From Caldicellulosiruptor hydrothermalis 108 (GTDB taxonomy: Bacteria; Bacillota; Thermoanaerobacteria; Caldicellulosiruptorales; Caldicellulosiruptoraceae): a DNA stretch of 64,000 nucleotides. The translations under genes were made by a program, and so were the position numbers. This document shows, piece by piece, positions 1 to 64,000 of the stretch (position 1 is its first letter; every line of letters begins with the position of its first letter). The DNA is taken from NCBI RefSeq assembly GCF_000166355.1, contig NC_014652.1:2466501-2530500 (forward strand). The letters run 5' to 3'. The notes under the pieces are model-generated. The model saw nothing but the letters and a program-made list of their open reading frames with translations. It was not told where the DNA came from and did not search any database.

Positions 1-6
1 ATCAAA

Positions 7-42
7 AAAGGAAAGGGCAGACTCTAATTCCCCCTTTCCTTT
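7..42 (-). terminator. Rho-independent terminator after the first gene
   Basis: An 11-bp perfect inverted repeat (AAAGGAAAGGG at 7-17, its complement at 32-42) is followed on the minus strand by a run of T residues at positions 4-9. It lies just past the stop codon of the nucleotidyltransferase gene and closes that transcript. Confidence 0.8.
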
Positions 43-57
43 ATATTTTAACTATTT

Positions 58-2190
58 TCATACATGAACTTCCTCTAATTTCTTTACTTTATCTATCAAA
101 TCTTTCACCTCAGAAAGTTTTTCTAATATTAGCATTACTGATGAAATTGCATCATAGTAGAAAAAGTAGTCAATACCTTCTTCTAAAATAACTTTCATAT
201 AATCTCTAATCTCATTACCCGTATATTTCACAGGTACATTCAAAAGCCTGTCCACATCATTCAAAAATGCCTTGAAAAACTCAGGAAGTATAATATGATT
301 ATTGCCGAATTTTTTCATCTCAAGCCAGGCAAGAAGCATCTTGAGCTTTTCGCCGTACACTGTGCAGTCTCCCAGCATCATGATAAAGTGTTCTCCCTGC
401 CGGTCAATCAAAAACCCTGCATCATACTCATTCTGCACACACATATTTTTCAGATTCTCTATACACTGCTTTGAACCACCACTTATCAAGGTAGTCTTTA
501 AGCCATATCGCTCAGAAATCTTGTCAAAAAGTGAAATTATGGATTTGTCTTCCGAAACTATGCAAACTTTTAGCCCTTTGAACTTGGAATTTTCGAACGT
601 CTCCTCAAGCCTCGAAAAATACATCTCAAGCGGTGATGAGACAAGTTCATTGACAAAATTGATGTTTGAGGATGTCCTGAAATCGCATGTGACAAACAGG
701 TTTTCAATCTTTCTTTCAAGCAACTTGTCAATGTTAATGCCATTTTGGTCAAATATCTCAATCCTTATGCTATTTCCTCTTGAGCGCACATAAATGCCTG
801 CATCGTAATAGTCCTTGACAATGTATCTGAAGATTGGAAGTATTATTCCTCTTGTTCTGTAAAGCCTTGCACCTGTTATCTGGCAGCCTGTTTCAATAGC
901 TTTTCGAATAACGCTGCTCTTTTCTGTATAGTCATCGCCAATTAAAATCCTTGCGTTTTTGTCAAAGACAGAACCGATAGAATTTCCAAGTTTTATACCA
1001 AACTGGGGTGTTATCTCCTGATTAAAATCACCTGTAATTCCACGAACCCAAAACACGCTCTTTATTACCTCTGTTCCCCAGTAGATGTTTTCGTCTATCA
1101 CTGTGCCAGACTCAATTGTTTTTTCAGGCCAGATTTTGGCTTCTGCTTTAACCTCAACAAAATCTTTCAAAAGGTTGTTTTCGCCCACAACTGCCTTTTC
1201 AGAAACTCTTACATAGTCTTTCAAAATGGATTTGCTGCAGATGATACAGCTTTTCAGCTCACAGTTTTTGCCTATGAAACTGCCGCTCCACAGTATAGCC
1301 CTCTCAAGCTTGCTTCCTTTTGCAATCTTTACACCATCACCAATTACACAAAACTCGCCTATTTCAACATCGTCTTCTATTTCACACTCACTTCCAATAA
1401 ACACACTTTGACTTATCTTTGCGTTTGATGAAATGTTGGAATCCTTAGAAATTTTGGGACTTTTCAGATCAAGGTCAAGTATTCCACCCAGCCTGAACAC
1501 ATCCCTGTGAGCTTTGATGTAGCTTCCCACATCACCAATGTCACACCAGTACCCGTCCATCTTAAACCCAAACATGGGCACTTTTTCTTTCAAAAGTTTA
1601 GGGAACAAATCCTTGCTAAAATCAAATGGTTTGTCATCTTCTATATAGTCAAGTATCTCTGGTTCAATTATATATATCCCTGTGTTTGCAAGGTTTGAAA
1701 AGACCTCGCTCCAGGAAGGCTTCTCAAAAAACCTTTGAATCCTTCCTTCTTCGTCTGTAAGAACAATTCCATACTCTATAGGTATTTCAACCTCTTTTAA
1801 TACAATTGTGACCTTGCTGCCTTTTTTCTTGTGAAACTCTATAGCTCTTGTGAGGTCTGAATTTGTAATTCCATCCCCGCTCAAAACAACAAAAGTCTCA
1901 TCCAAAAACCCTTTTGCGTTCTTGACAGAACCTGCTGTGCCAAGAGGCCTGTCCTCAACAAAGTGCTGGATACGAACACCCCACTTTTGCCCATCCTCAA
2001 AATAGTTGATTATCTTGTCAGGATGGTACTGAAGAGTTGTTGCAACCTCAAAAATGCCATGGGTTTTGAGAAGCTTTACCGCATACTCCATCACAGGTCT
2101 GCCGAAAAAAGGTATCATCGGCTTTGGAAGTGACACAGTCAAGGGTCTGAGCCTTGTTCCAGACCCGCCTGCCATTATAACACCCTTCAT
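58..2190 (-). CDS. Sugar-phosphate nucleotidyltransferase with degenerate phosphomannomutase domain
   Basis: 710 residues. Residues 1-230 are a nucleotidyltransferase domain with the GGSGTRLRPLT nucleotide-binding loop (8-18) and KPM (23-25), typical of mannose-1-phosphate guanylyltransferases and glucose-1-phosphate thymidylyl/uridylyltransferases. Residues 250-375 show hexapeptide-type left-handed beta-helix repeats. Residues 380-705 resemble a phosphohexomutase, but the catalytic serine loop (TASHNP in the family) reads RSRGNS at 469-474 and the metal loop (DGDGDR) reads IDRQGE at 595-600, so the mutase part is probably inactive. ATG start with GGGGAGG upstream. It follows the GT4 gene by 40 bp and is likely cotranscribed, suggesting a role in making an activated sugar for a polysaccharide. 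Substrate (GDP-mannose or other) is not certain. Confidence 0.85.
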   Translation of the reverse strand: MKGVIMAGGSGTRLRPLTVSLPKPMIPFFGRPVMEYAVKLLKTHGIFEVATTLQYHPDKIINYFEDGQKWGVRIQHFVEDRPLGTAGSVKNAKGFLDETFVVLSGDGITNSDLTRAIEFHKKKGSKVTIVLKEVEIPIEYGIVLTDEEGRIQRFFEKPSWSEVFSNLANTGIYIIEPEILDYIEDDKPFDFSKDLFPKLLKEKVPMFGFKMDGYWCDIGDVGSYIKAHRDVFRLGGILDLDLKSPKISKDSNISSNAKISQSVFIGSECEIEDDVEIGEFCVIGDGVKIAKGSKLERAILWSGSFIGKNCELKSCIICSKSILKDYVRVSEKAVVGENNLLKDFVEVKAEAKIWPEKTIESGTVIDENIYWGTEVIKSVFWVRGITGDFNQEITPQFGIKLGNSIGSVFDKNARILIGDDYTEKSSVIRKAIETGCQITGARLYRTRGIILPIFRYIVKDYYDAGIYVRSRGNSIRIEIFDQNGINIDKLLERKIENLFVTCDFRTSSNINFVNELVSSPLEMYFSRLEETFENSKFKGLKVCIVSEDKSIISLFDKISERYGLKTTLISGGSKQCIENLKNMCVQNEYDAGFLIDRQGEHFIMMLGDCTVYGEKLKMLLAWLEMKKFGNNHIILPEFFKAFLNDVDRLLNVPVKYTGNEIRDYMKVILEEGIDYFFYYDAISSVMLILEKLSEVKDLIDKVKKLEEVHV

Positions 2191-2230
2191 AATTTTTTAG
2201 ACCTCCCCTTTCTTAACCCCTACATCTTTT

Positions 2231-3424
2231 TTAAAGCTCTGAAAACCATTCCATCTTTTTTGCTTCTGTAACAATCATCTGGTACACATTTTTCAGTCTT
2301 TTCACTATCTCATCCCATGAATAGATTTCTTTTGCATCAGTCTGTGCTTGTCTTGACAGTTTTTGTCGAAGGGCGTCATCTTTCAAAGCAAGTAAAATCA
2401 TGTCGGCAAGTGAGTTCGGATTTGCGCAGTAAAAAGTAAGTCCATTGTGAAGGTGTTTTACAATCTCAGAAAACCCGCCAATGTCAGATACAACTGGTAC
2501 ACAACCCGATGCCATAGCCTCTAAAGCAACTATCCCAAAAGGCTCGTAAAGGCTTGGAAAAACAGCAATGTCGGCAACTTTGAAAAGTTTTTTTCTTTCT
2601 TCATCTGTGATAAATCCTGTAAACAGCACTTTATGTGAAAGTCCTAAAAAGTGGGCTTTAGAGTAAAGCTCACCTGTCATCGGTCCGTTGCCTGCAATTA
2701 TGAGCTTTGCATCAAAAAAATTGTCAAGTACTTTTCTGAAGCCTTCAATCAATACGTGAATTCCCTTTTCGTACACATGTCTTCCAATGAAAAAAATTAT
2801 CTTTTCACTGTCCAAAGCATACTTTCTTCTAAAATCCCAATCAAATGACGCTTCTGCAAACTCTTCAAAGTCTATTCCATTTGGAATGACAATACACTTG
2901 TCAGGTGTTAAGCTAAATATTCTTTCACACTCATTCTTCATAAACACAGAGTTGACAATTACCTTCCAAGCCTCAAAAGTGAGCCACCACTCAACATTGT
3001 GAATAAACCTCTGCGTATCTGTGTATATACCGCCGTTTCGTCCGTGTTCTGTTGCGTGAATTGTTGCAACCAAGGGAATTCGAAGAGCGTACTTAACGAT
3101 GCGCGCAGCAAATGCCACAAGCCAGTCATGCGCGTGGATTATATCAAATCTTCCTTCCTTTTGTGCAATATATATAGCCTTTTCAGCAAGTGCCATGTTC
3201 ATCATCATAACCCAGTCGATAAAGTTAAGGGAATTTAGTGGATACACTGGAACTCTAAATATCTTAAGATTCCCATGATCTTCTATTCTTTCGTAGTCTT
3301 CTGAAATGGTAACAACATAAACCTTGTCTGTTTCAGATAGCTTCTGTGAAATGCTTCTGACCACTCTTGAGATGCCGCCAACAATTCTCGGAGGATATTC
3401 CCATGTAAGTTGAAGTATCCGCAA
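2231..3424 (-). CDS. GT4-family glycosyltransferase (glycogen synthase-like)
   Basis: 397 residues in the GT-B fold. The N-terminus has the WEYPPR-x-x-GG loop common to glycogen/sucrose synthase-like GT4 and GT5 enzymes. The C-terminal Rossmann half carries the EPFGIVALEAM motif (E-x7-E) that binds the sugar nucleotide. No signal peptide or membrane segment, so cytoplasmic. The start is a TTG: AAAGGAG lies 8 nt upstream, and the nearby ATG is out of frame. It is the first gene of a two-gene unit with the nucleotidyltransferase, which could provide its donor. Product may be an alpha-glucan such as glycogen or a surface polysaccharide; the sequence does not decide. Confidence 0.85.
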   Translation of the reverse strand: MRILQLTWEYPPRIVGGISRVVRSISQKLSETDKVYVVTISEDYERIEDHGNLKIFRVPVYPLNSLNFIDWVMMMNMALAEKAIYIAQKEGRFDIIHAHDWLVAFAARIVKYALRIPLVATIHATEHGRNGGIYTDTQRFIHNVEWWLTFEAWKVIVNSVFMKNECERIFSLTPDKCIVIPNGIDFEEFAEASFDWDFRRKYALDSEKIIFFIGRHVYEKGIHVLIEGFRKVLDNFFDAKLIIAGNGPMTGELYSKAHFLGLSHKVLFTGFITDEERKKLFKVADIAVFPSLYEPFGIVALEAMASGCVPVVSDIGGFSEIVKHLHNGLTFYCANPNSLADMILLALKDDALRQKLSRQAQTDAKEIYSWDEIVKRLKNVYQMIVTEAKKMEWFSEL

Positions 3425-3469
3425 CCATTCATCTCCTTTCTGACAGTTTTACTTTTAGGGTTTATATAA

Positions 3470-3499
3470 TTTATACCACTTTGTGCAAAGTTATAACAA
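3470..3499 (-). promoter_or_regulatory. Sigma-A-type promoter of the GT4 gene
   Basis: On the minus strand TTGTTA (3494-3499) and TATAAA (3470-3475) are separated by 18 nt, with a TG one base before the -10 (extended -10). It lies about 45 bp upstream of the TTG start of the GT4 gene. Confidence 0.55.
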
Positions 3500-3596
3500 A
3501 AATTTTGAAATTTGAATTAAAAAATTTGTCTAAATATTATACTTTCCAAGTTGAGATGAAAATATAGAGTAGAGAATAAAAGAGAAAAGATAAAAT

Positions 3597-3644
3597 AAAA
3601 AAGACCAGCTTTTGCTCAAAATTAGGTAGCAGGCTGGTCCTTTT
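3597..3644 (-). terminator. Terminator after the GH15 gene
   Basis: GACCAGC (3603-3609) pairs with GCTGGTC (3633-3639) around a 23-nt loop, flanked by A/T runs; on the minus strand the stem is followed by TTTTTTATTTTA. It lies 6 bp past the GH15 stop codon. Confidence 0.8.
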
Positions 3645-3649
3645 AAAAT

Positions 3650-5491
3650 TTAATTTTTCTCAAACAAATACAGTACATACATTGCATGAGACCATGCAAG
3701 TGGAACAACCCACGCAGGCTTGCCAGTGAGCCTGTCAACCTGTTCCGGAAAAAGCCCGTTTGGTAAACTGTGCTCCTTTGCCCATTTAAAGAGTTTTTCT
3801 GCCTTGTTTACCTGTCCCGTTTTTTTATAGTATATTGCAAGCCAGAGTGTTGTCAGTATCCATGGATTCCCACCAATGTACCTATCATCAGAGTATCTCT
3901 TGTAGCCCCCGACAATTGAATTTTGACACTCCCTTTCAATAGCCAAAATGGTAGCTTTAAAAGCTTCATCGCTACTATCCATCATTTCAAACGGATAGTA
4001 CACCCCAAGCATTGAAATGTCAACAACTTCGTCTTGTTTTTTGAAATAATAGATTATCTCATATTTTTCGTCCTTTTCTACATACCTGTTCTCTTCAGGA
4101 AGTTTTAAAAATTCCTCTCTTGAAATTCTGACATCTGTAGACCTTACATACCGTAAAAGCTTAGGACTGTAAAATGCTGTAGCTATTTGATTTTTTATCG
4201 CTTTTAATTTTCTTTCAATTTCACTTTCAAGTTCAGGGAAATACTTTTTAGCTTTCTTTAGCGCAGCATAAATGCTTGCATTTGAGTAAAGATGAATTCC
4301 TTCTCTTTCTTCCCACAGGTCAAAGCTTCTAAAGATAACTCCCTTTTCGCTATCGACTGCAGCTATCAAAAACAGCAGTGCTTTTTTGAGGTTTTCTTTA
4401 TACAAATCAATCAAATGCAAGGAATTTTGTCTTTCGCAGTGGTTCAAGAATCCCCACACAACAGAAGCTGTCTCATCAATCTGAATTCCCCAGCTTGGAG
4501 CTAAGCTGCCATCTGTGTAATATCTCTGGTCCCAGAATCCTTCCTTTTCCTGACAAGAAAATTTGAATTCAAAAAAGTTTTCAACCTCCCTTGAGAGTCC
4601 AAGCGCATCCATTGCAGATACTATAAACGCAGCGTCTCTTCCCCACACAAACCCATAACCGCCACAGTGGAAAAACTTCTCGTCAACCTCTGATGCAGCT
4701 AAAATTCCACCTGTTTTAGAGTTCTGCAGTACATAAAATACATATGCACTTCTTTTCTGAAGCTGCATATCTTTTGGGTCTTGTGTGCAAATGAGCTTTA
4801 CTTTGGAGAATTTCTTTTCCCAGAAGGCTTTGTTTTGCCTGTAAACTTCGTCATACCCTTTTTGCTTTAAATAAGAAAGTTTTCGATAGACTTCATCTTT
4901 TGAGTTTCCAAAAGCTAGAAAGCATGCAACCTTTCCTATATTTTCAAGTTTTACGGCAATCTGTGGATTTGTAGCTTCATTCCAGCCTTCCAGCTGATTA
5001 TCGTTTGCATCATCAATTCCGTTTTTAACTGTAAAGCTTTTTATCTTATTCTCAAAAGCAAGACCTATATATGTCCCTTTAAAATATGCATAGATTATTT
5101 CATTTTTCTTATCAACCTTTGCAGCATTAAAAAGGCTTGAAGAATTTATCATGGGTTCTAAAAAGACATAGAAGTCTTCGAAGCCAGTTTCCCATAAACG
5201 AACCAAGCTGTCTGTTTCAAAGTCAACAAAGTCAAGTTGAAAAATTGTTTTGTCTGCAATTTTATACTCAAAAAAATACGCAAAGTCATCCACAAATCCA
5301 CTTTTTATCTTGAAATTTTCATCCTCGAAAAATACAAGCCCATCCAAAAAAACCGCTGCCAAAAAGAGTTTTATTTGCTGATAATAATCCACTGCAGGCC
5401 AATAAAACCTTTGCAATATGCCATTTGAATCAAGCTGCCCCAAAACCTTTGTATTCCCTATTATAGCTTCTATCACGTGCGGCTTTCTCAT
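3650..5491 (-). CDS. Glycoside hydrolase family 15 (glucoamylase / trehalase-like)
   Basis: 613 residues with no signal peptide, hence cytoplasmic. An N-terminal beta-sandwich (about 1-230) precedes an (alpha/alpha)6 barrel. GH15 signatures are present: WGRDAA (283-288), QIDET (337-341), the DLWEE general-acid segment with E394 as likely acid, and PEQ with E583 as likely base. GH15 members release glucose from non-reducing ends of alpha-glucans or split trehalose; a cytoplasmic enzyme would act on imported malto- or other alpha-oligosaccharides or on glycogen. ATG start behind AGAGGG. Its own promoter carries a CAAACGTTTG palindrome, different from the operator of the neighbouring GH87/Opp system, so it may belong to a maltose-type regulon. 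Confidence 0.88.
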   Translation of the reverse strand: MRKPHVIEAIIGNTKVLGQLDSNGILQRFYWPAVDYYQQIKLFLAAVFLDGLVFFEDENFKIKSGFVDDFAYFFEYKIADKTIFQLDFVDFETDSLVRLWETGFEDFYVFLEPMINSSSLFNAAKVDKKNEIIYAYFKGTYIGLAFENKIKSFTVKNGIDDANDNQLEGWNEATNPQIAVKLENIGKVACFLAFGNSKDEVYRKLSYLKQKGYDEVYRQNKAFWEKKFSKVKLICTQDPKDMQLQKRSAYVFYVLQNSKTGGILAASEVDEKFFHCGGYGFVWGRDAAFIVSAMDALGLSREVENFFEFKFSCQEKEGFWDQRYYTDGSLAPSWGIQIDETASVVWGFLNHCERQNSLHLIDLYKENLKKALLFLIAAVDSEKGVIFRSFDLWEEREGIHLYSNASIYAALKKAKKYFPELESEIERKLKAIKNQIATAFYSPKLLRYVRSTDVRISREEFLKLPEENRYVEKDEKYEIIYYFKKQDEVVDISMLGVYYPFEMMDSSDEAFKATILAIERECQNSIVGGYKRYSDDRYIGGNPWILTTLWLAIYYKKTGQVNKAEKLFKWAKEHSLPNGLFPEQVDRLTGKPAWVVPLAWSHAMYVLYLFEKN

Positions 5492-5523
5492 ATGATCCCT
5501 CTTTCCATGTTTTAATTTTAACT

Positions 5524-5533
5524 CAAACGTTTG
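5524..5533. promoter_or_regulatory. Operator-like palindrome CAAACGTTTG
   Basis: A perfect 10-bp palindrome with a central CG, the hallmark of LacI/GalR-family operators. It lies between the -10 box of the GH15 promoter and the gene, around +12 to +21, where binding would block transcription. It closely matches the core of MalR operators known from Gram-positive bacteria. The regulator that would bind it is not evident in this window. Confidence 0.55.
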
Positions 5534-5551
5534 CTAAGAAGAATTAAAGTT

Positions 5552-5580
5552 ATTATACTATATGAGCTGCATTTTTTCAA
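5552..5580 (-). promoter_or_regulatory. Promoter of the GH15 gene
   Basis: On the minus strand TTGAAA (5575-5580), a 17-nt spacer and TATAAT (5552-5557), about 60 bp upstream of the GH15 start codon and directly followed by the CAAACGTTTG palindrome. Confidence 0.7.
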
Positions 5581-5602
5581 ACTGAAGCCTTGTCTTGTTT
5601 TT

Positions 5603-6994
5603 CTATTTTTTAACTAAAATAATATACTCCCATGGTTCTAATTTAAATACTTCCTTTCCGTTAATAATTATTGTCTCATCCCTTCTTCCGAAAGTCCTGA
5701 ATTTTCCTTTATACAAATCAAAATTTATTGCTACCTTGGTCATCTTGTTCTGCAGATTAAATATACTTATTACAATGTTGTCACCTTTCTCCCTCACAAA
5801 AGCTAAAACATTGCTATCGTTAGTAGTTATAAACTTTGCTTCTCCACCATAGCTCCCATTCCAAAGAGCTGGATTATCTTTCTTTAAGTTAATCAGCTGT
5901 TTATAAAAAGTATGAAGTTTTATATTACTCCAATCTATCTCATCTTTGTCAAAAAACTTTAACCTTTTTTCTAAGGGAATTTCTTGCCCACTATAAATTA
6001 AAGGTATACCAGGCAGGGTGAACGTCAACACCGCAAAAGTTTTATATGCATCTCCTAATCGTTCAATTTCTGTTCCATTCCAAGAATTTTCGTCATGGTT
6101 TGTTATAAAAAGAAGCGGAAACGTCCCTTTTGGATATGAAGGATATATTCTTTTGTAGTAATCTATTATACTTTCAGCTGTGTCATTGCCTTTAGCAATG
6201 TTATTAAAAAGATTATACAATTTCCACCCATAATTTGCATCAAATGCTTTATCAAGTAATCTAATATTTTGGTCATCTTCAGCAAGCATAAAAATTGGTT
6301 TAATTTTTTGCAATTTCTCTCGAGCTTCTTCCCAAAAATCTAACGGAACTCCCCCTGCATAATCGCATCTAAATCCATCTATATCCGTGTTTTTTATCCA
6401 AAAAATCATCGCATCTATCATAGCTTTTCTAAGTTCCAGGTTATCGTAATTTAGTTCAGCAACATCTGTCCAATTCGTCCCTGGAGGTGAAATAACGTTG
6501 CCATTCTCATCCTGCGCATACCAGCTTTTATGTTCCATCCAAACATTGTCCCATCCAGTATGATTTGCTACCCAATCTAAAATGACTTTAAATCCCATCG
6601 AGTGGGCTTTTTTCACAAACGCCTTAAAATCGTTCATTGTTCCTAATTCAGAATTTACTTCAGTATAATTTTTAACCGAATAATACGAACCCAAGGATCC
6701 TAAACGGTTTATCTCAGAAATCGGATGTATTGGCATAAGCCATAATACCTTTACACCCATTTCTTTAAGGCGGGATAAATGTTTTTCAAATGCCTTTATC
6801 GTTCCTTCCTTTGTATATTGTCTCCAATTAACCTCATAAATAGTTGCATCTTTTATCCACTCAATTTTTTCTAACCTTTTTTCAGCAATTGTTAGATACT
6901 CAGTATCTATTCTCTTTTCATATATAAAGTAACCAATACCTCCAACCAAAACGACAACTATCAAAACATAAATCACTACTATAACCTTCTTCAT
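5603..6994 (-). CDS. Membrane-anchored GH13 alpha-amylase-family hydrolase
   Basis: 463 residues. Residues 4-24 form a hydrophobic segment with no lipobox, so it is probably a signal anchor holding the enzyme outside the membrane. The rest is a GH13 TIM barrel: DWVANHTGWDN (region I, from D140), GFRCDYAGG (region II, nucleophile D211), LAEDD (region III, acid/base E239) and TNHDEN (region IV, D301). A short C-terminal beta domain follows; there is no extra binding module. It is the last gene of the Opp operon, 15 bp after the small membrane protein, and has AGGAGTG before the ATG. Likely role: cleaving alpha-1,4 bonds of glucan fragments at the cell surface before import. Exact specificity is unknown. 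Confidence 0.88.
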   Translation of the reverse strand: MKKVIVVIYVLIVVVLVGGIGYFIYEKRIDTEYLTIAEKRLEKIEWIKDATIYEVNWRQYTKEGTIKAFEKHLSRLKEMGVKVLWLMPIHPISEINRLGSLGSYYSVKNYTEVNSELGTMNDFKAFVKKAHSMGFKVILDWVANHTGWDNVWMEHKSWYAQDENGNVISPPGTNWTDVAELNYDNLELRKAMIDAMIFWIKNTDIDGFRCDYAGGVPLDFWEEAREKLQKIKPIFMLAEDDQNIRLLDKAFDANYGWKLYNLFNNIAKGNDTAESIIDYYKRIYPSYPKGTFPLLFITNHDENSWNGTEIERLGDAYKTFAVLTFTLPGIPLIYSGQEIPLEKRLKFFDKDEIDWSNIKLHTFYKQLINLKKDNPALWNGSYGGEAKFITTNDSNVLAFVREKGDNIVISIFNLQNKMTKVAINFDLYKGKFRTFGRRDETIIINGKEVFKLEPWEYIILVKK

Positions 6995-7009
6995 GAAATT
7001 TATTCACTC

Positions 7010-7216
7010 CTATTTTTTCTGATTAGAAATTTTAAATCTGTAGAGATATACACAAGCTAAAATTAATACTGCTACGCTGATAATAAGAGAAACAATTACA
7101 ATGTAAAACTCTGCAGATTCTTTGGGGATATTAAGCAAAGAAAATAAACAAAGGATAATTAAAGTTATTGATATATTAAGAGCAATTTTGCATATCTTAT
7201 AATTTATACTAGGCAT
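7010..7216 (-). CDS. Small two-helix membrane protein
   Basis: 68 residues with two hydrophobic stretches (about 10-31 and 36-59) and a basic tail, AAGGAG upstream of ATG. No family recognised. It sits between oppF and the GH13 gene on the same strand with short gaps, so it is expressed with the transporter; it could be an accessory subunit or immunity-like membrane factor, but nothing in the sequence proves a role. Confidence 0.65.
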   Translation of the reverse strand: MPSINYKICKIALNISITLIILCLFSLLNIPKESAEFYIVIVSLIISVAVLILACVYLYRFKISNQKK

Positions 7217-7261
7217 AATTTACATCTCCTTATAAATCATATAAATTATTCATTATTTGTT

Positions 7262-8251
7262 TTAAGAATAAAGATGACATGCAACATATCTATTTCCCCG
7301 CTTTTTTAATTCAGGTTCATAGTCCGCACACTTTTCCATAGCATACGGGCATCGAGGATGAAATCTACAACCCTTTGGTGGTTTGGTTGGATCTGGTAAA
7401 TCTATACTCTTCAATGCAAGCATTTTCTTTTCTCTTGCTAATTTCGGATTAGGCACAGGTACAGCTGAAATTAATGCTTGAAGATACGGATGTTTAGGAT
7501 CTCCAATAGCTTCCTGAACATTACCCACTTCCACTATTTTACCTAAATACATAACTACAATTCTTCCGTTTTGAGCAATATAACGAGCAGTCGACAAATC
7601 ATGTGTTATGTATATAAAAGAAACACCCATTTCTCTGTTTAATCTCGCCATTAAATTCAATATCGATACTCTTAAAGACACATCTACCATCGATACCGGC
7701 TCATCAGCAACAATAATTTTGGGGTTTAAAGAAATTGCTCTTGCTAACAATATTCGCTGGCGTTGTCCTCCTGATAACTGGTGGGGGTATTTCTCTAAAT
7801 ATTGCTCCGGTGCACTTAATTCTACCCTTTCTAATAACTCCATAACCTTATGCTTTGCTTCTGTTCGATTTTTTACAATGCCTTTTTCTATTAAAGGATC
7901 TGCCATTGACTGGAAAATTGTTCTTTTCGGATTCAACGCTGCAAAAGAATCCTGTTGAACCATCTGTATGCTCTCTCTATATTCGTTTCTTCGTTTTTTA
8001 TCAAGCCTATTTAATTCAATTCCTTGATAATATAACTTGCCATTGTTAGGGTGTTGCAAGCCTGTTATGACTTTTCCCAATGTGGTTTTACCGCATCCAC
8101 TTTCTCCAACTACTGCTATTATCTCTCCCTTGTTCACCTCAAGACTCACATCTACTAAAGCTCCTACAAGAGAAGGTGGTTTAAAAAGCCCTACTCTTTT
8201 TTCAAAGTATACACTTACATTTTCCAACTTCAACAATGGAGTGTTATTCAT
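7262..8251 (-). CDS. Opp/Dpp-type ABC transporter ATP-binding protein (OppF position)
   Basis: 329 residues. Walker A GESGCGKTT, signature LSGGQRQR, Walker B IIVADEP and the H-loop THD are intact. The C-terminal oligopeptide/dipeptide extension contains the family cysteines (PPKGCRFHPRCPYAMEKC), which in related proteins ligate a 4Fe-4S cluster. Fourth cytoplasmic component pair of the five-gene importer, start ATG behind GAGGTG, 9 bp after oppD. Although the family is named for peptides, many thermophile Opp systems carry oligosaccharides, and the surrounding GH genes make sugar import more likely here. Confidence 0.92.
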   Translation of the reverse strand: MNNTPLLKLENVSVYFEKRVGLFKPPSLVGALVDVSLEVNKGEIIAVVGESGCGKTTLGKVITGLQHPNNGKLYYQGIELNRLDKKRRNEYRESIQMVQQDSFAALNPKRTIFQSMADPLIEKGIVKNRTEAKHKVMELLERVELSAPEQYLEKYPHQLSGGQRQRILLARAISLNPKIIVADEPVSMVDVSLRVSILNLMARLNREMGVSFIYITHDLSTARYIAQNGRIVVMYLGKIVEVGNVQEAIGDPKHPYLQALISAVPVPNPKLAREKKMLALKSIDLPDPTKPPKGCRFHPRCPYAMEKCADYEPELKKRGNRYVACHLYS

Positions 8252-8260
8252 TTTTTCACC

Positions 8261-9253
8261 TCAATTCACTAAGTTTTGAGACAAATTTTCAGAATATAAG
8301 TGGCATTCTACAAACTCGTTTATTTCAAAGTTAGTTCTCGCTGGCCTTTCTTGCCTACATTTATCAAATGCTTTAAAACAGCGCGGATGAAAAGCACAAC
8401 CTTTAGGTAAATCCATCAAATTTGGAGGAGTTCCCATAATTGATTTAACATCTTTCAAATCACCTACTAAGGATGGTGCAGCTTTTATCAAACTTTGTGT
8501 GTAAGGATGTTTTGGTCTCTCAAAAATATCAAAAACATTAGCACTCTCCACAATCCTTCCTGCATACATTACTCCCACTTGGTCTGCTACCTTTGCTACA
8601 ATCCCTATGTCATGCGTCAACAATAACATTGTAATTCCTTTTTCTTTGTTTATGCTTTTTAGTATTTCGAAAATATAAGCTTGTGTTATAACATCTAACG
8701 CAGTAGTCGGTTCATCTAAAATAATTACTTCAGGATCAAGTAGTAGTGAAAAAGCTATAATCACCCTCTGTTTCATACCTCCTGACAATTCATGAGGAAA
8801 AGATTTCAAAACTCTATCAGGATTAAGCCTAACGTACTCAAGAAGTTCTTTTATCTTTTTTAAACTCTCTTTTGTATCAATATAACCTTTGTGCTCTTTT
8901 AAAGTTTCTAACATTTGTTCTTGAATTGTCATAACTGGGTTCAAAGAATTTTGAGCTGCTTGAAAGATCATTGCTACAGATTCCCATCTATACTTGCGCA
9001 GTTTTTCTTTATTGAATTGTAATATGTCTTCACCTTTAAAAAATATTTTCCCTGCACTAATTATTCCTGGATGGTTAACCAGGCCCAATAAAGCATACGC
9101 TAAGGTAGATTTTCCACTTCCACTCTCTCCTACCAAAGCAGTTATTTTTCCTTTTTCAATATTGAAATCTACATCGTTAACCGCTTTGATCACACCATTT
9201 CTCATTCTAAATTCAATTGTTAAGCCCCGAATTTCAATTATATTTTCGCCCAT
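8261..9253 (-). CDS. Opp/Dpp-type ABC transporter ATP-binding protein (OppD position)
   Basis: 330 residues. Walker A GESGSGKST, signature LSGGMKQR, Walker B VIILDEP, H-loop LLTHD, and the C-terminal cysteine extension (LPKGCAFHPRCFKAFDKC). It pairs with the next gene to form the heterodimeric ATPase of the importer. Start ATG with GGAGG upstream, 17 bp after oppC. The LMDLPKGC tail marks it as the D-type rather than F-type subunit. Confidence 0.92.
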   Translation of the reverse strand: MGENIIEIRGLTIEFRMRNGVIKAVNDVDFNIEKGKITALVGESGSGKSTLAYALLGLVNHPGIISAGKIFFKGEDILQFNKEKLRKYRWESVAMIFQAAQNSLNPVMTIQEQMLETLKEHKGYIDTKESLKKIKELLEYVRLNPDRVLKSFPHELSGGMKQRVIIAFSLLLDPEVIILDEPTTALDVITQAYIFEILKSINKEKGITMLLLTHDIGIVAKVADQVGVMYAGRIVESANVFDIFERPKHPYTQSLIKAAPSLVGDLKDVKSIMGTPPNLMDLPKGCAFHPRCFKAFDKCRQERPARTNFEINEFVECHLYSENLSQNLVN

Positions 9254-9270
9254 TTTATAATACCTCCGTT

Positions 9271-10134
9271 TTATGACCCTTTTTGTGATTTAATGCGAGG
9301 ATTGAATGCCTCATCAAGTCCGTTTGCTAAGAAAATACATCCAAGTTGAAAAAGTGCTAAACATACAATTGGACTCAGCAAATATATATAAGCTCTTGGG
9401 TTGAAAATACCACCTGTATTTTGTACAGCCAAGCTAATCATCATACCCCAATTTGTAGGTGAATACGGAGCAAGCCCTAACATCATCAAACCTACACTTG
9501 CATTTACAGCACTCTGTATTATGAAGATAAAATTGACAGCTATATAAGAAATAATATTTGGCATTATTTCTTTAAAAATAATATGCATTGTACTTAAATT
9601 CATAATTCGGCAAGCAACAATAAACTCACTATGCTTTAAGGAAAGAATCTGCGAACGAATTGCTCGCGCAAGCCCACCCCATGAAAAAAGACTCAAAATA
9701 AGAGAAAATACAAGTGGATTACTAACTTTTATAAGGGTGGATATCACAATCAAAATCGGAAATTGTGGAATTGTAAGAAAGAGATTAGTTATAAACATTA
9801 TTATTGAATCTACCCATTTACCTATAAGACCTGATAATGCACCTATAAAAAAGCCTATTAATATAGTAAAAGTAGCTGTTAAAATTCCTACGCTTAAAAC
9901 TTCTTGTGAACCATATACAAGCTGAACAAAGGTGTCTCGACCAGCAAAATCAGTACCCAAAATATGTTTCCATGAAGGCATTTGATACCTTTCTGAAAAT
10001 CTTATAGTCAAGTCCAGTTTTAAAACTCGCGGTCCTATCGTTGCCATTAAAATAAAAAACATCAAAATAACAAAACCTGTCATAGCTTTTCTATTAACTT
10101 TTATTTCTTCCCATAATTCTTTTACATATCTCAT
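9271..10134 (-). CDS. Opp-type ABC transporter permease (OppC)
   Basis: 287 residues. N-terminal OppC_N segment with one transmembrane helix (about 15-38) followed by a periplasm-exposed stretch (LGTDFAGRDTF, typical of OppC/DppC) and five further helices of the BPD transport domain with the EAA-type loop near FIVACRIMNLS. ATG behind GGAGTGA, 9 bp after oppB. Forms the membrane channel with OppB. Confidence 0.92.
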   Translation of the reverse strand: MRYVKELWEEIKVNRKAMTGFVILMFFILMATIGPRVLKLDLTIRFSERYQMPSWKHILGTDFAGRDTFVQLVYGSQEVLSVGILTATFTILIGFFIGALSGLIGKWVDSIIMFITNLFLTIPQFPILIVISTLIKVSNPLVFSLILSLFSWGGLARAIRSQILSLKHSEFIVACRIMNLSTMHIIFKEIMPNIISYIAVNFIFIIQSAVNASVGLMMLGLAPYSPTNWGMMISLAVQNTGGIFNPRAYIYLLSPIVCLALFQLGCIFLANGLDEAFNPRIKSQKGS

Positions 10135-10143
10135 TTTTATTTC

Positions 10144-11142
10144 TCACTCCTCTATGCTAACTCTCGGATCAAGTTTACTGTATATTAAGTCAGCAATTAA
10201 ATTAGCGATAATTACTGCTGTGGCAGTGACTAATAATAAACCTTGCATCAAGGTGTAGTCCCTTTGGGAGCTTGCCTGAGCTATATAATATCCCATTCCC
10301 GGATATGAAAATATATTTTCAATAAGAGCAGAACCACTAATCATAAAACCAAAATTCATTGCTAATGAAGTTATTAAAGGTAATAATGCATTTCTTCTTA
10401 CATAATTTTTCATTATTGTCCTATCTGATAAACCTCGAGCATATGCAGCATTTACATAGTCTTCACCTAAAACGCTTATAGCACTCCCTTTCATCGCAAG
10501 TGCCCATCCACCTATAGAAGTTATAACATAAGTAAGAATTGGTAAAAACGCGTGTTTGAGTACACTCCAAAGAAATGGTAAATTAAACCCTGGTGTCACA
10601 TCAATATCATAAGCCCCATTATAAGGAAACCAATTGAGATTATATGCAAATATTACAAGTAATAATATGGCAATAATAAAGCCTGGAACTGCACTTGTGA
10701 TAGTCGCATATATAGAAACTATCGGTTCTAAAATAGAGTTCCTTTTCCATGCCATTCTTGTACCTAATTGAATACCTATCAAAAAGCTAATAAGCAAGGA
10801 AATACTTAGCACAAATACTGTCCAGGGTAATGCTTTTGCTACAATTTCATTTACCGTTACAGTTTGATAAATCATTGATGTTCCTAAATTCCCATGTAAC
10901 AATTCATTTACGTATCTAATTAACTGTTTATGCAACGGCTCTCGTGGATCATAATTTACCATTTTAGCTACTCTTTCATAAGCTGCTTCCAATGTAATTC
11001 CATTAGTTTGTGCTAACTGTCTCGCTAAGCCATCAATTGCACTTCCAGGAGTTAGTCTTAACAAGAAAAATGTCAATAAGACTGCACATAAAACTGTTGT
11101 AAACGACATAAGAACTTTTTTAAAAACAGCCTTAATTTTCAT
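10144..11142 (-). CDS. Opp-type ABC transporter permease (OppB)
   Basis: 332 residues from the ATG at 11142; GAGGG lies 9 nt upstream, so I prefer it over an upstream GTG. One N-terminal helix (about 10-30), an extracellular segment with GNLGTS, and the BPD transport domain with an EAA-like loop (YVNAAYARGLSDRTI). The C-terminus ends in LDPRVSIEE, matching the OppB/DppB LDPRI/V ending. Partner of OppC. Confidence 0.92.
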   Translation of the reverse strand: MKIKAVFKKVLMSFTTVLCAVLLTFFLLRLTPGSAIDGLARQLAQTNGITLEAAYERVAKMVNYDPREPLHKQLIRYVNELLHGNLGTSMIYQTVTVNEIVAKALPWTVFVLSISLLISFLIGIQLGTRMAWKRNSILEPIVSIYATITSAVPGFIIAILLLVIFAYNLNWFPYNGAYDIDVTPGFNLPFLWSVLKHAFLPILTYVITSIGGWALAMKGSAISVLGEDYVNAAYARGLSDRTIMKNYVRRNALLPLITSLAMNFGFMISGSALIENIFSYPGMGYYIAQASSQRDYTLMQGLLLVTATAVIIANLIADLIYSKLDPRVSIEE

Positions 11143-11189
11143 CACCACTTTCCCTCTTTCTTAAACTAAATTCAATAAATCTGCAAAGA

Positions 11190-11254
11190 AGGGTCGAGGC
11201 TCTCTTTTAGCAAGTCTTAATAAATCTGTCTTCTAAGTAAGAGAGCCTCGCCCT
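11190..11254 (-). promoter_or_regulatory. Strong hairpin between oppA and oppB
   Basis: CGAGGCTCTCTT (11195-11206) is exactly complementary to the stretch at 11239-11250, with three more G:C pairs beyond one mismatch. It lies in a 149-bp gap after oppA within an otherwise tight operon. Only a short T-rich stretch follows on the minus strand, so it is better read as a partial terminator or mRNA-end stabiliser that raises binding-protein expression over the permeases. Confidence 0.65.
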
Positions 11255-11291
11255 CTTTTAATTTTTACTTTGACTTAAAATTCTCAATTCT

Positions 11292-13181
11292 TTATTTCGG
11301 CTGATATTCTCCATTAACTAATGACATGTACCCTCCAAAACCAAGATTCAGTATAGCTATTCTTCGTTTGTCTTCTTTGTTAGTTGGCAGAGGCATATTT
11401 CTATTATATTTCGCAAACTGATCTGCCATTGGTAATTTTCCACCAAAAGTCTTGGTATTAATCCAAACCCCTGTCGTATTCTGATACAATGCGATATTGA
11501 ACGCATTCTCATTAATAGCATATACTAAATCATTGACCATCTTCATTCTCTTTTTCAGATCATAAGTGTATGGATATTCATCAAGTATCTTAGCAACATC
11601 TATCTCTTTACCATCAGGTCCTTTTAATTTTAAAGTAAGTTTCCCTGTCTTTGGATCTCTTGGCAGTCCATTAATAGTAGCTATCCATCCAAACGTCTGA
11701 CTAAGATAGAAATAAGGATCTGAAGAATACCATGTAATATCTACCCAGTCAGTACCTATATCATAAGCTCCTTCTTGTACCTTTTGCCAATAAGTGCTTC
11801 CTTCAACTATTTTAACTTTAGTTGGTAAACCGAACGCTGTTAACTGTTCTGCAACAGCTTGAGAATAATTGATAACAGCTTCCCATCCTGCTGCTACGCC
11901 AATGTAAAACTCATATTTCTTTCCATTTGGATCTACCCAAATACCATCTGCCCCTTTTCTCCATCCAATTTCTCTTAACAATTGCTCTGCCTTTTTAGGA
12001 TTGTAAGAATAATCTGTCATTTTTTTCTGAGTATCAACTGAAACCCACTTATTTAACTCTGACTGAGCTATTCCTAAAGAAGAATACTTTTTATACTCCG
12101 TCGCATAATAATTTGCAAATTCTCTTATCTTTGTTCTATCAAGTGCATAAACTAATGCCTGTCTGAATTTTACATTATTAAAAGGATACTTTCTGACATT
12201 CAAAAGCAAACCCGCACAAGCTGGATCAAACATCTTGTAATGTACTAAATCTTTATTAGCCCTTAAGATCGACTCTAAAACATCTTTCGGTTGGGTATAG
12301 TTGAAGTTTTCTAATTTCCCTGCTCTCAACATAGCATATTGTGATGATAAGTCATTTACTTGATAGAATACAACCTTTTCAAATGTAACATTTTTAGCAT
12401 CCCAATAATCTTTATTTTTTACAAGAACTAATTGAGTATCAGACACTGCATAGAACTTAAACGGACCAGTACCAATAGGTTTTTTAGGATTATACTTCAA
12501 AAATTGTTGCCAATTATTGTCCAGCTGTTTCCTTATACTATCAGTAATTTCATATCCAAAAGGTCCTCGTTTTGCAGGATCATTTGTTTTCTTAGCGCTG
12601 CTGAGAATTTTGGCAGCATTATCAACATATTTTTTGTAAATGTGATAAGGAATTGTGCCTTGCCTATCTTGAGCAAGGAATATTATTCTAAGTTCGGGGA
12701 AAGGAGCTGGTTCATGCCAATTAAATACTACTGTATAATCGTCAGGCGTTTCAATACTATCTAATCTTCTTGCAACTTCAACTCCATTGTTTAAGATATA
12801 ATAAGCCCACACATCCTTACTTGTAAACTTTTGCCCGTCATGCCATTTTACATTTTTTCTCAAGTGCACTATTGTTTTGTTGCCTTTATGCTCATATGAT
12901 TGGGCTAATCTATTAAATATTTGGTCAGTAGACCTTACAATAAGGAATAATCCTTCAAACATAAACCTTTCACCATAGTAACCTACACCGCCCGACGCAA
13001 AAACGTTACCCTGATACAAAGGTGGTTTTGGCCAATTATCAAGTGCCCTGAAAACTTTCTCGGTATTGTTGAGTTTTGTCGCTGCATTTCCAAAATCAAA
13101 TGCCAAAAAACTGGTAGCAATAAAACTGAGCACAAGAAACACTACAAAAGCTTTTTTGAAATACGACTTGAAACTACCCAT
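11292..13181 (-). CDS. Opp-type extracellular solute-binding protein, not a lipoprotein
   Basis: 629 residues of the SBP_bac_5 (family 5) class. An N-terminal signal peptide (basic FKSYFKK, hydrophobic core about 11-29, likely cleaved near GNA-A at 32-34) lacks the lipobox cysteine expected for Gram-positive binding proteins. Family features include LRKNVKWHDGQKFTSKDV near 105-122 and IGTGPFKF near 235. Length over 600 fits oligosaccharide-binding members, which are larger than the dipeptide ones. First transporter gene, behind the GH15-like gene and a 64-bp gap with a hairpin; AAAGGAGG precedes the ATG. Ligand is inferred to be an alpha-glucan oligosaccharide from its neighbours, not from its residues. 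Confidence 0.9.
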   Translation of the reverse strand: MGSFKSYFKKAFVVFLVLSFIATSFLAFDFGNAATKLNNTEKVFRALDNWPKPPLYQGNVFASGGVGYYGERFMFEGLFLIVRSTDQIFNRLAQSYEHKGNKTIVHLRKNVKWHDGQKFTSKDVWAYYILNNGVEVARRLDSIETPDDYTVVFNWHEPAPFPELRIIFLAQDRQGTIPYHIYKKYVDNAAKILSSAKKTNDPAKRGPFGYEITDSIRKQLDNNWQQFLKYNPKKPIGTGPFKFYAVSDTQLVLVKNKDYWDAKNVTFEKVVFYQVNDLSSQYAMLRAGKLENFNYTQPKDVLESILRANKDLVHYKMFDPACAGLLLNVRKYPFNNVKFRQALVYALDRTKIREFANYYATEYKKYSSLGIAQSELNKWVSVDTQKKMTDYSYNPKKAEQLLREIGWRKGADGIWVDPNGKKYEFYIGVAAGWEAVINYSQAVAEQLTAFGLPTKVKIVEGSTYWQKVQEGAYDIGTDWVDITWYSSDPYFYLSQTFGWIATINGLPRDPKTGKLTLKLKGPDGKEIDVAKILDEYPYTYDLKKRMKMVNDLVYAINENAFNIALYQNTTGVWINTKTFGGKLPMADQFAKYNRNMPLPTNKEDKRRIAILNLGFGGYMSLVNGEYQPK

Positions 13182-13220
13182 AGAAAAACCTCCTTTTAGT
13201 TAATTATAGATTTATTTTTG

Positions 13221-13256
13221 ATAAAATTTGATAGCTATTCAGCTATCAAATTTTAT
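13221..13256 (-). promoter_or_regulatory. 16-bp perfect inverted repeat at the GH15-like/oppA junction
   Basis: Positions 13221-13236 and 13241-13256 are exact complements with a 4-nt loop. The right arm overlaps the last codons and stop (13246) of the GH15-like gene. The stem is AT-rich and has no following T-tract, so it may be an mRNA processing or stability element rather than a full terminator. Confidence 0.55.
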
Positions 13257-15150
13257 CGCCCGATAATTGCTTAGCAGAAAATTCTTTGTAATAAGGATAT
13301 GCCAAAGCAGAGACCATTTCGGCACATGCCCACGTTAGCGGATTTATATAACATACATGTTCATACTTAGCATCTACAGCCTCAGGCATAAGTCCAAAAT
13401 TATTTGTATGCTTTACAAGCCATTCTATTTTTTTGATATATTCAGGAATATCACCTACAAAATAATTAAATTGGGCACATGCGGCGGTATTAAAAATCCA
13501 TGCACCATGATGATAACTTTGCTGGGAATATCCTATTCCATCTCCGTGAAATGAAGCGTTTTTTAGCAAGTAGCTGTTATTATGCAACATCTTCTCATTA
13601 TAATAACCGTACAAAGGCGAAAAATATTGAGGAGTATCATACCTTTTCACAACACAATTGGTGGTAAGTGAAAAACCATAGTAATAATACTTATAATTCT
13701 TGTCCCACATAGTTTCGATACCTTCAGAAATATCTTCAATAAGAGAATCTATCTTACTTTTGAGATTAACATCGGTTGGATCTATAACCTTTAACAGTCT
13801 TCTTGCATTTATTAATCCACCTAAAATGAACATATTTGTTGAAGTAATATACGCTTGCCCGTATACTCCTTCATTTACGCCCCCTTCAGGACCAATTAAA
13901 TTGTTATATCCTTTGTAAGATTCACAACAATGAATAATTTCTTCTAATTTGTCTTTCTTTATAAGTAATTCTCCTGTTAAATCAAAATAATATTTAATCA
14001 AACTCAAATAATATCCAATTGAGTCCAATTGATGCTCCACATAGTTGTTTGCTCCCTCTGAGGGTTTACAATAACAGTCATAACGTTGATAAAACTCCCC
14101 ATTTTTCTTAAATTCTAAATTGCTCAAAAAGTTAAATATCTTTTTTGCTTCTTCAAAGAGCTCAGAATAAAGAAAAGCTTTAGCTACCATCAACGCATCT
14201 CTTGGATAAAAGCATGGACCCAAATGTGTAAAGTAATGTCCTGTAATATCGGCTGGAATAAAACCATTTAAATTAACACTTTTTATAGCTAATAAATTAC
14301 GGTAATAAATCTTTTTCCATTTCTCATTGGCATATTTGTTATAGTCTATTACTTTTGAAGTTTGATCTATGAAACTGCTATAAATCACATTTCCATATTC
14401 TTGGAGATTAATATTTCTAATTCTTTGAAGAAATTTTAATCCTTCTTCAATTTTTTTACACGGAACAATAAACCATCTAAATAATATCTCCTCATCTGGC
14501 GGTATGTTGCATTGACTCCCAATTGCAGCCGAAATGCCAAATTCACTTTTTAGATGATCTTTTTGATTATATTCTTTTTGTAATATTTTTTGAAAACCCG
14601 CAAAATCAAAGTTTATATGTTCAACTGCCAATACATGAAAATCACTTTTTCTATCAAGTCCGATAATTACATATTTTTCTTTTACTCCGCTATCCCAAAT
14701 CAAACAATCGTAGTCCTTATTGTATTCCAATAAACCTTTTTTTGCATTGTTAAAAACAATATAGGCAAAAATATCTATACAGATATCTTTGGAATTATTA
14801 TTTCTTATTAATTCTTCAATTACTATACCATTATCAAGAGCATAGCAAAAACTTTTCCTTTCAATGCCTTTGTATTCTTTATATTTTGAATAAACCTTAT
14901 ATAAATCTTCCCACCCTTCCTCAACTATTTCAATTTCCTTTGGCGCGTGATGCAAATCATATGTAATATTTGAATATAACAACTCTTCTTCGTTTCTTAT
15001 CAGGGTTATACCTTTTTTTATTAAATCATACGTATAATCATTGTAAAAAAGATGCTGAATACCTCTGCTAAAACCTTCTGAAAAACTTTCTGAGTTGGAA
15101 TATAGCGCCGTAAAATTATCAAAACCTACTGTCGTTACACCTTTATACAA
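13246..15150 (-). CDS. Divergent GH15-like (alpha/alpha)6-barrel protein, probable oligosaccharide hydrolase
   Basis: 634 residues, no signal peptide, cytoplasmic. An N-terminal beta-rich domain (about 1-260) precedes a helical barrel. Motifs recur in the order of the GH15 at 3650: YPRDAL (315-320, like WGRDAA), QLDSIGYYL (374-382, like QIDETASVV), a GPEGGVNEG segment with E427 where the general acid should be, and LMPEAVD with E590 where the general base should be. Overall resemblance is low, so family membership is tentative and a relative of GH15, or another (alpha/alpha)6 family, is possible. TTG start, 6 nt after GAGGAGGT. First gene of the Opp operon under a LacI operator; likely hydrolyses the imported sugar. 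Confidence 0.65.
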   Translation of the reverse strand: MYKGVTTVGFDNFTALYSNSESFSEGFSRGIQHLFYNDYTYDLIKKGITLIRNEEELLYSNITYDLHHAPKEIEIVEEGWEDLYKVYSKYKEYKGIERKSFCYALDNGIVIEELIRNNNSKDICIDIFAYIVFNNAKKGLLEYNKDYDCLIWDSGVKEKYVIIGLDRKSDFHVLAVEHINFDFAGFQKILQKEYNQKDHLKSEFGISAAIGSQCNIPPDEEILFRWFIVPCKKIEEGLKFLQRIRNINLQEYGNVIYSSFIDQTSKVIDYNKYANEKWKKIYYRNLLAIKSVNLNGFIPADITGHYFTHLGPCFYPRDALMVAKAFLYSELFEEAKKIFNFLSNLEFKKNGEFYQRYDCYCKPSEGANNYVEHQLDSIGYYLSLIKYYFDLTGELLIKKDKLEEIIHCCESYKGYNNLIGPEGGVNEGVYGQAYITSTNMFILGGLINARRLLKVIDPTDVNLKSKIDSLIEDISEGIETMWDKNYKYYYYGFSLTTNCVVKRYDTPQYFSPLYGYYNEKMLHNNSYLLKNASFHGDGIGYSQQSYHHGAWIFNTAACAQFNYFVGDIPEYIKKIEWLVKHTNNFGLMPEAVDAKYEHVCYINPLTWACAEMVSALAYPYYKEFSAKQLSGDKI

Positions 15151-15207
15151 CTGGTTACCTCCTCATTTGTGAAATTAGCACTAATTTGAGCACCACAATC
15201 AATTTGA

Positions 15208-15219
15208 TTAATCGCTTAA
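15208..15219. promoter_or_regulatory. LacI-type operator 1 (TTAATCGCTTAA)
   Basis: A near-perfect palindrome TTAA-TCGC-TTAA with a central CG step, 15 nt downstream of the -10 box of the Opp operon promoter (about +8 to +19). Matching sites occur at 15369-15380 and 27753-27764. Proposed binding site of the adjacent LacI-family protein. Confidence 0.7.
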
Positions 15220-15233
15220 CCTAACTAATTATT

Positions 15234-15261
15234 ATTATATACCAACTTTATCAAAAGTCAA
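15234..15261 (-). promoter_or_regulatory. Promoter of the GH15-like/Opp/GH13 operon
   Basis: On the minus strand TTGACT (15256-15261), a 16-nt spacer and TATAAT (15234-15239), about 80 bp upstream of the TTG start, with operator 1 immediately downstream. Confidence 0.7.
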
Positions 15262-15304
15262 GTATTTTCATAAAATTTTTAAAACTATTTGATAAGTACA
15301 TATG

Positions 15305-15333
15305 TTGATAGATAAGCCACTAAATAATATAAT
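15305..15333 (+). promoter_or_regulatory. Promoter of the lacI-family gene
   Basis: TTGATA (15305-15310), a 17-nt spacer and TATAAT (15328-15333) on the plus strand, about 75 bp upstream of the regulator's ATG. Operator 2 lies downstream of it, consistent with autorepression. Confidence 0.7.
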
Positions 15334-15352
15334 AGATATTGGACAAATTTTG

Positions 15353-15370
15353 TTGGTTGGTTGGTTGGTT
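15353..15370. repeat. TTGG tetranucleotide repeat next to operator 2
   Basis: Four and a half direct copies of TTGG, ending inside operator 2, in the 5' leader of the regulator gene. Such a tract can vary in length by replication slippage. Confidence 0.75.
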
Positions 15371-15380
15371 AAGTGATTAA
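15369..15380. promoter_or_regulatory. LacI-type operator 2 (TTAAGTGATTAA)
   Basis: Reads TTAATCACTTAA on the minus strand, differing by one base from operator 1. It lies about 36 nt after the lacI -10 box and 30 nt before the start codon, a roadblock/autoregulation position. Confidence 0.65.
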
Positions 15381-15409
15381 ATACTTAAAGGCATTTTGAG
15401 AGGTGGAAA

Positions 15410-16432
15410 ATGAAAAAGAAAATAACAATCAAAGATATTGCTGAGTTAGCAGGGGTTTCTACCGCCACTGTATCTTATGTAATAAATAATGTAGGCCGAA
15501 TAAACGAAGAAACGAGAAAAAGAATTTTAAAAATTATTGAGGAGGTAGGTTATACACCCAATGTTACTGCACGTAATTTAGCCAAACAAAAAAATAATGT
15601 AATTGGAATTTTGGTATCAGTCTTTAAAGATGAAAAAGCTACTGTTTTGACAGACAATCCTTTTTTTATTGAATTTTTAGCAAGTGCTCATTATAAAGCT
15701 GTGGAACATGGCTACAGCATTTTAATAACAGACTACAGTGATAAAAATAACATCAAAAAACTAATAAACTCAAAAGCAGTTTCAGGATTAATTTGTTTAG
15801 GTAAATTTGACAACAAACTATTTCAAACTTTGAAAGAAGCTTATGTTCCTATCGTATTAATAGACCATGATTATGTTTATGATAACTTCTATTATATCTA
15901 TAGCGATGATAAAAAAGGAGCATATTTAGCTACAGAATATTTAATAAAGAGAAACCATCAGAAAATTGGCTTAATTTGTGGTGAAATTAAATCGAGTGTT
16001 ATTCACCAGTGGCGATATGAAGGTTTTTGCAAGGCGTTAAATGACTATGAATTGGAAATTAACAAAGATTACATTTTCGAAACTAATCTGAATTATCGAA
16101 GTGGAATAAGCTTAGCAGAAAAAATATTGCCGTTGATAGGTAAAGTAACAGCATTTTTTGTTATTTCAGATATTGTAACAATGGGACTAATTAAAGGATT
16201 ATCTAAGTATAATGTTAGGGTCCCAGATGACCTTTCTATTGTCAGTTATGACAATCTTCAATCATCTAAATATTTCATACCTGAACTTACAACAGTAAAT
16301 CAAAACATTAAATTAAAGGCTGAAATGTCTATTGATTTAATTGTAAACCATTATCACAATTCAAATGCCTCATCAAACATCTTTGTTCTGCCTGTAGATA
16401 TTGTCGAAGGTAACTCTGTAAAAATAATTTAG
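15410..16432 (+). CDS. LacI/GalR-family transcriptional regulator
   Basis: 340 residues. Residues 4-55 are the LacI helix-turn-helix and hinge (TIKDIAELAGVSTATVSYVIN, then RILKIIEEVGYTPN). Residues 60-340 are a periplasmic-binding-protein-like sugar sensor dimer domain. ATG with GAGAGGTGG upstream. It is divergent from the Opp operon, and its leader and the two sugar-degradation promoters share the TTAAYCRCTTAA palindrome, so it is likely the repressor of the whole locus, relieved by an imported alpha-gluco-oligosaccharide. The effector is not known. Confidence 0.93.
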   Translation: MKKKITIKDIAELAGVSTATVSYVINNVGRINEETRKRILKIIEEVGYTPNVTARNLAKQKNNVIGILVSVFKDEKATVLTDNPFFIEFLASAHYKAVEHGYSILITDYSDKNNIKKLINSKAVSGLICLGKFDNKLFQTLKEAYVPIVLIDHDYVYDNFYYIYSDDKKGAYLATEYLIKRNHQKIGLICGEIKSSVIHQWRYEGFCKALNDYELEINKDYIFETNLNYRSGISLAEKILPLIGKVTAFFVISDIVTMGLIKGLSKYNVRVPDDLSIVSYDNLQSSKYFIPELTTVNQNIKLKAEMSIDLIVNHYHNSNASSNIFVLPVDIVEGNSVKII

Positions 16433-16443
16433 TAATAACACAA

Positions 16444-16473
16444 AAAAGCTGCCGGCGTGAATCGGCAGCTTTT
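16444..16473. terminator. Bidirectional terminator between lacI and the secreted GH87
   Basis: AAAAGCTGCCG (16444-16454) and CGGCAGCTTTT (16463-16473) form an 11-bp perfect stem with an 8-nt loop, followed by T-rich sequence on the plus strand and a T run on the minus strand. It can end transcription from both convergent genes. Confidence 0.85.
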
Positions 16474-16509
16474 ATTTATTGTTATTTTAATAAACATAGT
16501 ATTGCTTAG

Positions 16510-19041
16510 TTACCATCCAATATTACCACTACCTTTGTTGAGCGTAAAGTTGCTTCCCGCAGAATTGAGAAGACCGCCATATGTAGCACCAAAAATAACC
16601 ACAGAATTAAATGTTGCACTTCCTCGTGCATTACTTGCTATTTCTATGCCATAGGTTCCAGCCCCATTAATGTAAACGTTGTTAAACGATAAATTAGAAC
16701 CAACAGAATACGGCCCTTCAATAAATATCCCTTGGTAAGGAGTGTCATATATTTCTATACTTTGAATCCCTATAGTTGCATTGATATCTTGCTGAGCTGC
16801 ATTTATCCATATAGCTCCCCGGGCATAATTAAGATTCCATTCATAAGAACTTCCTCTTTCAATAGTGTTGTATCTTACAGTGGTCGTTCCGCTAAATGCA
16901 ACACAACTATAATTTGAACTTACTAAGATACCTCCACCAAAAGCTATAATGTCTTTTACAATGTTATATTCAACAACATTGTTTGCACCACCATATATTG
17001 CAATACCATTTGCAAGCCACGGACATTCTATTGTATTGTATTTAACAGTATTATTTTGTGAAGGATTGTTACTTATCCATGTTGCTGACCATATTGCAAT
17101 TGCATCGTCACCTGTATTCCTAATATGACATTGTTGAACAGTCGAATTTTTAGTACCTCCACACAAATTTATTCCATCAGCTAAAGTATTTCTAATCCTG
17201 CATCCTAATATTTGAATTCCATCAGTAGGATAGTTTACCCATATTCCGCACTTTACGTGTTCAATCCATATATTTTGAATAATTGATCCAGTCCCCGCAT
17301 TTCCATCAAACGCTGTTTCAGGTGCACTGTCAATACGTTGTGTTGTGTTACCATAAATAGCAAAATCATAAAATCTACAATTATTGCCATTTAAAGCAAA
17401 AGCAGCACCAGAGCCACGCAAGACAGAATACCACATTCCTGCACCTTTTATTGTCACATTATCTACAGTTATTGGTCCCCCACTTAGATCAAAGACACCA
17501 CTTGGTATCCACACTATTTTACCTTGAGCTTTTGCATCATTAATACAATTTATAATTGCTTGTTTATCATCAGTGCCATCATTAGGAGTAGCACCATAAG
17601 CAGTTATCGAGAGTGAATTAGAGGGCTGACTTATAGGCGCTGGAACATTTTCAAATTCAACAAAATCTATTATAAAATATGCTGCATTATCACCAGAATC
17701 TTTTTGTAATTTAATCTTTGTACCTGTAGAATAGGTGGTAGAGAACATTAATCGTACCTCATCAAAGAAATGATGCGCTTTGCCATCTGCTGGATTATTT
17801 GTCCAAGGATACTCTCCATATACCCACGCATATTTGGAAGTTAATTGAATATCTTGATAGTGAACATTATTTACATAAATACTTAAAGTTGCATTTAACC
17901 CTTGTCCATCTACGCTATCCGGAATGCAATATCGAATGACCATTGCATTAGCCGGCTCTGTAAGTGTAAACTCAATATATTGACCAGTATTGTCTAATTT
18001 TACTGCTCTTCTCCCAGATGCCTCTGATTGAATGTCTGTCCTATAAAGCACACTATACTGCATTATTGAAGCATTTGTTGAAGCATATTCAGCTTCGTGC
18101 TTAATAAAAGGCAAATTAGCTCCTCTGTCTTTTGGTTTAACTGTAATATAATCGATATTTATATTTCCACTATCAGTTGATTCATACTTTATTGTAATCG
18201 CATTGCTGCCCGCATTTAGCAACACAAATTCTGAAACATCAGCCCATGTATCCCAATTTGATAAATTTGGAAGTCTAAGTTGCTTTATTTTTCTGCCATT
18301 GACATAAAGAGAGACTGTTTTAATACTTCCAGTTGCATTAGCATACCTTATTGTCAATGTGTACTCTGTTTTCGTAAGAACCATAACATTAAATGTAGTT
18401 GTAGCACCCACAATCCAATAACCATCAACAAATCCCGTCCCCGAATAACCTGTATGGTCAAAATTCACTTTTGCTCCACCAGATAATATCGCATTCTCCG
18501 CTTCGTACTTTCCAGTAGATGAGGAAACATCATAATATACCTCAATTTCAGCAATTTGACCACCATTAGCTCCATTATTAGAATATATTTTTAGCCTCAC
18601 GTATCTGTAACTTTTATTGCTAAAAGTAATTGTAACTACATTCCCTGTATTAGGATCAAAATAGTATGATGCCCTTGCTACTATAGTCGAATATGAAGAA
18701 TTGTCGTTACTACCTAATATTTCTATATCTTGTGTTCTACCAGTGCTCCATGAAGGATTTAGTTTAAGAACTATTCTGTTAAATGTTTGTTGAGTTCCTA
18801 AATCGACAGTTAAAAGATTAGGATATGTGTTGCTCGAGGCTTCCCAATAAGTCTGGATATTGCCGTCATTAGCGTTTTGAGGTACAAATCCTTGAACATA
18901 ACTATTTGCTGTTATACTTTTGTTTTTTGCTAAATTTACTGAATCATCTGCTTTTACTTTTGGAACGTACAAACCAAGCAATAAAAATGCAATCATAACA
19001 AATGAAGTAATAACTGATAAAAGTTTTTTTAAGTTGACCAT
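16510..19041 (-). CDS. Secreted GH87 alpha-1,3-glucanase/mycodextranase-family enzyme
   Basis: 843 residues from the ATG at 19041 (a TTG one codon earlier is also possible; AGGAGG lies upstream). Signal peptide about 1-32. Then, in numbering from the TTG: an F5/8-type discoidin domain (36-172), a CBM6/35-like beta-sandwich opening with YEAENA (180-303), a second EAE-starting beta-sandwich (313-465), and a right-handed parallel beta-helix (477-844) opening with AYGATPNDGTDD, a pectate-lyase-like fold. The arrangement IRNTLADG (D623) and NTGDDA (D646, D647) matches the aspartates I associate with GH87 catalysis. No SLH or dockerin, so it is released or held only by its binding modules. GH87 enzymes cut alpha-1,3-glucan or nigeran. 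No TTAAYCRCTTAA site is seen just upstream. Confidence 0.85.
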   Translation of the reverse strand: MVNLKKLLSVITSFVMIAFLLLGLYVPKVKADDSVNLAKNKSITANSYVQGFVPQNANDGNIQTYWEASSNTYPNLLTVDLGTQQTFNRIVLKLNPSWSTGRTQDIEILGSNDNSSYSTIVARASYYFDPNTGNVVTITFSNKSYRYVRLKIYSNNGANGGQIAEIEVYYDVSSSTGKYEAENAILSGGAKVNFDHTGYSGTGFVDGYWIVGATTTFNVMVLTKTEYTLTIRYANATGSIKTVSLYVNGRKIKQLRLPNLSNWDTWADVSEFVLLNAGSNAITIKYESTDSGNINIDYITVKPKDRGANLPFIKHEAEYASTNASIMQYSVLYRTDIQSEASGRRAVKLDNTGQYIEFTLTEPANAMVIRYCIPDSVDGQGLNATLSIYVNNVHYQDIQLTSKYAWVYGEYPWTNNPADGKAHHFFDEVRLMFSTTYSTGTKIKLQKDSGDNAAYFIIDFVEFENVPAPISQPSNSLSITAYGATPNDGTDDKQAIINCINDAKAQGKIVWIPSGVFDLSGGPITVDNVTIKGAGMWYSVLRGSGAAFALNGNNCRFYDFAIYGNTTQRIDSAPETAFDGNAGTGSIIQNIWIEHVKCGIWVNYPTDGIQILGCRIRNTLADGINLCGGTKNSTVQQCHIRNTGDDAIAIWSATWISNNPSQNNTVKYNTIECPWLANGIAIYGGANNVVEYNIVKDIIAFGGGILVSSNYSCVAFSGTTTVRYNTIERGSSYEWNLNYARGAIWINAAQQDINATIGIQSIEIYDTPYQGIFIEGPYSVGSNLSFNNVYINGAGTYGIEIASNARGSATFNSVVIFGATYGGLLNSAGSNFTLNKGSGNIGW

Positions 19042-19116
19042 CAAACAAAACCTCCTCTTTTTTATATGAGTACTTTACTTTATATTTTAGTGTTTGTATA
19101 GAAGAATAAAATCCTG

Positions 19117-19140
19117 CTTTAGACTTAAGACTTTAGTCTT
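19117..19140. promoter_or_regulatory. Direct/inverted repeats upstream of the secreted GH87 gene
   Basis: CTTTAGACTT (19117-19126) and CTTTAGTCTT (19131-19140) are direct repeats 14 bp apart, and AAGACT-TT-AGTCTT (19127-19140) is an inverted repeat. They lie between the LuxR-type gene and the GH87 gene, about 75-100 bp before its start. Possible operator or a weak hairpin; no T-tract follows. Confidence 0.35.
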
Positions 19141-19151
19141 ATAAGTTTTTG

Positions 19152-19358
19152 TTAACTTTTTGAATTTAAATTTTTATAATACCAAGCAATTATTTTATAG
19201 CGGCTATCTACCTCAAGCTTCAACATAATGTTTTTAACATAAGTTTTTACAGTTTTTTCACTTATGTTTAAAATTACAGCTATTTCTTTGTTGGTCATAC
19301 CCTCCGCTATTAATTTTACAATTTCTCTTTCCCTATATGATAATTTATTTTTATTCAT
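19152..19358 (-). CDS. Stand-alone LuxR/GerE-type DNA-binding protein
   Basis: 68 residues made up almost entirely of a LuxR C-terminal helix-turn-helix: LSYREREIVKLIAEGMTN then KEIAVILNISEKTVKTYVKNI. There is no receiver, PAS or autoinducer domain, as in GerE-like proteins. It follows the chemoreceptor by 40 bp on the same strand and precedes the secreted GH87, so it may regulate that gene. RBS is modest (GGGGAAAG). Confidence 0.85.
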   Translation of the reverse strand: MNKNKLSYREREIVKLIAEGMTNKEIAVILNISEKTVKTYVKNIMLKLEVDSRYKIIAWYYKNLNSKS

Positions 19359-19398
19359 TTTTCAACTTTCCCCACATATTTTATAAATGTAAATTTTT

Positions 19399-21513
19399 TC
19401 AAAACTTAAATACTTTAGTAGATTCCTGTAGTTCTCCTGTAACAGCATTCAACTTCTCAGTCATACGATATAATTCTTCTACAGATGCTACCTGCTCTTC
19501 TATTGCAGCATAAATTTCTTCGGAAGAAGCAGCAGTTTGTTCAGAAATTAAGGAAATATTCTTGATAGACTCGATAATTATATTTTTTTCATTATTTATA
19601 GTTATTACAGACTCATTAACTTTTTCAATATCCAATAATAATTTATCCATTTCGTTTTTTATATTTAAAAAAGCTTTTGAGACATGTTCAACCACATTGT
19701 ATTGTTCCTTTACTATTTCTTCAAAGACACCTTTCACTTGTTGGGTTTTTTTAGATTGTTCGATTATCTTTTTAAGCATTGTTTCTGCCTCACGAGTTGC
19801 AGTTTTAGACTGATCAGCAAGCTTTCTAATTTCAGACGCAACAACAGCAAATCCACGACCCATATCGCCAGCTTTTGCAGCCTCTATCGAAGCATTCAAT
19901 GCTAATAATTTTGTTTGTTCTGTTATAGAATTTAAAACCTTTATAACCTTTTCAATTGAGTGGATATTAGCAATCAAACTCTCTAAATTTATCATCATGT
20001 CATTGCTTGCCCGCACAGTATTTTGAGTAACACCATTGAGAGAAGAAAAAGCACTTTCACCTTTTTCGGTTATTGAATTTATAAAACAGCTATAATCTTT
20101 CATTTTATTAATTGAGTGAGCAATTATTTCAATCTTTTCACCAAATCTATTTACTATTGTATAAATATTTGAAATCTCCTTTGCTTGTTCATTAGCACCA
20201 TCTGTGATGTGTTCAACTACTTTAGAGATTTCTGTAGCAGCAGAAGATGTTTCAGCAGACACAGCCTTTATCGCTGAGACACTTTCCACTACTCTCTCGA
20301 TTACTTTGACAACATCTATTATCAATTTCTTTAGTTTTTCAATCATTTCATTAAAACTATCTACTAATATACCTATTTCATCGTTCCTCTTTATACTAAC
20401 TTTTACACTAAGATCACCTTTTTGTGTTAAAGAAAAAGTCTTAGCTACTTTCTTTATATCATTTGCAATTCTTAAAGCAAATAAACTTCCAACACCAATA
20501 GCAGCAATTGTAAAAATAATTGTTGCTATTATAACCATCATTAATAATACGCGGGTTGAATTAGTTATAGAACTTAGTGCCACAATACCAACTATATACC
20601 AGCCACTATTATACAGTTTATTAAATGTAATCAAAAATTCTCTCTCTTCGTAACTGGTTGTTAACGAGCCAGATTTCACTCCCTTTTGTCCTAATTCTAA
20701 AATTCTCTTTACAAAATTAGTCTCTTTATTCGGAATGCTTTTAAATTGGTCTGACCATTTAGAAGGTACAATCATATCTCCTTCTGGTGAAATTGCCAGC
20801 ATATATCCTCCATTTTGAGCCAAATGAGAATTTTGTAAAGCTTCCTTAAACCAATCTAAACTAACATCAAGCAAGATAACACCAATTGTCCTTAAAGTCA
20901 GTGTATCTTTCAATGCAATAGCAACTGAAAAAGCATAAGGAGGTATTTCATTTACCCCGCTTTTATTGATTTTCTCGTCAAAATCTTTAAAATGATCTTT
21001 TAAAATTATTGGTTCATCTGACTGTATCACTGCTTGATACCAAGTCGATGACTTGAGATTTTCAAAATTTACCTCTTCTAATGACATAATTGGATATGTA
21101 AGAGAATTATCTTTTCCTACCAAAATATAACCACTTGAAAACATTGGATTGGCTATCATAATATTTTGAAAGAGTTTGTTGGCTTCTTCTTTCAACTTGT
21201 AAATATCCACTTTCCCTTGCATATCCTGTCGAGCTTGAGAGTAATAATTTTGAATAGCTTCACTTTGCATTATTTCAGCAATTTTATTCTTTGCAGTACT
21301 AAAAATATTCTCAAAATAATCTGAGGAGGCTTGAGTGGTTATTAAATATGACCTTTTAGTTTCTTTTATTAAAGAATTTACAGATAGCGAAATAGACAAG
21401 GTAGAAACTAAAATAACAGGTATAAAAACAACCAAAAAAACAAGCAGTGTCAATTTATTGGTTATACTCATTTTTCTCATTACTCTAAAAAATACATTTT
21501 CTTTTCCATCCAT
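19399..21513 (-). CDS. Methyl-accepting chemotaxis protein with Cache-type sensor
   Basis: 704 residues from the ATG at 21513 (AGAGGTG 12 nt upstream; the longer reading uses a TTG without a good site). TM1 about residues 20-45, an extracellular region of roughly 270 residues with double-Cache character ([37 protein letters not shown]), TM2 near 325-350, HAMP, and a cytoplasmic coiled coil with the invariant hairpin tip ([28 protein letters not shown] split by the turn). Located between two GH87 enzymes, so its ligand is plausibly an alpha-glucan fragment. It follows the giant GH87 gene across a terminator-like hairpin. Confidence 0.92.
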
Positions 21514-21551
21514 GATTGCATTTTTCACCTCTTTGTCGCACAAAATCTTAT

Positions 21552-21592
21552 ATTTTCCCCTGCACTATCAGTAAAATAGCGCAGGGGAAAAT
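21552..21592 (-). terminator. Hairpin after the giant GH87 gene
   Basis: ATTTTCCCCTGC (21552-21563) and GCAGGGGAAAAT (21581-21592) are a perfect 12-bp stem with a 17-nt loop, directly after the stop at 21599 and before the chemoreceptor. T residues are inside the stem rather than after it, so readthrough into the chemoreceptor is possible. Confidence 0.65.
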
Positions 21593-21598
21593 TCCTAT

Positions 21599-24500
21599 TT
21601 AATTAGCTAAATTAGCAATAGTTAAAAATCGAACAAGCATAACTGCTGCCTCTGCCCTCGTTGCGAAATCTTTCGGTGCTAATAACTCAAAGGTCTTTCC
21701 TTTTATTAAACCAAGTTGGATTGCAGTTGATACATATTGTTTTGCCCAGGGGCTTATATAATAGCTATCAGCAAACCTTGCCAAATTCTCTTGAGTATTA
21801 ATTAATTTAAATTTGTTATTCAATACACTCAATGTCCTTATTATCATCGCTACCATTTGTTCACGAGTAATGTAATCATTAGGCCTAAATGTTCCGTCGT
21901 TAAAGCCATTTACTAGGCCCAAATTAACTGCTGTGTTTATAGAATTTGTATACCAATCTTTCTCATCAATATCTTTAAATTTTATCTTATCTTTCGAATT
22001 TATCCATAAGCCTAATGCTCTGACTAACATTGTTACAAATTCTGCTCTTGTTATGTTCCTTTGAGGTGCAAATTCATTTTGTCTTATGCCATTTACTATT
22101 AGCTTATTGTTCAAAAGCTCAATTTCTTTAGCAGCCCAATGTCCATTAATATCGTTAAAACTCTTATTGTTTTTTACTACAACAAATATTCCTATCGTAT
22201 TACCAAAAATTCTTACATTCATCTTGTTATCCGATATATCAAATATGCTTGGTGTAGGAATTATTAAGTTATTATACACATCAATAAATACTGTCGAGAG
22301 TTTCTCTTTAGTAATTTGCTTTTCAAGAGCTATATTCTTAGTAATTGTAAATAACCCAATTCTATCTACATTGATCGTTTTATCAGCAGAAGTGAGGTAA
22401 ATCTCAAAATTTATTGGTTTCTCTATTGCTTCTAATCCAGAGCTTTTTAGGATTTTGTTCACTATATCAATAATTTTTTGTTCCGGTTTTGTAATTTTAA
22501 TGTTTAAAACGAGATTATTGGATGCCATAGATTTAAGAATATTTTTCTTTAAATCCTCAATAAAATTCACAGGGATTTCAATGCTCGTGTTCTGGTACTT
22601 CACCTCTATTAAAGTACTTGCATTTTCTACTTTTGCTAAATTAAAGGCATTTTCTGGCAATGTTAATGTATTATTGAAGCCATACTTTTCTACATCTAAT
22701 GATATCTTCTGTACCTTATTCTTTATTGCTTCTTCAATAAGATTTACCATTTCTTTTTCTACTATTTTTTCTTCCTTTTCACCTTCAAACCTTACATTAT
22801 TCTCCTTTTCTTCATTTGCCACGTTATTTTTTTGTTCAAAGTAAAAAGTTTGAACAGTATTTCCACTATCCCCAACTTCTTTTGGTATTCTCACCAATAA
22901 GGTAAGTGGTTGAGGAGATAAATTGCCAGTATTGTCAATAGCATATAGTTTAAAAAGATACTCTTGACCACTTGTTAGATTTTTAATTGTAAAGTTTTTA
23001 TAAGTACTTTTCAATGTCACCATGGAATCATTCCATATAAGTTTATAATAAGTTACCAAACCATTATCAACTGCTGCTGGAAATTGCAGAGTTACACTAT
23101 TTGAGGTTACCTCTTTTACGCTCAGCTTGCCTCCTTCTGCCCATGATGGAAAAACCATATCGTTTGTTAGTAAAGGTGTAAAATATCGTGAACCATTGAA
23201 AAATTCATTTATTTTAGTATTTAAAATTGTATTATTTCTGAATATTCCTGATCCTTTTGCAGTACTTAAAATATTTATCCCCCAAGTTCCAGTTTGATTT
23301 ATAATATTATTTTCAAAAGTAAAGTTGTTTAAACTGTTTGACCCATTTATTGATATACCTTGATAAGTACTGTCCAAAATTTCATTGCTTCTCACAATAA
23401 TTTCTCCGTTTATATCCATACCAGCACAGTTTACCCATATTGCTCCAAAATCTTGATTGAAATTCCATTCGCGTCCTCCGCATCTTATCAATCTATTTCG
23501 TTCAATGTACAAAAATCCCTCAAAGGGATAAGGATGATAATCTATTTTCGAACTAATATTTATTCCACCGCCAAAAGCAATAGTATCAACTAATAAATTG
23601 TCAGACACAATATTGTTTTTACCTCCATAAATTCCTATATTGCTTGCTAACCATGGCATTTCAATAGTGTTAAATCTTACTATATTGCCTTCAACATTAT
23701 GGGTAACGTCATCTGGATTATTTGGATCTTTTTGAGCCCATAGTGCAATTCCATCATCCCCAGTATATCTTATATGAGTATTTTCAATCATAGAATATTT
23801 GGTACCATAGGTTAAGTTAATACCATCTGCATATGTGTTTCTTATTCTACAACCCGAAATGTAAACATTATTCCCATTGTTTATCCAAATCCCTACCTTG
23901 GAATGTTCAATCCAAAGATTCTGGATAGTAATATTTTTTATAGTAGTAGCATTATAATCACTTTCAATTGCTGCCGGATGAGAGTCAATTCTGGTAGTCT
24001 CTTCGCCTTCGATAGATAAATCATATATTCCCACATTATCTCCTACAATTAAAAATGTTGCATATTTACCTTTCAGTACTGTGTACCACATACCTGCTCC
24101 GCGAATAACCACATTGTCTAACGCAATTTTTTCACTATCAAAGTTAAATGTACCTTCTGGAATCCATACACCTTTATGCTGTGATTTTGCAGTTTCAATG
24201 CAATTAACCAGTGCTTGAGTATCATCAATATTATCATTTGGGATTGCTCCGAAATCTAATATTGATATATAGTTTTCAGGCATTGAATAGGGCTTAGGAA
24301 CAATCTCAGTTTCTATAAAATCTATATAATAGTATTCCGCTGAACAGTTTTCGTCCTTTTTAAGTGTAATAACTGTTCCAGCTGGCATATAATTATCCAA
24401 AATAACGCGAACCTCTTCAAAAAATCTGTGGGGATTACCTTGTTTAGGATCATCAGACCATGGAAATACTCCATATACCCAACTATGTTCAGAAGACAGT

Positions 24501-27500
24501 ATTATGCTCTTTGAGAATTCACCATTAATATAAAGGTTTATTGGTGCTTCAATACCGCCACCCTCTGAACTATCTGGAATACAATATCTTATTACAATCG
24601 CGTTTGCTGGTTTTGTTAAAACAAAGTTTATATAATGACCGTTCTGAAAAAGTTTTACAGCTCTTCGACCTGAAGCTTCCGATGCAATTGTCCTATATGT
24701 TCTATCTTGTTCGATTATTTCTCCATTAGTAACAGCATTTTCAGCTTCATATCTTGTAAAATTAATAGTAGCGCCATTAGATGAATTATTTATACAGTTT
24801 GGCACTTCAATGTAATCGATAAACACATTACCACTATCATCTTCATCATACTGAAGCATTATTGTATTTAAACCTTGACGGAGGAATATATTATCCACAA
24901 TACTATTCCATTTTGTCCAGCTACCAGTTTGTGAAAATGAAACCTTTTTCTCTTTTATTCCATTAGCGTATAAGGTCAATGTTTTTAAAGAATTAGTTCC
25001 ATTAGAATACCCAATAACCACTTTATATAAACCTTCAGAAGGAACATTAACGTTAAATACAATCCTAGAACCTTGCATGTCAAGCCCAGCTACATATCCA
25101 GCTCCTGAATATCCTTCGTTATCCTTACTTACACAAGCTCCTCCGCTATAAAATGCCTCTTCTGCTTCAAATCGAGGATTGATGTAATTCAAAATTGGGG
25201 TAATTTGTTCAGTGTTTTTAGAAATACTCTCATTGTTGGGAACCTCAAAATTTTCTGGAGCTTCCTCAAACGCCCATTTAGCGCTCCCCAATTCATTTGA
25301 AACCAATGAACATTCAACATAACCAGCCTGATTTTCAATATTAATGTAATCAGTTTCTCTCTCTGGCATGTTACTTTTTATTAATACATAATTTGTTGCA
25401 TCTGAAACTTCAATTATCCAATTTGCACCTTCTTTTATCATCTCTTGAGGCAAAGCTTCAACATACCTTGTTTTATTATCAATACTAATATAGTGTCCTG
25501 TTACCCTATTCTTTATCTTAGCAATACCATTTTCTATTTCTATTTTCCAATGTGCTCGTCCATCATTTGGAGGATTATTACCATATAGGATAACTCCATT
25601 TAAATTCTCATACAAGTAACTTCCAGTTAAATTATTTTTTATTCTCACATAACCAGTCGGAATACTAAAAGGAATTTCACAATTAACTGGTTCTAATGTC
25701 CACTGAACTTTTTGAGAATTTGATGAAACGTTATTATTACAATAAACATAATCAGTATTTTCTTCTACATGTATATAGCACTCACTTCTGTATACATTTT
25801 GCAAACTGTATACATTATCCCCAACTGAATTAATTGTCCATAAAGCACTCATCCAATCATCTTGAATATTCATACTCTCTAATGGATCTACCATCTCATT
25901 ACCATTTAAAAGACTTTCCACCGCTAAATAATGTCCTGTTGCTCTATTCTTTATACGTTTTGCATTTCCAAATATTTCGATTAGCCAATGAGATACAGGG
26001 TTGTTAACATCTACTGTAGGGCTAAATCTCACTCTTCCATCCTTATCTTCATACATATACCCATTGTTATAAACACTTTTTATTCGGACATACTGCTGGT
26101 TTACATTAGCTGGAATAAACATCCATTGAGGACTACCCCAGGACGGATCTATTTGAGTACATTGTGCATAACCTTTCTTAGCTTCTACATTTATATATTG
26201 ATTTGGATTTGAGGGATTTTGAATGACTACATAACCAGTTTTTGTTCCATATTCAATGTTCCATTGAGCTGATAAATCATTCGGATCTACACTTGACACT
26301 TCCACATAGTCCATATTATTTTTAATGTTTATATAATGACCACTCTTTTTATTTCGAAGCCTGTAATATTCCCCCTGTTTTTCTACTGCCCACTGGACAC
26401 TTTCATCATTTTTATTGATATTACCATATATAAGTTTACCTTCCTTTTCCATCAAATATAGTTTGGTCCAATAATTCTTTATCAACCAATACTCTGATCC
26501 ACTAAAATCTGGTTTTTCAACAGGTTTACTCACTATAGGTTCATCCAGTGTTCTGAAATTCCATTTCATACTACCCCAAGTAGGATTAACATCACTACAT
26601 TGAAGAGTTCCTAACTGATCCTCAACATGGAGACCAAAATTGGGATACAAGTTTTGATCAGCAACAGTCATGATATTATAACTATTACCTTGTGGCTTTA
26701 ATTGCCAAAGGAATGTATTTTTATCTTGCCATTGACTACATTTTACAACATCAGCCCAATACCCATTAGAATATGTCTTGTCAACAATCTTATGACCTTC
26801 GATATTAATATAATTACCTGTTGCTTTGTTCTTAATCCTATAATTACCATTGTATTCTTCAATCATCCAAATAAATCTTTCATCTTCTGAATTAGGAGTT
26901 CCATATTTTACAATACCATTATCATCATATAAATACTCATATTGTTTCCATTCATTTTGAATACGATAATATTGGTTTGGAACAATTTCAGGCGGTTGCG
27001 TACCTGTTGGTGGCTCTGGACTACCTAAATTGCTGTTATCATAATTCGTTGCATCTCTAAATACCCAATGAGCTGAACCCCATGTCTCCTGCGCCCAGTT
27101 GCTCACATGTGCTACTCCATCATCCTGCTCTATATGCAATACATAGTTACTATTCAGCTCACTTTTAACTACATATGTCCCTTGGTCATAGTCCCCTTCA
27201 AATAACTTTATCTCAAATCTGGCACTCGCCCAGTCCTCTTGTATCTCACTACACTTGAGTGGCGGATTACTCCCATACTCCTGTCCCTCTATGTTCATGT
27301 AATGCCCTGTTGCTCTGTTCCTTATCCTATACTTCCCATTTCCTGCATCCTCTATCACCCAGTGTGACCTCATATCAAATATATCCGGCGTCCCATATGC
27401 TACCTGATTATTACTATCTTCATACAAATATTGACCCGCTTTGTATTTGTTCTCTATTCGATAAATAACACTGCCAGTAATAACTTTTATGTTGCCGTCT

Positions 27501-27622
27501 AATGAATTTACAAACAGATTGCTATTGGGTTCTTCCGAATACACTCTAATAGGAACAAAACTAATTATTATTGAAAATAATGTTATCAAAGAAAATATCT
27601 TTTTATAAATTCTTCTGACCAT
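21599..27622 (-). CDS. Giant cell-surface GH87 alpha-glucanase with five trefoil-like repeats and SLH anchors
   Basis: 2007 residues from the ATG at 27622, 9 nt after GGAGGAGGT; the longest reading adds 34 residues upstream, and the following numbers use that longer form. Signal peptide 36-63. Five repeats of about 135-145 residues (85-228, 250-393, 410-540, 543-681, 690-822), each with three sub-repeats (YRIKN...YLYE, NRATGHYINIE, YIHVE...W.F), look like ricin/fascin-type beta-trefoils. Then a CBM6/35-like module (851-975), a second EAE module (990-1140), the GH87 beta-helix (1151-1510; D1300, D1323, D1324), a fibronectin type III domain (1523-1612), an unassigned region (1655-1855) and three SLH domains (1856-1905, 1917-1968, 1983-2035) with TRAE/TREQ motifs. 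It would be held on the S-layer. Promoter and operator 3 lie upstream. Confidence 0.87.
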   Translation of the reverse strand: MVRRIYKKIFSLITLFSIIISFVPIRVYSEEPNSNLFVNSLDGNIKVITGSVIYRIENKYKAGQYLYEDSNNQVAYGTPDIFDMRSHWVIEDAGNGKYRIRNRATGHYMNIEGQEYGSNPPLKCSEIQEDWASARFEIKLFEGDYDQGTYVVKSELNSNYVLHIEQDDGVAHVSNWAQETWGSAHWVFRDATNYDNSNLGSPEPPTGTQPPEIVPNQYYRIQNEWKQYEYLYDDNGIVKYGTPNSEDERFIWMIEEYNGNYRIKNKATGNYINIEGHKIVDKTYSNGYWADVVKCSQWQDKNTFLWQLKPQGNSYNIMTVADQNLYPNFGLHVEDQLGTLQCSDVNPTWGSMKWNFRTLDEPIVSKPVEKPDFSGSEYWLIKNYWTKLYLMEKEGKLIYGNINKNDESVQWAVEKQGEYYRLRNKKSGHYINIKNNMDYVEVSSVDPNDLSAQWNIEYGTKTGYVVIQNPSNPNQYINVEAKKGYAQCTQIDPSWGSPQWMFIPANVNQQYVRIKSVYNNGYMYEDKDGRVRFSPTVDVNNPVSHWLIEIFGNAKRIKNRATGHYLAVESLLNGNEMVDPLESMNIQDDWMSALWTINSVGDNVYSLQNVYRSECYIHVEENTDYVYCNNNVSSNSQKVQWTLEPVNCEIPFSIPTGYVRIKNNLTGSYLYENLNGVILYGNNPPNDGRAHWKIEIENGIAKIKNRVTGHYISIDNKTRYVEALPQEMIKEGANWIIEVSDATNYVLIKSNMPERETDYINIENQAGYVECSLVSNELGSAKWAFEEAPENFEVPNNESISKNTEQITPILNYINPRFEAEEAFYSGGACVSKDNEGYSGAGYVAGLDMQGSRIVFNVNVPSEGLYKVVIGYSNGTNSLKTLTLYANGIKEKKVSFSQTGSWTKWNSIVDNIFLRQGLNTIMLQYDEDDSGNVFIDYIEVPNCINNSSNGATINFTRYEAENAVTNGEIIEQDRTYRTIASEASGRRAVKLFQNGHYINFVLTKPANAIVIRYCIPDSSEGGGIEAPINLYINGEFSKSIILSSEHSWVYGVFPWSDDPKQGNPHRFFEEVRVILDNYMPAGTVITLKKDENCSAEYYYIDFIETEIVPKPYSMPENYISILDFGAIPNDNIDDTQALVNCIETAKSQHKGVWIPEGTFNFDSEKIALDNVVIRGAGMWYTVLKGKYATFLIVGDNVGIYDLSIEGEETTRIDSHPAAIESDYNATTIKNITIQNLWIEHSKVGIWINNGNNVYISGCRIRNTYADGINLTYGTKYSMIENTHIRYTGDDGIALWAQKDPNNPDDVTHNVEGNIVRFNTIEMPWLASNIGIYGGKNNIVSDNLLVDTIAFGGGINISSKIDYHPYPFEGFLYIERNRLIRCGGREWNFNQDFGAIWVNCAGMDINGEIIVRSNEILDSTYQGISINGSNSLNNFTFENNIINQTGTWGINILSTAKGSGIFRNNTILNTKINEFFNGSRYFTPLLTNDMVFPSWAEGGKLSVKEVTSNSVTLQFPAAVDNGLVTYYKLIWNDSMVTLKSTYKNFTIKNLTSGQEYLFKLYAIDNTGNLSPQPLTLLVRIPKEVGDSGNTVQTFYFEQKNNVANEEKENNVRFEGEKEEKIVEKEMVNLIEEAIKNKVQKISLDVEKYGFNNTLTLPENAFNLAKVENASTLIEVKYQNTSIEIPVNFIEDLKKNILKSMASNNLVLNIKITKPEQKIIDIVNKILKSSGLEAIEKPINFEIYLTSADKTINVDRIGLFTITKNIALEKQITKEKLSTVFIDVYNNLIIPTPSIFDISDNKMNVRIFGNTIGIFVVVKNNKSFNDINGHWAAKEIELLNNKLIVNGIRQNEFAPQRNITRAEFVTMLVRALGLWINSKDKIKFKDIDEKDWYTNSINTAVNLGLVNGFNDGTFRPNDYITREQMVAMIIRTLSVLNNKFKLINTQENLARFADSYYISPWAKQYVSTAIQLGLIKGKTFELLAPKDFATRAEAAVMLVRFLTIANLAN

Positions 27623-27752
27623 TATACACATACCTCCTCCCTTTATATATCTCTCCCTTTGATAAGTCAAAATTTTAATATTTAGTGAAGTGATATTAAT
27701 CTTGCATATGTCACTTCCTTTCATATTAAATCTGAATATAATACAGATTAGG

Positions 27753-27764
27753 TTAACCGCTTAA
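27753..27764. promoter_or_regulatory. LacI-type operator 3 (TTAACCGCTTAA)
   Basis: One base different from operator 1 (TTAATCGCTTAA), placed 8 nt after the -10 box of the giant GH87 promoter, roughly +2 to +13. It links this gene, 12 kb from the regulator, to the same control. Confidence 0.7.
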
Positions 27765-27772
27765 CTATCTAA

Positions 27773-27801
27773 ATTATATTAATACTATTTTAAATTGTCA
27801 A
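27773..27801 (-). promoter_or_regulatory. Consensus promoter of the giant GH87 gene
   Basis: On the minus strand a perfect TTGACA (27796-27801), 17-nt spacer and perfect TATAAT (27773-27778). This is the strongest-looking promoter in the window, in keeping with a heavily expressed surface protein that needs tight repression. The leader to the ATG at 27622 is about 145 nt. Confidence 0.82.
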
Positions 27802-28005
27802 TATTTTTGTTAAATATGTTGTAATATTTGTTTAAAACAAAAATACCTTATAATTAAAGGCAATATCATAATTCTATAAACAACTATATAGCTTTTTTCT
27901 ATTGATTTAATCTTAACTGCATAAACATTTTTGAAAACTAAAAAATTTCTGTAAATCAAGAGCTACAATGAACTTAATAAAAGTTTTACCTTTTGAAAAA
28001 CAAAA
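27802..28005. other. AT-rich intergenic stretch without a recognised feature
   Basis: About 200 bp between the giant GH87 promoter and the mannosidase terminator. It is very AT-rich with homopolymer runs. I see no ORF, RNA gene or repeat in it; an UP element for the neighbouring strong promoter would be possible. Confidence 0.5.
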
Positions 28006-28069
28006 CCCCCTCTGGCATTGAATTATTCTCATCACACAAACTTAAAAACTCGCCACATGCCAGAGAGGG
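28006..28069 (-). terminator. Terminator after the GH2 gene
   Basis: CTCTGGCAT (28010-28018) pairs with ATGCCAGAG (28057-28065), extended by C/G pairs, around a loop of about 38 nt. On the minus strand it is followed by GTTTTGTTTTTC. It lies 32 bp past the GH2 stop. Confidence 0.7.
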
Positions 28070-28101
28070 TTACAAGAGTATTCTGTGTAGAAGTATTTAG
28101 T

Positions 28102-30543
28102 TTACCTTATCACCAACTCAACCAAATCACAAACCCTGTTAACTTTGGCGTCATTTAAACGAATTTTGTACTCCTTTTCAGGTCTTGCAAAGATGAAGTT
28201 ATCTTCTACATCCTTGTCAGCTTCAATTATAAGGCAAATTGCAGGAGTTTTGGGTTTTATTATAATATGGTCATCTTCTATTCTGTACTCAAACTGGCAG
28301 GGTTTTAGTTCAAGGTTTATTGGCTTTTCAAATACAAAGTAGTTTTCGTACTCCACTTCATCAACAAAAAGGCTCACAAAAACTATGCTTTCCAAAAGCC
28401 CTCTGTCTATCTTATCCCCAATTACAGCCGTTTCAACATGTTTGGGTATATATAACCACTCACCCTTTAAAATATTCAAGTTTTCTACTTTCTCAGAAAA
28501 TACTTCTATTACACTATTTTTAGGAATTTCTACAGCAAGATCTTTCTCATAAAGTTTCTGCCCATCAAAGTTCCAGATTGTAATACTTAGCTTGCCTTGT
28601 TTTGTCTTCAAATCATCGCTTACAACATAAACTTTAAGCTTTCCATCCTCATACTCAACAACTGGCAAAAACTTTGCAAATAACCTTTTTGACTCATAGT
28701 AAAGTGCCTTTCTTCTTTTCAAGTAATCAATTGATGACCATGATATAACAGGCCAGCAATCGTTAAGTTGCCAGTAAAGAGCACCGGCAGTTCTAAACTT
28801 ATTTTTACGATAATGTTCAACAGCGGTTTTAATGGCCTCTTTTTGAACAAACTGTGAAAGGTAAACAAAAGAGTCAAAGTCTTTTGGAAGACCAACTGAG
28901 CCTGCCATGTACCTGATAAGTCTTTCTAAGCCCTCTTCCTGCTTTTCGTGCATTCTCAAAGTTTTTGAAAAGATTGTTTGGTCTTTAAGAGGAATGTACT
29001 TTTTCATTGTGTCAAGGTGTGCAGCTGCCTGAAAACCAAACTCGCTCACAAACCTTGCATTGTCGTGTTTGTAGTAAATGTAGTCTTTCCAGCCAGCCCA
29101 GATATCCCATGTGTGCTTGTCGCCAGCTTTTTCGCTGTTTGGATGATCACCTCCATACGGGCTTGAGATATGATATGGTCTTGTTGGATCAAGTTTTGCT
29201 AAAATTTCAGGAAGCACCTTTTTATATATCCTGTTGCCCAAAAACTCTGGGTCGCTGATGTGCCACCAGTCTACAAAGCCCCAGTTGTTTTCGTTATTTC
29301 CACACCACAGCACAATGCATGGATGGTTTCTGAGCCTCTTTATCTGGTACTCTGCCTCTTCCTTGAAATTCTCAACGAAAAAGTCAAACTCATCAGGATA
29401 GATTGAGCATGCAAACATGAAATCCTGCCACACCATTATACCGTTTTTGTCACACTCATCGTAAAACCAGTCATACTCATAAATTCCGCCGCCCCATACT
29501 CTTAACATGTTCATGCTTGCATCTTTTGCCATTTTAATTAATTCTTTATAGTCATCTTCTTTCAGCCTTGGCAGGATGGAATCAGCAGGTATCCAGTTTG
29601 CACCTTTTGCAAAAATCTTTTGACCGTTTATTTCAAATATAAAGCTCTCGCCATACTCATCTTTTTCTTTTATAATCCTAACAGTCCTGAGCCCTGTTGT
29701 AACCTTCCTTTCTTGAAATTCATTTGAACTCTTCGCAGTTATTTTAAACTCATACAAAGAAGGCTCCCCATACCCGTTTGGCCACCAAAGTTTGGGGTTT
29801 TCTATCTCAATCCTTTCATCAATAAAATACCCCTCTTTTGATTTATAAACCTCTGGAAAAATTTTCATAGAAAAGCTACCATCAAATACCTCTATCTCAA
29901 CTTCGGATGGTTTTTCAAAACAGTTTATCTTTGCAAACACCCTTACAATGGCAAGCTCATCTGAGATACTTTCCACTTTTACAAACTTATCTTGAATTTC
30001 AAGCCCATTGTGAAGTTCCAAATATACGCTCTTCCAGATTCCTATCTGGAGAATTCTTGGCCCCCAGTCCCAGCCGTACGAATACTGCGACTTTCTTATC
30101 CAGCTTCTCTGCGGATAGCTGTAACTTGACTGGTAAATACTTTTGAGTCTTTCTGCCTCTTTTATTGGTGAATGAAGCACCACCTTCAAAATGTTTTTTC
30201 CTTTTTTAAGTGCAAGACTCACATCAAATTCATATTTTAAAAACATGTTGTCAGTCTTTCCTAAATAATGGTCATTTAAATAAATCTCAGATACCGTATC
30301 AATTCCTTCAAACACAAGCTTTTTGACCTGAAAATCGACATTATCAACATCAAACTCTTTTACATACTCAAAATCTTTCTCTTCCAGATCATAAAACAAA
30401 ACCTCGTTTGTAGCATAAAAAGGGTCGGGAAGTTTTCCAAGATTGATTAAATCAAGCTGGACACATCCTGGCACGCTTGCCTCATAGTACTCATTTTGAC
30501 CGACTTCTCTGAACTTCCACTTTCCGTCAAGACTTATTTTCAC
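28102..30543 (-). CDS. Beta-mannosidase, glycoside hydrolase family 2
   Basis: 813 residues, no signal peptide, cytoplasmic. N-terminal jelly roll (1-180; SYGWDWGPR is characteristic of beta-mannosidases), immunoglobulin-like domain, then a TIM barrel with acid/base E418 in WCGNNENNW and nucleophile E501 in VSEFGFQ. Removes mannose from non-reducing ends of beta-mannosides. GTG start, with AGGAGGGC 7 nt upstream. It lies directly behind a sugar ABC transporter, which likely imports its substrates, but the terminator at 30658 separates the two, so it may have its own promoter (TATAAT on the minus strand near 30588). Confidence 0.92.
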   Translation of the reverse strand: MKISLDGKWKFREVGQNEYYEASVPGCVQLDLINLGKLPDPFYATNEVLFYDLEEKDFEYVKEFDVDNVDFQVKKLVFEGIDTVSEIYLNDHYLGKTDNMFLKYEFDVSLALKKGKNILKVVLHSPIKEAERLKSIYQSSYSYPQRSWIRKSQYSYGWDWGPRILQIGIWKSVYLELHNGLEIQDKFVKVESISDELAIVRVFAKINCFEKPSEVEIEVFDGSFSMKIFPEVYKSKEGYFIDERIEIENPKLWWPNGYGEPSLYEFKITAKSSNEFQERKVTTGLRTVRIIKEKDEYGESFIFEINGQKIFAKGANWIPADSILPRLKEDDYKELIKMAKDASMNMLRVWGGGIYEYDWFYDECDKNGIMVWQDFMFACSIYPDEFDFFVENFKEEAEYQIKRLRNHPCIVLWCGNNENNWGFVDWWHISDPEFLGNRIYKKVLPEILAKLDPTRPYHISSPYGGDHPNSEKAGDKHTWDIWAGWKDYIYYKHDNARFVSEFGFQAAAHLDTMKKYIPLKDQTIFSKTLRMHEKQEEGLERLIRYMAGSVGLPKDFDSFVYLSQFVQKEAIKTAVEHYRKNKFRTAGALYWQLNDCWPVISWSSIDYLKRRKALYYESKRLFAKFLPVVEYEDGKLKVYVVSDDLKTKQGKLSITIWNFDGQKLYEKDLAVEIPKNSVIEVFSEKVENLNILKGEWLYIPKHVETAVIGDKIDRGLLESIVFVSLFVDEVEYENYFVFEKPINLELKPCQFEYRIEDDHIIIKPKTPAICLIIEADKDVEDNFIFARPEKEYKIRLNDAKVNRVCDLVELVIR

Positions 30544-30657
30544 AGTCTTTGCCCTCCTGTTTTTTTGATAGTCTTTTCAGAATTTATTATAATATTTCTC
30601 ACCACAAGTTTCTCTTTCTTTATTTTTAGTCTTTATCTCATTTTTTAAGAAAAAATA

Positions 30658-30681
30658 AAAGGGTGAAAATCTTCACCCTTT
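30658..30681 (-). terminator. Terminator of the sugar ABC transporter operon
   Basis: AAAGGGTGAA / TTCACCCTTT, a perfect 10-bp stem with a 4-nt loop, followed on the minus strand by TATTTTTTC. The stem contains the stop codon of the last permease gene. Confidence 0.88.
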
Positions 30682-31512
30682 GACAGCTCCTGCAACAAGT
30701 CCTTGGATTACTCTTTTGTTAAATATCAGATACACCACAATCACAGGAAGTATTGCAATTGTGATTGCTGCCATAAGCTGAGTGTATTTTACTGTGTACT
30801 GAGAAGAGAAATTAGTAAGACCAACAGGCAAAGTCTTCAAAGCATCACTTTTTATCAAAACAAGGGCAAAAGAAAACTCGTTCCATGAAGACAAACTGCT
30901 TAGAATCACAACTGTTGAAATAATCGGCTTGCAAATGGGAAGAATGATCCTAAAAAGGGTTGTAGTAAGTGTCGCTCCATCAATGTACGCAGCTTCTTCA
31001 ATCTCGTGCGGAATATCTTTTATAAAGTTTTCCATCAAAAATATTGCCATTGGAAGTCCAAGCCCTACATATGGCAAAATCAACGTTATTCTTTTGTCCA
31101 AAAGTCCAAGCACTTTGAACTCAACAAACATCGGAACAAGCAGAGCATGGATTGGTATTAGCATCCCTGCCAAAAACATTGTGTAAAGAAAATTTCTCCC
31201 TGCAAATCTGTATCTTGCAAAGAAGTACCCAACTACGAAGCTAAACAAAACAATCAAGATGACTGAGACAACTGTTGTAAATAGGCTGTTGAAAAAGTAT
31301 ATGTGCATCTTTGCAGTTTTGATGGCATTTATATAATTTTCAAAGGTTGGGTGGGCTGGCAGGGCGGCAATGTTTAGTGCAAATTCTTTTTCTGTCTTCA
31401 GTGATGAATAAATAAGCCAGACAATCGGGAAAATACATGAAAGTGATAGCAGCATCACAAAAGCGTTTATAATCAAAGCTCCTATTCTTGATAGTATCCT
31501 TTTGAGCGTCAT
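30673..31512 (-). CDS. Sugar ABC transporter permease (MalG/UgpE type)
   Basis: 279 residues with six predicted transmembrane helices and the EAA loop EIEEAAYIDGATLTTTLFRIILPI that docks the ATPase (quoted region near 176-199 lies between helices). The C-terminus QGLVAGAVKG is typical of this CUT1 family. Overlaps the upstream permease by 4 bp (ATGA). No ATPase gene is present; CUT1 systems commonly share a distant MsmK/MalK-type ATPase. Confidence 0.92.
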   Translation of the reverse strand: MTLKRILSRIGALIINAFVMLLSLSCIFPIVWLIYSSLKTEKEFALNIAALPAHPTFENYINAIKTAKMHIYFFNSLFTTVVSVILIVLFSFVVGYFFARYRFAGRNFLYTMFLAGMLIPIHALLVPMFVEFKVLGLLDKRITLILPYVGLGLPMAIFLMENFIKDIPHEIEEAAYIDGATLTTTLFRIILPICKPIISTVVILSSLSSWNEFSFALVLIKSDALKTLPVGLTNFSSQYTVKYTQLMAAITIAILPVIVVYLIFNKRVIQGLVAGAVKG

Positions 31513-32393
31513 TGTGTCTTTCCCCCCATTAATTTTCGCGAAAGCAGAATTATTGCAAGGCTCAATACAAGTATTCCCACAGAGATTGTAGAACCATAAC
31601 CAAGTTTGAACATTATAAACGAATTATTGTAAGCATACTGTGCCATGACCATTGAACTTTTACCAGGACCACCGCCTGTCATGACATATATATGGTCAAA
31701 CACCTTCATATTTCCTGCAATACAGAGCATCACAGAAACTTTCAAAGTGTCTGCCAAAAGAGGCAATATGATATAAATTGTTCTTTTAAACCCGTCTGCA
31801 CCGTCTATTTCGGCTGCTTCAAATATTTCTTTCGGAATAGATTGAAGCGACGCCATCAAAATCACAAGGTAAAATCCGATGTACTGCCATATAAGTGGCA
31901 CAGAAACAGAGTAGATAACTATCTTTGGGTCGTCAAGCCATGGCTTTATCAAGCTTTCAAGACCAATTGCTCTTAAAACCCAGTTTAAAATCCCTATCTG
32001 CTGGTTATATATGAGCGTCCAGATAAAACCTATTACAACTGCAGATAGAACAACAGGCAAAAATATTACTGTGCGGTGAAACTCTTTGAACTTTAAAACC
32101 CTTGTTGTCATAAGGGCAGCTAAGACAAATGCAATGCCAATCTGCCCAACAATGCAAAGTAAGGTAATTATTACATTGTTTTTAAACGACAGCCAAAAAT
32201 CTGTGTCTTTTATAAGTTCTGCATAGTTCGAAAGTCCAACAAATCTCATTCTTGGCCCACCAGACCAGTCATAAAGACTATACTTGAGCGCCAAAATGAG
32301 CGGCATGACAACAACAAATACATACCATAAAACCGGCAAAGCCAAATACCCAATGAAAACTCTTGATTTTGGTTTAAAAAGTCCTCTTTCCAT
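31509..32393 (-). CDS. Sugar ABC transporter permease (MalF/UgpA type)
   Basis: 294 residues, six predicted transmembrane helices, EAA loop EIFEAAEIDGADGFKR and the family segment DWSGGPRMRFVGLSNYAEL after the first helix. Pairs with the downstream permease to form a CUT1 channel. ATG with GAGGTGAG upstream. A stem-loop separates it from the binding-protein gene. Confidence 0.92.
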   Translation of the reverse strand: MERGLFKPKSRVFIGYLALPVLWYVFVVVMPLILALKYSLYDWSGGPRMRFVGLSNYAELIKDTDFWLSFKNNVIITLLCIVGQIGIAFVLAALMTTRVLKFKEFHRTVIFLPVVLSAVVIGFIWTLIYNQQIGILNWVLRAIGLESLIKPWLDDPKIVIYSVSVPLIWQYIGFYLVILMASLQSIPKEIFEAAEIDGADGFKRTIYIILPLLADTLKVSVMLCIAGNMKVFDHIYVMTGGGPGKSSMVMAQYAYNNSFIMFKLGYGSTISVGILVLSLAIILLSRKLMGGKTQ

Positions 32394-32446
32394 AGAAGTA
32401 TACTCACCTCTGAAAAATTTTTCTAAATTTATACTTTCTAACTAAA

Positions 32447-32473
32447 AGAGGAGGGCAAACTCTTCCCTCCCCT
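32447..32473 (-). promoter_or_regulatory. Hairpin between binding-protein and permease genes
   Basis: AGAGGAGGG (32447-32455) pairs with CCCTCCCCT (32465-32473) with one wobble and a 9-nt loop; CTCTTTTAG follows on the minus strand. Such intercistronic hairpins commonly set binding protein above permease levels. Confidence 0.55.
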
Positions 32474-32513
32474 TTCTGTTTATTGGTGAAAATTTAAAAT
32501 TAAACCATCTTCT

Positions 32514-33866
32514 TTATTTAGAAGCCTCTCTTTCGTACTCCTGCTGAATCTTTTGAGCAAGCTTTTCAGGTGTAAGCGTGCCTATTATCATGTCCTGAAG
32601 GCCACTGTTCATAACCTCAATCACACCGGGTGATAGCTGAACATCATAAACAGGAACATATTTTATATTCTTCGCAAGCTGTTGATATTTCTTCGCAAGA
32701 GTAGAAAGCTTACTTTCATCATAATTTGTAACCTTTGTTGCCGGGAAACCACCTTTTTCAAGCATGGGTCTTGAATATGCCTCGCTCGAGAGTGCTTTTA
32801 AAAGTTCAATGGCAGCATTTTTCTTGCTCCCATCAAGGTTTGCATTTATTTGAAACGCCCAGCCAGCACCGCCTGAAACTGTGTTTGGCAATCCTTTCCC
32901 ACCTGGCACAGGCGGAATTATAGCAAGCTCTGTTGCATCCAAAACATCCTTTGGAGCCTCATTTGTCACAAGCGAAATTGCCCAGCCACCTTCAAAGAAC
33001 ATTGCAGCTTTTTTGTTGTAATAAAGAGTCCTTTGCTGGTTGTTGTCAAGCGAGTTGATATCGCTGTTAAATGCCTTCATCTTAACAAGCTCATCAATTG
33101 CCCTGAGCGCATTTACAAACTCTGGGTCGGTAAACTTTGCACCTTTTCTATCTCTTATAGACACAAACCAGTCTGTCCCTGTGAACCTGTCACCAAGAGT
33201 GCTCAGAATACACGACTCAACAAGCCATTTTCCTTTGTTTCCTGCAGTGATTGGAATATAACCTTTTGCTCTGAGTTTTTTGACAGCATCTTTAAACTCA
33301 TTCCAATCTTTTGGAAACTCATTTATACCTGCTTCCTTGAAAATTTCTCTGTTGTAGAATATAAGGGACGTTGGCTGAACCTGGATTGGTATTCCCAGTA
33401 TCTTGTCTCCTCTTTTGAAATCGTCAAACGCACCCTCAACAAAGCTATTTTTCCATGCCATGTCACTGTCAAGCGCATCATTTAAAGGCGCAATCTGACC
33501 GTTGTTGTAAAATGGGTCAACCATTGAACCCTTGATAACAAACACATCTGGAAGTTCTCCACCGGCAGCCAGTGTCTTTATCTTTGTCTCATAAGTGTCA
33601 TGCGACAGAGCTTCCTGTTTTATTGTCACATTCGGATGTGCTTTTTTGTACTCATTTAGTGCATTGTAAAAACCATCGCTTATTGCACTGCCATCGTTTG
33701 TAAACATGTGAGTAAACGTTAAAGTAATTTTTTCTTCGATGTTTTTGTTCTGGCTGCTCTGCTGTGGCTGCTCAGCTGTCTTTTTCTTGCAGGCAGCAAG
33801 CGAAAGCACAAGTCCAAAAACCACTAAAATAGCCAAAACTCTTTTTATAAATCTTGAGTTTTTCAT
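32514..33866 (-). CDS. Sugar-binding lipoprotein of a CUT1 ABC transporter
   Basis: 450 residues of the family 1 extracellular binding proteins. Signal peptide with lipobox LAAC (C26), followed by a charged linker KKKTAEQPQQ. The fold motif TLAAGGELPDVF (near 100) and AMFFEGGWAISL (near 295) are typical. First gene of the operon, divergent from the YesM-like kinase, and with a downstream beta-mannosidase; likely ligand a manno-oligosaccharide, by context only. GGGAGG precedes the ATG. Confidence 0.92.
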   Translation of the reverse strand: MKNSRFIKRVLAILVVFGLVLSLAACKKKTAEQPQQSSQNKNIEEKITLTFTHMFTNDGSAISDGFYNALNEYKKAHPNVTIKQEALSHDTYETKIKTLAAGGELPDVFVIKGSMVDPFYNNGQIAPLNDALDSDMAWKNSFVEGAFDDFKRGDKILGIPIQVQPTSLIFYNREIFKEAGINEFPKDWNEFKDAVKKLRAKGYIPITAGNKGKWLVESCILSTLGDRFTGTDWFVSIRDRKGAKFTDPEFVNALRAIDELVKMKAFNSDINSLDNNQQRTLYYNKKAAMFFEGGWAISLVTNEAPKDVLDATELAIIPPVPGGKGLPNTVSGGAGWAFQINANLDGSKKNAAIELLKALSSEAYSRPMLEKGGFPATKVTNYDESKLSTLAKKYQQLAKNIKYVPVYDVQLSPGVIEVMNSGLQDMIIGTLTPEKLAQKIQQEYEREASK

Positions 33867-34132
33867 AGATTTTACCTCCCTCTTGTTTCTTGATTTTCAT
33901 TTCTACTGTCAATTATACAAATTTGATTATGCAATTTGTAGGTAACAATCTTATTAAAACTTCTATTATTTTAACACATTTGCTGTTTTATTATTCGTTT
34001 AAGATTGTCTCCAAACAAATATTCGAAAATTATAAATTTTTATCTTTCCGGAATCTTTTGCCCTTGTTATTTAAGTACCTTCTGTGCTATTTTAATCTTA
34101 AAAGATTTTTATATTAGAAAGGAATCGGTAAA

Positions 34133-35869
34133 GTGAAAAAGATATCAAGTAGTCTCCAGTTTAAAATTATGGTATGTGCAATCTTTCTGATTATTCTTTC
34201 AAGCTTCCCGATTGGAATAGCTTCATATATAAAATCTGTCAAAATAGTGGAAAGCAAATTCGCATTTTCACATCTTCACACTGTAAAACAGATTGCAAGC
34301 TCTCTTGAGCTTATTACAAATGATATAAAAGAAGCATCGCTTTACTTTATTCAGAGCGGCGATTTGAGACAGCTTTTGAAATCCGACACTGACACCGACC
34401 AACAGGAGCTTGAAAAGGCAAGGGTACTTGTAAACGACTTTTTAACATACCTCGTAGGTGAAAAACCATATATTCATTCCATCTACATAATGGGTAAAAA
34501 TAATACTATATTTGACACATATGGAATCAAAGAGCAGACTTTAAATCTTTCTAATATCAACGTCCAGAGCTTTGAATGGTGTCCTAATGTCATAACAAGC
34601 AGGGCAGGAATATTAACGTATGTGATTTCCCTTGTTCGTCCTATAAGAGATATTAACAACTTCAAAAACCTGATTGGGTATTTAGAGATAAATATTGATG
34701 AAAAAAGCTTGTTTGAGGAGGTAATAAGCCTTAGCTCAAATTTTTCTGAAAACTTTGTTATCTGTAACCAGAACTATTTTATTCTAAGCTCAACAGAAAA
34801 GACTTTAATCGGAAAGAACCTTGCCAAGATGATTTCTACAAAACCCATGGAAAATATTGAACAGGGCTTTTTTTACACAAAACTGTCTGGCAAAACCTTT
34901 CTTGTCACATACTCTACCATAAAACCTCTTGGGTGGAAGGTTGTGAGCTTTGTAGAAAAGGCAAGTCTTGTTGCTGAAAATAGAGCTATACAAAGCTATC
35001 TTTTTATTACTATCCTTCTTGCCCTTTTTGCTGCATCTATTTTTCTTGTTTTCTTCCAAAACAGTATCCTCTATCCGCTCAAACAGCTAAGAATTTTTAT
35101 GAGACATATCGCAAACCAGAACTTTGATGTGTACATGCAGCCAAGGGGAAATGATGAGGTGTCAAAGCTAATTCAAGCATTCAACAGTATGTCTACAAAA
35201 CTCAATGAGCTTATGAACCAGGTTTACATTGCAACAATAAAGCAAAAAGAGGCAGAGTTAAAAGCCCTGCAAGAAAGAATCAACCCCCACTTTCTTTACA
35301 ACACACTTGATACAATATACTGGACAGCCCGACTTGAAGGTGCAAAAAAAGCTTGCATCCTTGTTGAGGCACTCTCGAAACTTTTCAGGTCCATATTGGC
35401 AAATAAAAGTAACATCATAACTGTGAAAGAAGAGATAGAACATCTTAATAGTTACATCCTAATACAAAAGGTCAGGTATCAGGACTTGATAGAATTTTCG
35501 TTAAATGTTCAAAGCCAAGCCCTATGCTATAAAACAGTAAAGCTTGTTCTGCAGCCAATTGTGGAAAATGCAATATATCATGGCATAGAAAAAAGCGGGA
35601 AGAAGGGAAAAATAAGCATTGAAGTGTTTACAAAAGATGAAAAGCTATATTTTATCGTGTCCGACACAGGAGCTGGTGCTCCAAAAGAGGTGTTTGAAAG
35701 TGCTCTGAAGAATGACAGTCCAAATGGTAAGATAGGACTTAAAAATGTCAATGACAGAATAAAACTTGCGTTTGGGAATGAATATGGCATAGAAATTGAA
35801 AGCACACCAGGGCTTGGAACAAAGGTGACTGTTGTACAACCAGCTTTAAAAGAAGGTGATTTGAAATGA
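34133..35869 (+). CDS. YesM-type sensor histidine kinase
   Basis: 578 residues. TM1 about 13-35, extracellular Cache-like sensor (36-285), TM2 about 286-308, HAMP (310-362), then the LytS/YesM-type kinase core with phosphoacceptor H386 in INPHFLYNTLD, N-box PIVENAIYHG, and G-boxes DTGAG and GLKNVNDR. GTG start with a GAAAGGA upstream. Overlaps the response regulator by 4 bp. Divergent from the sugar-binding lipoprotein, so it probably senses extracellular sugar and drives that transporter operon. Confidence 0.92.
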   Translation: MKKISSSLQFKIMVCAIFLIILSSFPIGIASYIKSVKIVESKFAFSHLHTVKQIASSLELITNDIKEASLYFIQSGDLRQLLKSDTDTDQQELEKARVLVNDFLTYLVGEKPYIHSIYIMGKNNTIFDTYGIKEQTLNLSNINVQSFEWCPNVITSRAGILTYVISLVRPIRDINNFKNLIGYLEINIDEKSLFEEVISLSSNFSENFVICNQNYFILSSTEKTLIGKNLAKMISTKPMENIEQGFFYTKLSGKTFLVTYSTIKPLGWKVVSFVEKASLVAENRAIQSYLFITILLALFAASIFLVFFQNSILYPLKQLRIFMRHIANQNFDVYMQPRGNDEVSKLIQAFNSMSTKLNELMNQVYIATIKQKEAELKALQERINPHFLYNTLDTIYWTARLEGAKKACILVEALSKLFRSILANKSNIITVKEEIEHLNSYILIQKVRYQDLIEFSLNVQSQALCYKTVKLVLQPIVENAIYHGIEKSGKKGKISIEVFTKDEKLYFIVSDTGAGAPKEVFESALKNDSPNGKIGLKNVNDRIKLAFGNEYGIEIESTPGLGTKVTVVQPALKEGDLK

Positions 35870-37392
35870 TTAAAATGGTTGTTGCTGATGATGAAAGGGT
35901 AATCCGAAAAGGAATAATATCTTCAATTGACTGGACATCATACGGAATTGAAATAGTAGGAGAAGCATCAAATGGTCAGGAGGCAGCACAGCTTTGCTTT
36001 TCAAAACAGCCAGACATTGTCCTTTTGGACATTAGAATGCCCATTTTGGACGGACTTGAAGCTGCAAAGATTATAAAGCAGAGCCTGCCGAATATAAAGA
36101 TTGTGTTTCTCACAGGCTATGACGATGTGGAATACTTAAAGACTGCCCTCAAACTCCGTGCATCTGATTATCTTTTAAAACCTGTGAGCGCAGATGAGCT
36201 GATTAAGGTAGTTGTTGGGTTAAAAGAATCTATCATTGAGGAACAGAAAAAGTCTTTTGAGACTTTGCTGTACAAAAACATCGTGGAAGAGAACATATAT
36301 GTTTTAAGGTCTTCGTTTTTAAAAAGTCTGTTTGCAAATCCCGAAATAGTGCTTGACCCTGTGAAAGAAAGGCTTTTGAAAATCTCATTAGAAGGTCCTT
36401 ACTTTCAGGTGATTTTGGCTGTGGTTGAAGATATTTTTATGTTAATGGAGTCTTCTGTACACAAGAACAAAGAGTTTGTGCTAAATCTACTTTTAAACCT
36501 AATTGAAGAGGATATCCAGGAAAAATACCGTGGCTTTGTATTTTACGGCGATTTTGGTGACAATACCTTGATTTTGATAGTAAACTTGAGTGAACCAAAA
36601 GAGATAGATGAAAAGCTTCTAAATCAAATAAAATCCAACGCCAAGAAGTATCTTAACGTTAAAATTTCATTTTCAAAAGGAATTGTTGTCTCAAGCAAAA
36701 AACAGCTGCATCTATCTTTAAAAAGTGCATCAGATAGCAAGTTCCTTCCATCTCAGCTGACTGAAGACGAGGTCGAGCTTTTAAATGCTTTTATGGCTCT
36801 TGATAAGGAAAAGACAACTTTGCTGGTAAATAAGATTTTTGAAAAACTGGAAGATCAAGATGATAAAAGCTCTTTAGAAAACACTTATAAGAAGCTTTCT
36901 GACCTTATTTTGACCAAGGCAAAAGAAATCTGCCCTGCTTTAAAAGATGAGTTTGTCAAAAGCGCAGCCTTTTCTTTTAATAAACAAGAAAGTGAAAATA
37001 TGAAAAAGAGCCTAATAGACTTTGCCCTCTCTTGTATTGACAAGATTCAGAATGTAAAAGAAAGCAGGCACAGAAAAATTATAAAAGATGCCATAAGTTA
37101 CATTGAGAAAAACTATGCAACCCAAATTTTACTGTCTGATATTGCTGAGATTTGCGGAATTTCTCCAAACTATTTTTGCAAAATATTCAAAGAAGAAACT
37201 GGTAAAAGTTTTGTGGACTTTTTGAATGAACTCAGGATAAACAAAGCAAAAGAGCTTCTCCTTTCTACAAACCTAAAATCTTATGAGGTTGCCGAAAAGG
37301 TTGGATTTAGCGACTATAAATATTTTTCGATGATATTCAAAAAATACACAGGACTGTCTCCAAGGAAGTTCAAAGAGGAAGGAGAAAGATAA
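35866..37392 (+). CDS. YesN-type response regulator with AraC DNA-binding domain
   Basis: 508 residues. Receiver domain 1-120 with acidic D8/D9, phosphoacceptor D55 (VLLDIRMP) and K in LLKPVSADE. A variable middle domain (about 140-390) of the kind seen in YesN proteins. C-terminal double helix-turn-helix of the AraC family (about 405-505): LLSDIAEICGISPNYFCKIFK and KSYEVAEKVGFSDYKYFS. ATGA overlap with the kinase gene shows translational coupling. Likely activator of the divergent mannoside transporter operon. Confidence 0.93.
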   Translation: MIKMVVADDERVIRKGIISSIDWTSYGIEIVGEASNGQEAAQLCFSKQPDIVLLDIRMPILDGLEAAKIIKQSLPNIKIVFLTGYDDVEYLKTALKLRASDYLLKPVSADELIKVVVGLKESIIEEQKKSFETLLYKNIVEENIYVLRSSFLKSLFANPEIVLDPVKERLLKISLEGPYFQVILAVVEDIFMLMESSVHKNKEFVLNLLLNLIEEDIQEKYRGFVFYGDFGDNTLILIVNLSEPKEIDEKLLNQIKSNAKKYLNVKISFSKGIVVSSKKQLHLSLKSASDSKFLPSQLTEDEVELLNAFMALDKEKTTLLVNKIFEKLEDQDDKSSLENTYKKLSDLILTKAKEICPALKDEFVKSAAFSFNKQESENMKKSLIDFALSCIDKIQNVKESRHRKIIKDAISYIEKNYATQILLSDIAEICGISPNYFCKIFKEETGKSFVDFLNELRINKAKELLLSTNLKSYEVAEKVGFSDYKYFSMIFKKYTGLSPRKFKEEGER

Positions 37393-37451
37393 CCCTCAGG
37401 AAGTTGCTTGTCAACTTAATAATTTTTGGGCTGTCATAGAAATACTTCTAT

Positions 37452-37519
37452 TCACAAAATTATTTTCTAAGGTATCACAAAATGTTGTGAGTGGCACAAT
37501 AGTTTTATGTTTCACAAAA
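37452..37519. promoter_or_regulatory. Repeated TCACAAAA boxes upstream of the flavin oxidoreductase
   Basis: TCACAAAA occurs at 37452-37459, 37475-37482 and 37512-37519 with a related GCACAAT at 37494; the middle copy belongs to a 16-bp inverted repeat TCACAA-AATG-TTGTGA (37475-37490). They lie 90-155 bp before the preferred ATG. Probably a regulator-binding region; the LysR protein downstream is one candidate. Confidence 0.5.
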
Positions 37520-37605
37520 CCTCTGAAAATGCTTATCATAAATTAAAGGAAGGATAAGTGAATTGTTTAACAAAGAAAACCATCATAAAAGGAGGAAGTA
37601 TTTGG

Positions 37606-39570
37606 ATGTTTGATAATCTGTTTTCAAAGGCTAAAATCGGGACAATGGAAATAAAAAACAGGATAGTATTTACAGCAATGGGTAATGCATTAGCTAGTCC
37701 CGACGGGACCGTATCCCAAAAAGATATCCACTTTTATGCTGCAAGAGCAAAAGGGGGAGTCGGACTTATAATTACAGAATGTACAGTGGTTGACGAAAGA
37801 GGAAAAGGTAATACAAGGCAGATATGCGTCTATGATGACAAATTTATCCCGGGTCTTAAAGCTTTAGCAGATGAAATTCATAAATATGATGCTAAAATAG
37901 TAGCTCAGATTTATCATCCTGGAAGACAGGGAATTTCGGCTATAAACGGAAATTTGTCAATGCCAGCGCCAAGCAAGATAGAATGTAAGGTGGTGCGCCA
38001 ACCAGTTGAGGAAATGACTATTGAACAAATTGAAGATATGATAGACAAGTTCATAAATGCAGCAGTAAGAGTCAAAAAAGCAGGTATAGATGGTGTTGAG
38101 ATTCATGCAGCTCACGGATACTTGGTTAACCAGTTTTTGAGCCCTTACACTAACAAAAGAACGGACAAGTATGGTGGAAGTCTTGAAAACAGAATGAGAT
38201 TTCTTGAAGAGATAATTTTAGGTATAAGAGAGAAATGTGGTAAAGACTATCCTCTGTTAGTAAGGTTATCAGTTGACGAATTTTTAGGACTTATAGGCCT
38301 TCCTGAAGAAGGACTGCACCTTGAAGAGAGCATCAAAATAGCTCAAAGGTTAGAAGCTTTGGGTGTGGATGCACTCGATATAAGCTGTGGAATATATGAA
38401 ACTATGAATGTAGCATGGGAACCTATATCTTTTGACCAAGGGTGGAAGATATATTTGGCTGAAACAATAAAAAAAGCTGTAAACATACCTGTAATAGCAG
38501 TATCAGTTATAAGAGACCCAGAGTATGCAGACCAGTTAATCAAAGAAGGAAAAATCGATTTTGCAGGCTCAGCAAGACAACATTTCGCAGACCCCGAATG
38601 GGCAAATAAGGCAAAAGAAGGTAGAGTAAATGAAATAAGAAAGTGTATCTCTTGCCTGTATTGCATGGAAACTCTTATGAAGGCTGACTTGACAGGTATT
38701 CCTTGTCAATGCGCCATTAACATTCAAGCAGGAAGAGAAGATGAGCTTAGCAGCTTTAAAGAAGATGGCGAAGGAAAAATTGTTGCAATAATTGGAGCAG
38801 GACCTGCTGGTCTTGAGGCTGCAAGAGTTTTAGCACTCAGAAGATACAAACCCATTGTATTTGAAAAATCAGATAAAATAGGAGGTATGCTTCAGCTTGG
38901 TTGTAAACCACCTAAGAAAGAGAAAATTAAATGGTTAATAGACTATCTAAAATCCCAGATTGAAAAGATGGGTATTGAAGTAAGATACAACTCTGTACCT
39001 ACTATAGAAACTTTAAAAGCTCTTAATCCTTATGCAGTATTTATCGCGCACGGTTCAAAGCCATTGATACCACAAACAATTGCAGGGATAGAAAGCAAAA
39101 ATGTGCTGACTATTGAAGATGTTTTGAGTGGAAAAATAACATTGAATAATAAAAAAGTGACTGTAGTTGGATCAGGACTAACAGGTCTTGAAACTGCTCA
39201 CTACCTTGCTGAAAATAACAATGATGTTAGCATATTCGAAATGGCCGACGAAATAGGACCGGGAGCATATTTTCAGAATTTAATAGATGTACTCAATCAT
39301 CTGAAAGCCTTCAATGTTAAACTGTATCCGAAACGAAAATTGGTCAAGATAGATGAAAATATAGCCATCTTCGAAAATACTGAGACCAAAGTACAGGAAC
39401 AATACGAGTTTGATTATATTGTACTTTCTCTGGGAAGAGTTCCAAATAAAGAGTATGTTGATGAAATAAAATCTAATTTTGATAAAGTCTTTATACTTGG
39501 AGATGCCAAAGAAATTGGAACTATAAGAAATGCAATGGAATCTGGATTTTTAACCGCCTATAATCTGTAA
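37606..39570 (+). CDS. Old-yellow-enzyme/FeS NADH:flavin oxidoreductase (2,4-dienoyl-CoA reductase-like)
   Basis: 654 residues from the ATG at 37606, with AAAGGAGGA upstream; a longer reading starts 16 codons earlier without a good site. N-terminal FMN TIM barrel (1-340) with HAAHGYLVNQFLSP and a GGSLENR motif, then a cysteine cluster (CISCLYC and CQCAIN), then FAD and NAD(P)H Rossmann domains (GAGPAGLEAAR; VVGSGLTGLETAHYLAE). Family members reduce enoates, dienoyl-CoA or bile-acid enones. The cysteine spacing, C-x2-C-x2-C-x15-C with an extra C, departs from the C-x2-C-x3-C-x11-C of E. coli FadH. Substrate unknown. Convergent with the LysR regulator. Confidence 0.88.
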   Translation: MFDNLFSKAKIGTMEIKNRIVFTAMGNALASPDGTVSQKDIHFYAARAKGGVGLIITECTVVDERGKGNTRQICVYDDKFIPGLKALADEIHKYDAKIVAQIYHPGRQGISAINGNLSMPAPSKIECKVVRQPVEEMTIEQIEDMIDKFINAAVRVKKAGIDGVEIHAAHGYLVNQFLSPYTNKRTDKYGGSLENRMRFLEEIILGIREKCGKDYPLLVRLSVDEFLGLIGLPEEGLHLEESIKIAQRLEALGVDALDISCGIYETMNVAWEPISFDQGWKIYLAETIKKAVNIPVIAVSVIRDPEYADQLIKEGKIDFAGSARQHFADPEWANKAKEGRVNEIRKCISCLYCMETLMKADLTGIPCQCAINIQAGREDELSSFKEDGEGKIVAIIGAGPAGLEAARVLALRRYKPIVFEKSDKIGGMLQLGCKPPKKEKIKWLIDYLKSQIEKMGIEVRYNSVPTIETLKALNPYAVFIAHGSKPLIPQTIAGIESKNVLTIEDVLSGKITLNNKKVTVVGSGLTGLETAHYLAENNNDVSIFEMADEIGPGAYFQNLIDVLNHLKAFNVKLYPKRKLVKIDENIAIFENTETKVQEQYEFDYIVLSLGRVPNKEYVDEIKSNFDKVFILGDAKEIGTIRNAMESGFLTAYNL

Positions 39571-39608
39571 ACTGGACAGTAAAATAAAACTTAAGAAAAG
39601 TATCTTTG

Positions 39609-39683
39609 GCCATAATTCTCAAGCCTTTATAACATAAGAAATTTTTTTAAATTTTAGACAGGCTTGAGATTATGGCTTTTTTT
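39609..39683. terminator. Bidirectional terminator between flavin oxidoreductase and lysR
   Basis: GCCATAATTCTCAAGCCT (39609-39626) pairs with the stretch 39660-39676 with one bulge, followed by seven T residues on the plus strand. The mirror orientation also carries A/T-rich flanks for the minus-strand lysR transcript. Confidence 0.85.
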
Positions 39684-40590
39684 AATTTGAACTTTGTGTT
39701 GTTCTGCTTCTGTTCTTGCTGAGAAAATAGTTTATGAATTTCTCTGCTGCTGGACTAATTTTAGTATTCTTCTTTACAATAAACCCTACATCCCAAAATA
39801 CATCCGGCTCATCTATGGGTATGCAACAAATGTTATTGTATTTTTCAACATGAGTTAACTTTTCAACAAAAACAAAAATGCCTTTATTTAATTCGACAAA
39901 GTCGTAGGCAACATTGAGGTCATGACTGGATTTATAATAAACATTGGGAGTAAACCCCGCTTTTTTGAAATGTTCCATGAGAACACGCTGAATTCGGAAA
40001 GTATCATCTAAAATAATAAACTTTTCATCTTTGAGGTCTTCAAATTTGATACTTTTTTTATGAGATAATGGATTATTTTTATTAACTATCGCAATAAGGT
40101 TTTCTTTTATCAAGTGATAGTATTTGAATCTCTTCTCATCTTTCGGTCTCACTGTAAGCGCTAAATCAAGAAATCCATTTAAAACATTTAATTCACAATC
40201 CACATCTGTATATTCTCCTATTTCAATTTCAATATCATAATACTTACTTTCAAATTCAACAATCTCTTTTACTCCTAAAACCTGCAAGGTCCCTGGCGCA
40301 AAACCTACTCTCAGTTTTTCTTTTTTCTTGTTTACCATATCATTAATTTCTGCAACAAAATTCTCAAACTCTTTGACTAAAACTTCTGCTTTTGGCAAGA
40401 TATATTTTCCAAGCTCAGTGGGATAAACTCCTTTGGAATCTCTATAGAAAAGAGGCGCACCAATTTCTTTTTCTAAGTTCTTGATTATCCTGCTTATAGC
40501 CTGCTGAGTAACAAATAATTCTTGCGCTGCTTTAGAAAAACTATTATTTTGGCACACTTTAACAAAATATTTTAACGAAGTTATATCCAT
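39682..40590 (-). CDS. LysR-family transcriptional regulator
   Basis: 302 residues from the ATG at 40590 (AGGGTG 6 nt upstream; a GTG three codons earlier is the alternative). Residues 1-60 form the winged helix-turn-helix (SLKYFVKVCQNNSFSKAAQELF, TQQAISRIIKNLEKEIG). Residues 85-295 are the effector-binding domain. Convergent with the oxidoreductase, not divergent as is usual for a LysR target, so its target is uncertain. Confidence 0.92.
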   Translation of the reverse strand: MDITSLKYFVKVCQNNSFSKAAQELFVTQQAISRIIKNLEKEIGAPLFYRDSKGVYPTELGKYILPKAEVLVKEFENFVAEINDMVNKKKEKLRVGFAPGTLQVLGVKEIVEFESKYYDIEIEIGEYTDVDCELNVLNGFLDLALTVRPKDEKRFKYYHLIKENLIAIVNKNNPLSHKKSIKFEDLKDEKFIILDDTFRIQRVLMEHFKKAGFTPNVYYKSSHDLNVAYDFVELNKGIFVFVEKLTHVEKYNNICCIPIDEPDVFWDVGFIVKKNTKISPAAEKFINYFLSKNRSRTTQSSN

Positions 40591-40607
40591 ACATATCACC
40601 CTAAAAT

Positions 40608-40626
40608 CGCTGACATCTGGACAGCG
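40608..40626. promoter_or_regulatory. Inverted repeat in the lysR leader
   Basis: CGCTG and CAGCG arms separated by 9 nt, between the lysR promoter and start codon. Could be an autoregulatory LysR site or a leader hairpin. Confidence 0.35.
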
Positions 40627-40640
40627 CCTTTCTTCCTCTT

Positions 40641-40670
40641 ATTATATAGATTAAACATCTTATAAGTCAA
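40641..40670 (-). promoter_or_regulatory. Promoter of the lysR gene
   Basis: On the minus strand TTGACT (40665-40670), 18-nt spacer, TATAAT (40641-40646), about 50 bp before the start codon. Confidence 0.7.
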
Positions 40671-40714
40671 CTTTTTAACAATCGGATTGAGGAATAGCCA
40701 ACGTCATAACCATT

Positions 40715-41551
40715 TTAAATATACCTTTTTTGTTTCTGTATAATTTTTTCATTAATGTATGTTCCAATCGTTATTGATGTTATATCTGTCATTGTCCTTG
40801 CTATCAAATCAATAATATTTACTTTGTAAACTAATACAATAAAAAAATTGAATAATAAGAGATTTGCACCATAAATAAAAAATCCAAAAGTTAAGGCTTT
40901 TTTTAAGTCACTTTTTACCCCAATACCTCTCTTCAAAATTGAATACATAATTCCTATCCAACTGCCGCTTATAATTGTCCATATTATTGTTTTTAAAGGA
41001 CTTGTGAAAAAAGAAGAAGTAATATGAATTACATTATAGCTAAATAATCTTAACAACACAAAACAAAAAGTTACTATTGCCAATCTCCTTTTACCTAAAT
41101 TAAAATCCATATTCTTTAGGTTTTGAGAGTCTTTGCCAACAAATACGCCCAACAGCAATCCTAAAAACATAAGTGAGAGTCCGTCCACTATTGGATAAGC
41201 TAACATTTCAGTTAGTTTATTAGTGAAAAGTGTAGGTAAGGGTTCAAGTAAGTATATCCCCCACATTACAGAAAATAAAAATCCAAATGTTAATCCTTTT
41301 TTAATTTTGTTCCCCTGCAGTCCTTCTTGAACTATTGCAAAGCCTATTGATAGGAAAAAATAAACAATCAGAGCATAAGCTATAAATGAAGGAATTAACA
41401 CGCCCGCTTCAACAATCATACTTCTCGGCAGAGAAATCTCGGCAGTTGGTGGAATAAAAGCCTGCAACACTATTCTAAATACTGTGGCAGATAGTGACAC
41501 CAAAAATAAAGTTAAGAGGTTAATGCGGGTTTTAAAAAATTTTAATTTCAT
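40715..41551 (-). CDS. Multi-pass membrane protein of unknown function
   Basis: 278 residues with about seven hydrophobic segments (near 13-30, 48-75, 90-105, 125-143, 153-180, 185-203, 215-260) and short basic loops. Family not recognised. ATG with GGAG 12 nt upstream. It stands alone between lysR and the divergent toxin-antitoxin pair, so context gives no function. Confidence 0.75.
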   Translation of the reverse strand: MKLKFFKTRINLLTLFLVSLSATVFRIVLQAFIPPTAEISLPRSMIVEAGVLIPSFIAYALIVYFFLSIGFAIVQEGLQGNKIKKGLTFGFLFSVMWGIYLLEPLPTLFTNKLTEMLAYPIVDGLSLMFLGLLLGVFVGKDSQNLKNMDFNLGKRRLAIVTFCFVLLRLFSYNVIHITSSFFTSPLKTIIWTIISGSWIGIMYSILKRGIGVKSDLKKALTFGFFIYGANLLLFNFFIVLVYKVNIIDLIARTMTDITSITIGTYINEKIIQKQKRYI

Positions 41552-41777
41552 AAAACTTAAAATCTCCTTTTCAACATATGTTACCTATTATACAGCGGAA
41601 ATATTAAACCTTCATTTAAAAATTGTTAAAACAAAGTTAAATATTAACTCTTAGAAAAATAGTAACTTCTATAAAAAGATCAAAAAAATAAAGAAGAAGA
41701 GCAAAAATAAAAGCGCTTTTTTCTTTTTTGTGATATAATTTTATGAAAGAGTTTGTAGGAAGCTGTGTGGATGTGTT

Positions 41778-42209
41778 ATGGAACAAGAAAAAATTATAGA
41801 GCTGGCAGTGGAGTTTGTTGAGAGAATATCCAAGGAATGCCCAATAAAGTTTGCATATTTGTTCGGATCATTTGCAACAGGAACATTTAACAATATGAGC
41901 GATGTTGACATCGCAGTTATGTTTGAAGAAGATATCCCTGCGATTGACGAAGCAATCTTGAGAGGTCTTTTGATGGAAGAGGGAAAAACTCTATTTAAAA
42001 GAGATGTTGATATTGTCAACCTGAAAAATGCTAATATTTTTTTAAAGTACAGCATAATCAAGGATGGGATAATTCTAAAAGACCATGAAGAAAGAAGCTT
42101 ATTTGAAGCAAGTGTGCTCAGAGAATACCTTGATTTTAGCTATTATTCTGAAATATACAATCAAAAGATTCTTGAAAGTATAAAAAATAAAGAATTTTTT
42201 AGAAGGTGA
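41778..42209 (+). CDS. MNT-type minimal nucleotidyltransferase antitoxin (MntA-like)
   Basis: 143 residues. The nucleotidyltransferase signature GSF-x-T-G...SDVDIAV (GS-x10-D-x-D) is at about 30-46, with a third acidic position at RDVDIV near 77. These proteins transfer AMP from ATP; in MNT/HEPN (type VII) systems they adenylylate and silence the HEPN toxin. Encoded 7 bp before the HEPN gene. RBS is weak, TATAAT at 41734-41739 may serve as -10. Confidence 0.88.
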   Translation: MEQEKIIELAVEFVERISKECPIKFAYLFGSFATGTFNNMSDVDIAVMFEEDIPAIDEAILRGLLMEEGKTLFKRDVDIVNLKNANIFLKYSIIKDGIILKDHEERSLFEASVLREYLDFSYYSEIYNQKILESIKNKEFFRR

Positions 42210-42216
42210 CTTTTTT

Positions 42217-42630
42217 ATGGTCAAAAGAGATGTGATTTTGTCTAAAATATCACAGCTTAAAGAGTATATTGACTTTTTAAAAGAGATTAGAAATACTCCA
42301 AAAGAAGAATATATTTCAAATAAATTTGTTTATGGCTCTGCTGAAAGATTTTTACATCTTGCAATAGAAGCTATTTTTGACATATGTAATCATATAATTT
42401 CTGATTTACATTTGCGAAAGCCAGAAAACTATAAAGATATTTTTAAAGTACTTTTTGAAAACAATATTATTAACAAAACCCAGTTTGAAAAATTTTCTAA
42501 AATGGCTGGTTTTAGAAATATTCTTGTGCACGATTATGCAAAAATAAACAGAGAAATGGTTTACGAAATCATACTTAACAATTTAAATGATTTTGAAGAC
42601 TTTATTGACACAATCTCAGAGTATATTTAG
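42217..42630 (+). CDS. HEPN-domain toxin (HepT-like)
   Basis: 137 residues, all-helical. The RNase motif RNILVHDY (R-x4-H-x-Y) is at about 109-116: Arg and His form the active site and the Tyr is the residue AMPylated by the MNT partner in studied pairs. GAAGGTGA precedes the ATG. The gene order MNT then HEPN with a 7-bp gap supports a complete toxin-antitoxin module, likely used in phage or stress response. Confidence 0.88.
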   Translation: MVKRDVILSKISQLKEYIDFLKEIRNTPKEEYISNKFVYGSAERFLHLAIEAIFDICNHIISDLHLRKPENYKDIFKVLFENNIINKTQFEKFSKMAGFRNILVHDYAKINREMVYEIILNNLNDFEDFIDTISEYI

Positions 42631-42649
42631 CACAAAGAAGGTGGAAAAT

Positions 42650-44272
42650 ATGAAGGTTTTACTTTGCCAGATAAATCCCATTGTTGGAGATATTGAAGGT
42701 AACACAAAAAAGATAATTGAGATTATAAAATCGCACAGAGACGCAAAAATTCTTATATTTCCGGAACTTGCAATCTGCGGATATCCTCCAAAAGACCTCT
42801 TGTTTCAAAAAGACTTTATAGAGGCTGTTGACAAGGCAATAGAAAAAATTGCAAAAGAAGTGGAAGACAGTTACGTAATTGTCGGTAGCCCAACAAAGAG
42901 CCATCATGTTTCAAAGCTTTTCAATAGCGCTATTATTCTTTATCAGGGCAAAATAGAAAAGATTATACACAAAACTCTTTTGCCCTCTTATGATGTATTT
43001 GATGAAAACAGGTATTTTACACCAAGCCCTACAAGAGAGGTTGTAACTATTGAAGGAATAAACTTTGGGATAAGCATATGCGAGGATATCTGGAACATAA
43101 ACAACGATGAAAATGCAATGTACGATATAAACGTGCTTGACGAGCTTTGTCAAAAGGGTGCAAAGGTGTTTATAAACCTTTCAGCATCACCATATCATTA
43201 TACGAAACTTGAAACTCAGAGGCTAAAAGTTTTGAAAGAGGCTGCAACAAAGTATGGCATTCCTGTTATATATGTGAATCAGGTTGGTGGAAACGATGAG
43301 CTGATATTTGACGGAAACAGTGTGGTACTCAGCTCAGACGGCAGGCTGGTAGCAAAAGCAAAAGAGTTTGAAGAGGACATTCTAGAAATTGAACTTGAAA
43401 ATATTGATAAAATACCAGAAATTAAAATACAAGAAGACATCTCGTGGATTAAAAAAGCGCTTGTGCTTGGAATAAGAGATTACTTTGAAAAGACAGGAAT
43501 AACCAAAAAGGCAGTAGTAGGTCTTTCTGGAGGGATTGACTCGTCAGTTGTTTGCTGTTTGGCGGTTGAAGCACTGGGAAGAGAAAACGTCTTAGGTGTT
43601 TCTATGCCATCGCGCTACTCTTCAGAACACAGTATAAAAGACGCAAAAAGCTTAGCAGAGAACCTTGGAATTGAGTTTAGAATATATCCAATTGAAGATG
43701 TTTTCAGAGCATACTTGAGGATGTTCAACACAAGTGAAACGCCCTTGCAAGACCTTGCAGAAGAAAATATCCAAGCGCGAATTCGCGGAAATATCCTCAT
43801 GTTTATATCAAACAGGGAAAACAGGCTTGTTCTCACAACAGGGAACAAGTCTGAGCTTGCAGTTGGATACTGCACACTTTACGGTGATATGGCAGGCGGG
43901 CTTGCAGTTATATCAGATTTGCCGAAAATGCTTGTGTATGAGCTTGCAAGGTATATAAACAGGGAAAGAGAAATAATACCACACAACGTTTTAGTAAAAC
44001 CACCATCTGCAGAGCTTCGACCAAACCAAAAAGACCAGGACACTCTCCCACCGTATGAGGTGCTTGATCCAATACTTGTTGCATATATAGAAGAGCAAAA
44101 GAGCATAAATGAAATAGTGGAAATGGGATACCCAAAAGAGCTTGTACTCAAAGTAATAAAGATGGTGGAAAGAGCAGAATACAAACGCAAACAGGCAGCG
44201 CCGGGCTTGAAAGTAACATCAAAAGCGTTTGGTTTTGGCAGGCGCATGCCAATTGTCCAGAGATGGGTGTGA
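42650..44272 (+). CDS. nadE: Glutamine-dependent NAD+ synthetase
   Basis: 540 residues from the ATG at 42650 (GAAGGTGG upstream); the longest open frame begins inside the HEPN gene and is unlikely. N-terminal nitrilase-like glutaminase domain with catalytic Glu in FPELAICGYPP, Lys in HKTLLPSYDVFDE and Cys in ISICEDIW. C-terminal NAD synthetase with the ATP pyrophosphatase loop GLSGGIDSSV, TTGNKSELAVGY and GLAVISDL. Amidates deamido-NAD with glutamine, last step of NAD synthesis. Starts 20 bp after the HEPN gene, perhaps by readthrough. Confidence 0.95.
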   Translation: MKVLLCQINPIVGDIEGNTKKIIEIIKSHRDAKILIFPELAICGYPPKDLLFQKDFIEAVDKAIEKIAKEVEDSYVIVGSPTKSHHVSKLFNSAIILYQGKIEKIIHKTLLPSYDVFDENRYFTPSPTREVVTIEGINFGISICEDIWNINNDENAMYDINVLDELCQKGAKVFINLSASPYHYTKLETQRLKVLKEAATKYGIPVIYVNQVGGNDELIFDGNSVVLSSDGRLVAKAKEFEEDILEIELENIDKIPEIKIQEDISWIKKALVLGIRDYFEKTGITKKAVVGLSGGIDSSVVCCLAVEALGRENVLGVSMPSRYSSEHSIKDAKSLAENLGIEFRIYPIEDVFRAYLRMFNTSETPLQDLAEENIQARIRGNILMFISNRENRLVLTTGNKSELAVGYCTLYGDMAGGLAVISDLPKMLVYELARYINREREIIPHNVLVKPPSAELRPNQKDQDTLPPYEVLDPILVAYIEEQKSINEIVEMGYPKELVLKVIKMVERAEYKRKQAAPGLKVTSKAFGFGRRMPIVQRWV

Positions 44273-44293
44273 AAAAATTATTATAAAAGAGAG

Positions 44294-44337
44294 TACAGGG
44301 TCTGTCCACAAGCTTCAAAACAGACCCTGTATTTTTT
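44294..44337. terminator. Bidirectional terminator after nadE
   Basis: TACAGGGTCTGT (44294-44305) and ACAGACCCTGTA (44320-44331), a perfect 12-bp stem with 14-nt loop, followed by TTTTTT on the plus strand. It lies between convergent genes and can serve both. Confidence 0.9.
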
Positions 44338-45271
44338 AATAATCTTTAATTATTTTTACTGTACCATTCATATTTGTGATTTTAATAGTATTTTCCCCTG
44401 AATCAAGGTCTATATAATAGCCGTCTCCCATTTTTATGATGTCAAAATCGGATTTTACCTTGCCTTTTGCTGAAATCTTAATCTTTGCCTTGACAGCTTT
44501 GCCTGCAGCAAAAGAAATATCTCCTTCACCCACATTTACAATAGATGAATTGCCATATCCACTTACCTTCTCTATCTTTGCTATAATATTCCCTTTTGTT
44601 GTTGAAACTTTGAAGCTGCCTGTTTTTTCGATTTTGAGGTTTATGTTGCCTTTGCCATTGCTAATTAGAAAATCTCCGCTGACATAGTCAAGCTTGATAT
44701 CACCTTCACCATTTTTAATGTCAAGCACTGTTTCTGTGTTTGTCACTGCAATGTTTCCCACACCATTTACTATGTAAACAGAGCCGCCTTTAATATCTGA
44801 GATACTTACACTGCCACTATTGTTTTGAACAACTACTTTGCAGTCCTGCGGCAGGAAAATCTCAAATTTAAATTCCCTTTTTGGATTTGAAACCTTGTTA
44901 GCTAAAACTGCCTCAGTACTGCCGTATGCCCTTGCCTTTACATAGACCCTGTCAACTTCATTTTCAATGCTGGCATCCATGTCATCAAAAATCTTCTGCA
45001 GTTCCATTCTATCGAGCTCCTTGACATTGCTGCCACTTTCATTATATGTCCATACCACTTTTTTGACGTATCTTACAGCAATGTCAGATGTGACTTTTCC
45101 CCTGATGATAATAGAAGAGCTGTCACAGTCAATGACAAAAGCCTTTCCTTTATAATCTAAAACCATCCACTTTCCTTCCTGTGAATACTCTTTTGTCTTT
45201 GCTTTTTGAGGCGTGCAAGCAGCAAGCATAAAAAGAATTGCCAGTAAAATGGCTATCAATTTGAACTTCAT
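44336..45271 (-). CDS. Lipoprotein with DUF4097-like beta-helical repeats
   Basis: 311 residues from the ATG at 45271, which has GGGGG 6 nt upstream; the longer reading adds 49 residues without a signal peptide and is unlikely. Signal peptide with lipobox LAAC. Residues 130-300 contain stacked short beta repeats (VSISDIKGGSVYIVNGVGNIAV, DIKNGEGDIKL, ISNGKGNINL, VSTTKGNIIAK, NVGEGDISF), the pattern of DUF4097 adhesin-like proteins. Function unknown; surface exposed. Confidence 0.75.
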   Translation of the reverse strand: MKFKLIAILLAILFMLAACTPQKAKTKEYSQEGKWMVLDYKGKAFVIDCDSSSIIIRGKVTSDIAVRYVKKVVWTYNESGSNVKELDRMELQKIFDDMDASIENEVDRVYVKARAYGSTEAVLANKVSNPKREFKFEIFLPQDCKVVVQNNSGSVSISDIKGGSVYIVNGVGNIAVTNTETVLDIKNGEGDIKLDYVSGDFLISNGKGNINLKIEKTGSFKVSTTKGNIIAKIEKVSGYGNSSIVNVGEGDISFAAGKAVKAKIKISAKGKVKSDFDIIKMGDGYYIDLDSGENTIKITNMNGTVKIIKDY

Positions 45272-45414
45272 AAAAATCCCCCTTGAGTTTTCAAAAGAAA
45301 GAAAAGACCTCAAAACAATTTTTATATAGAAATTGTATAATAAATGCTCTTTTTTGTATACTACCCAAAAGCCAACTTTGTAAAGTTTGCTTAAAATCTC
45401 AAGGGGTACTATTG

Positions 45415-45975
45415 TCAAATCTCAACAGTCCATGCACATTCATCTTTTCTGTTGATAAACACATAAAGTTTGCTGCCTTCTTTTTCCACAACCTGCGCAG
45501 TGATATCGCTATTTTGAAGGCTGAGTTTTGTAAAATAGTCTACAATGAGGTGTTTTGCCACATTTGTGTTTTGAGAAATTCTTTCCACAAGACAATCTAT
45601 ATATATCTGGTCATTTTGATAAAGTATTCTATCGCAAAGGCTTGTTGTCTCTTTTACATCCACTATATCTTCTTTCCTGACAGAAGACACAATCAAAACC
45701 TCTGGACTTCTATACTCTCCAAACCTGTATTTTTTTATATTCACAATAGATGCAATGTACATTTTATTGAAGACTTCATTTTTCGAAAGCTTGTAAGCAA
45801 GCCAAAGGTCATGGTTTGCTATGTATGCTTTTTGTGTATCCACATTTACCGCAACCCAGTCTACTGCTATATCTTCAGGTGTCAAAAACCCTGATATGCA
45901 CTTTACATACACGCCCCAAAGCCCGATTTTCTTGTTATAGTCCTTTTCTATATTCATCCCATTTTCAAGTATCAT
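45415..45975 (-). CDS. Conserved hypothetical protein
   Basis: Up to 212 residues if read from 46053; I prefer the ATG at 45975 (186 residues), which overlaps the upstream stop by 11 bp, or ATG at 45957. Soluble, mixed alpha/beta, no signal peptide, no motif recognised. Segment GVYVKCISGFLTPEDIAVDWVAVN is followed by a conserved-looking core. Tightly coupled to the DHPS-N-like gene upstream, so the two probably work together. Confidence 0.55.
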   Translation of the reverse strand: MILENGMNIEKDYNKKIGLWGVYVKCISGFLTPEDIAVDWVAVNVDTQKAYIANHDLWLAYKLSKNEVFNKMYIASIVNIKKYRFGEYRSPEVLIVSSVRKEDIVDVKETTSLCDRILYQNDQIYIDCLVERISQNTNVAKHLIVDYFTKLSLQNSDITAQVVEKEGSKLYVFINRKDECAWTVEI

Positions 45976-46366
45976 CTTTTTCTTGTTCGGGTCTACCGGG
46001 ACATAGACAATCACGTTCAAATCCCTCCACAATCTTTTGTATTTTTTCTGCAAGTTCTTTCAGTTTAAAAGGTTGCTTTTTTAGCTTTTCACAAAGCATC
46101 TTAAGCTGCAGGACATTTCCAAATACCAAACAGTCACTCTTTTGAACTGAGTGGTCTATTGAGCCTTTGTTGACAACAGCGTCTGAGCCAATGGAAAGCA
46201 TTGTCTGTTTTATTATATTTGCCTGTGTGGGTGTCAGGTCTTCTATATATATGTGAAGATACACCATTTTTCTGAGAAGATACTCCTTTGCGTACTTGTC
46301 AGGCCCCACTTTTTCAATATACTTCTTTAGTTTTTCAATATTATTTTCCACCAAATAACAGTTCAA
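45965..46366 (-). CDS. Stand-alone protein resembling the N-terminal domain of dihydropteroate synthases
   Basis: 133 residues. The stretch ANIIKQTMLSIGSDAVVNKG, then a VQKSDCLVFG segment and LKKQPFKLKELAEKI, resemble from memory the non-catalytic N-terminal extension of many clostridial FolP proteins (ANILKQEMLS-GG-AAV... QPFGL). The catalytic FolP barrel is absent. A FolP with its own, divergent N-terminal region is encoded at 54145. Role unknown. The assignment needs a profile search. Confidence 0.5.
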   Translation of the reverse strand: MNCYLVENNIEKLKKYIEKVGPDKYAKEYLLRKMVYLHIYIEDLTPTQANIIKQTMLSIGSDAVVNKGSIDHSVQKSDCLVFGNVLQLKMLCEKLKKQPFKLKELAEKIQKIVEGFERDCLCPGRPEQEKDDT

Positions 46367-46407
46367 TTTTAAATTTCTCCTTTCTTAAGACCACATTAAA
46401 TTTTCTC

Positions 46408-47484
46408 CTACCTATATTTTAACCTACAAATCTTGACATTTTGATAGTAATAAAGAAGAATCTGCTTATAATTTTTTCCCTGGCGTGCAAGATAGTTTGC
46501 TCCCCACTGGCTCATCCCAAGCCCATGCCCATACCCTCTTGTTTGGATTCTCACTCCCCTTTTGTCAGGGTAAATCCAAAACTCTGTCGAATAAAGTCCA
46601 AAGATGTTTCTGAACTGATTCCCACTCAAAATTGTATTTCCTACTTTTACAGATCTTACTCTTTGTGTAGCTGTCCTTTCAATTACCCTTATCTGGGAAG
46701 ATATATTTTGCGTGTCCACCCTCAACCCAGGAAAATATTTTTTTAATCTTTTTATAAACTCACCATAGGTAAAATAAAATTCACCTGAAAATTTGGGACA
46801 GCCTTCCTCACCACGACTCACAACACTTTTTAAGTATGGAATTTCTTCTTTAAACACCTCTTTAGCATCTTCAGTTTTTCCGCCAGATGCAGCATGATAC
46901 AGACTATCTATAATTTCGCCGCTATACACAAGTATCTGTCCTTTTGTTTCTTCTGCTGCCTTGCGTATTTTGCTATAGTACTTTTCAAAGTCTTTGCCCC
47001 ACTTTTGTTTCATCTCGTCTTTGTCGATATACGCCTGGCAGTGGGAAAAATCATCGCAAAGATAAACCTTTTTTTCTTCATATCCTTTGTGAAAGGCTTT
47101 GCTTACAATCTTTCTTGCAGCGTATGTCCTTGAAGCAACTGCCTGGGCTTTTAAAGCCTCCAAATTAAACTCGGCAGGCATTTCTGCTGCTACAACGCCT
47201 ATAACATATTCTTCAAGCGAAATTCTTTCTATTCTGTTCTTATCCTTTCTGAGAAGATTTATATAAATATCATCTTTTTGATTTTTTCTCTTCAAGTTTG
47301 AGGATGCAGTTTGAATATTACTTTCTTGCACAATATTATCTTTTTCTTTCTGCACATTTTTGGAGTTATTGAGTGCTGGTTTTGCAACAATATTTACAAT
47401 CAAAAGCACAACGAGAGCAAGCAGCATCAAGGTTGTGTCAAGCCAAAAGAAATTATGCCTTCTTTTACTCACCTCTTTTTTCAA
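46408..47484 (-). CDS. spoIID: Stage II sporulation protein D
   Basis: 358 residues from the TTG at 47484, 5 nt after GGAGGTGG; TTG at 47496 and a later GTG are alternatives. N-terminal transmembrane helix (about 15-37) and the SpoIID domain: VVAAEMPAEFNLEALKAQAV, ASRTYAARKI, YHAASGGKTEDA and RGYGHGLGMSQWGAN. SpoIID is a lytic transglycosylase of the engulfment machinery (SpoIIDMP). Overlaps the end of spoIIE, a gene order I do not regard as usual. Confidence 0.92.
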   Translation of the reverse strand: MKKEVSKRRHNFFWLDTTLMLLALVVLLIVNIVAKPALNNSKNVQKEKDNIVQESNIQTASSNLKRKNQKDDIYINLLRKDKNRIERISLEEYVIGVVAAEMPAEFNLEALKAQAVASRTYAARKIVSKAFHKGYEEKKVYLCDDFSHCQAYIDKDEMKQKWGKDFEKYYSKIRKAAEETKGQILVYSGEIIDSLYHAASGGKTEDAKEVFKEEIPYLKSVVSRGEEGCPKFSGEFYFTYGEFIKRLKKYFPGLRVDTQNISSQIRVIERTATQRVRSVKVGNTILSGNQFRNIFGLYSTEFWIYPDKRGVRIQTRGYGHGLGMSQWGANYLARQGKNYKQILLYYYQNVKICRLKYR

Positions 47485-49813
47485 GTCCACCTCCAACTTT
47501 CAAGACAATTATGGTTACATCATCTTTTATCAAAAACGAATTAGAAATTGCCCATTCAAAAATCTGTTTGGCACAGCTCTGGGTTGAGACAAACTGGTTT
47601 TTGGCAATAAACTCTTTCAAAATCCTGTCACCATCCTCGCCCAAGAGCTCAAAAAGCCCGTCAGAGAACATAAATATCATGTCACCCTTTTGAAGTTTGC
47701 AGGTTAAAAAGTCAAACTGACTCTCGGCTTCTATTCCAACCGGAAGAGAGTTTGACTCTACCGTCAAAACCTCATTTCCTCTTTTTATGAAGGTTGGCAT
47801 TGCCCCGGCTTTCAAAAATTCACACAAAAGTGTAAATCTATCTATGCATACAATGTCAACAGAAGCAAATTCTTCAGTGTTTTTAATTGAAAGAAGCGAG
47901 TTTATAAACTTTATCGCAACTTTTCTGTCAAACCCAAGCGATGAGAATTTTTTGAGGGCATCTATAACAATAAAGCTGTTTTCTGAAGCAGTTTTACCTG
48001 TGCCCATACCGTCTGATATGCAGGCTAAAAACTTTCCGTTTTTGAGTTGCAAAAAACACACCCTGTCACCGTTTATGTTTTCTTTGCTCTTTGAATATAT
48101 AGAATAATCTATCTGCACATTTGGCTTTTTGATAATGGAAACTGTATATCCACCTGAGATTTTTGGCACCTCTGATATAATTTCTACACCGCAGCCTACA
48201 ACTCCCTTTACAATCTCTTCTATCTCCATTTTCTTTGGTGCTTTAAACCCATCTTTGAGGTCTATATCTATCTGAAAATAATTATCATATACAACATACT
48301 CAACCTTTTCAACCTCATACCCGAACCGCGCAAGTTCAAGTTCAATCTCTCTTGATGTTCCCCTGTCTTTTTTTGCTTCATTTTCAGCCATCTTTGCAGC
48401 ATCAATCACAATGTCCTTTAAAATTTCTATGTGCGTCCTGAACACATTTTCTTTTGGACTTGATGCCTCTTGAACAAGCTTTGAATATTTCAAAGATTCC
48501 AAGAAACCATTTATAACTATTACAAACTCTTTGGATTTTTCACACAAAAATCTAAATTCTTTTAAATCCTCTTGAGAAAGCTTTCCCTTCTTCAATATTA
48601 TATTTTTTATCTCGTTCAAACTATGATTTGTCCTTTGATAATCTATGTTCCAGCACACATTTGAATTGCTGCAATCCAAACAAAGTTTTTGACATGCACT
48701 TTGAACAATATTCTTTGCTTCATCCTTGCAAATTAAAACTGCTGGTTTGCTGCAAGCATTCTGCTGTATATTTTCAAGTACAGACGCAACCCCAAAAATC
48801 TTTTCTTTAATCATCCTCTGTACCTCCCTCTCATCAGTACTCTGCAGCTTTACAATCCTCTCTAACGGAAACAGACAGAAAAGCACAGCAGCTACTAAAA
48901 TCTCGCGGACTCTTACCGTTGGGTTTGACGATATGTAAAACATGGATATGACATATCCGCAAAATCCCCCAAGAGCAACCCCAAGCTTGCCAAACCCTTT
49001 GAAAAGCCCTGCAACAAGGCTTGAGAATGCAAATGCACACGAAATCTCTAAACTTGTTCCTTCATTTATACTCTCTAAAAGTCCAACAACAAACCCCATT
49101 GCAGTTGCTATTGTCATCCCATGGAAAAGCGATATTGCAAAAATTAGAATGAAAAACAGCACGTATCTTACAGCAAGCACCGAATCAAAACCATTTGAAA
49201 GCCCCAAAAAGCTCAAAGCCAGAACTACAACCACAACCACTGTCTGTTCAGCTGCATATGTTTTTTTGGTATAAACTGCATCAAAAAACCTCTCAAACAT
49301 AATTACTGCCCAAAAACACCCAATCATCTCAAGTACAAGATACAAAAACTCTATCGGTGCTTTAGAAAACAGAAAAATAGAAATGCTACCACTGCTTCCC
49401 ACACTCAAAGCGCAGAGCAGGGCCTTTGAATAAAGGTTTAGGTCAAAAAAATGGTTTATTGTAGTTATCAAAAGAATGGAGAGCACATATTTTAATATTG
49501 AGCTTTTATCTGAACACGAAATTATCCCGAAGATGGAAAAAAGCGAGGCTAAATAGTACATATAATCCTTCTTTTTAAAACTTGCAACGTATGCACAAGA
49601 AAAGAAGCTTCTTGAAAACAGGCTGCATCTTCCAAGCAAAAAGGCTAAAATCAGAATAAAAAACTCCTGTGCACTAAAAACCAAAAACCGGTCTGATATA
49701 GTATCCTTTGAACTTTTTGTCTGCTGTCTTTTAAACTGCAAAACCTCAAGTCTTTCCAAGGCAAAATCATCTCCTTTTGTATAAATTCTCAAAATCTTTT
49801 GTAAACCAATCAC
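47465..49813 (-). CDS. spoIIE: Stage II sporulation protein E, PP2C-type phosphatase
   Basis: 782 residues from a GTG; a TTG about 19 codons in, behind AAAGGAGATG, is also possible. N-terminal region (to about 320) with roughly ten membrane helices, a central cysteine-containing segment (CLDCSNSNVCW), and a C-terminal PP2C phosphatase (about 575-775) with metal-binding ISDGMGTG, FMFSDGLFELL and KDDVTIIVLKV. SpoIIE dephosphorylates SpoIIAA, releasing sigma-F in the forespore. Paired with spoIID. Confidence 0.95.
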   Translation of the reverse strand: MIGLQKILRIYTKGDDFALERLEVLQFKRQQTKSSKDTISDRFLVFSAQEFFILILAFLLGRCSLFSRSFFSCAYVASFKKKDYMYYLASLFSIFGIISCSDKSSILKYVLSILLITTINHFFDLNLYSKALLCALSVGSSGSISIFLFSKAPIEFLYLVLEMIGCFWAVIMFERFFDAVYTKKTYAAEQTVVVVVVLALSFLGLSNGFDSVLAVRYVLFFILIFAISLFHGMTIATAMGFVVGLLESINEGTSLEISCAFAFSSLVAGLFKGFGKLGVALGGFCGYVISMFYISSNPTVRVREILVAAVLFCLFPLERIVKLQSTDEREVQRMIKEKIFGVASVLENIQQNACSKPAVLICKDEAKNIVQSACQKLCLDCSNSNVCWNIDYQRTNHSLNEIKNIILKKGKLSQEDLKEFRFLCEKSKEFVIVINGFLESLKYSKLVQEASSPKENVFRTHIEILKDIVIDAAKMAENEAKKDRGTSREIELELARFGYEVEKVEYVVYDNYFQIDIDLKDGFKAPKKMEIEEIVKGVVGCGVEIISEVPKISGGYTVSIIKKPNVQIDYSIYSKSKENINGDRVCFLQLKNGKFLACISDGMGTGKTASENSFIVIDALKKFSSLGFDRKVAIKFINSLLSIKNTEEFASVDIVCIDRFTLLCEFLKAGAMPTFIKRGNEVLTVESNSLPVGIEAESQFDFLTCKLQKGDMIFMFSDGLFELLGEDGDRILKEFIAKNQFVSTQSCAKQIFEWAISNSFLIKDDVTIIVLKVGGGLEKRGE

Positions 49814-49904
49814 CTGTACAATCTATTCTACCTACCCTGCCCTGTATTTTTTGTTGTAAATAGTAAGATAGCTAAAAAATTTTTTACGACAAAAAAATAA
49901 AAAA

Positions 49905-49937
49905 GGGTGCAAAGGTCTAAAAAACCTTTTTGCACCC
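49905..49937 (-). terminator. Terminator after pspA
   Basis: GGGTGCAAAGGT (49905-49916) pairs with ACCTTTTTGCACCC (49924-49937) with a small bulge; TTTTTTATTTTTTTG follows on the minus strand. Confidence 0.85.
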
Positions 49938-49976
49938 AATATAAAAAGCTTGCTTGCACGCACAAATCTTTTCTTT

Positions 49977-50645
49977 TTACTTGCCCATCTTCTCTTTTAG
50001 TTTTTGAAGCTCATCCAAAATGTCCTCATCACTATTTTCGAGTTCTTTAAATCTGTCTTCAAGTGTTTTTGAAGCATTTAAAAGCTCTTCATGCGCCTGA
50101 GCTCTTGCCTCTTTCTGTTCAATCTTCTGCGCATACTTTTCAAACGACTCAAACGCAGATGTGTCTGTGAGCTTGCTCATTGTCTGTGTGATTGTAACCT
50201 GGGCATCAGCCCTCTTCGACTTGGCAATGAGCAAATCTCTTCTCCTCTTTGCCTCTTCAATCTTGTCTTCCAGCATCTTAAGCCCGCTCTTTAACTTTTC
50301 CACAGCCTCGTGCTGTGCCTCATATTGTTTCTGATACTCATCTGCAAGTCTTTCGAATTCTCTTTTTCTCTTTAGCGCTTCTACTGCAAGTTCATCCTCG
50401 CCTTTTGATACGGCAAGCTCAGCCTTCTTCTGCCACTCTTCAGCAGCCTTTTTGTTTTCTTCAACCTTCTTTTGCAAAATCTTTTCATCTGCAAGAGCGT
50501 TTGCAACCTCAACCCTTGCTTTTTGCAGCTGGTCTTCCATGTCTTCAATCAGCTGATTGAGCATCTTTTCAGGGTCGGCTGCTTTTTCAATAAGGTCGTT
50601 TATGTTCGCCTTGAGAAGCTGGGCAATCTTTTGAAATACCCCCAT
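49977..50645 (-). CDS. pspA: PspA/IM30 (Vipp1) family membrane-stress protein
   Basis: 222 residues, almost entirely coiled coil (25-185). N-terminus MGVFQKIAQLLKANINDLIEKAADPEKML is the family's amphipathic helix that binds membranes, split here by a helix break. ESCRT-III-like rods of this family protect a damaged membrane. GGGAGG precedes the ATG. It follows the 443-residue coiled-coil membrane protein by 36 bp, so the two likely act together. Confidence 0.93.
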   Translation of the reverse strand: MGVFQKIAQLLKANINDLIEKAADPEKMLNQLIEDMEDQLQKARVEVANALADEKILQKKVEENKKAAEEWQKKAELAVSKGEDELAVEALKRKREFERLADEYQKQYEAQHEAVEKLKSGLKMLEDKIEEAKRRRDLLIAKSKRADAQVTITQTMSKLTDTSAFESFEKYAQKIEQKEARAQAHEELLNASKTLEDRFKELENSDEDILDELQKLKEKMGK

Positions 50646-50681
50646 AGCAATAAAACCTCCCGAAAATGTAATATTTTATTT

Positions 50682-52013
50682 TTATCCAAAAAACTCATCA
50701 AAAAGGTCTTTTATGACCTTTTTAATTGTATCGCTGCCGCTTGAAAATGAAGATGACTTCAAAAGCGCATCTGAGATAGCGTTCTGGTATTCTATATAGC
50801 GTTTTTTGAACTCGTCAAAGTTGCTACTGTACAAAAGCTCTTTCAAGTTTTTATAATATGAGTCAAAAAGGTTAGATGATAGGCCAACTTTTAGCCTATT
50901 TTTTGCCTCTTTCAAAAATCTCTCGAAATTTTCAAGAAGCTTTTTGCACTCTGAAAACTCCCGTGTAAAGGTCAAAATGGTGCTTTCTAGCTCAGATATC
51001 TCTTTTTCTAACTTTTCATTATCGGCACAGCTTTCAAGCAAGTTTTTCACTCGTTCAATCTCAAGGTCTACTTTATAGAATTTAAAGCCAACCTTGTCGT
51101 AAACTGACACAATTTTTTCAAACTTGTCGACAAGCTCTTTTTGAGATCTCATCTTTTTCTGAAAATCCTGTGCTAATTCATTTTCAACCTGCATAAGTTC
51201 TTCCAAAAAGTCTTCTGCCAGGACAATCTTTTCAAAGTCGCTTGACACCTGAAGTTTTAAAAGCAAGCTATCGAACATCTTTTGAATCTCCAAAGCTTTA
51301 GATGCAGATTTTGACAGAATAAGAGGATACTTTTCTTCAAACCTCTTTGTCAAAAGCTGTATCATTGAATTTATATAGCTACTTTTCTTCTCGTCATCAA
51401 GACTTTTGAAATATTCTATTTTCTCATCAATTCTTTTTATACCCTCAACCGCCTTTTTCAAATCATCATCTGAAACTCTTTTTGCAAAAAGTTCATCTAT
51501 CTTTTGCTTTAAAACCTCCTTATTTTTAATCCCATCTACAGCTTTTTCTACCTTTTCAATGTACTCTAATTCTTCTTGAAGTGTCTTTTCAGAATCTTTT
51601 AAAACCTTTTCCAGAAAATCTAAATCACTTTTGAGTATGTTGTAGATTGTCAAAAAGGTTTTAAACTCACTGTCTGAATAGCTCTTTTTTATCCCTTCAT
51701 GGTACTCTTTCAGGTTTTTGAAATTTATGGTAATCTCTTCAAACTTGCTCTCAAGTTTTCGCCCATCATCAAGTAACTTGAAAAACTTTACCTTGTCCTC
51801 TAAGTTCAAGATCCTGTTTGAAATTGCTTCAAAATACTCTTCCACCCTTTGCAAGTTTTTAAGCCTTCTCATCTTCTCAGCTTTTTTTCTCTTGATAGCA
51901 ACAGTTGCCACAATCAGAACAATTATAAAGAAAAGCCCGAGCAAAAACCACAAAAGCTGCGTCCACAACAATTTTGAAAACTCTATTTCAACTTTGTAAA
52001 ACCCACCCCACAT
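50682..52013 (-). CDS. Membrane-anchored coiled-coil protein, unknown family
   Basis: 443 residues. One transmembrane helix (about 14-38) followed by basic residues (KRKKAEKMRR), then about 390 residues of charged helical coiled coil rich in K, E, L and F. Topology resembles EzrA (N-terminal anchor, cytoplasmic spectrin-like rod) but I cannot match its motifs. ATG with AGAGAGG upstream. Cotranscribed with pspA, suggesting a membrane-bound partner in envelope-stress response. Confidence 0.65.
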   Translation of the reverse strand: MWGGFYKVEIEFSKLLWTQLLWFLLGLFFIIVLIVATVAIKRKKAEKMRRLKNLQRVEEYFEAISNRILNLEDKVKFFKLLDDGRKLESKFEEITINFKNLKEYHEGIKKSYSDSEFKTFLTIYNILKSDLDFLEKVLKDSEKTLQEELEYIEKVEKAVDGIKNKEVLKQKIDELFAKRVSDDDLKKAVEGIKRIDEKIEYFKSLDDEKKSSYINSMIQLLTKRFEEKYPLILSKSASKALEIQKMFDSLLLKLQVSSDFEKIVLAEDFLEELMQVENELAQDFQKKMRSQKELVDKFEKIVSVYDKVGFKFYKVDLEIERVKNLLESCADNEKLEKEISELESTILTFTREFSECKKLLENFERFLKEAKNRLKVGLSSNLFDSYYKNLKELLYSSNFDEFKKRYIEYQNAISDALLKSSSFSSGSDTIKKVIKDLFDEFFG

Positions 52014-52040
52014 ATTTTTAAAGCCTCTCTTTTTGATTTT

Positions 52041-52595
52041 TTAGAAATTGAACACATTCTCTATGTCAAATTCTAAGTTCTCAAATACAGCTGACTTTAC
52101 AATCCCTTTTTGAGACAGTGCAGCATATTCTATATATACTCCATTATCTAAAACGAAAACCTGGACAGATTTGTTACGCGGGTTTACAATCCAGTACTCA
52201 CAAACATCAAAGTAGCTGTAAAGCTGCATCTTTTTTATATAGTCAACAGAAGCACTTGATGGTGAGAGCACCTCAACAATCAGTTTTGGCACACCTTTGT
52301 ATCCTTTTTCTGTGATGAATTTCTTGTTGCATATTACCACTAAATCCGGCTGTACAACGTGAATGTCTCCTGTCTTTTCATCTTCAAAAATCACATCAAA
52401 CGGAGAGATTACAGGGATGCACTCTTTCCCCTCAAAATATCTCATAAATTCTATGTTAAGTCTCGATATTGTCATCTGGTGCTCAAACGAAGGCGACGCT
52501 AAAAAATAGATATTCCCATCTATAAACTCTGCTCTTTTTTCCTGTGAAATTTTTAAAAACTCCTCATATGCTGCTCTTTTCTTTTCAGGAATCAT
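52041..52595 (-). CDS. Uma2-family (DUF820) PD-(D/E)XK nuclease-like protein
   Basis: 184 residues from the ATG at 52595 (GTG one codon earlier). Family signature: HQMTISRLN early, QPDLVVICNKK, then LIVEVLSPSS and YWIVNPRNKSVQVF; the D...E-x-V...K elements are the restriction-endonuclease-like core. Common in thermophiles and cyanobacteria, biological role not established. Lies between the SDR and the coiled-coil gene on the same strand. Confidence 0.85.
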   Translation of the reverse strand: MIPEKKRAAYEEFLKISQEKRAEFIDGNIYFLASPSFEHQMTISRLNIEFMRYFEGKECIPVISPFDVIFEDEKTGDIHVVQPDLVVICNKKFITEKGYKGVPKLIVEVLSPSSASVDYIKKMQLYSYFDVCEYWIVNPRNKSVQVFVLDNGVYIEYAALSQKGIVKSAVFENLEFDIENVFNF

Positions 52596-52623
52596 CACTG
52601 TTTACCTACCTTTTTGATATTTT

Positions 52624-53418
52624 TTACTCCTCATAAATCATCTTAACTGTCATACCACCGTCAACAATTAGATTTGTGCCTGTGATAAATGAGCTTTTCT
52701 CAGATGACAAAAACAAAATGGCGTTTGCAATGTCTTCGGGCATACCCACCCTTCCTGCCGGATGCTGAAGATGGTCAATTTCCCGCAGCTGTGGTTCTTT
52801 TCGGCATTTTCTTTTCTTGTACCTTGACGTTTCAATCCACCCCGGACTTATGGCGTTTACCCTAATTTTCTTTAACGATAGCGACAGGGCTAAAGAGTGT
52901 GTAAGTGCAAGTATACCGCCTTTTGACGCTGAATATGGTTCTGTGTTTGGCTCAGACATCAAAGCTCTTGTCGATGCTATATTGACAATAGATGCGCCCT
53001 CTTTTAAATAAGGCAGCAAAAACTTTACCATCAAGTATGGTGCTCTAAGGTTAATATTTATCACTTTATCCCATTCATCAACACTTCTTTCTTCAATCCA
53101 CTTTGTTGAAGATATAGCCGCATTGTTGATAAGAACGTCTATTTTCCCAGCTTTTTCACCAATCTTATGGCAGACAAGCTCAATCTCTTTTGCATCTACT
53201 AAGTCACACTCAAAAAAGATTATTTTGTTTTTGAACTTATCAAAAAAGTCCTGTAAAGCATCCTCAATTGCTTCTCTGTCATTGTCAATGGCAAAAACGG
53301 TTGCACCATTTTCAAGAAAAGAGAGTGCTGTGACAAGACCAATTCCCTGGGCAGCACCAGTTATAACCACATTTTTGCCTTCAAACTCAGGCATGATGAA
53401 AAAAGAATTGTTTGGCAT
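52624..53418 (-). CDS. Short-chain dehydrogenase/reductase
   Basis: 264 residues. Classical SDR: cofactor loop TGAAQGIG, NNAA motif (INNAAISS), catalytic S in NIAST and Y-x3-K in YSASKGG. D in AIDND after beta-2 favours NAD(H). It starts 6 bp after folK, and the folate operon lacks a visible folB, but the cofactor loop is the ordinary TGxxxGxG rather than the TGxxxRxG of FolM/pteridine reductases. Substrate unknown. Confidence 0.9.
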   Translation of the reverse strand: MPNNSFFIMPEFEGKNVVITGAAQGIGLVTALSFLENGATVFAIDNDREAIEDALQDFFDKFKNKIIFFECDLVDAKEIELVCHKIGEKAGKIDVLINNAAISSTKWIEERSVDEWDKVININLRAPYLMVKFLLPYLKEGASIVNIASTRALMSEPNTEPYSASKGGILALTHSLALSLSLKKIRVNAISPGWIETSRYKKRKCRKEPQLREIDHLQHPAGRVGMPEDIANAILFLSSEKSSFITGTNLIVDGGMTVKMIYEE

Positions 53419-53424
53419 TTCGTA

Positions 53425-53898
53425 TCATTCCTTTCTTGGAGATGTAAGCTGAGTGTAAAGTTCATACACACTTTTTTTCAGCACAGGATGTACAAAATCT
53501 TTTTCAATTTCGCAAATAGGCTCAAGTACAAATAGTCTTTTGTGAAGTTCCGGATGCGGGATTTTGAGATTTTCTGTGTCTATAACACAGTCATCATAAA
53601 AAAGAATGTCAATATCAATATTCCTTGGTCCCCATTTAAAAAGCCTTATTCTGCCCATTTTGTTTTCAATCCCAAGCACAAACTCAAGAAGTTCAAACGG
53701 TGAAAGCATGGTTGTGCCTTTCAAAACACAGTTTAAAAACTTTGGCTGGTCAACAAATCCATAAGGCTGGGTTTCAATTATGCTTGAAATCTTTTCAATT
53801 ATTATCTTATCTTTTAGGTGTTCAATTGCTCTTTTTATATTCTCATGTCTGTTGCCAAGATTGCTTCCAAGCCCTAAAAAAACAATATGTTTATCCAT
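53425..53898 (-). CDS. folK: 2-amino-4-hydroxy-6-hydroxymethyldihydropteridine pyrophosphokinase
   Basis: 157 residues. HPPK motifs GLGSNLGNRHENI (start), PKFLNCV, and the signature GPRNIDIDILFYDD plus IPHPELHKRLFVLEPI. Transfers pyrophosphate from ATP to the pterin just before FolP acts. 4 bp after the DUF3006 gene, in the folP operon. Confidence 0.95.
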   Translation of the reverse strand: MDKHIVFLGLGSNLGNRHENIKRAIEHLKDKIIIEKISSIIETQPYGFVDQPKFLNCVLKGTTMLSPFELLEFVLGIENKMGRIRLFKWGPRNIDIDILFYDDCVIDTENLKIPHPELHKRLFVLEPICEIEKDFVHPVLKKSVYELYTQLTSPRKE

Positions 53899-53902
53899 CT
53901 TT

Positions 53903-54118
53903 TTACTTTCCGCCTTCCTCTTTTAAGCTCTCAAATAGGTCTTTTATTCTTTGTTCTCTCTCTTTAGTACTCTGCATATCTATTGATATTACCAGAACAT
54001 CACCCTCCCTTGCATCTTCGGGCACAATTTCTATAGGGACTGTTACCATTTTTCTTCCCTCAAGCTCAACTATAGCAAAGTTACCTTCAAACCTGTCAAT
54101 GACCACTTTTTTCACCAT
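53903..54118 (-). CDS. DUF3006-family small protein
   Basis: 71 residues: VVIDRFEGNFAIVELEG then VPEDAREGDVL, the signature of DUF3006, a small beta-rich domain of unknown function, followed by a charged helix. GAGGTG before ATG. Inserted between folP and folK. Confidence 0.8.
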   Translation of the reverse strand: MVKKVVIDRFEGNFAIVELEGRKMVTVPIEIVPEDAREGDVLVISIDMQSTKEREQRIKDLFESLKEEGGK

Positions 54119-54144
54119 AATTTGTACACCTCTTTTTTAAAAGT

Positions 54145-55275
54145 TTAAACTCCTTCGAAGATAGCCTGTGTCATCAAGATGGCTCTTTTATTTTCTTTTA
54201 CATCATGCACCCTTACAAATTCAATCCTTTTTTGAACACATATTACAGAGATTGCCAAAGTACCTTCAAGCCTTTCCTCAGGTCCAAGATTACCGAGCAC
54301 ATGGCCAATCACCGATTTTCTGGATGCCCCAATCAAAATGGGTCTTCCTAAAACCTTGAACTCTTCACATCTTCGCAATATCTCCAAGTTGTCCTCTGGT
54401 CTTTTCCCAAAGCCAATGCCAGGGTCTAAGATGATGTTTTCAAGTTTCACACCAGCTTTTTGTGCCTGTTCAATTCTTTCTTCAAAAAACTGCAAAATCT
54501 CTTCTACGACATCTTCATAGTAAGGGTTTTTCTGCATATCCTTTGGTGTACCTTTGATGTGCATGATTACGATAGGAACATTATACTGCGCTGCCACGTA
54601 AAACATGTCTTTGTCAAACGTCCCGCCGCTGATATCATTTATAATGTCAGCACCAGCTTCTATTGCTTTTTGAGCTACTCTGCTTTTATATGTATCAATT
54701 GAAATTGGGATATTTTTATCCATATCTCTTATCGCTTCAATTGCAGGAATTACTCTTTTTAGCTCCTCCTCTTCCTCAACTGGCTCTGAAAAAGGTCTTG
54801 TGGACTCACCGCCAATGTCCAGAACATCTGCACCATCTTGAATCATCTGGAGTGCTCTTTGGGTTACCTTTTCAACTTGAACTCTTGAGCCCTCATAAAA
54901 CGAGTCTGGTGTGACATTTATAATCCCCATCACGTTTGTCTTCAAAAGGCTTATCTGTTTATCTTTTGCCAGCAAATATCTTTGTGAAATGGTAAAATCT
55001 GCATCAAAACTACACTCTATCCCTTCCTCAGCTAAAATACATCTTGTCTTTTCAAAGTTGTGAAATGATGTTGTTGCAAAAATTATAGGACCATTTGAAA
55101 CTGTAAAATAACCCATGTTTGAAAGAAGCTGAACAAATTCTGAAGGATTTTTTATGTTATCAAATCTCAAAATTATCGAGTTTGCTTCTTTTTCAAATTC
55201 CAAAATGTCTTTCTCATCAAAACCTTTTTGATATAAAATTCTTTTTATATTCGCGTCTTTTGATATTATCCTCAA
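54145..55275 (-). CDS. folP: Dihydropteroate synthase with N-terminal extension
   Basis: 376 residues from a TTG start (AAAGGAG 10 nt upstream). The catalytic TIM barrel occupies about 110-376: MGIINVTPDSFYEG, DIGGESTRPF, IPISIDTYK, INDISGG, IVIMHIKG and LDPGIGFGK. The first 110 residues are an extra domain also found in other clostridial FolP proteins. Joins the pterin pyrophosphate to p-aminobenzoate. 17 bp after birA. Confidence 0.95.
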   Translation of the reverse strand: MRIISKDANIKRILYQKGFDEKDILEFEKEANSIILRFDNIKNPSEFVQLLSNMGYFTVSNGPIIFATTSFHNFEKTRCILAEEGIECSFDADFTISQRYLLAKDKQISLLKTNVMGIINVTPDSFYEGSRVQVEKVTQRALQMIQDGADVLDIGGESTRPFSEPVEEEEELKRVIPAIEAIRDMDKNIPISIDTYKSRVAQKAIEAGADIINDISGGTFDKDMFYVAAQYNVPIVIMHIKGTPKDMQKNPYYEDVVEEILQFFEERIEQAQKAGVKLENIILDPGIGFGKRPEDNLEILRRCEEFKVLGRPILIGASRKSVIGHVLGNLGPEERLEGTLAISVICVQKRIEFVRVHDVKENKRAILMTQAIFEGV

Positions 55276-55291
55276 GTCTCACCATCTCCTT

Positions 55292-56236
55292 TTAAAATCT
55301 TATTGTAACCTCACCGCTTGATATCTTTATTATTTCTCCATCCTTCTCACATACAAGCTCACCATTTTCGCCAATGTCCCTGCAAAGCATCCTCTCACCG
55401 TTTATCAAAATCTCTTTTCCAAGATTTAAGCAAAAGCTTTTATATTCATCCCTGAAATATGAAAAACCATATTTATCAAAGTTGGGAAGCTCTCTTTCAA
55501 ATTCATTTAAAATGTCAATAATTAGCCTTGTCCTGTCAAAATTTTTCGATGTTTCAGCCTTTAAAGTTGTCGCAATATCTTTTATATTCTCTGGAACGCT
55601 TTCTGCATTGACATTTATTCCTATACCAATTATTACACTGCCAAGACCTTCAACCTCACCTGACAGTTCTGACAAAATTCCACAAACTTTTTTGCCGTTC
55701 AAATATATATCGTTTGACCACTTTATAAAGCTCTGAACCCCATGTTTTCTCAAAACCCTGTTTATCACAAGCCCTGTGAAAAGTGTAAGCGGTACAATTT
55801 TTTCTAAATCAAGCAAAAGAAGTTTCAATAGTATGGACATTTTTATACCTTTTTCAAGGTCCACCCACCTGCGTGAAAGTCTGCCTCTTCCTTGAGTTTG
55901 CCTCTCAGTATATACAACTGTTGCGCTTTCAAGATGTTGTTGGTTCTGTTTTACATATGTATTTGTTGAGTCTACTTCATCAAGGTATATAAACTCTTTG
56001 AAAAGGTTTGAGGATTGGATGTAGTCTTTTATTTCCCAAACTCTTATTATATCCTTGTCAGAAAGCTCATAACCCTTTTTCTTTAAAGACTCAATCTTGT
56101 AGCCCAAAGCTTTTAGCGACTTTATTCTCTTGTTTATTGCCATTCGGCTGATATTCAAAGAAGAGGCAAGCTCTTCACCTGAGACGTACTCATTTTCATA
56201 CAGTTTTCTTAATATGAAGATGTCCTTTTCATCCAT
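55292..56236 (-). CDS. birA: Biotin--[acetyl-CoA-carboxylase] ligase with repressor domain
   Basis: 314 residues from the ATG at 56236, which overlaps the DUF1284 stop; the longer frame runs inside that gene. Helix-turn-helix 1-60 (VSGEELASSLNISRMAINKRIKSL), ligase core with QGRGRLSRRW, KWSNDIYLNGKKVCGIL and GIGINVN, and a C-terminal SH3-like domain. Class II BirA, able to repress biotin genes as well as biotinylate carboxylases. Confidence 0.93.
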   Translation of the reverse strand: MDEKDIFILRKLYENEYVSGEELASSLNISRMAINKRIKSLKALGYKIESLKKKGYELSDKDIIRVWEIKDYIQSSNLFKEFIYLDEVDSTNTYVKQNQQHLESATVVYTERQTQGRGRLSRRWVDLEKGIKMSILLKLLLLDLEKIVPLTLFTGLVINRVLRKHGVQSFIKWSNDIYLNGKKVCGILSELSGEVEGLGSVIIGIGINVNAESVPENIKDIATTLKAETSKNFDRTRLIIDILNEFERELPNFDKYGFSYFRDEYKSFCLNLGKEILINGERMLCRDIGENGELVCEKDGEIIKISSGEVTIRF

Positions 56237-56657
56237 TTTTCCACAAGTCCTTTCTGTAAAAGCTTTCTCTGCAAAAACCAAGGGTAAACCATTCACATGT
56301 TCGGCAGATGCTCTCGAGCTGCTGTGGTAAAACTTTTTTCAAAACATTGTAAGCTTCAGATGGCAGCACATCTTCTAAATCAGAAAGCCCATATAGCTTT
56401 AAAAGCTCAACTACTTTTTCATCATACATTTTGACCTTTCCTTCAAACCTGCACTCTGTAGCAGCTAAATTGGGGCAACATCTGCAAATTTCATCTGGAA
56501 AAGATACAATTGTTATAGGTGCATTTTCAAGGTAAACACTTTTATATACCCTCTCAAAATTTTCAACAAACTCCTTGCTGTACCCTGCTCCTTTAAAGCC
56601 TAAAAAACACAAAAGATGATGTGCTCTGAGTATAATTGGCATTTTTGTTCTGTTCAT
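56229..56657 (-). CDS. DUF1284-family protein, putative metal/FeS binding
   Basis: 142 residues. LRAHHLLCFLGFKGAGYS at the N-terminus and cysteine sites ICRCCPN and CRTCEWF-x3-FC are the family pattern, suggesting a metal or iron-sulphur site. Function unknown. First gene of the birA-folP-folK operon, with an extended -10 promoter just upstream and only a weak RBS. Confidence 0.82.
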   Translation of the reverse strand: MNRTKMPIILRAHHLLCFLGFKGAGYSKEFVENFERVYKSVYLENAPITIVSFPDEICRCCPNLAATECRFEGKVKMYDEKVVELLKLYGLSDLEDVLPSEAYNVLKKVLPQQLESICRTCEWFTLGFCRESFYRKDLWKNG

Positions 56658-56686
56658 TTCTTTCAGTAAACAAGCTTTTTAACTTA

Positions 56687-56695
56687 ATTATACCA
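56687..56695 (-). promoter_or_regulatory. Extended -10 promoter of the DUF1284-birA-folP operon
   Basis: TGGTATAAT on the minus strand, about 30 bp before the start codon, an extended -10 element that can function without a good -35 box; none is obvious. Confidence 0.5.
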
Positions 56696-56725
56696 CAATT
56701 TTTCAGCAAGGAAGACAAAATCCCT

Positions 56726-57970
56726 TTAAACTCTCTTTATCTTTCCACCAAGACTTGTGATATTTTTCTCAAATTCGAAATATCCCCTGTCGATGTGAAA
56801 TGCACCTTCAACCTCACTCACACCCTCTGCTGAGAGCGCTGCCAAAACAAGTGCAGCACCACCGCGCAAGTCTTTTGCTTCAACCTTTGCACCTTTGAGC
56901 TTTTTAACACCTTCAACCACTGCTACTCTTCCTTCCACTTTTATATTCGCGCCCATTTTGACAAGCTCTCCAACGTGCAAAAATCTGTTTTCAAATATTG
57001 TCTCAATGATAACGCTTGTGCCTTTTGCTATACTTAGCATACTCATCATGGGTGCTTGCATATCTGTCGGAAAACCAGGGTAAGGCAGGGTTTTTATGTC
57101 TGTTGCCAAAATCCTGTCGGGTGCTTCAACGCGCACAGCATTTTCCCCTTCATAGACCTTCACACCGCTCTCTTTGAACTTGGCAATAATGGGTCTTATA
57201 TGCTCACAAATCACATTTGTAAGTTCAAGCTCCCCACCACACATTGCAGCCATTGCCATGTACGTTCCCGCCTCAATCCTGTCCGGAATTGGAACAAATG
57301 AGCAGCCAAAAAGCTTTTTCACACCCAAAACCCTGATGGTATCAGTGCCGGCACCCATCACTTTTGCGCCCATTGAGTTTAAAAAATTTGCAAGACACAC
57401 AACCTCAGGTTCGGTCGCAGCGTTTTCTATTATGGTCTCCCCCTCTGCTAAAACGGCTGCTATCATGATATTTTCTGTTGCTCCAACAGACGGAAAGTCT
57501 AAATATACCTTGGCACCTTTTAACTTTTTAACCTTTGCTTCAATGTACCCTTGATTGAGTTTAATCTCTGCACCAAGCTGGGAAAGCCCTTTTATGTGAA
57601 GGTCAATCGGTCGTGTGCCAATGTTACACCCGCCCGGCATACCCAGCACAACCTTTTTCCCACGCGCAAGAAGGCTTCCTAAAAGAAGTATTGAAGCTCT
57701 GAGTTTGTTCACCCCATCTACGTTTATATCACCGTTTTTGATATCAGGAGTGATTTGCAGTTTGCCGTCCTCAATCTTTACATCGCACCCACAATGGGAA
57801 AGAAGCTGCAAAAGCACTTTGATGTCTTCCAGCAAAGGCACATCCAGAATTTCAATCGGATCACTTGACAGCAAGGATGCTGCCAAAAGTGGCAATATCG
57901 CATTTTTCGAGCTGTGAACCTTTATTGAGCCAGAAATCTTATTTGCACCTTCTATTACAAATTTCGACAT
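56726..57970 (-). CDS. murA: UDP-N-acetylglucosamine 1-carboxyvinyltransferase
   Basis: 414 residues of the EPSP-synthase fold. Active-site Cys in GMPGGCNIGTRPIDLH, plus KNAILPLLAASLL near the N-terminus and YPGFPTDMQAPMM. Catalyses the first committed step of peptidoglycan synthesis. The presence of Cys (not Asp) predicts fosfomycin sensitivity of the target. Transcribed ahead of the birA-folP operon, 68 bp after it in the plus-strand sense. Confidence 0.95.
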   Translation of the reverse strand: MSKFVIEGANKISGSIKVHSSKNAILPLLAASLLSSDPIEILDVPLLEDIKVLLQLLSHCGCDVKIEDGKLQITPDIKNGDINVDGVNKLRASILLLGSLLARGKKVVLGMPGGCNIGTRPIDLHIKGLSQLGAEIKLNQGYIEAKVKKLKGAKVYLDFPSVGATENIMIAAVLAEGETIIENAATEPEVVCLANFLNSMGAKVMGAGTDTIRVLGVKKLFGCSFVPIPDRIEAGTYMAMAAMCGGELELTNVICEHIRPIIAKFKESGVKVYEGENAVRVEAPDRILATDIKTLPYPGFPTDMQAPMMSMLSIAKGTSVIIETIFENRFLHVGELVKMGANIKVEGRVAVVEGVKKLKGAKVEAKDLRGGAALVLAALSAEGVSEVEGAFHIDRGYFEFEKNITSLGGKIKRV

Positions 57971-58127
57971 TTATTTTTCTTCCCCGTCTTAAAGTTTTGT
58001 TTATTATAGTAGTATTGAAATCTTTTTATGGCTTTAGACAAAAAGTTTTATATAATTTTTAGATACTATTTTGAAAAGAAATATTAGCAAAAAGGTCACA
58101 TCTTGTATTATAATAGAAAGTAACTAA

Positions 58128-59435
<1,308 letters not shown>

Positions 59436-59442
59436 AAAAAGA

Positions 59443-59490
59443 GGGGGTTGTCCTTCAAACTTTTCCAAAGGCCAACCCCCTTGTTTTTTT
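59443..59490. terminator. Bidirectional terminator after the chemoreceptor
   Basis: GGGGGTTGTCCTT (59443-59455) pairs with AAGGCCAACCCCC (59467-59480, one bulge); TTGTTTTTTT follows on the plus strand and AAAAAAA precedes the stem, giving T's on the minus strand too. Confidence 0.9.
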
Positions 59491-59493
59491 GCT

Positions 59494-59856
59494 CTATTTT
59501 TGCGTATACTCTTTGGTATCAGACAACTGGGAATGAATACAATAAACGTTGTCCAATAAAAGATTAACAAGATTTTCAAGCTTTTCTATCTTGCAATCAA
59601 GTTCTTTTTGAAGCTCTTTGTGCTGCTTCTCGTTTCTCCATTTTAGAAGTTCTTGATGAACTCTCCCCAGAATCTCTATTTTTAAAAATGCTTTTTCGTT
59701 TATTTTGTAGTTCTCATCCAACAAAAACTTTAAATTTTCTATACTCGAACATATAGAAAACATTTGCTGGTTGAGCGCCCACACCACTTGCGTTAGATTT
59801 TTAATTTCTTTTTTCAAATCCTCCATCTCTAAAGCCAATTTATTTTCACTGTTCAT
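59494..59856 (-). CDS. Small coiled-coil protein, unknown
   Basis: 120 residues from the ATG at 59856 (AAGGAGG 11 nt upstream). Nearly all helical, with heptad-like patterning in residues 5-45 and 70-105; no membrane segment, two cysteines (residues near 36 and 106). Last gene of the Ppx/TMK-like/HD cluster. Confidence 0.6.
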   Translation of the reverse strand: MNSENKLALEMEDLKKEIKNLTQVVWALNQQMFSICSSIENLKFLLDENYKINEKAFLKIEILGRVHQELLKWRNEKQHKELQKELDCKIEKLENLVNLLLDNVYCIHSQLSDTKEYTQK

Positions 59857-59874
59857 TCCCCGCATACCTCCTTC

Positions 59875-60462
59875 TTAGCTTACCCTTACTTTGTTTTCAA
59901 TCTCAATCTTTTGCAGCTCAAATAGATACAAAAACAGTTCTCCTTTTTTCTCCACTCGGCTGAGAAGAGTAGGTGTTATAATTCCATCAACAACAATCCT
60001 TACAAAATCATCCTCGATTTTTATTCCTTTTATTTGTATCTCTTCACCCGAATAATCAAAGCTGTCTGCAAGTCTTAAAATTGCACTCAATATAAGGGTC
60101 ATATTTTTGTCTTTCGATTTCAATTTAAATGTCTTTGATTTAATTTTCTTTCGGTGGTTATAGCACACCAAAGCTAAAATCTTTTTAAGTTCTTTTGGGT
60201 ACTCCTTCAAGGCAAGATCATTTTTAATCAAATAATATGAATGCTTATGATGTTTCTTTTCATTAACAAATGTCCCAATATCATGTAATATACACGCATG
60301 TTCCAAGAGTTTTCTTTCAGTATCTGATAAGTTGTGAAGGTTTATGGTACTGTCGAATAAAAACAGAGCCTGGTCTTTTACAAAATTTGCATGCCGCGGA
60401 TCATATCCATATTTTTGAGCAAGTTGAAGCACGTTATGGTCAAACAGTTCTAACTGATTCAT
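59875..60462 (-). CDS. HD-domain protein related to the C-terminal domain of Ppx/GppA
   Basis: 195 residues. Metal-binding HD in ACILHDIGTFV (HD about residues 57-58), followed by HHKHSYYLI and YNHRKK as in Ppx C-terminal domains, then a beta-rich tail. It matches the HD half of the Ppx/GppA protein in the same cluster (ALLHDIG, QHSAYVIL), suggesting a free-standing duplicate. GAGGAGGAT before the ATG, which lies 23 bp inside the end of the TMK-like gene. Confidence 0.8.
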   Translation of the reverse strand: MNQLELFDHNVLQLAQKYGYDPRHANFVKDQALFLFDSTINLHNLSDTERKLLEHACILHDIGTFVNEKKHHKHSYYLIKNDLALKEYPKELKKILALVCYNHRKKIKSKTFKLKSKDKNMTLILSAILRLADSFDYSGEEIQIKGIKIEDDFVRIVVDGIITPTLLSRVEKKGELFLYLFELQKIEIENKVRVS

Positions 60463-61162
60463 TTTTATCCTCCTCTTGTAGTATTTTTAAGATTTCTTCC
60501 CTAATTCTTTTCTGTATGATACCCACACCCTGATTGCCATCAATAACTACAAAATTATATTCTTTTGCCATTTCCTCATATTCTTTTTTGAGCAAAAAAT
60601 GATATTTTTTAAAACTCTCGAACATGTCAGCAGAAAGCTGAATATCCATTCCAGATTCCCAGTAATCAAGATGTCCATACTTCTGAAATGTTCTGGTAAG
60701 CAAAATATCTATACTGACATCTAGATATATTATAAGGTCTGGAACTATGGCAAAACCCAAAAGTCTTTTAAGCCATTCTTTATCTGCTCCTCTGACAATA
60801 TCACGAGCCATGAGGGTAAAGATATACCTGTCTGCAAGGACAACATAACCCGCAGAGAGAGCAGGTATTATCTGATTTTCAAGCTGGTCAGCAAAATCAC
60901 AACAGTAAAGAAGACTCAAGGTAGTCTTACCAAGTGTATTGCCCTTTTTAGCTCTTTCTATAACATCGCCCACCAGTCTTGATCTTTTTAGTCCAGTATT
61001 TAACACTGCATAACCGCTTGCTTCAAGCCATTCTTTCAAAAGCTCTATCTGTGTTGACCTTCCGGAACAGTCCGGTCCTTCTATTACAATCAGTTTTCCT
61101 CGCTTTTGTAATAATTCGAAATTTGGAAGTGCAAATCCATAAAATTTCATTTCAGTTGCCAT
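60440..61162 (-). CDS. Thymidylate-kinase-like P-loop protein with altered Walker A
   Basis: 240 residues. P-loop GPDCSGRSTQ at about 29-38: the invariant Lys of GxxxxGK[ST] is Arg. Downstream DRYIFTLMARDIVRG matches the DRY motif of thymidylate kinases, and a lid-like segment follows. Clear paralogue of the gene just upstream (both have LLHACDFAD/LLYCCDFAD and AGMDLGLS/SGMDIQLS). Overlaps that gene by 16 bp. True substrate unknown; fold also resembles polyphosphate kinase 2. Confidence 0.75.
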   Translation of the reverse strand: MATEMKFYGFALPNFELLQKRGKLIVIEGPDCSGRSTQIELLKEWLEASGYAVLNTGLKRSRLVGDVIERAKKGNTLGKTTLSLLYCCDFADQLENQIIPALSAGYVVLADRYIFTLMARDIVRGADKEWLKRLLGFAIVPDLIIYLDVSIDILLTRTFQKYGHLDYWESGMDIQLSADMFESFKKYHFLLKKEYEEMAKEYNFVVIDGNQGVGIIQKRIREEILKILQEEDKNESVRTV

Positions 61163-61896
61163 TTAGCTTCACCTTCTTTGTTATAAGTACTCAATATCCA
61201 CTTTTGAGTAGGTGGACTGTAATCATGAAGATATCTTTGGACAATCTCCCTGACCATCTTTTGTTGTTGCCTTATAGAAAGAGTTCCATCAATTGTAATA
61301 AACCCTTCCTGTTCAGCAAGCATGTCGTACATCTGAATAATCTTTGACTGGTAAAGCTTAAAACTTTCTACGGTATCAGTGCTCAAACCCAAATCCATCC
61401 CTGCTTCATAGTACTTTATTTGTGTTCGACCCATTAAAATCCTGTCAATTGCTACATCAACTGGCACTTTAAAATAAAATGTTACAGTTGGCTTTACTGC
61501 AAAATCATATACTGTCTTGACCCACTCTGGATTGCAGCCTCTTGCAATGTCCCGTGCATAGGCTGTATAGATGTATCTGTCACACAATACTATATATCCT
61601 GCTCGCAAATGAGGAAGTATAAGCCTTTCATATCTATCAGCAAAATCACAAGCATGTAAAAGGGAAAAAGTAGTGGGAGTTAATAGATTTTTCTTTTTCG
61701 CTTTCTTTGTAGCATTCTTTACTAAATCAGATGAATTCCATTCAGTAAAAAATACCGTATATCCCAAAAACTCTAACCACTTTTTTAAAAGATGAACCTG
61801 AGTAGATTTACCAGAACCATCACATCCTTCCACAACAAATAATCTTCCTTCATACGTTTTTGTGAGTCCCAAACCTCTTATTTCCTTAAACATCAT
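61147..61896 (-). CDS. Thymidylate-kinase-like P-loop protein with intact Walker A
   Basis: 249 residues. P-loop GCDGSGKSTQ at about 24-33 is intact, followed by DRYIYTAYARDIARG and GMDLGLSTDTVESFKLYQ. Longer than housekeeping dTMP kinase (about 205-215 residues) and lacking some of its usual segments, so probably a specialised nucleotide or polyphosphate kinase. AAAGGAGATGG precedes the ATG; 19 bp after the Ppx/GppA gene. Confidence 0.75.
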   Translation of the reverse strand: MMFKEIRGLGLTKTYEGRLFVVEGCDGSGKSTQVHLLKKWLEFLGYTVFFTEWNSSDLVKNATKKAKKKNLLTPTTFSLLHACDFADRYERLILPHLRAGYIVLCDRYIYTAYARDIARGCNPEWVKTVYDFAVKPTVTFYFKVPVDVAIDRILMGRTQIKYYEAGMDLGLSTDTVESFKLYQSKIIQMYDMLAEQEGFITIDGTLSIRQQQKMVREIVQRYLHDYSPPTQKWILSTYNKEGEAKWQLK

Positions 61897-61915
61897 TGGA
61901 ACATTCCATCTCCTT

Positions 61916-63451
61916 TTACATATTGTTTTTTATAATGAGCTGTTTGCCAAATATCTTCTCAAACTGAGGTTTTAATCTTTCTGCGAGAGATATTTCAACT
62001 TCAAGATTCGACTTTGAGTATATCCTTAAAACCACTTTTTCGCATTCTTGACTACATCTTATAGATGTAACAAGTCCATTTTCTCTTTTATCAAGTATCT
62101 CTGCCAGTTTTAATATAAATGCAAGCGGCTTTATCTTTTTTACTCTGTCAGGGCTTAATACCTTTATATACCTTGCCAAAAAGGGTGCTTTTGATTTTGA
62201 ATTTTCATGAAAAGATATAATCTCTGCAGTAAGTATTATATCTTGGTGTGAAAGTCCAAAGAGTGGCAAATTTAAAATCACATAAGCTGAATGTTGAGCA
62301 TGCTGATAAAAACTCAGATAAGTCCCTATATCATGAAGCAAAGCAGCTGCTTTTAAAATAATTCTGTCCTCTTTGGCAAAATAATTTGGAAAAATCGACA
62401 ACAGCTGGTCAAATAGCATAGTAGCATATCTGCACACATTTTTTGCATGTTTCTTGCTAAAACTAAAGAAATTCAGATAATTATTTATACTATACTCTAA
62501 TAACATTTCAGAAGAGAAAGCCGTTGAATTTGCATCTTTGAATAAGCTTTCAAATAATATACCTTCGCGCAGTCCATATGAACTGACATAAAGCTGCTGA
62601 GCTTTTATTCTATCAATCAGTGCTTTCAATATCACAAAAGCTCCCAAAATGATATCAGCTCTTTTCTCAGAAAGTCCAGGAATGCTCTTTCGTTTTTCAA
62701 CCTCTACACTTTGAAGCATATTGTAAACTTCGATAAAGTCTTGGTATGAAATTGTAAAGTTATGCAAGGTGGTAATGGGATAATCCTTTTTATGTTGAAT
62801 AATTCTGCCAAGATTTCTTATGCTTCCACCAATCCCTACAAGGTTTACATTGTTTAGTTCTTCCATCCATTTATATTTTTCAAAAATTGACATTACTTCA
62901 GCTTCTGCTTCTCTCAATGACAAAGAAGACCGCGAAATCTGTGGAATCATTTTTGAACAGTTTACAGCACCAAGTTTGATTGAACCCCAGTACTTTAAGT
63001 TTTTATCTTTGAAATAAACAAACTCAGTACTTCCTCCGCCAATGTCAACCAAAAGCCCATCCTGATAGTTTAAAGAACATTTTATTGCCCATAGGTTGCA
63101 GTTTGCTTCTTCAAATTCTGAAAGTACTTTAACTTCTAATTCTGTATATTTTTTTATATTTTCCAAAACCTCCATCTTATTGGTCGCATCTCTGATAGCA
63201 GCGGTAGCAACTGCCAATATATCCTGTTTTGCAACTCCGTTCATTTTGCAAAGCCCTATGAAAAAGTTGAGCACTTCAATCAAAAGTGAAACCTTATAAG
63301 AAGGTATCCGGTCTTTTTCTTCATATTCCGCAAGTCTTACCACTATACTCTCATCTTCAATTAATCTGAAAAATATTCCCTTATCAATCTCATACACCAC
63401 AACCCTTACTGTATTTGAGCCAATGTCAATTATCCCTATTCTTTTTTTCAT
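61916..63451 (-). CDS. Ppx/GppA phosphatase with C-terminal HD domain
   Basis: 511 residues from the ATG at 63451 (GGAAGGTGG upstream), which overlaps the stop of the GGDEF gene by 4 bp. N-terminal ASKHA phosphatase fold: GIIDIGSNTVRVVVYEI, VDIGGGSTEFVYF and GIGGSIRNLGR. C-terminal HD domain (about 310-511) with LLHDIGTYL. Such enzymes hydrolyse polyphosphate or pppGpp; the sequence alone does not separate the two. Confidence 0.92.
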   Translation of the reverse strand: MKKRIGIIDIGSNTVRVVVYEIDKGIFFRLIEDESIVVRLAEYEEKDRIPSYKVSLLIEVLNFFIGLCKMNGVAKQDILAVATAAIRDATNKMEVLENIKKYTELEVKVLSEFEEANCNLWAIKCSLNYQDGLLVDIGGGSTEFVYFKDKNLKYWGSIKLGAVNCSKMIPQISRSSLSLREAEAEVMSIFEKYKWMEELNNVNLVGIGGSIRNLGRIIQHKKDYPITTLHNFTISYQDFIEVYNMLQSVEVEKRKSIPGLSEKRADIILGAFVILKALIDRIKAQQLYVSSYGLREGILFESLFKDANSTAFSSEMLLEYSINNYLNFFSFSKKHAKNVCRYATMLFDQLLSIFPNYFAKEDRIILKAAALLHDIGTYLSFYQHAQHSAYVILNLPLFGLSHQDIILTAEIISFHENSKSKAPFLARYIKVLSPDRVKKIKPLAFILKLAEILDKRENGLVTSIRCSQECEKVVLRIYSKSNLEVEISLAERLKPQFEKIFGKQLIIKNNM

Positions 63452-64000
63452 GTTCCACCTTCCCATATTATATAGCAGCTGGTATTTTTCTGTTTGCAAA
63501 GTTTTTTAACCTCAGAAAGGCAATTTGAAATCTCTTCAACATTTGAAAACATTCCAGGCACAACTTTCACACAAGCCACTGATAAACTCATAAGTCCAAA
63601 CTTTTCCACCTCTCCTTTTCTGTTTTTAGCTTCTATATATCCTCTGGCAAGGTCACAGTGGTCGTAAAAATATAGAATTGAAGAGTCAAATTCCTCAACT
63701 ACCTTTTTGGCAATTTTCTCAATTTCTGCTTTGTCATAAACAATTACAATGAAATCGTCACCACCTATATGTCCAACAAACACCTTTTCCTGCCAGTCCA
63801 TTCGTATTTCCTTTAATATTGATGCAAGGTGTAAGATAACTTTGTCGCCCTTTTCAAATCCATAGTAGTCGTTAAAAGGTTTAAAATTATCAATATCAAT
63901 ATAAAAGATGTAAAAATCTCTTTCCTTTTCTAAAGCGCTATTTATTTCTTTCTCAATCAATAAATTGCCTGGCAGGTTGGTAAGCGGATTTAGGTGTTTA
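63448..64000 (-). CDS. GGDEF-domain protein, 5' end beyond the window
   Basis: The frame stays open to the window edge at 64000, adding NPLTNLPGN upstream of the visible LIEKEIN, the usual start of a GGDEF domain, so the gene is partial. Active-site loop reads GGDDF (in HIGGDDFIVI), a conservative variant of GGDEF expected to be active, and DIDNFK precedes it. Likely diguanylate cyclase domain; N-terminal sensor not visible. ATGA overlap with ppx implies joint translation. Confidence 0.9.
   Translation of the reverse strand, partial: KHLNPLTNLPGNLLIEKEINSALEKERDFYIFYIDIDNFKPFNDYYGFEKGDKVILHLASILKEIRMDWQEKVFVGHIGGDDFIVIVYDKAEIEKIAKKVVEEFDSSILYFYDHCDLARGYIEAKNRKGEVEKFGLMSLSVACVKVVPGMFSNVEEISNCLSEVKKLCKQKNTSCYIIWEGGT

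Follow-up and report, generated by a model that had tools for sequence, protein, structure and literature searches.

The DNA analyzed here raises the question of what a very divergent GH15-like glycoside hydrolase does at the head of a sugar import operon that lies near genes for GH87 alpha-1,3-glucanases. By "the window" we mean the whole stretch that was analyzed, 64,000 nucleotides of the Caldicellulosiruptor hydrothermalis 108 genome. A preliminary description had placed the gene at 13246-15150 and named it the first gene of the operon. We found that this span is exact and represents one complete open reading frame, and that the strand, which the description did not give, is minus. The gene reads from 15150 to 13246 and starts with TTG, preceded by AGGAGG; its ortholog in the sister-genus genome G012 also starts with TTG. 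The product, referred to below as the target, contains no N-terminal hydrophobic segment or signal peptide (best 17-residue KD window, 0.3) and is therefore predicted to be cytoplasmic. Its position at the head of the operon was borne out by the same-strand genes on its 3' side, which code for a solute-binding protein, two permeases, two ATPases, and a GH13 enzyme. The cassette contains the following features.

15410 to 16432, plus strand: LacI-family regulator, divergent from the target gene (domain and family searches)
13246 to 15150, minus strand: target, a GH15-like enzyme of 634 amino acids, predicted cytoplasmic (open reading frame list, alignment, profile comparison)
11292 to 13181, minus strand: family-5 extracellular solute-binding protein (domain search, structure-sequence comparison)
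10144 to 11148, minus strand: ABC permease, OppB type (family search)
9271 to 10134, minus strand: ABC permease, OppC type (family search)
8261 to 9253, minus strand: ABC ATPase, OppD type (family search)
7262 to 8251, minus strand: second ABC ATPase, OppF type (translation read by eye)
5603 to 6994, minus strand: GH13 enzyme with an N-terminal membrane anchor, the last cassette gene in common with G012 (domain search, comparison with G012)

The closest solved relatives of the solute-binding protein are named as chitin-oligosaccharide and mannoside binders, and the GH13 enzyme is closest to the alpha-amylase entry 4gkl. Beyond the GH13 gene lies a standard GH15 gene (TIGR01577, E 3.1e-112). 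We end the cassette at the GH13 gene because this standard GH15 gene has its own promoter-like site (5580-5552) and because G012 carries the 56% identical relative elsewhere, at C5:74661.

The preliminary description held that the target retains little of GH15 beyond a few motifs, and this is accurate at the level of the single sequence. Pfam returned zero families for the target at E values up to 10, and a phmmer search of the PDB with its sequence found nothing relevant. TIGR01577 matched at 4.1e-8 and 32.3 bits, far below its cut-off of 820.7, and the target falls below every curated cut-off. Comparing profiles over the catalytic domain gave a different picture. Using hhalign, GH15 profiles matched the profile of the target family with probabilities of 99.5-99.8% and E values of 2.9e-22 to 1.6e-29, the best values coming from a set of ten GH15 proteins. 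In control comparisons the probabilities were 30% for MGH1-like proteins, 0.7% for the binding protein, and 0.2% for GH65. The preliminary description had named GH65 among the families to be compared, and the last value, obtained with a small set of three GH65 proteins of the host genus, shows no profile similarity of the target to GH65.

Curated models recognized parts of the family when we searched its fifteen aligned members (G764 was omitted because it is split across two contigs). TIGR01577 matched 12 of the 15 and the glucan glucosidase model TIGR01535 matched eight (best 3e-12). PF00723 was recognized in five relatives, the best at 3.3e-7, with the target itself unrecognized. The archaeal trehalase model NF041084 matched three members (best 1.8e-5), and the GH125 Pfam model matched one (4.9e-4). 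GH125-type mannosidases were also the best profile matches in the PDB, at E 0.0012 across 64 positions only. In a phylogenetic tree, the 15 members formed one group separate from the ten GH15 proteins with 100/100 support, a topology for which the program warned of long branches. Profile comparison thus points to GH15 ancestry for the target. Its family, in which the base, the Arg-Asp pair, and a following Asp are kept, appears either to branch deeply within GH15 or to be a sister group to it. The branch is unnamed and uncharacterized, and the substrate specificity of the target is a prediction. A literature search of titles and the opening of abstracts returned no description of the enzyme, which does not by itself prove that it is unpublished.

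We compared the motif residues of the target to those of GH15 proteins. All of the motifs named in the preliminary description (R317-D318-A319, Q374-L375-D376, E427, and P589-E590) were found. R317, D318, D376, and E590 are invariant in 15/15 relatives and E427 is kept in 14, so these residues are not chance occurrences. E590 aligns with the Glu that serves GH15 enzymes as general base in their C-terminal PE region, and R317-D318 aligns with R285-D286 of the window's standard GH15. The Asp of this pair has a role in binding the -1 glucose in GH15 enzymes (PMC12446779). E427 sits about two columns away from the GH15 acid Glu in the alpha5-alpha6 loop in both alignments, because the acid-bearing loop differs in length; it is the probable general acid. 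The original assignment as a divergent, cytoplasmic, GH15-like enzyme therefore stands with respect to the Arg-Asp pair and the C-terminal base, while the exact register of E427 as the probable acid is not fixed by alignment or the low-confidence models. Compared with GH15 oligosaccharide amylases and glucoamylases (TIGR01577, PF00723), the target shares the Arg-Asp pair, the following Asp, the GL-PE base motif, the overall length, and the full-domain profile match of 99.8%. It differs in being only about 14% identical, in having no WEE acid motif, and in the loss throughout its family of an Arg, an Asp, and a Trp in the last third (R532, D536, and W550 of the standard GH15). The one member that departs at E427 (L074:1243-3117) has Gly at this position and Asp at the position of E422; this protein may be inactive or may rely on another acid.

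Structure prediction and comparison, which the preliminary description had also proposed, gave a partial answer. The full-length model had a pLDDT of 39.5 and the catalytic-domain model 50.3, each built from two sequences. Because confidence is low, no active-site claim rests on these models. Foldseek returned zero matches for the model at E <= 0.001. With VIA, the catalytic-domain model scored Z 10-13 against numerous (alpha/alpha)6 chains, among which GH94, GH15, GH125, GH63, and invertase chains were mixed. An (alpha/alpha)6-like fold fits, but the weak model does not separate the families. The GH15 isomaltose glucohydrolase KfIG from Kribbella flavida (5z3a) was among the best matches (Z 12.5, 289 aligned residues, rmsd 5.0). 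GH94, GH63, and GH125 chains score about equally, so this match shows only that the model is (alpha/alpha)6-like. The KfIG gene presumably lies beside a gene for a cycloalternan-degrading GH31, an arrangement also found in the Photobacterium locus described below.

The preliminary description had paired the target with GH87 products by proximity alone. We examined the intergenic regions and found candidate regulatory sites common to the two loci.

15206 to 15221, plus strand: operator O1, GATTAATCGCTTAACC, identical at the ortholog locus of G012 (upstream comparison, pattern scan)
15234 to 15261, minus strand: promoter-like site of the target operon, TTGACT-16-TATAAT, 11/12 (promoter scan); O1 begins 12 nt past it
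15367 to 15382, minus strand: O2, a weaker operator-like site with two mismatches to the pattern, adjoining the LacI gene (pattern scan)
16510 to 19044, minus strand: second GH87, secreted, downstream of the SLH-GH87 gene on the same strand (domain search)
19399 to 21543, minus strand: methyl-accepting chemotaxis-like protein, its gene flanked by those for the two GH87 enzymes (translation read by eye)
21599 to 27724, minus strand: SLH-anchored GH87 alpha-1,3-glucanase (CatAgl D1/D2) with Ricin-type, CBM35, fn3, and SLH domains (domain search)
27751 to 27766, plus strand: SLH-GH87 operator, GGTTAACCGCTTAACT, upstream of the gene (13/16 match to O1)
27773 to 27801, minus strand: SLH-GH87 promoter-like site, TTGACA-17-TATAAT, 12/12 (promoter scan); the operator begins 6 nt past it

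Over 2.77 Mb, the 12-bp core TTAANCGNTTAA is found only three times, and the target operon and the SLH-GH87 gene are each preceded by one copy. The third site (536302) is flanked by another LacI gene and a sugar ABC operon and was set aside as part of that system. Within the window, three sites (O1, O2, and the SLH-GH87 site) have up to three mismatches to O1, compared to 0.48 expected, and as many appeared in 1 of 100 shuffles. We derived a wider operator pattern from the O1 and SLH-GH87 sites after inspecting nine upstream regions, so both match it exactly by construction; at up to two mismatches it matched 10 times in the genome, against 15 for a reversed control. Since the pattern was built from two sites, we give weight only to how often the core occurs, to the count based on O1, and to where the promoters lie. 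In G012, which keeps the whole cassette from the LacI gene to the GH13 gene, the operator also follows a TTGACT-TATAAT site, and the same intergenic region contains a two-mismatch site as well. The second GH87 gene is possibly on the same transcript as the SLH-GH87 gene, and the chemotaxis-receptor-like protein perhaps senses glucan.

Among the genomes searched, the target and GH87 were found together only in the window's genome. GH87 (PF22816) was found in 2/13 genomes of the host's family, the window's genome (G000) and G006. G006 has GH87 and does not have the target enzyme; G012 has the target, the cassette, and the operator, and no GH87 was detected in it with PF22816. The cassette can therefore exist without GH87. 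Searches of the 13 target-carrying Bacteroidota genomes and the Photobacterium record also gave no GH87 match, which does not prove absence. What holds of the original pairing is thus the shared LacI-type operator and promoter layout. The link between target and GH87 does not appear to be general, and in the window's genome both seem to have come under one operator type. The same genome contains another GH87 locus (G000:C1, about 84,000-99,800) with sugar ABC genes, two GH65 genes, a beta-phosphoglucomutase gene, an SLH protein gene, and a gene for a 1361-residue GH87. This third GH87 locus does not contain the core at up to one mismatch. Judged by open reading frame size, G006 repeats the gene order of the two-GH65/GH87 locus. 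In vitro, alpha-1,3-oligoglucans are produced by a GH65 enzyme from C. hydrothermalis (PMC8537180).

The target branch is rare. Among 12 other genomes of the host's family, G012 alone has more than a distant GH15 match, and its protein is the closest ortholog (89% identical). A first single-sequence scan of genome contigs yielded almost nothing. In profile searches, the window's genome was the only one of 398 sampled genomes of its own phylum with a match at E <= 1e-20, and strong matches (E < 1e-85) were found in 13/395 Bacteroidota genomes, including a Bacteroidetes MAG whose protein is 27% identical to the target. Weak Bacteroidota matches, at E 1.8e-9 to 7.2e-4 in 14 of 27 genomes, were left out of the family. 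An IMG/VR search with query A1 and a phage search with the Photobacterium protein each gave no match.

The relative from Photobacterium sp. DA100 (37.8% identity over 97%) is followed by genes for a GH31 enzyme and a ROK kinase, and the locus also contains a GH13 of the oligo-1,6-glucosidase/phosphotrehalase kind. The best solved match of this GH31, in its catalytic part, is Lmo2446 (4kmq, 516 bits), which entry 5f7u names as a cycloalternan-forming enzyme. The 7wj9 enzyme, which we take to be a GH31 specific for nigero-oligosaccharides, is a weak relative (86 bits against 516). The gene content of the Photobacterium locus suggests alpha-glucan use. The GH31 (L022:17853-20876) is 1007 residues long, and about 440 of its N-terminal residues matched no GH31 structure. 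Identity to the target is 21-28% among the Bacteroidota members, whose N-termini look signal-peptide-like by eye. At two of their loci (L032 and L069) the neighbors are GH3 with GH16 or GH5, a beta-glucan-like setting. A few genes from the member in the GH3/GH5 locus, L069:14700-16913 codes for a 737-residue protein that matches GH15 weakly (6.7e-7).

We consider it probable that the target, a member of a deep side branch of GH15, works in the cytoplasm as an inverting, exo-acting alpha-glucosidase and that LacI controls it together with a surface alpha-1,3-glucanase. Once an inducing sugar had released LacI, extracellular alpha-1,3-glucan would be cut by the SLH-anchored GH87 and probably also by the second GH87, and alpha-1,4 stretches would be trimmed by the membrane-anchored GH13. 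Oligosaccharides would enter through the family-5 ABC transporter, and the target would remove glucose from the non-reducing end with E427 as the acid, E590 as the base, and R317-D318 holding the -1 glucose. The data show the GH15 ancestry, the conserved residues, the make-up of the cassette, and the arrangement of operators and promoters; from these we infer repression by the adjacent LacI, hydrolysis, inversion, exo action, and the alpha-1,3 (nigero-) preference. An alpha-glucan substrate is suggested by the GH13 in both cassettes and by the cycloalternan-type GH31 and ROK kinase in Photobacterium. The alpha-1,3 linkage is suggested by the operator shared with GH87, by the genome's GH65/beta-phosphoglucomutase/GH87 locus, and by the C. 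hydrothermalis GH65 activity noted above. Nigerose or nigero-oligosaccharides, which the preliminary description had put forward as an example, are plausible substrates, and nigero-oligosaccharides are the likeliest candidate. We counted several observations against this reading: the complete cassette of G012 with no detected GH87, the lack of GH87 matches in the 13 Bacteroidota genomes and the Photobacterium record (which does not prove absence), the outcome of the reversed control for the wider operator pattern, the beta-glucan-type neighbors in Bacteroidota, the similarity of the binding protein to chito- and manno-oligosaccharide binders, the weak relationship of 7wj9 to the Photobacterium GH31, and the position of E427 off the acid column together with its loss in one relative. 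The more specific proposal, that the target founds a new GH15 subfamily devoted to intracellular hydrolysis of alpha-1,3-linked (nigero-) oligosaccharides, as the hydrolytic counterpart of the genome's apparent GH65 phosphorolytic route, is possible and is offered tentatively.

A rather unlikely reading, though the strongest competitor, is that the target is an ordinary exo-glucosidase for maltodextrin or isomaltose (alpha-1,4 or alpha-1,6) in a GH13-type cassette, and that the GH87 genes are later neighbors under the same repressor. The GH13 cassette of G012 with no detected GH87 would fit this, as would the alpha-amylase 4gkl as closest entry to the cassette's GH13 and the oligo-1,6-glucosidase/phosphotrehalase-kind GH13 in Photobacterium. 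Likewise, the substrates listed for GH15 enzymes in PMC12446779 are trehalose, isomaltose, and malto- and isomalto-oligosaccharides, and the activities given there do not include alpha-1,3 links. However, the genome already encodes a standard, oligosaccharide amylase-type GH15 with its own promoter-like site, the target family has lost that enzyme's R532, D536, and W550, and the operator is common to GH87.

It is improbable that the substrate lies outside the alpha-glucans and is, for example, a heteroglycan or beta-linked oligosaccharide. The GH3, GH16, and GH5 neighbors at L032 and L069 and the named relatives of the family-5 binding protein favor such a substrate, but the cytoplasmic members at 89 and 38% identity adjoin GH13 or GH31 alpha-glucan enzymes, and the Bacteroidota members may differ in role because of their low identity and signal-peptide-like N-termini. 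We give very little credence to a trehalase-like or other disaccharide-specific GH15 unconnected to polysaccharide breakdown. The three members matched by NF041084 speak for it, but TIGR01535 (glucan glucosidase) and TIGR01577 (oligosaccharide amylase) match more members with better best E-values, and the operon encodes an oligosaccharide importer and an anchored GH13. A retaining enzyme of the dextran dextrinase type was rejected. Dextran dextrinase (9ju0), a retaining GH15 homolog, gave a weak profile match to the target family (E 0.0034), but its cluster has Gly before the C-terminal Glu (PMC12446779), and this Gly-Glu dyad is Pro-Glu in 15/15 members here.

The proposed alpha-glucosidase was also compared to known systems for alpha-1,3-linked glucans. 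The GH65 alpha-1,3-oligoglucan and nigerose phosphorylases of Lachnoclostridium phytofermentans, encoded with GH87, LacI, and ABC genes, have a similar neighborhood and probable substrate, and their cluster resembles the two-GH65/GH87 locus of the window's genome (PMC9061262). ChGP, a GH65 enzyme from C. hydrothermalis, belongs to the activity class sought for the target (PMC8537180). Unlike the target, these phosphorylases belong to GH65. LlGH31_u1 is a bacterial alpha-1,3-glucosidase encoded beside ABC and LacI genes (PMC9061262), but it is a GH31 enzyme whereas the target is GH15-like. If the proposal is correct, GH15 would gain an uncharacterized branch and a thermophilic source of an alpha-1,3-acting enzyme. 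It would also allow a clean test, since a single genome appears to exploit the same glucan through two separately controlled loci, one phosphorolytic (GH65, beta-phosphoglucomutase, GH87) and one hydrolytic.

Elsewhere in the window, two neighboring open reading frames at 46408-49813 resemble SpoIID and SpoIIE by eye; to our knowledge, the host genus is non-sporulating. Two tandem thymidylate-kinase-like open reading frames at 60440-61896 are flanked by a small HD-like open reading frame and a Ppx/GppA-like one, also judged by eye.
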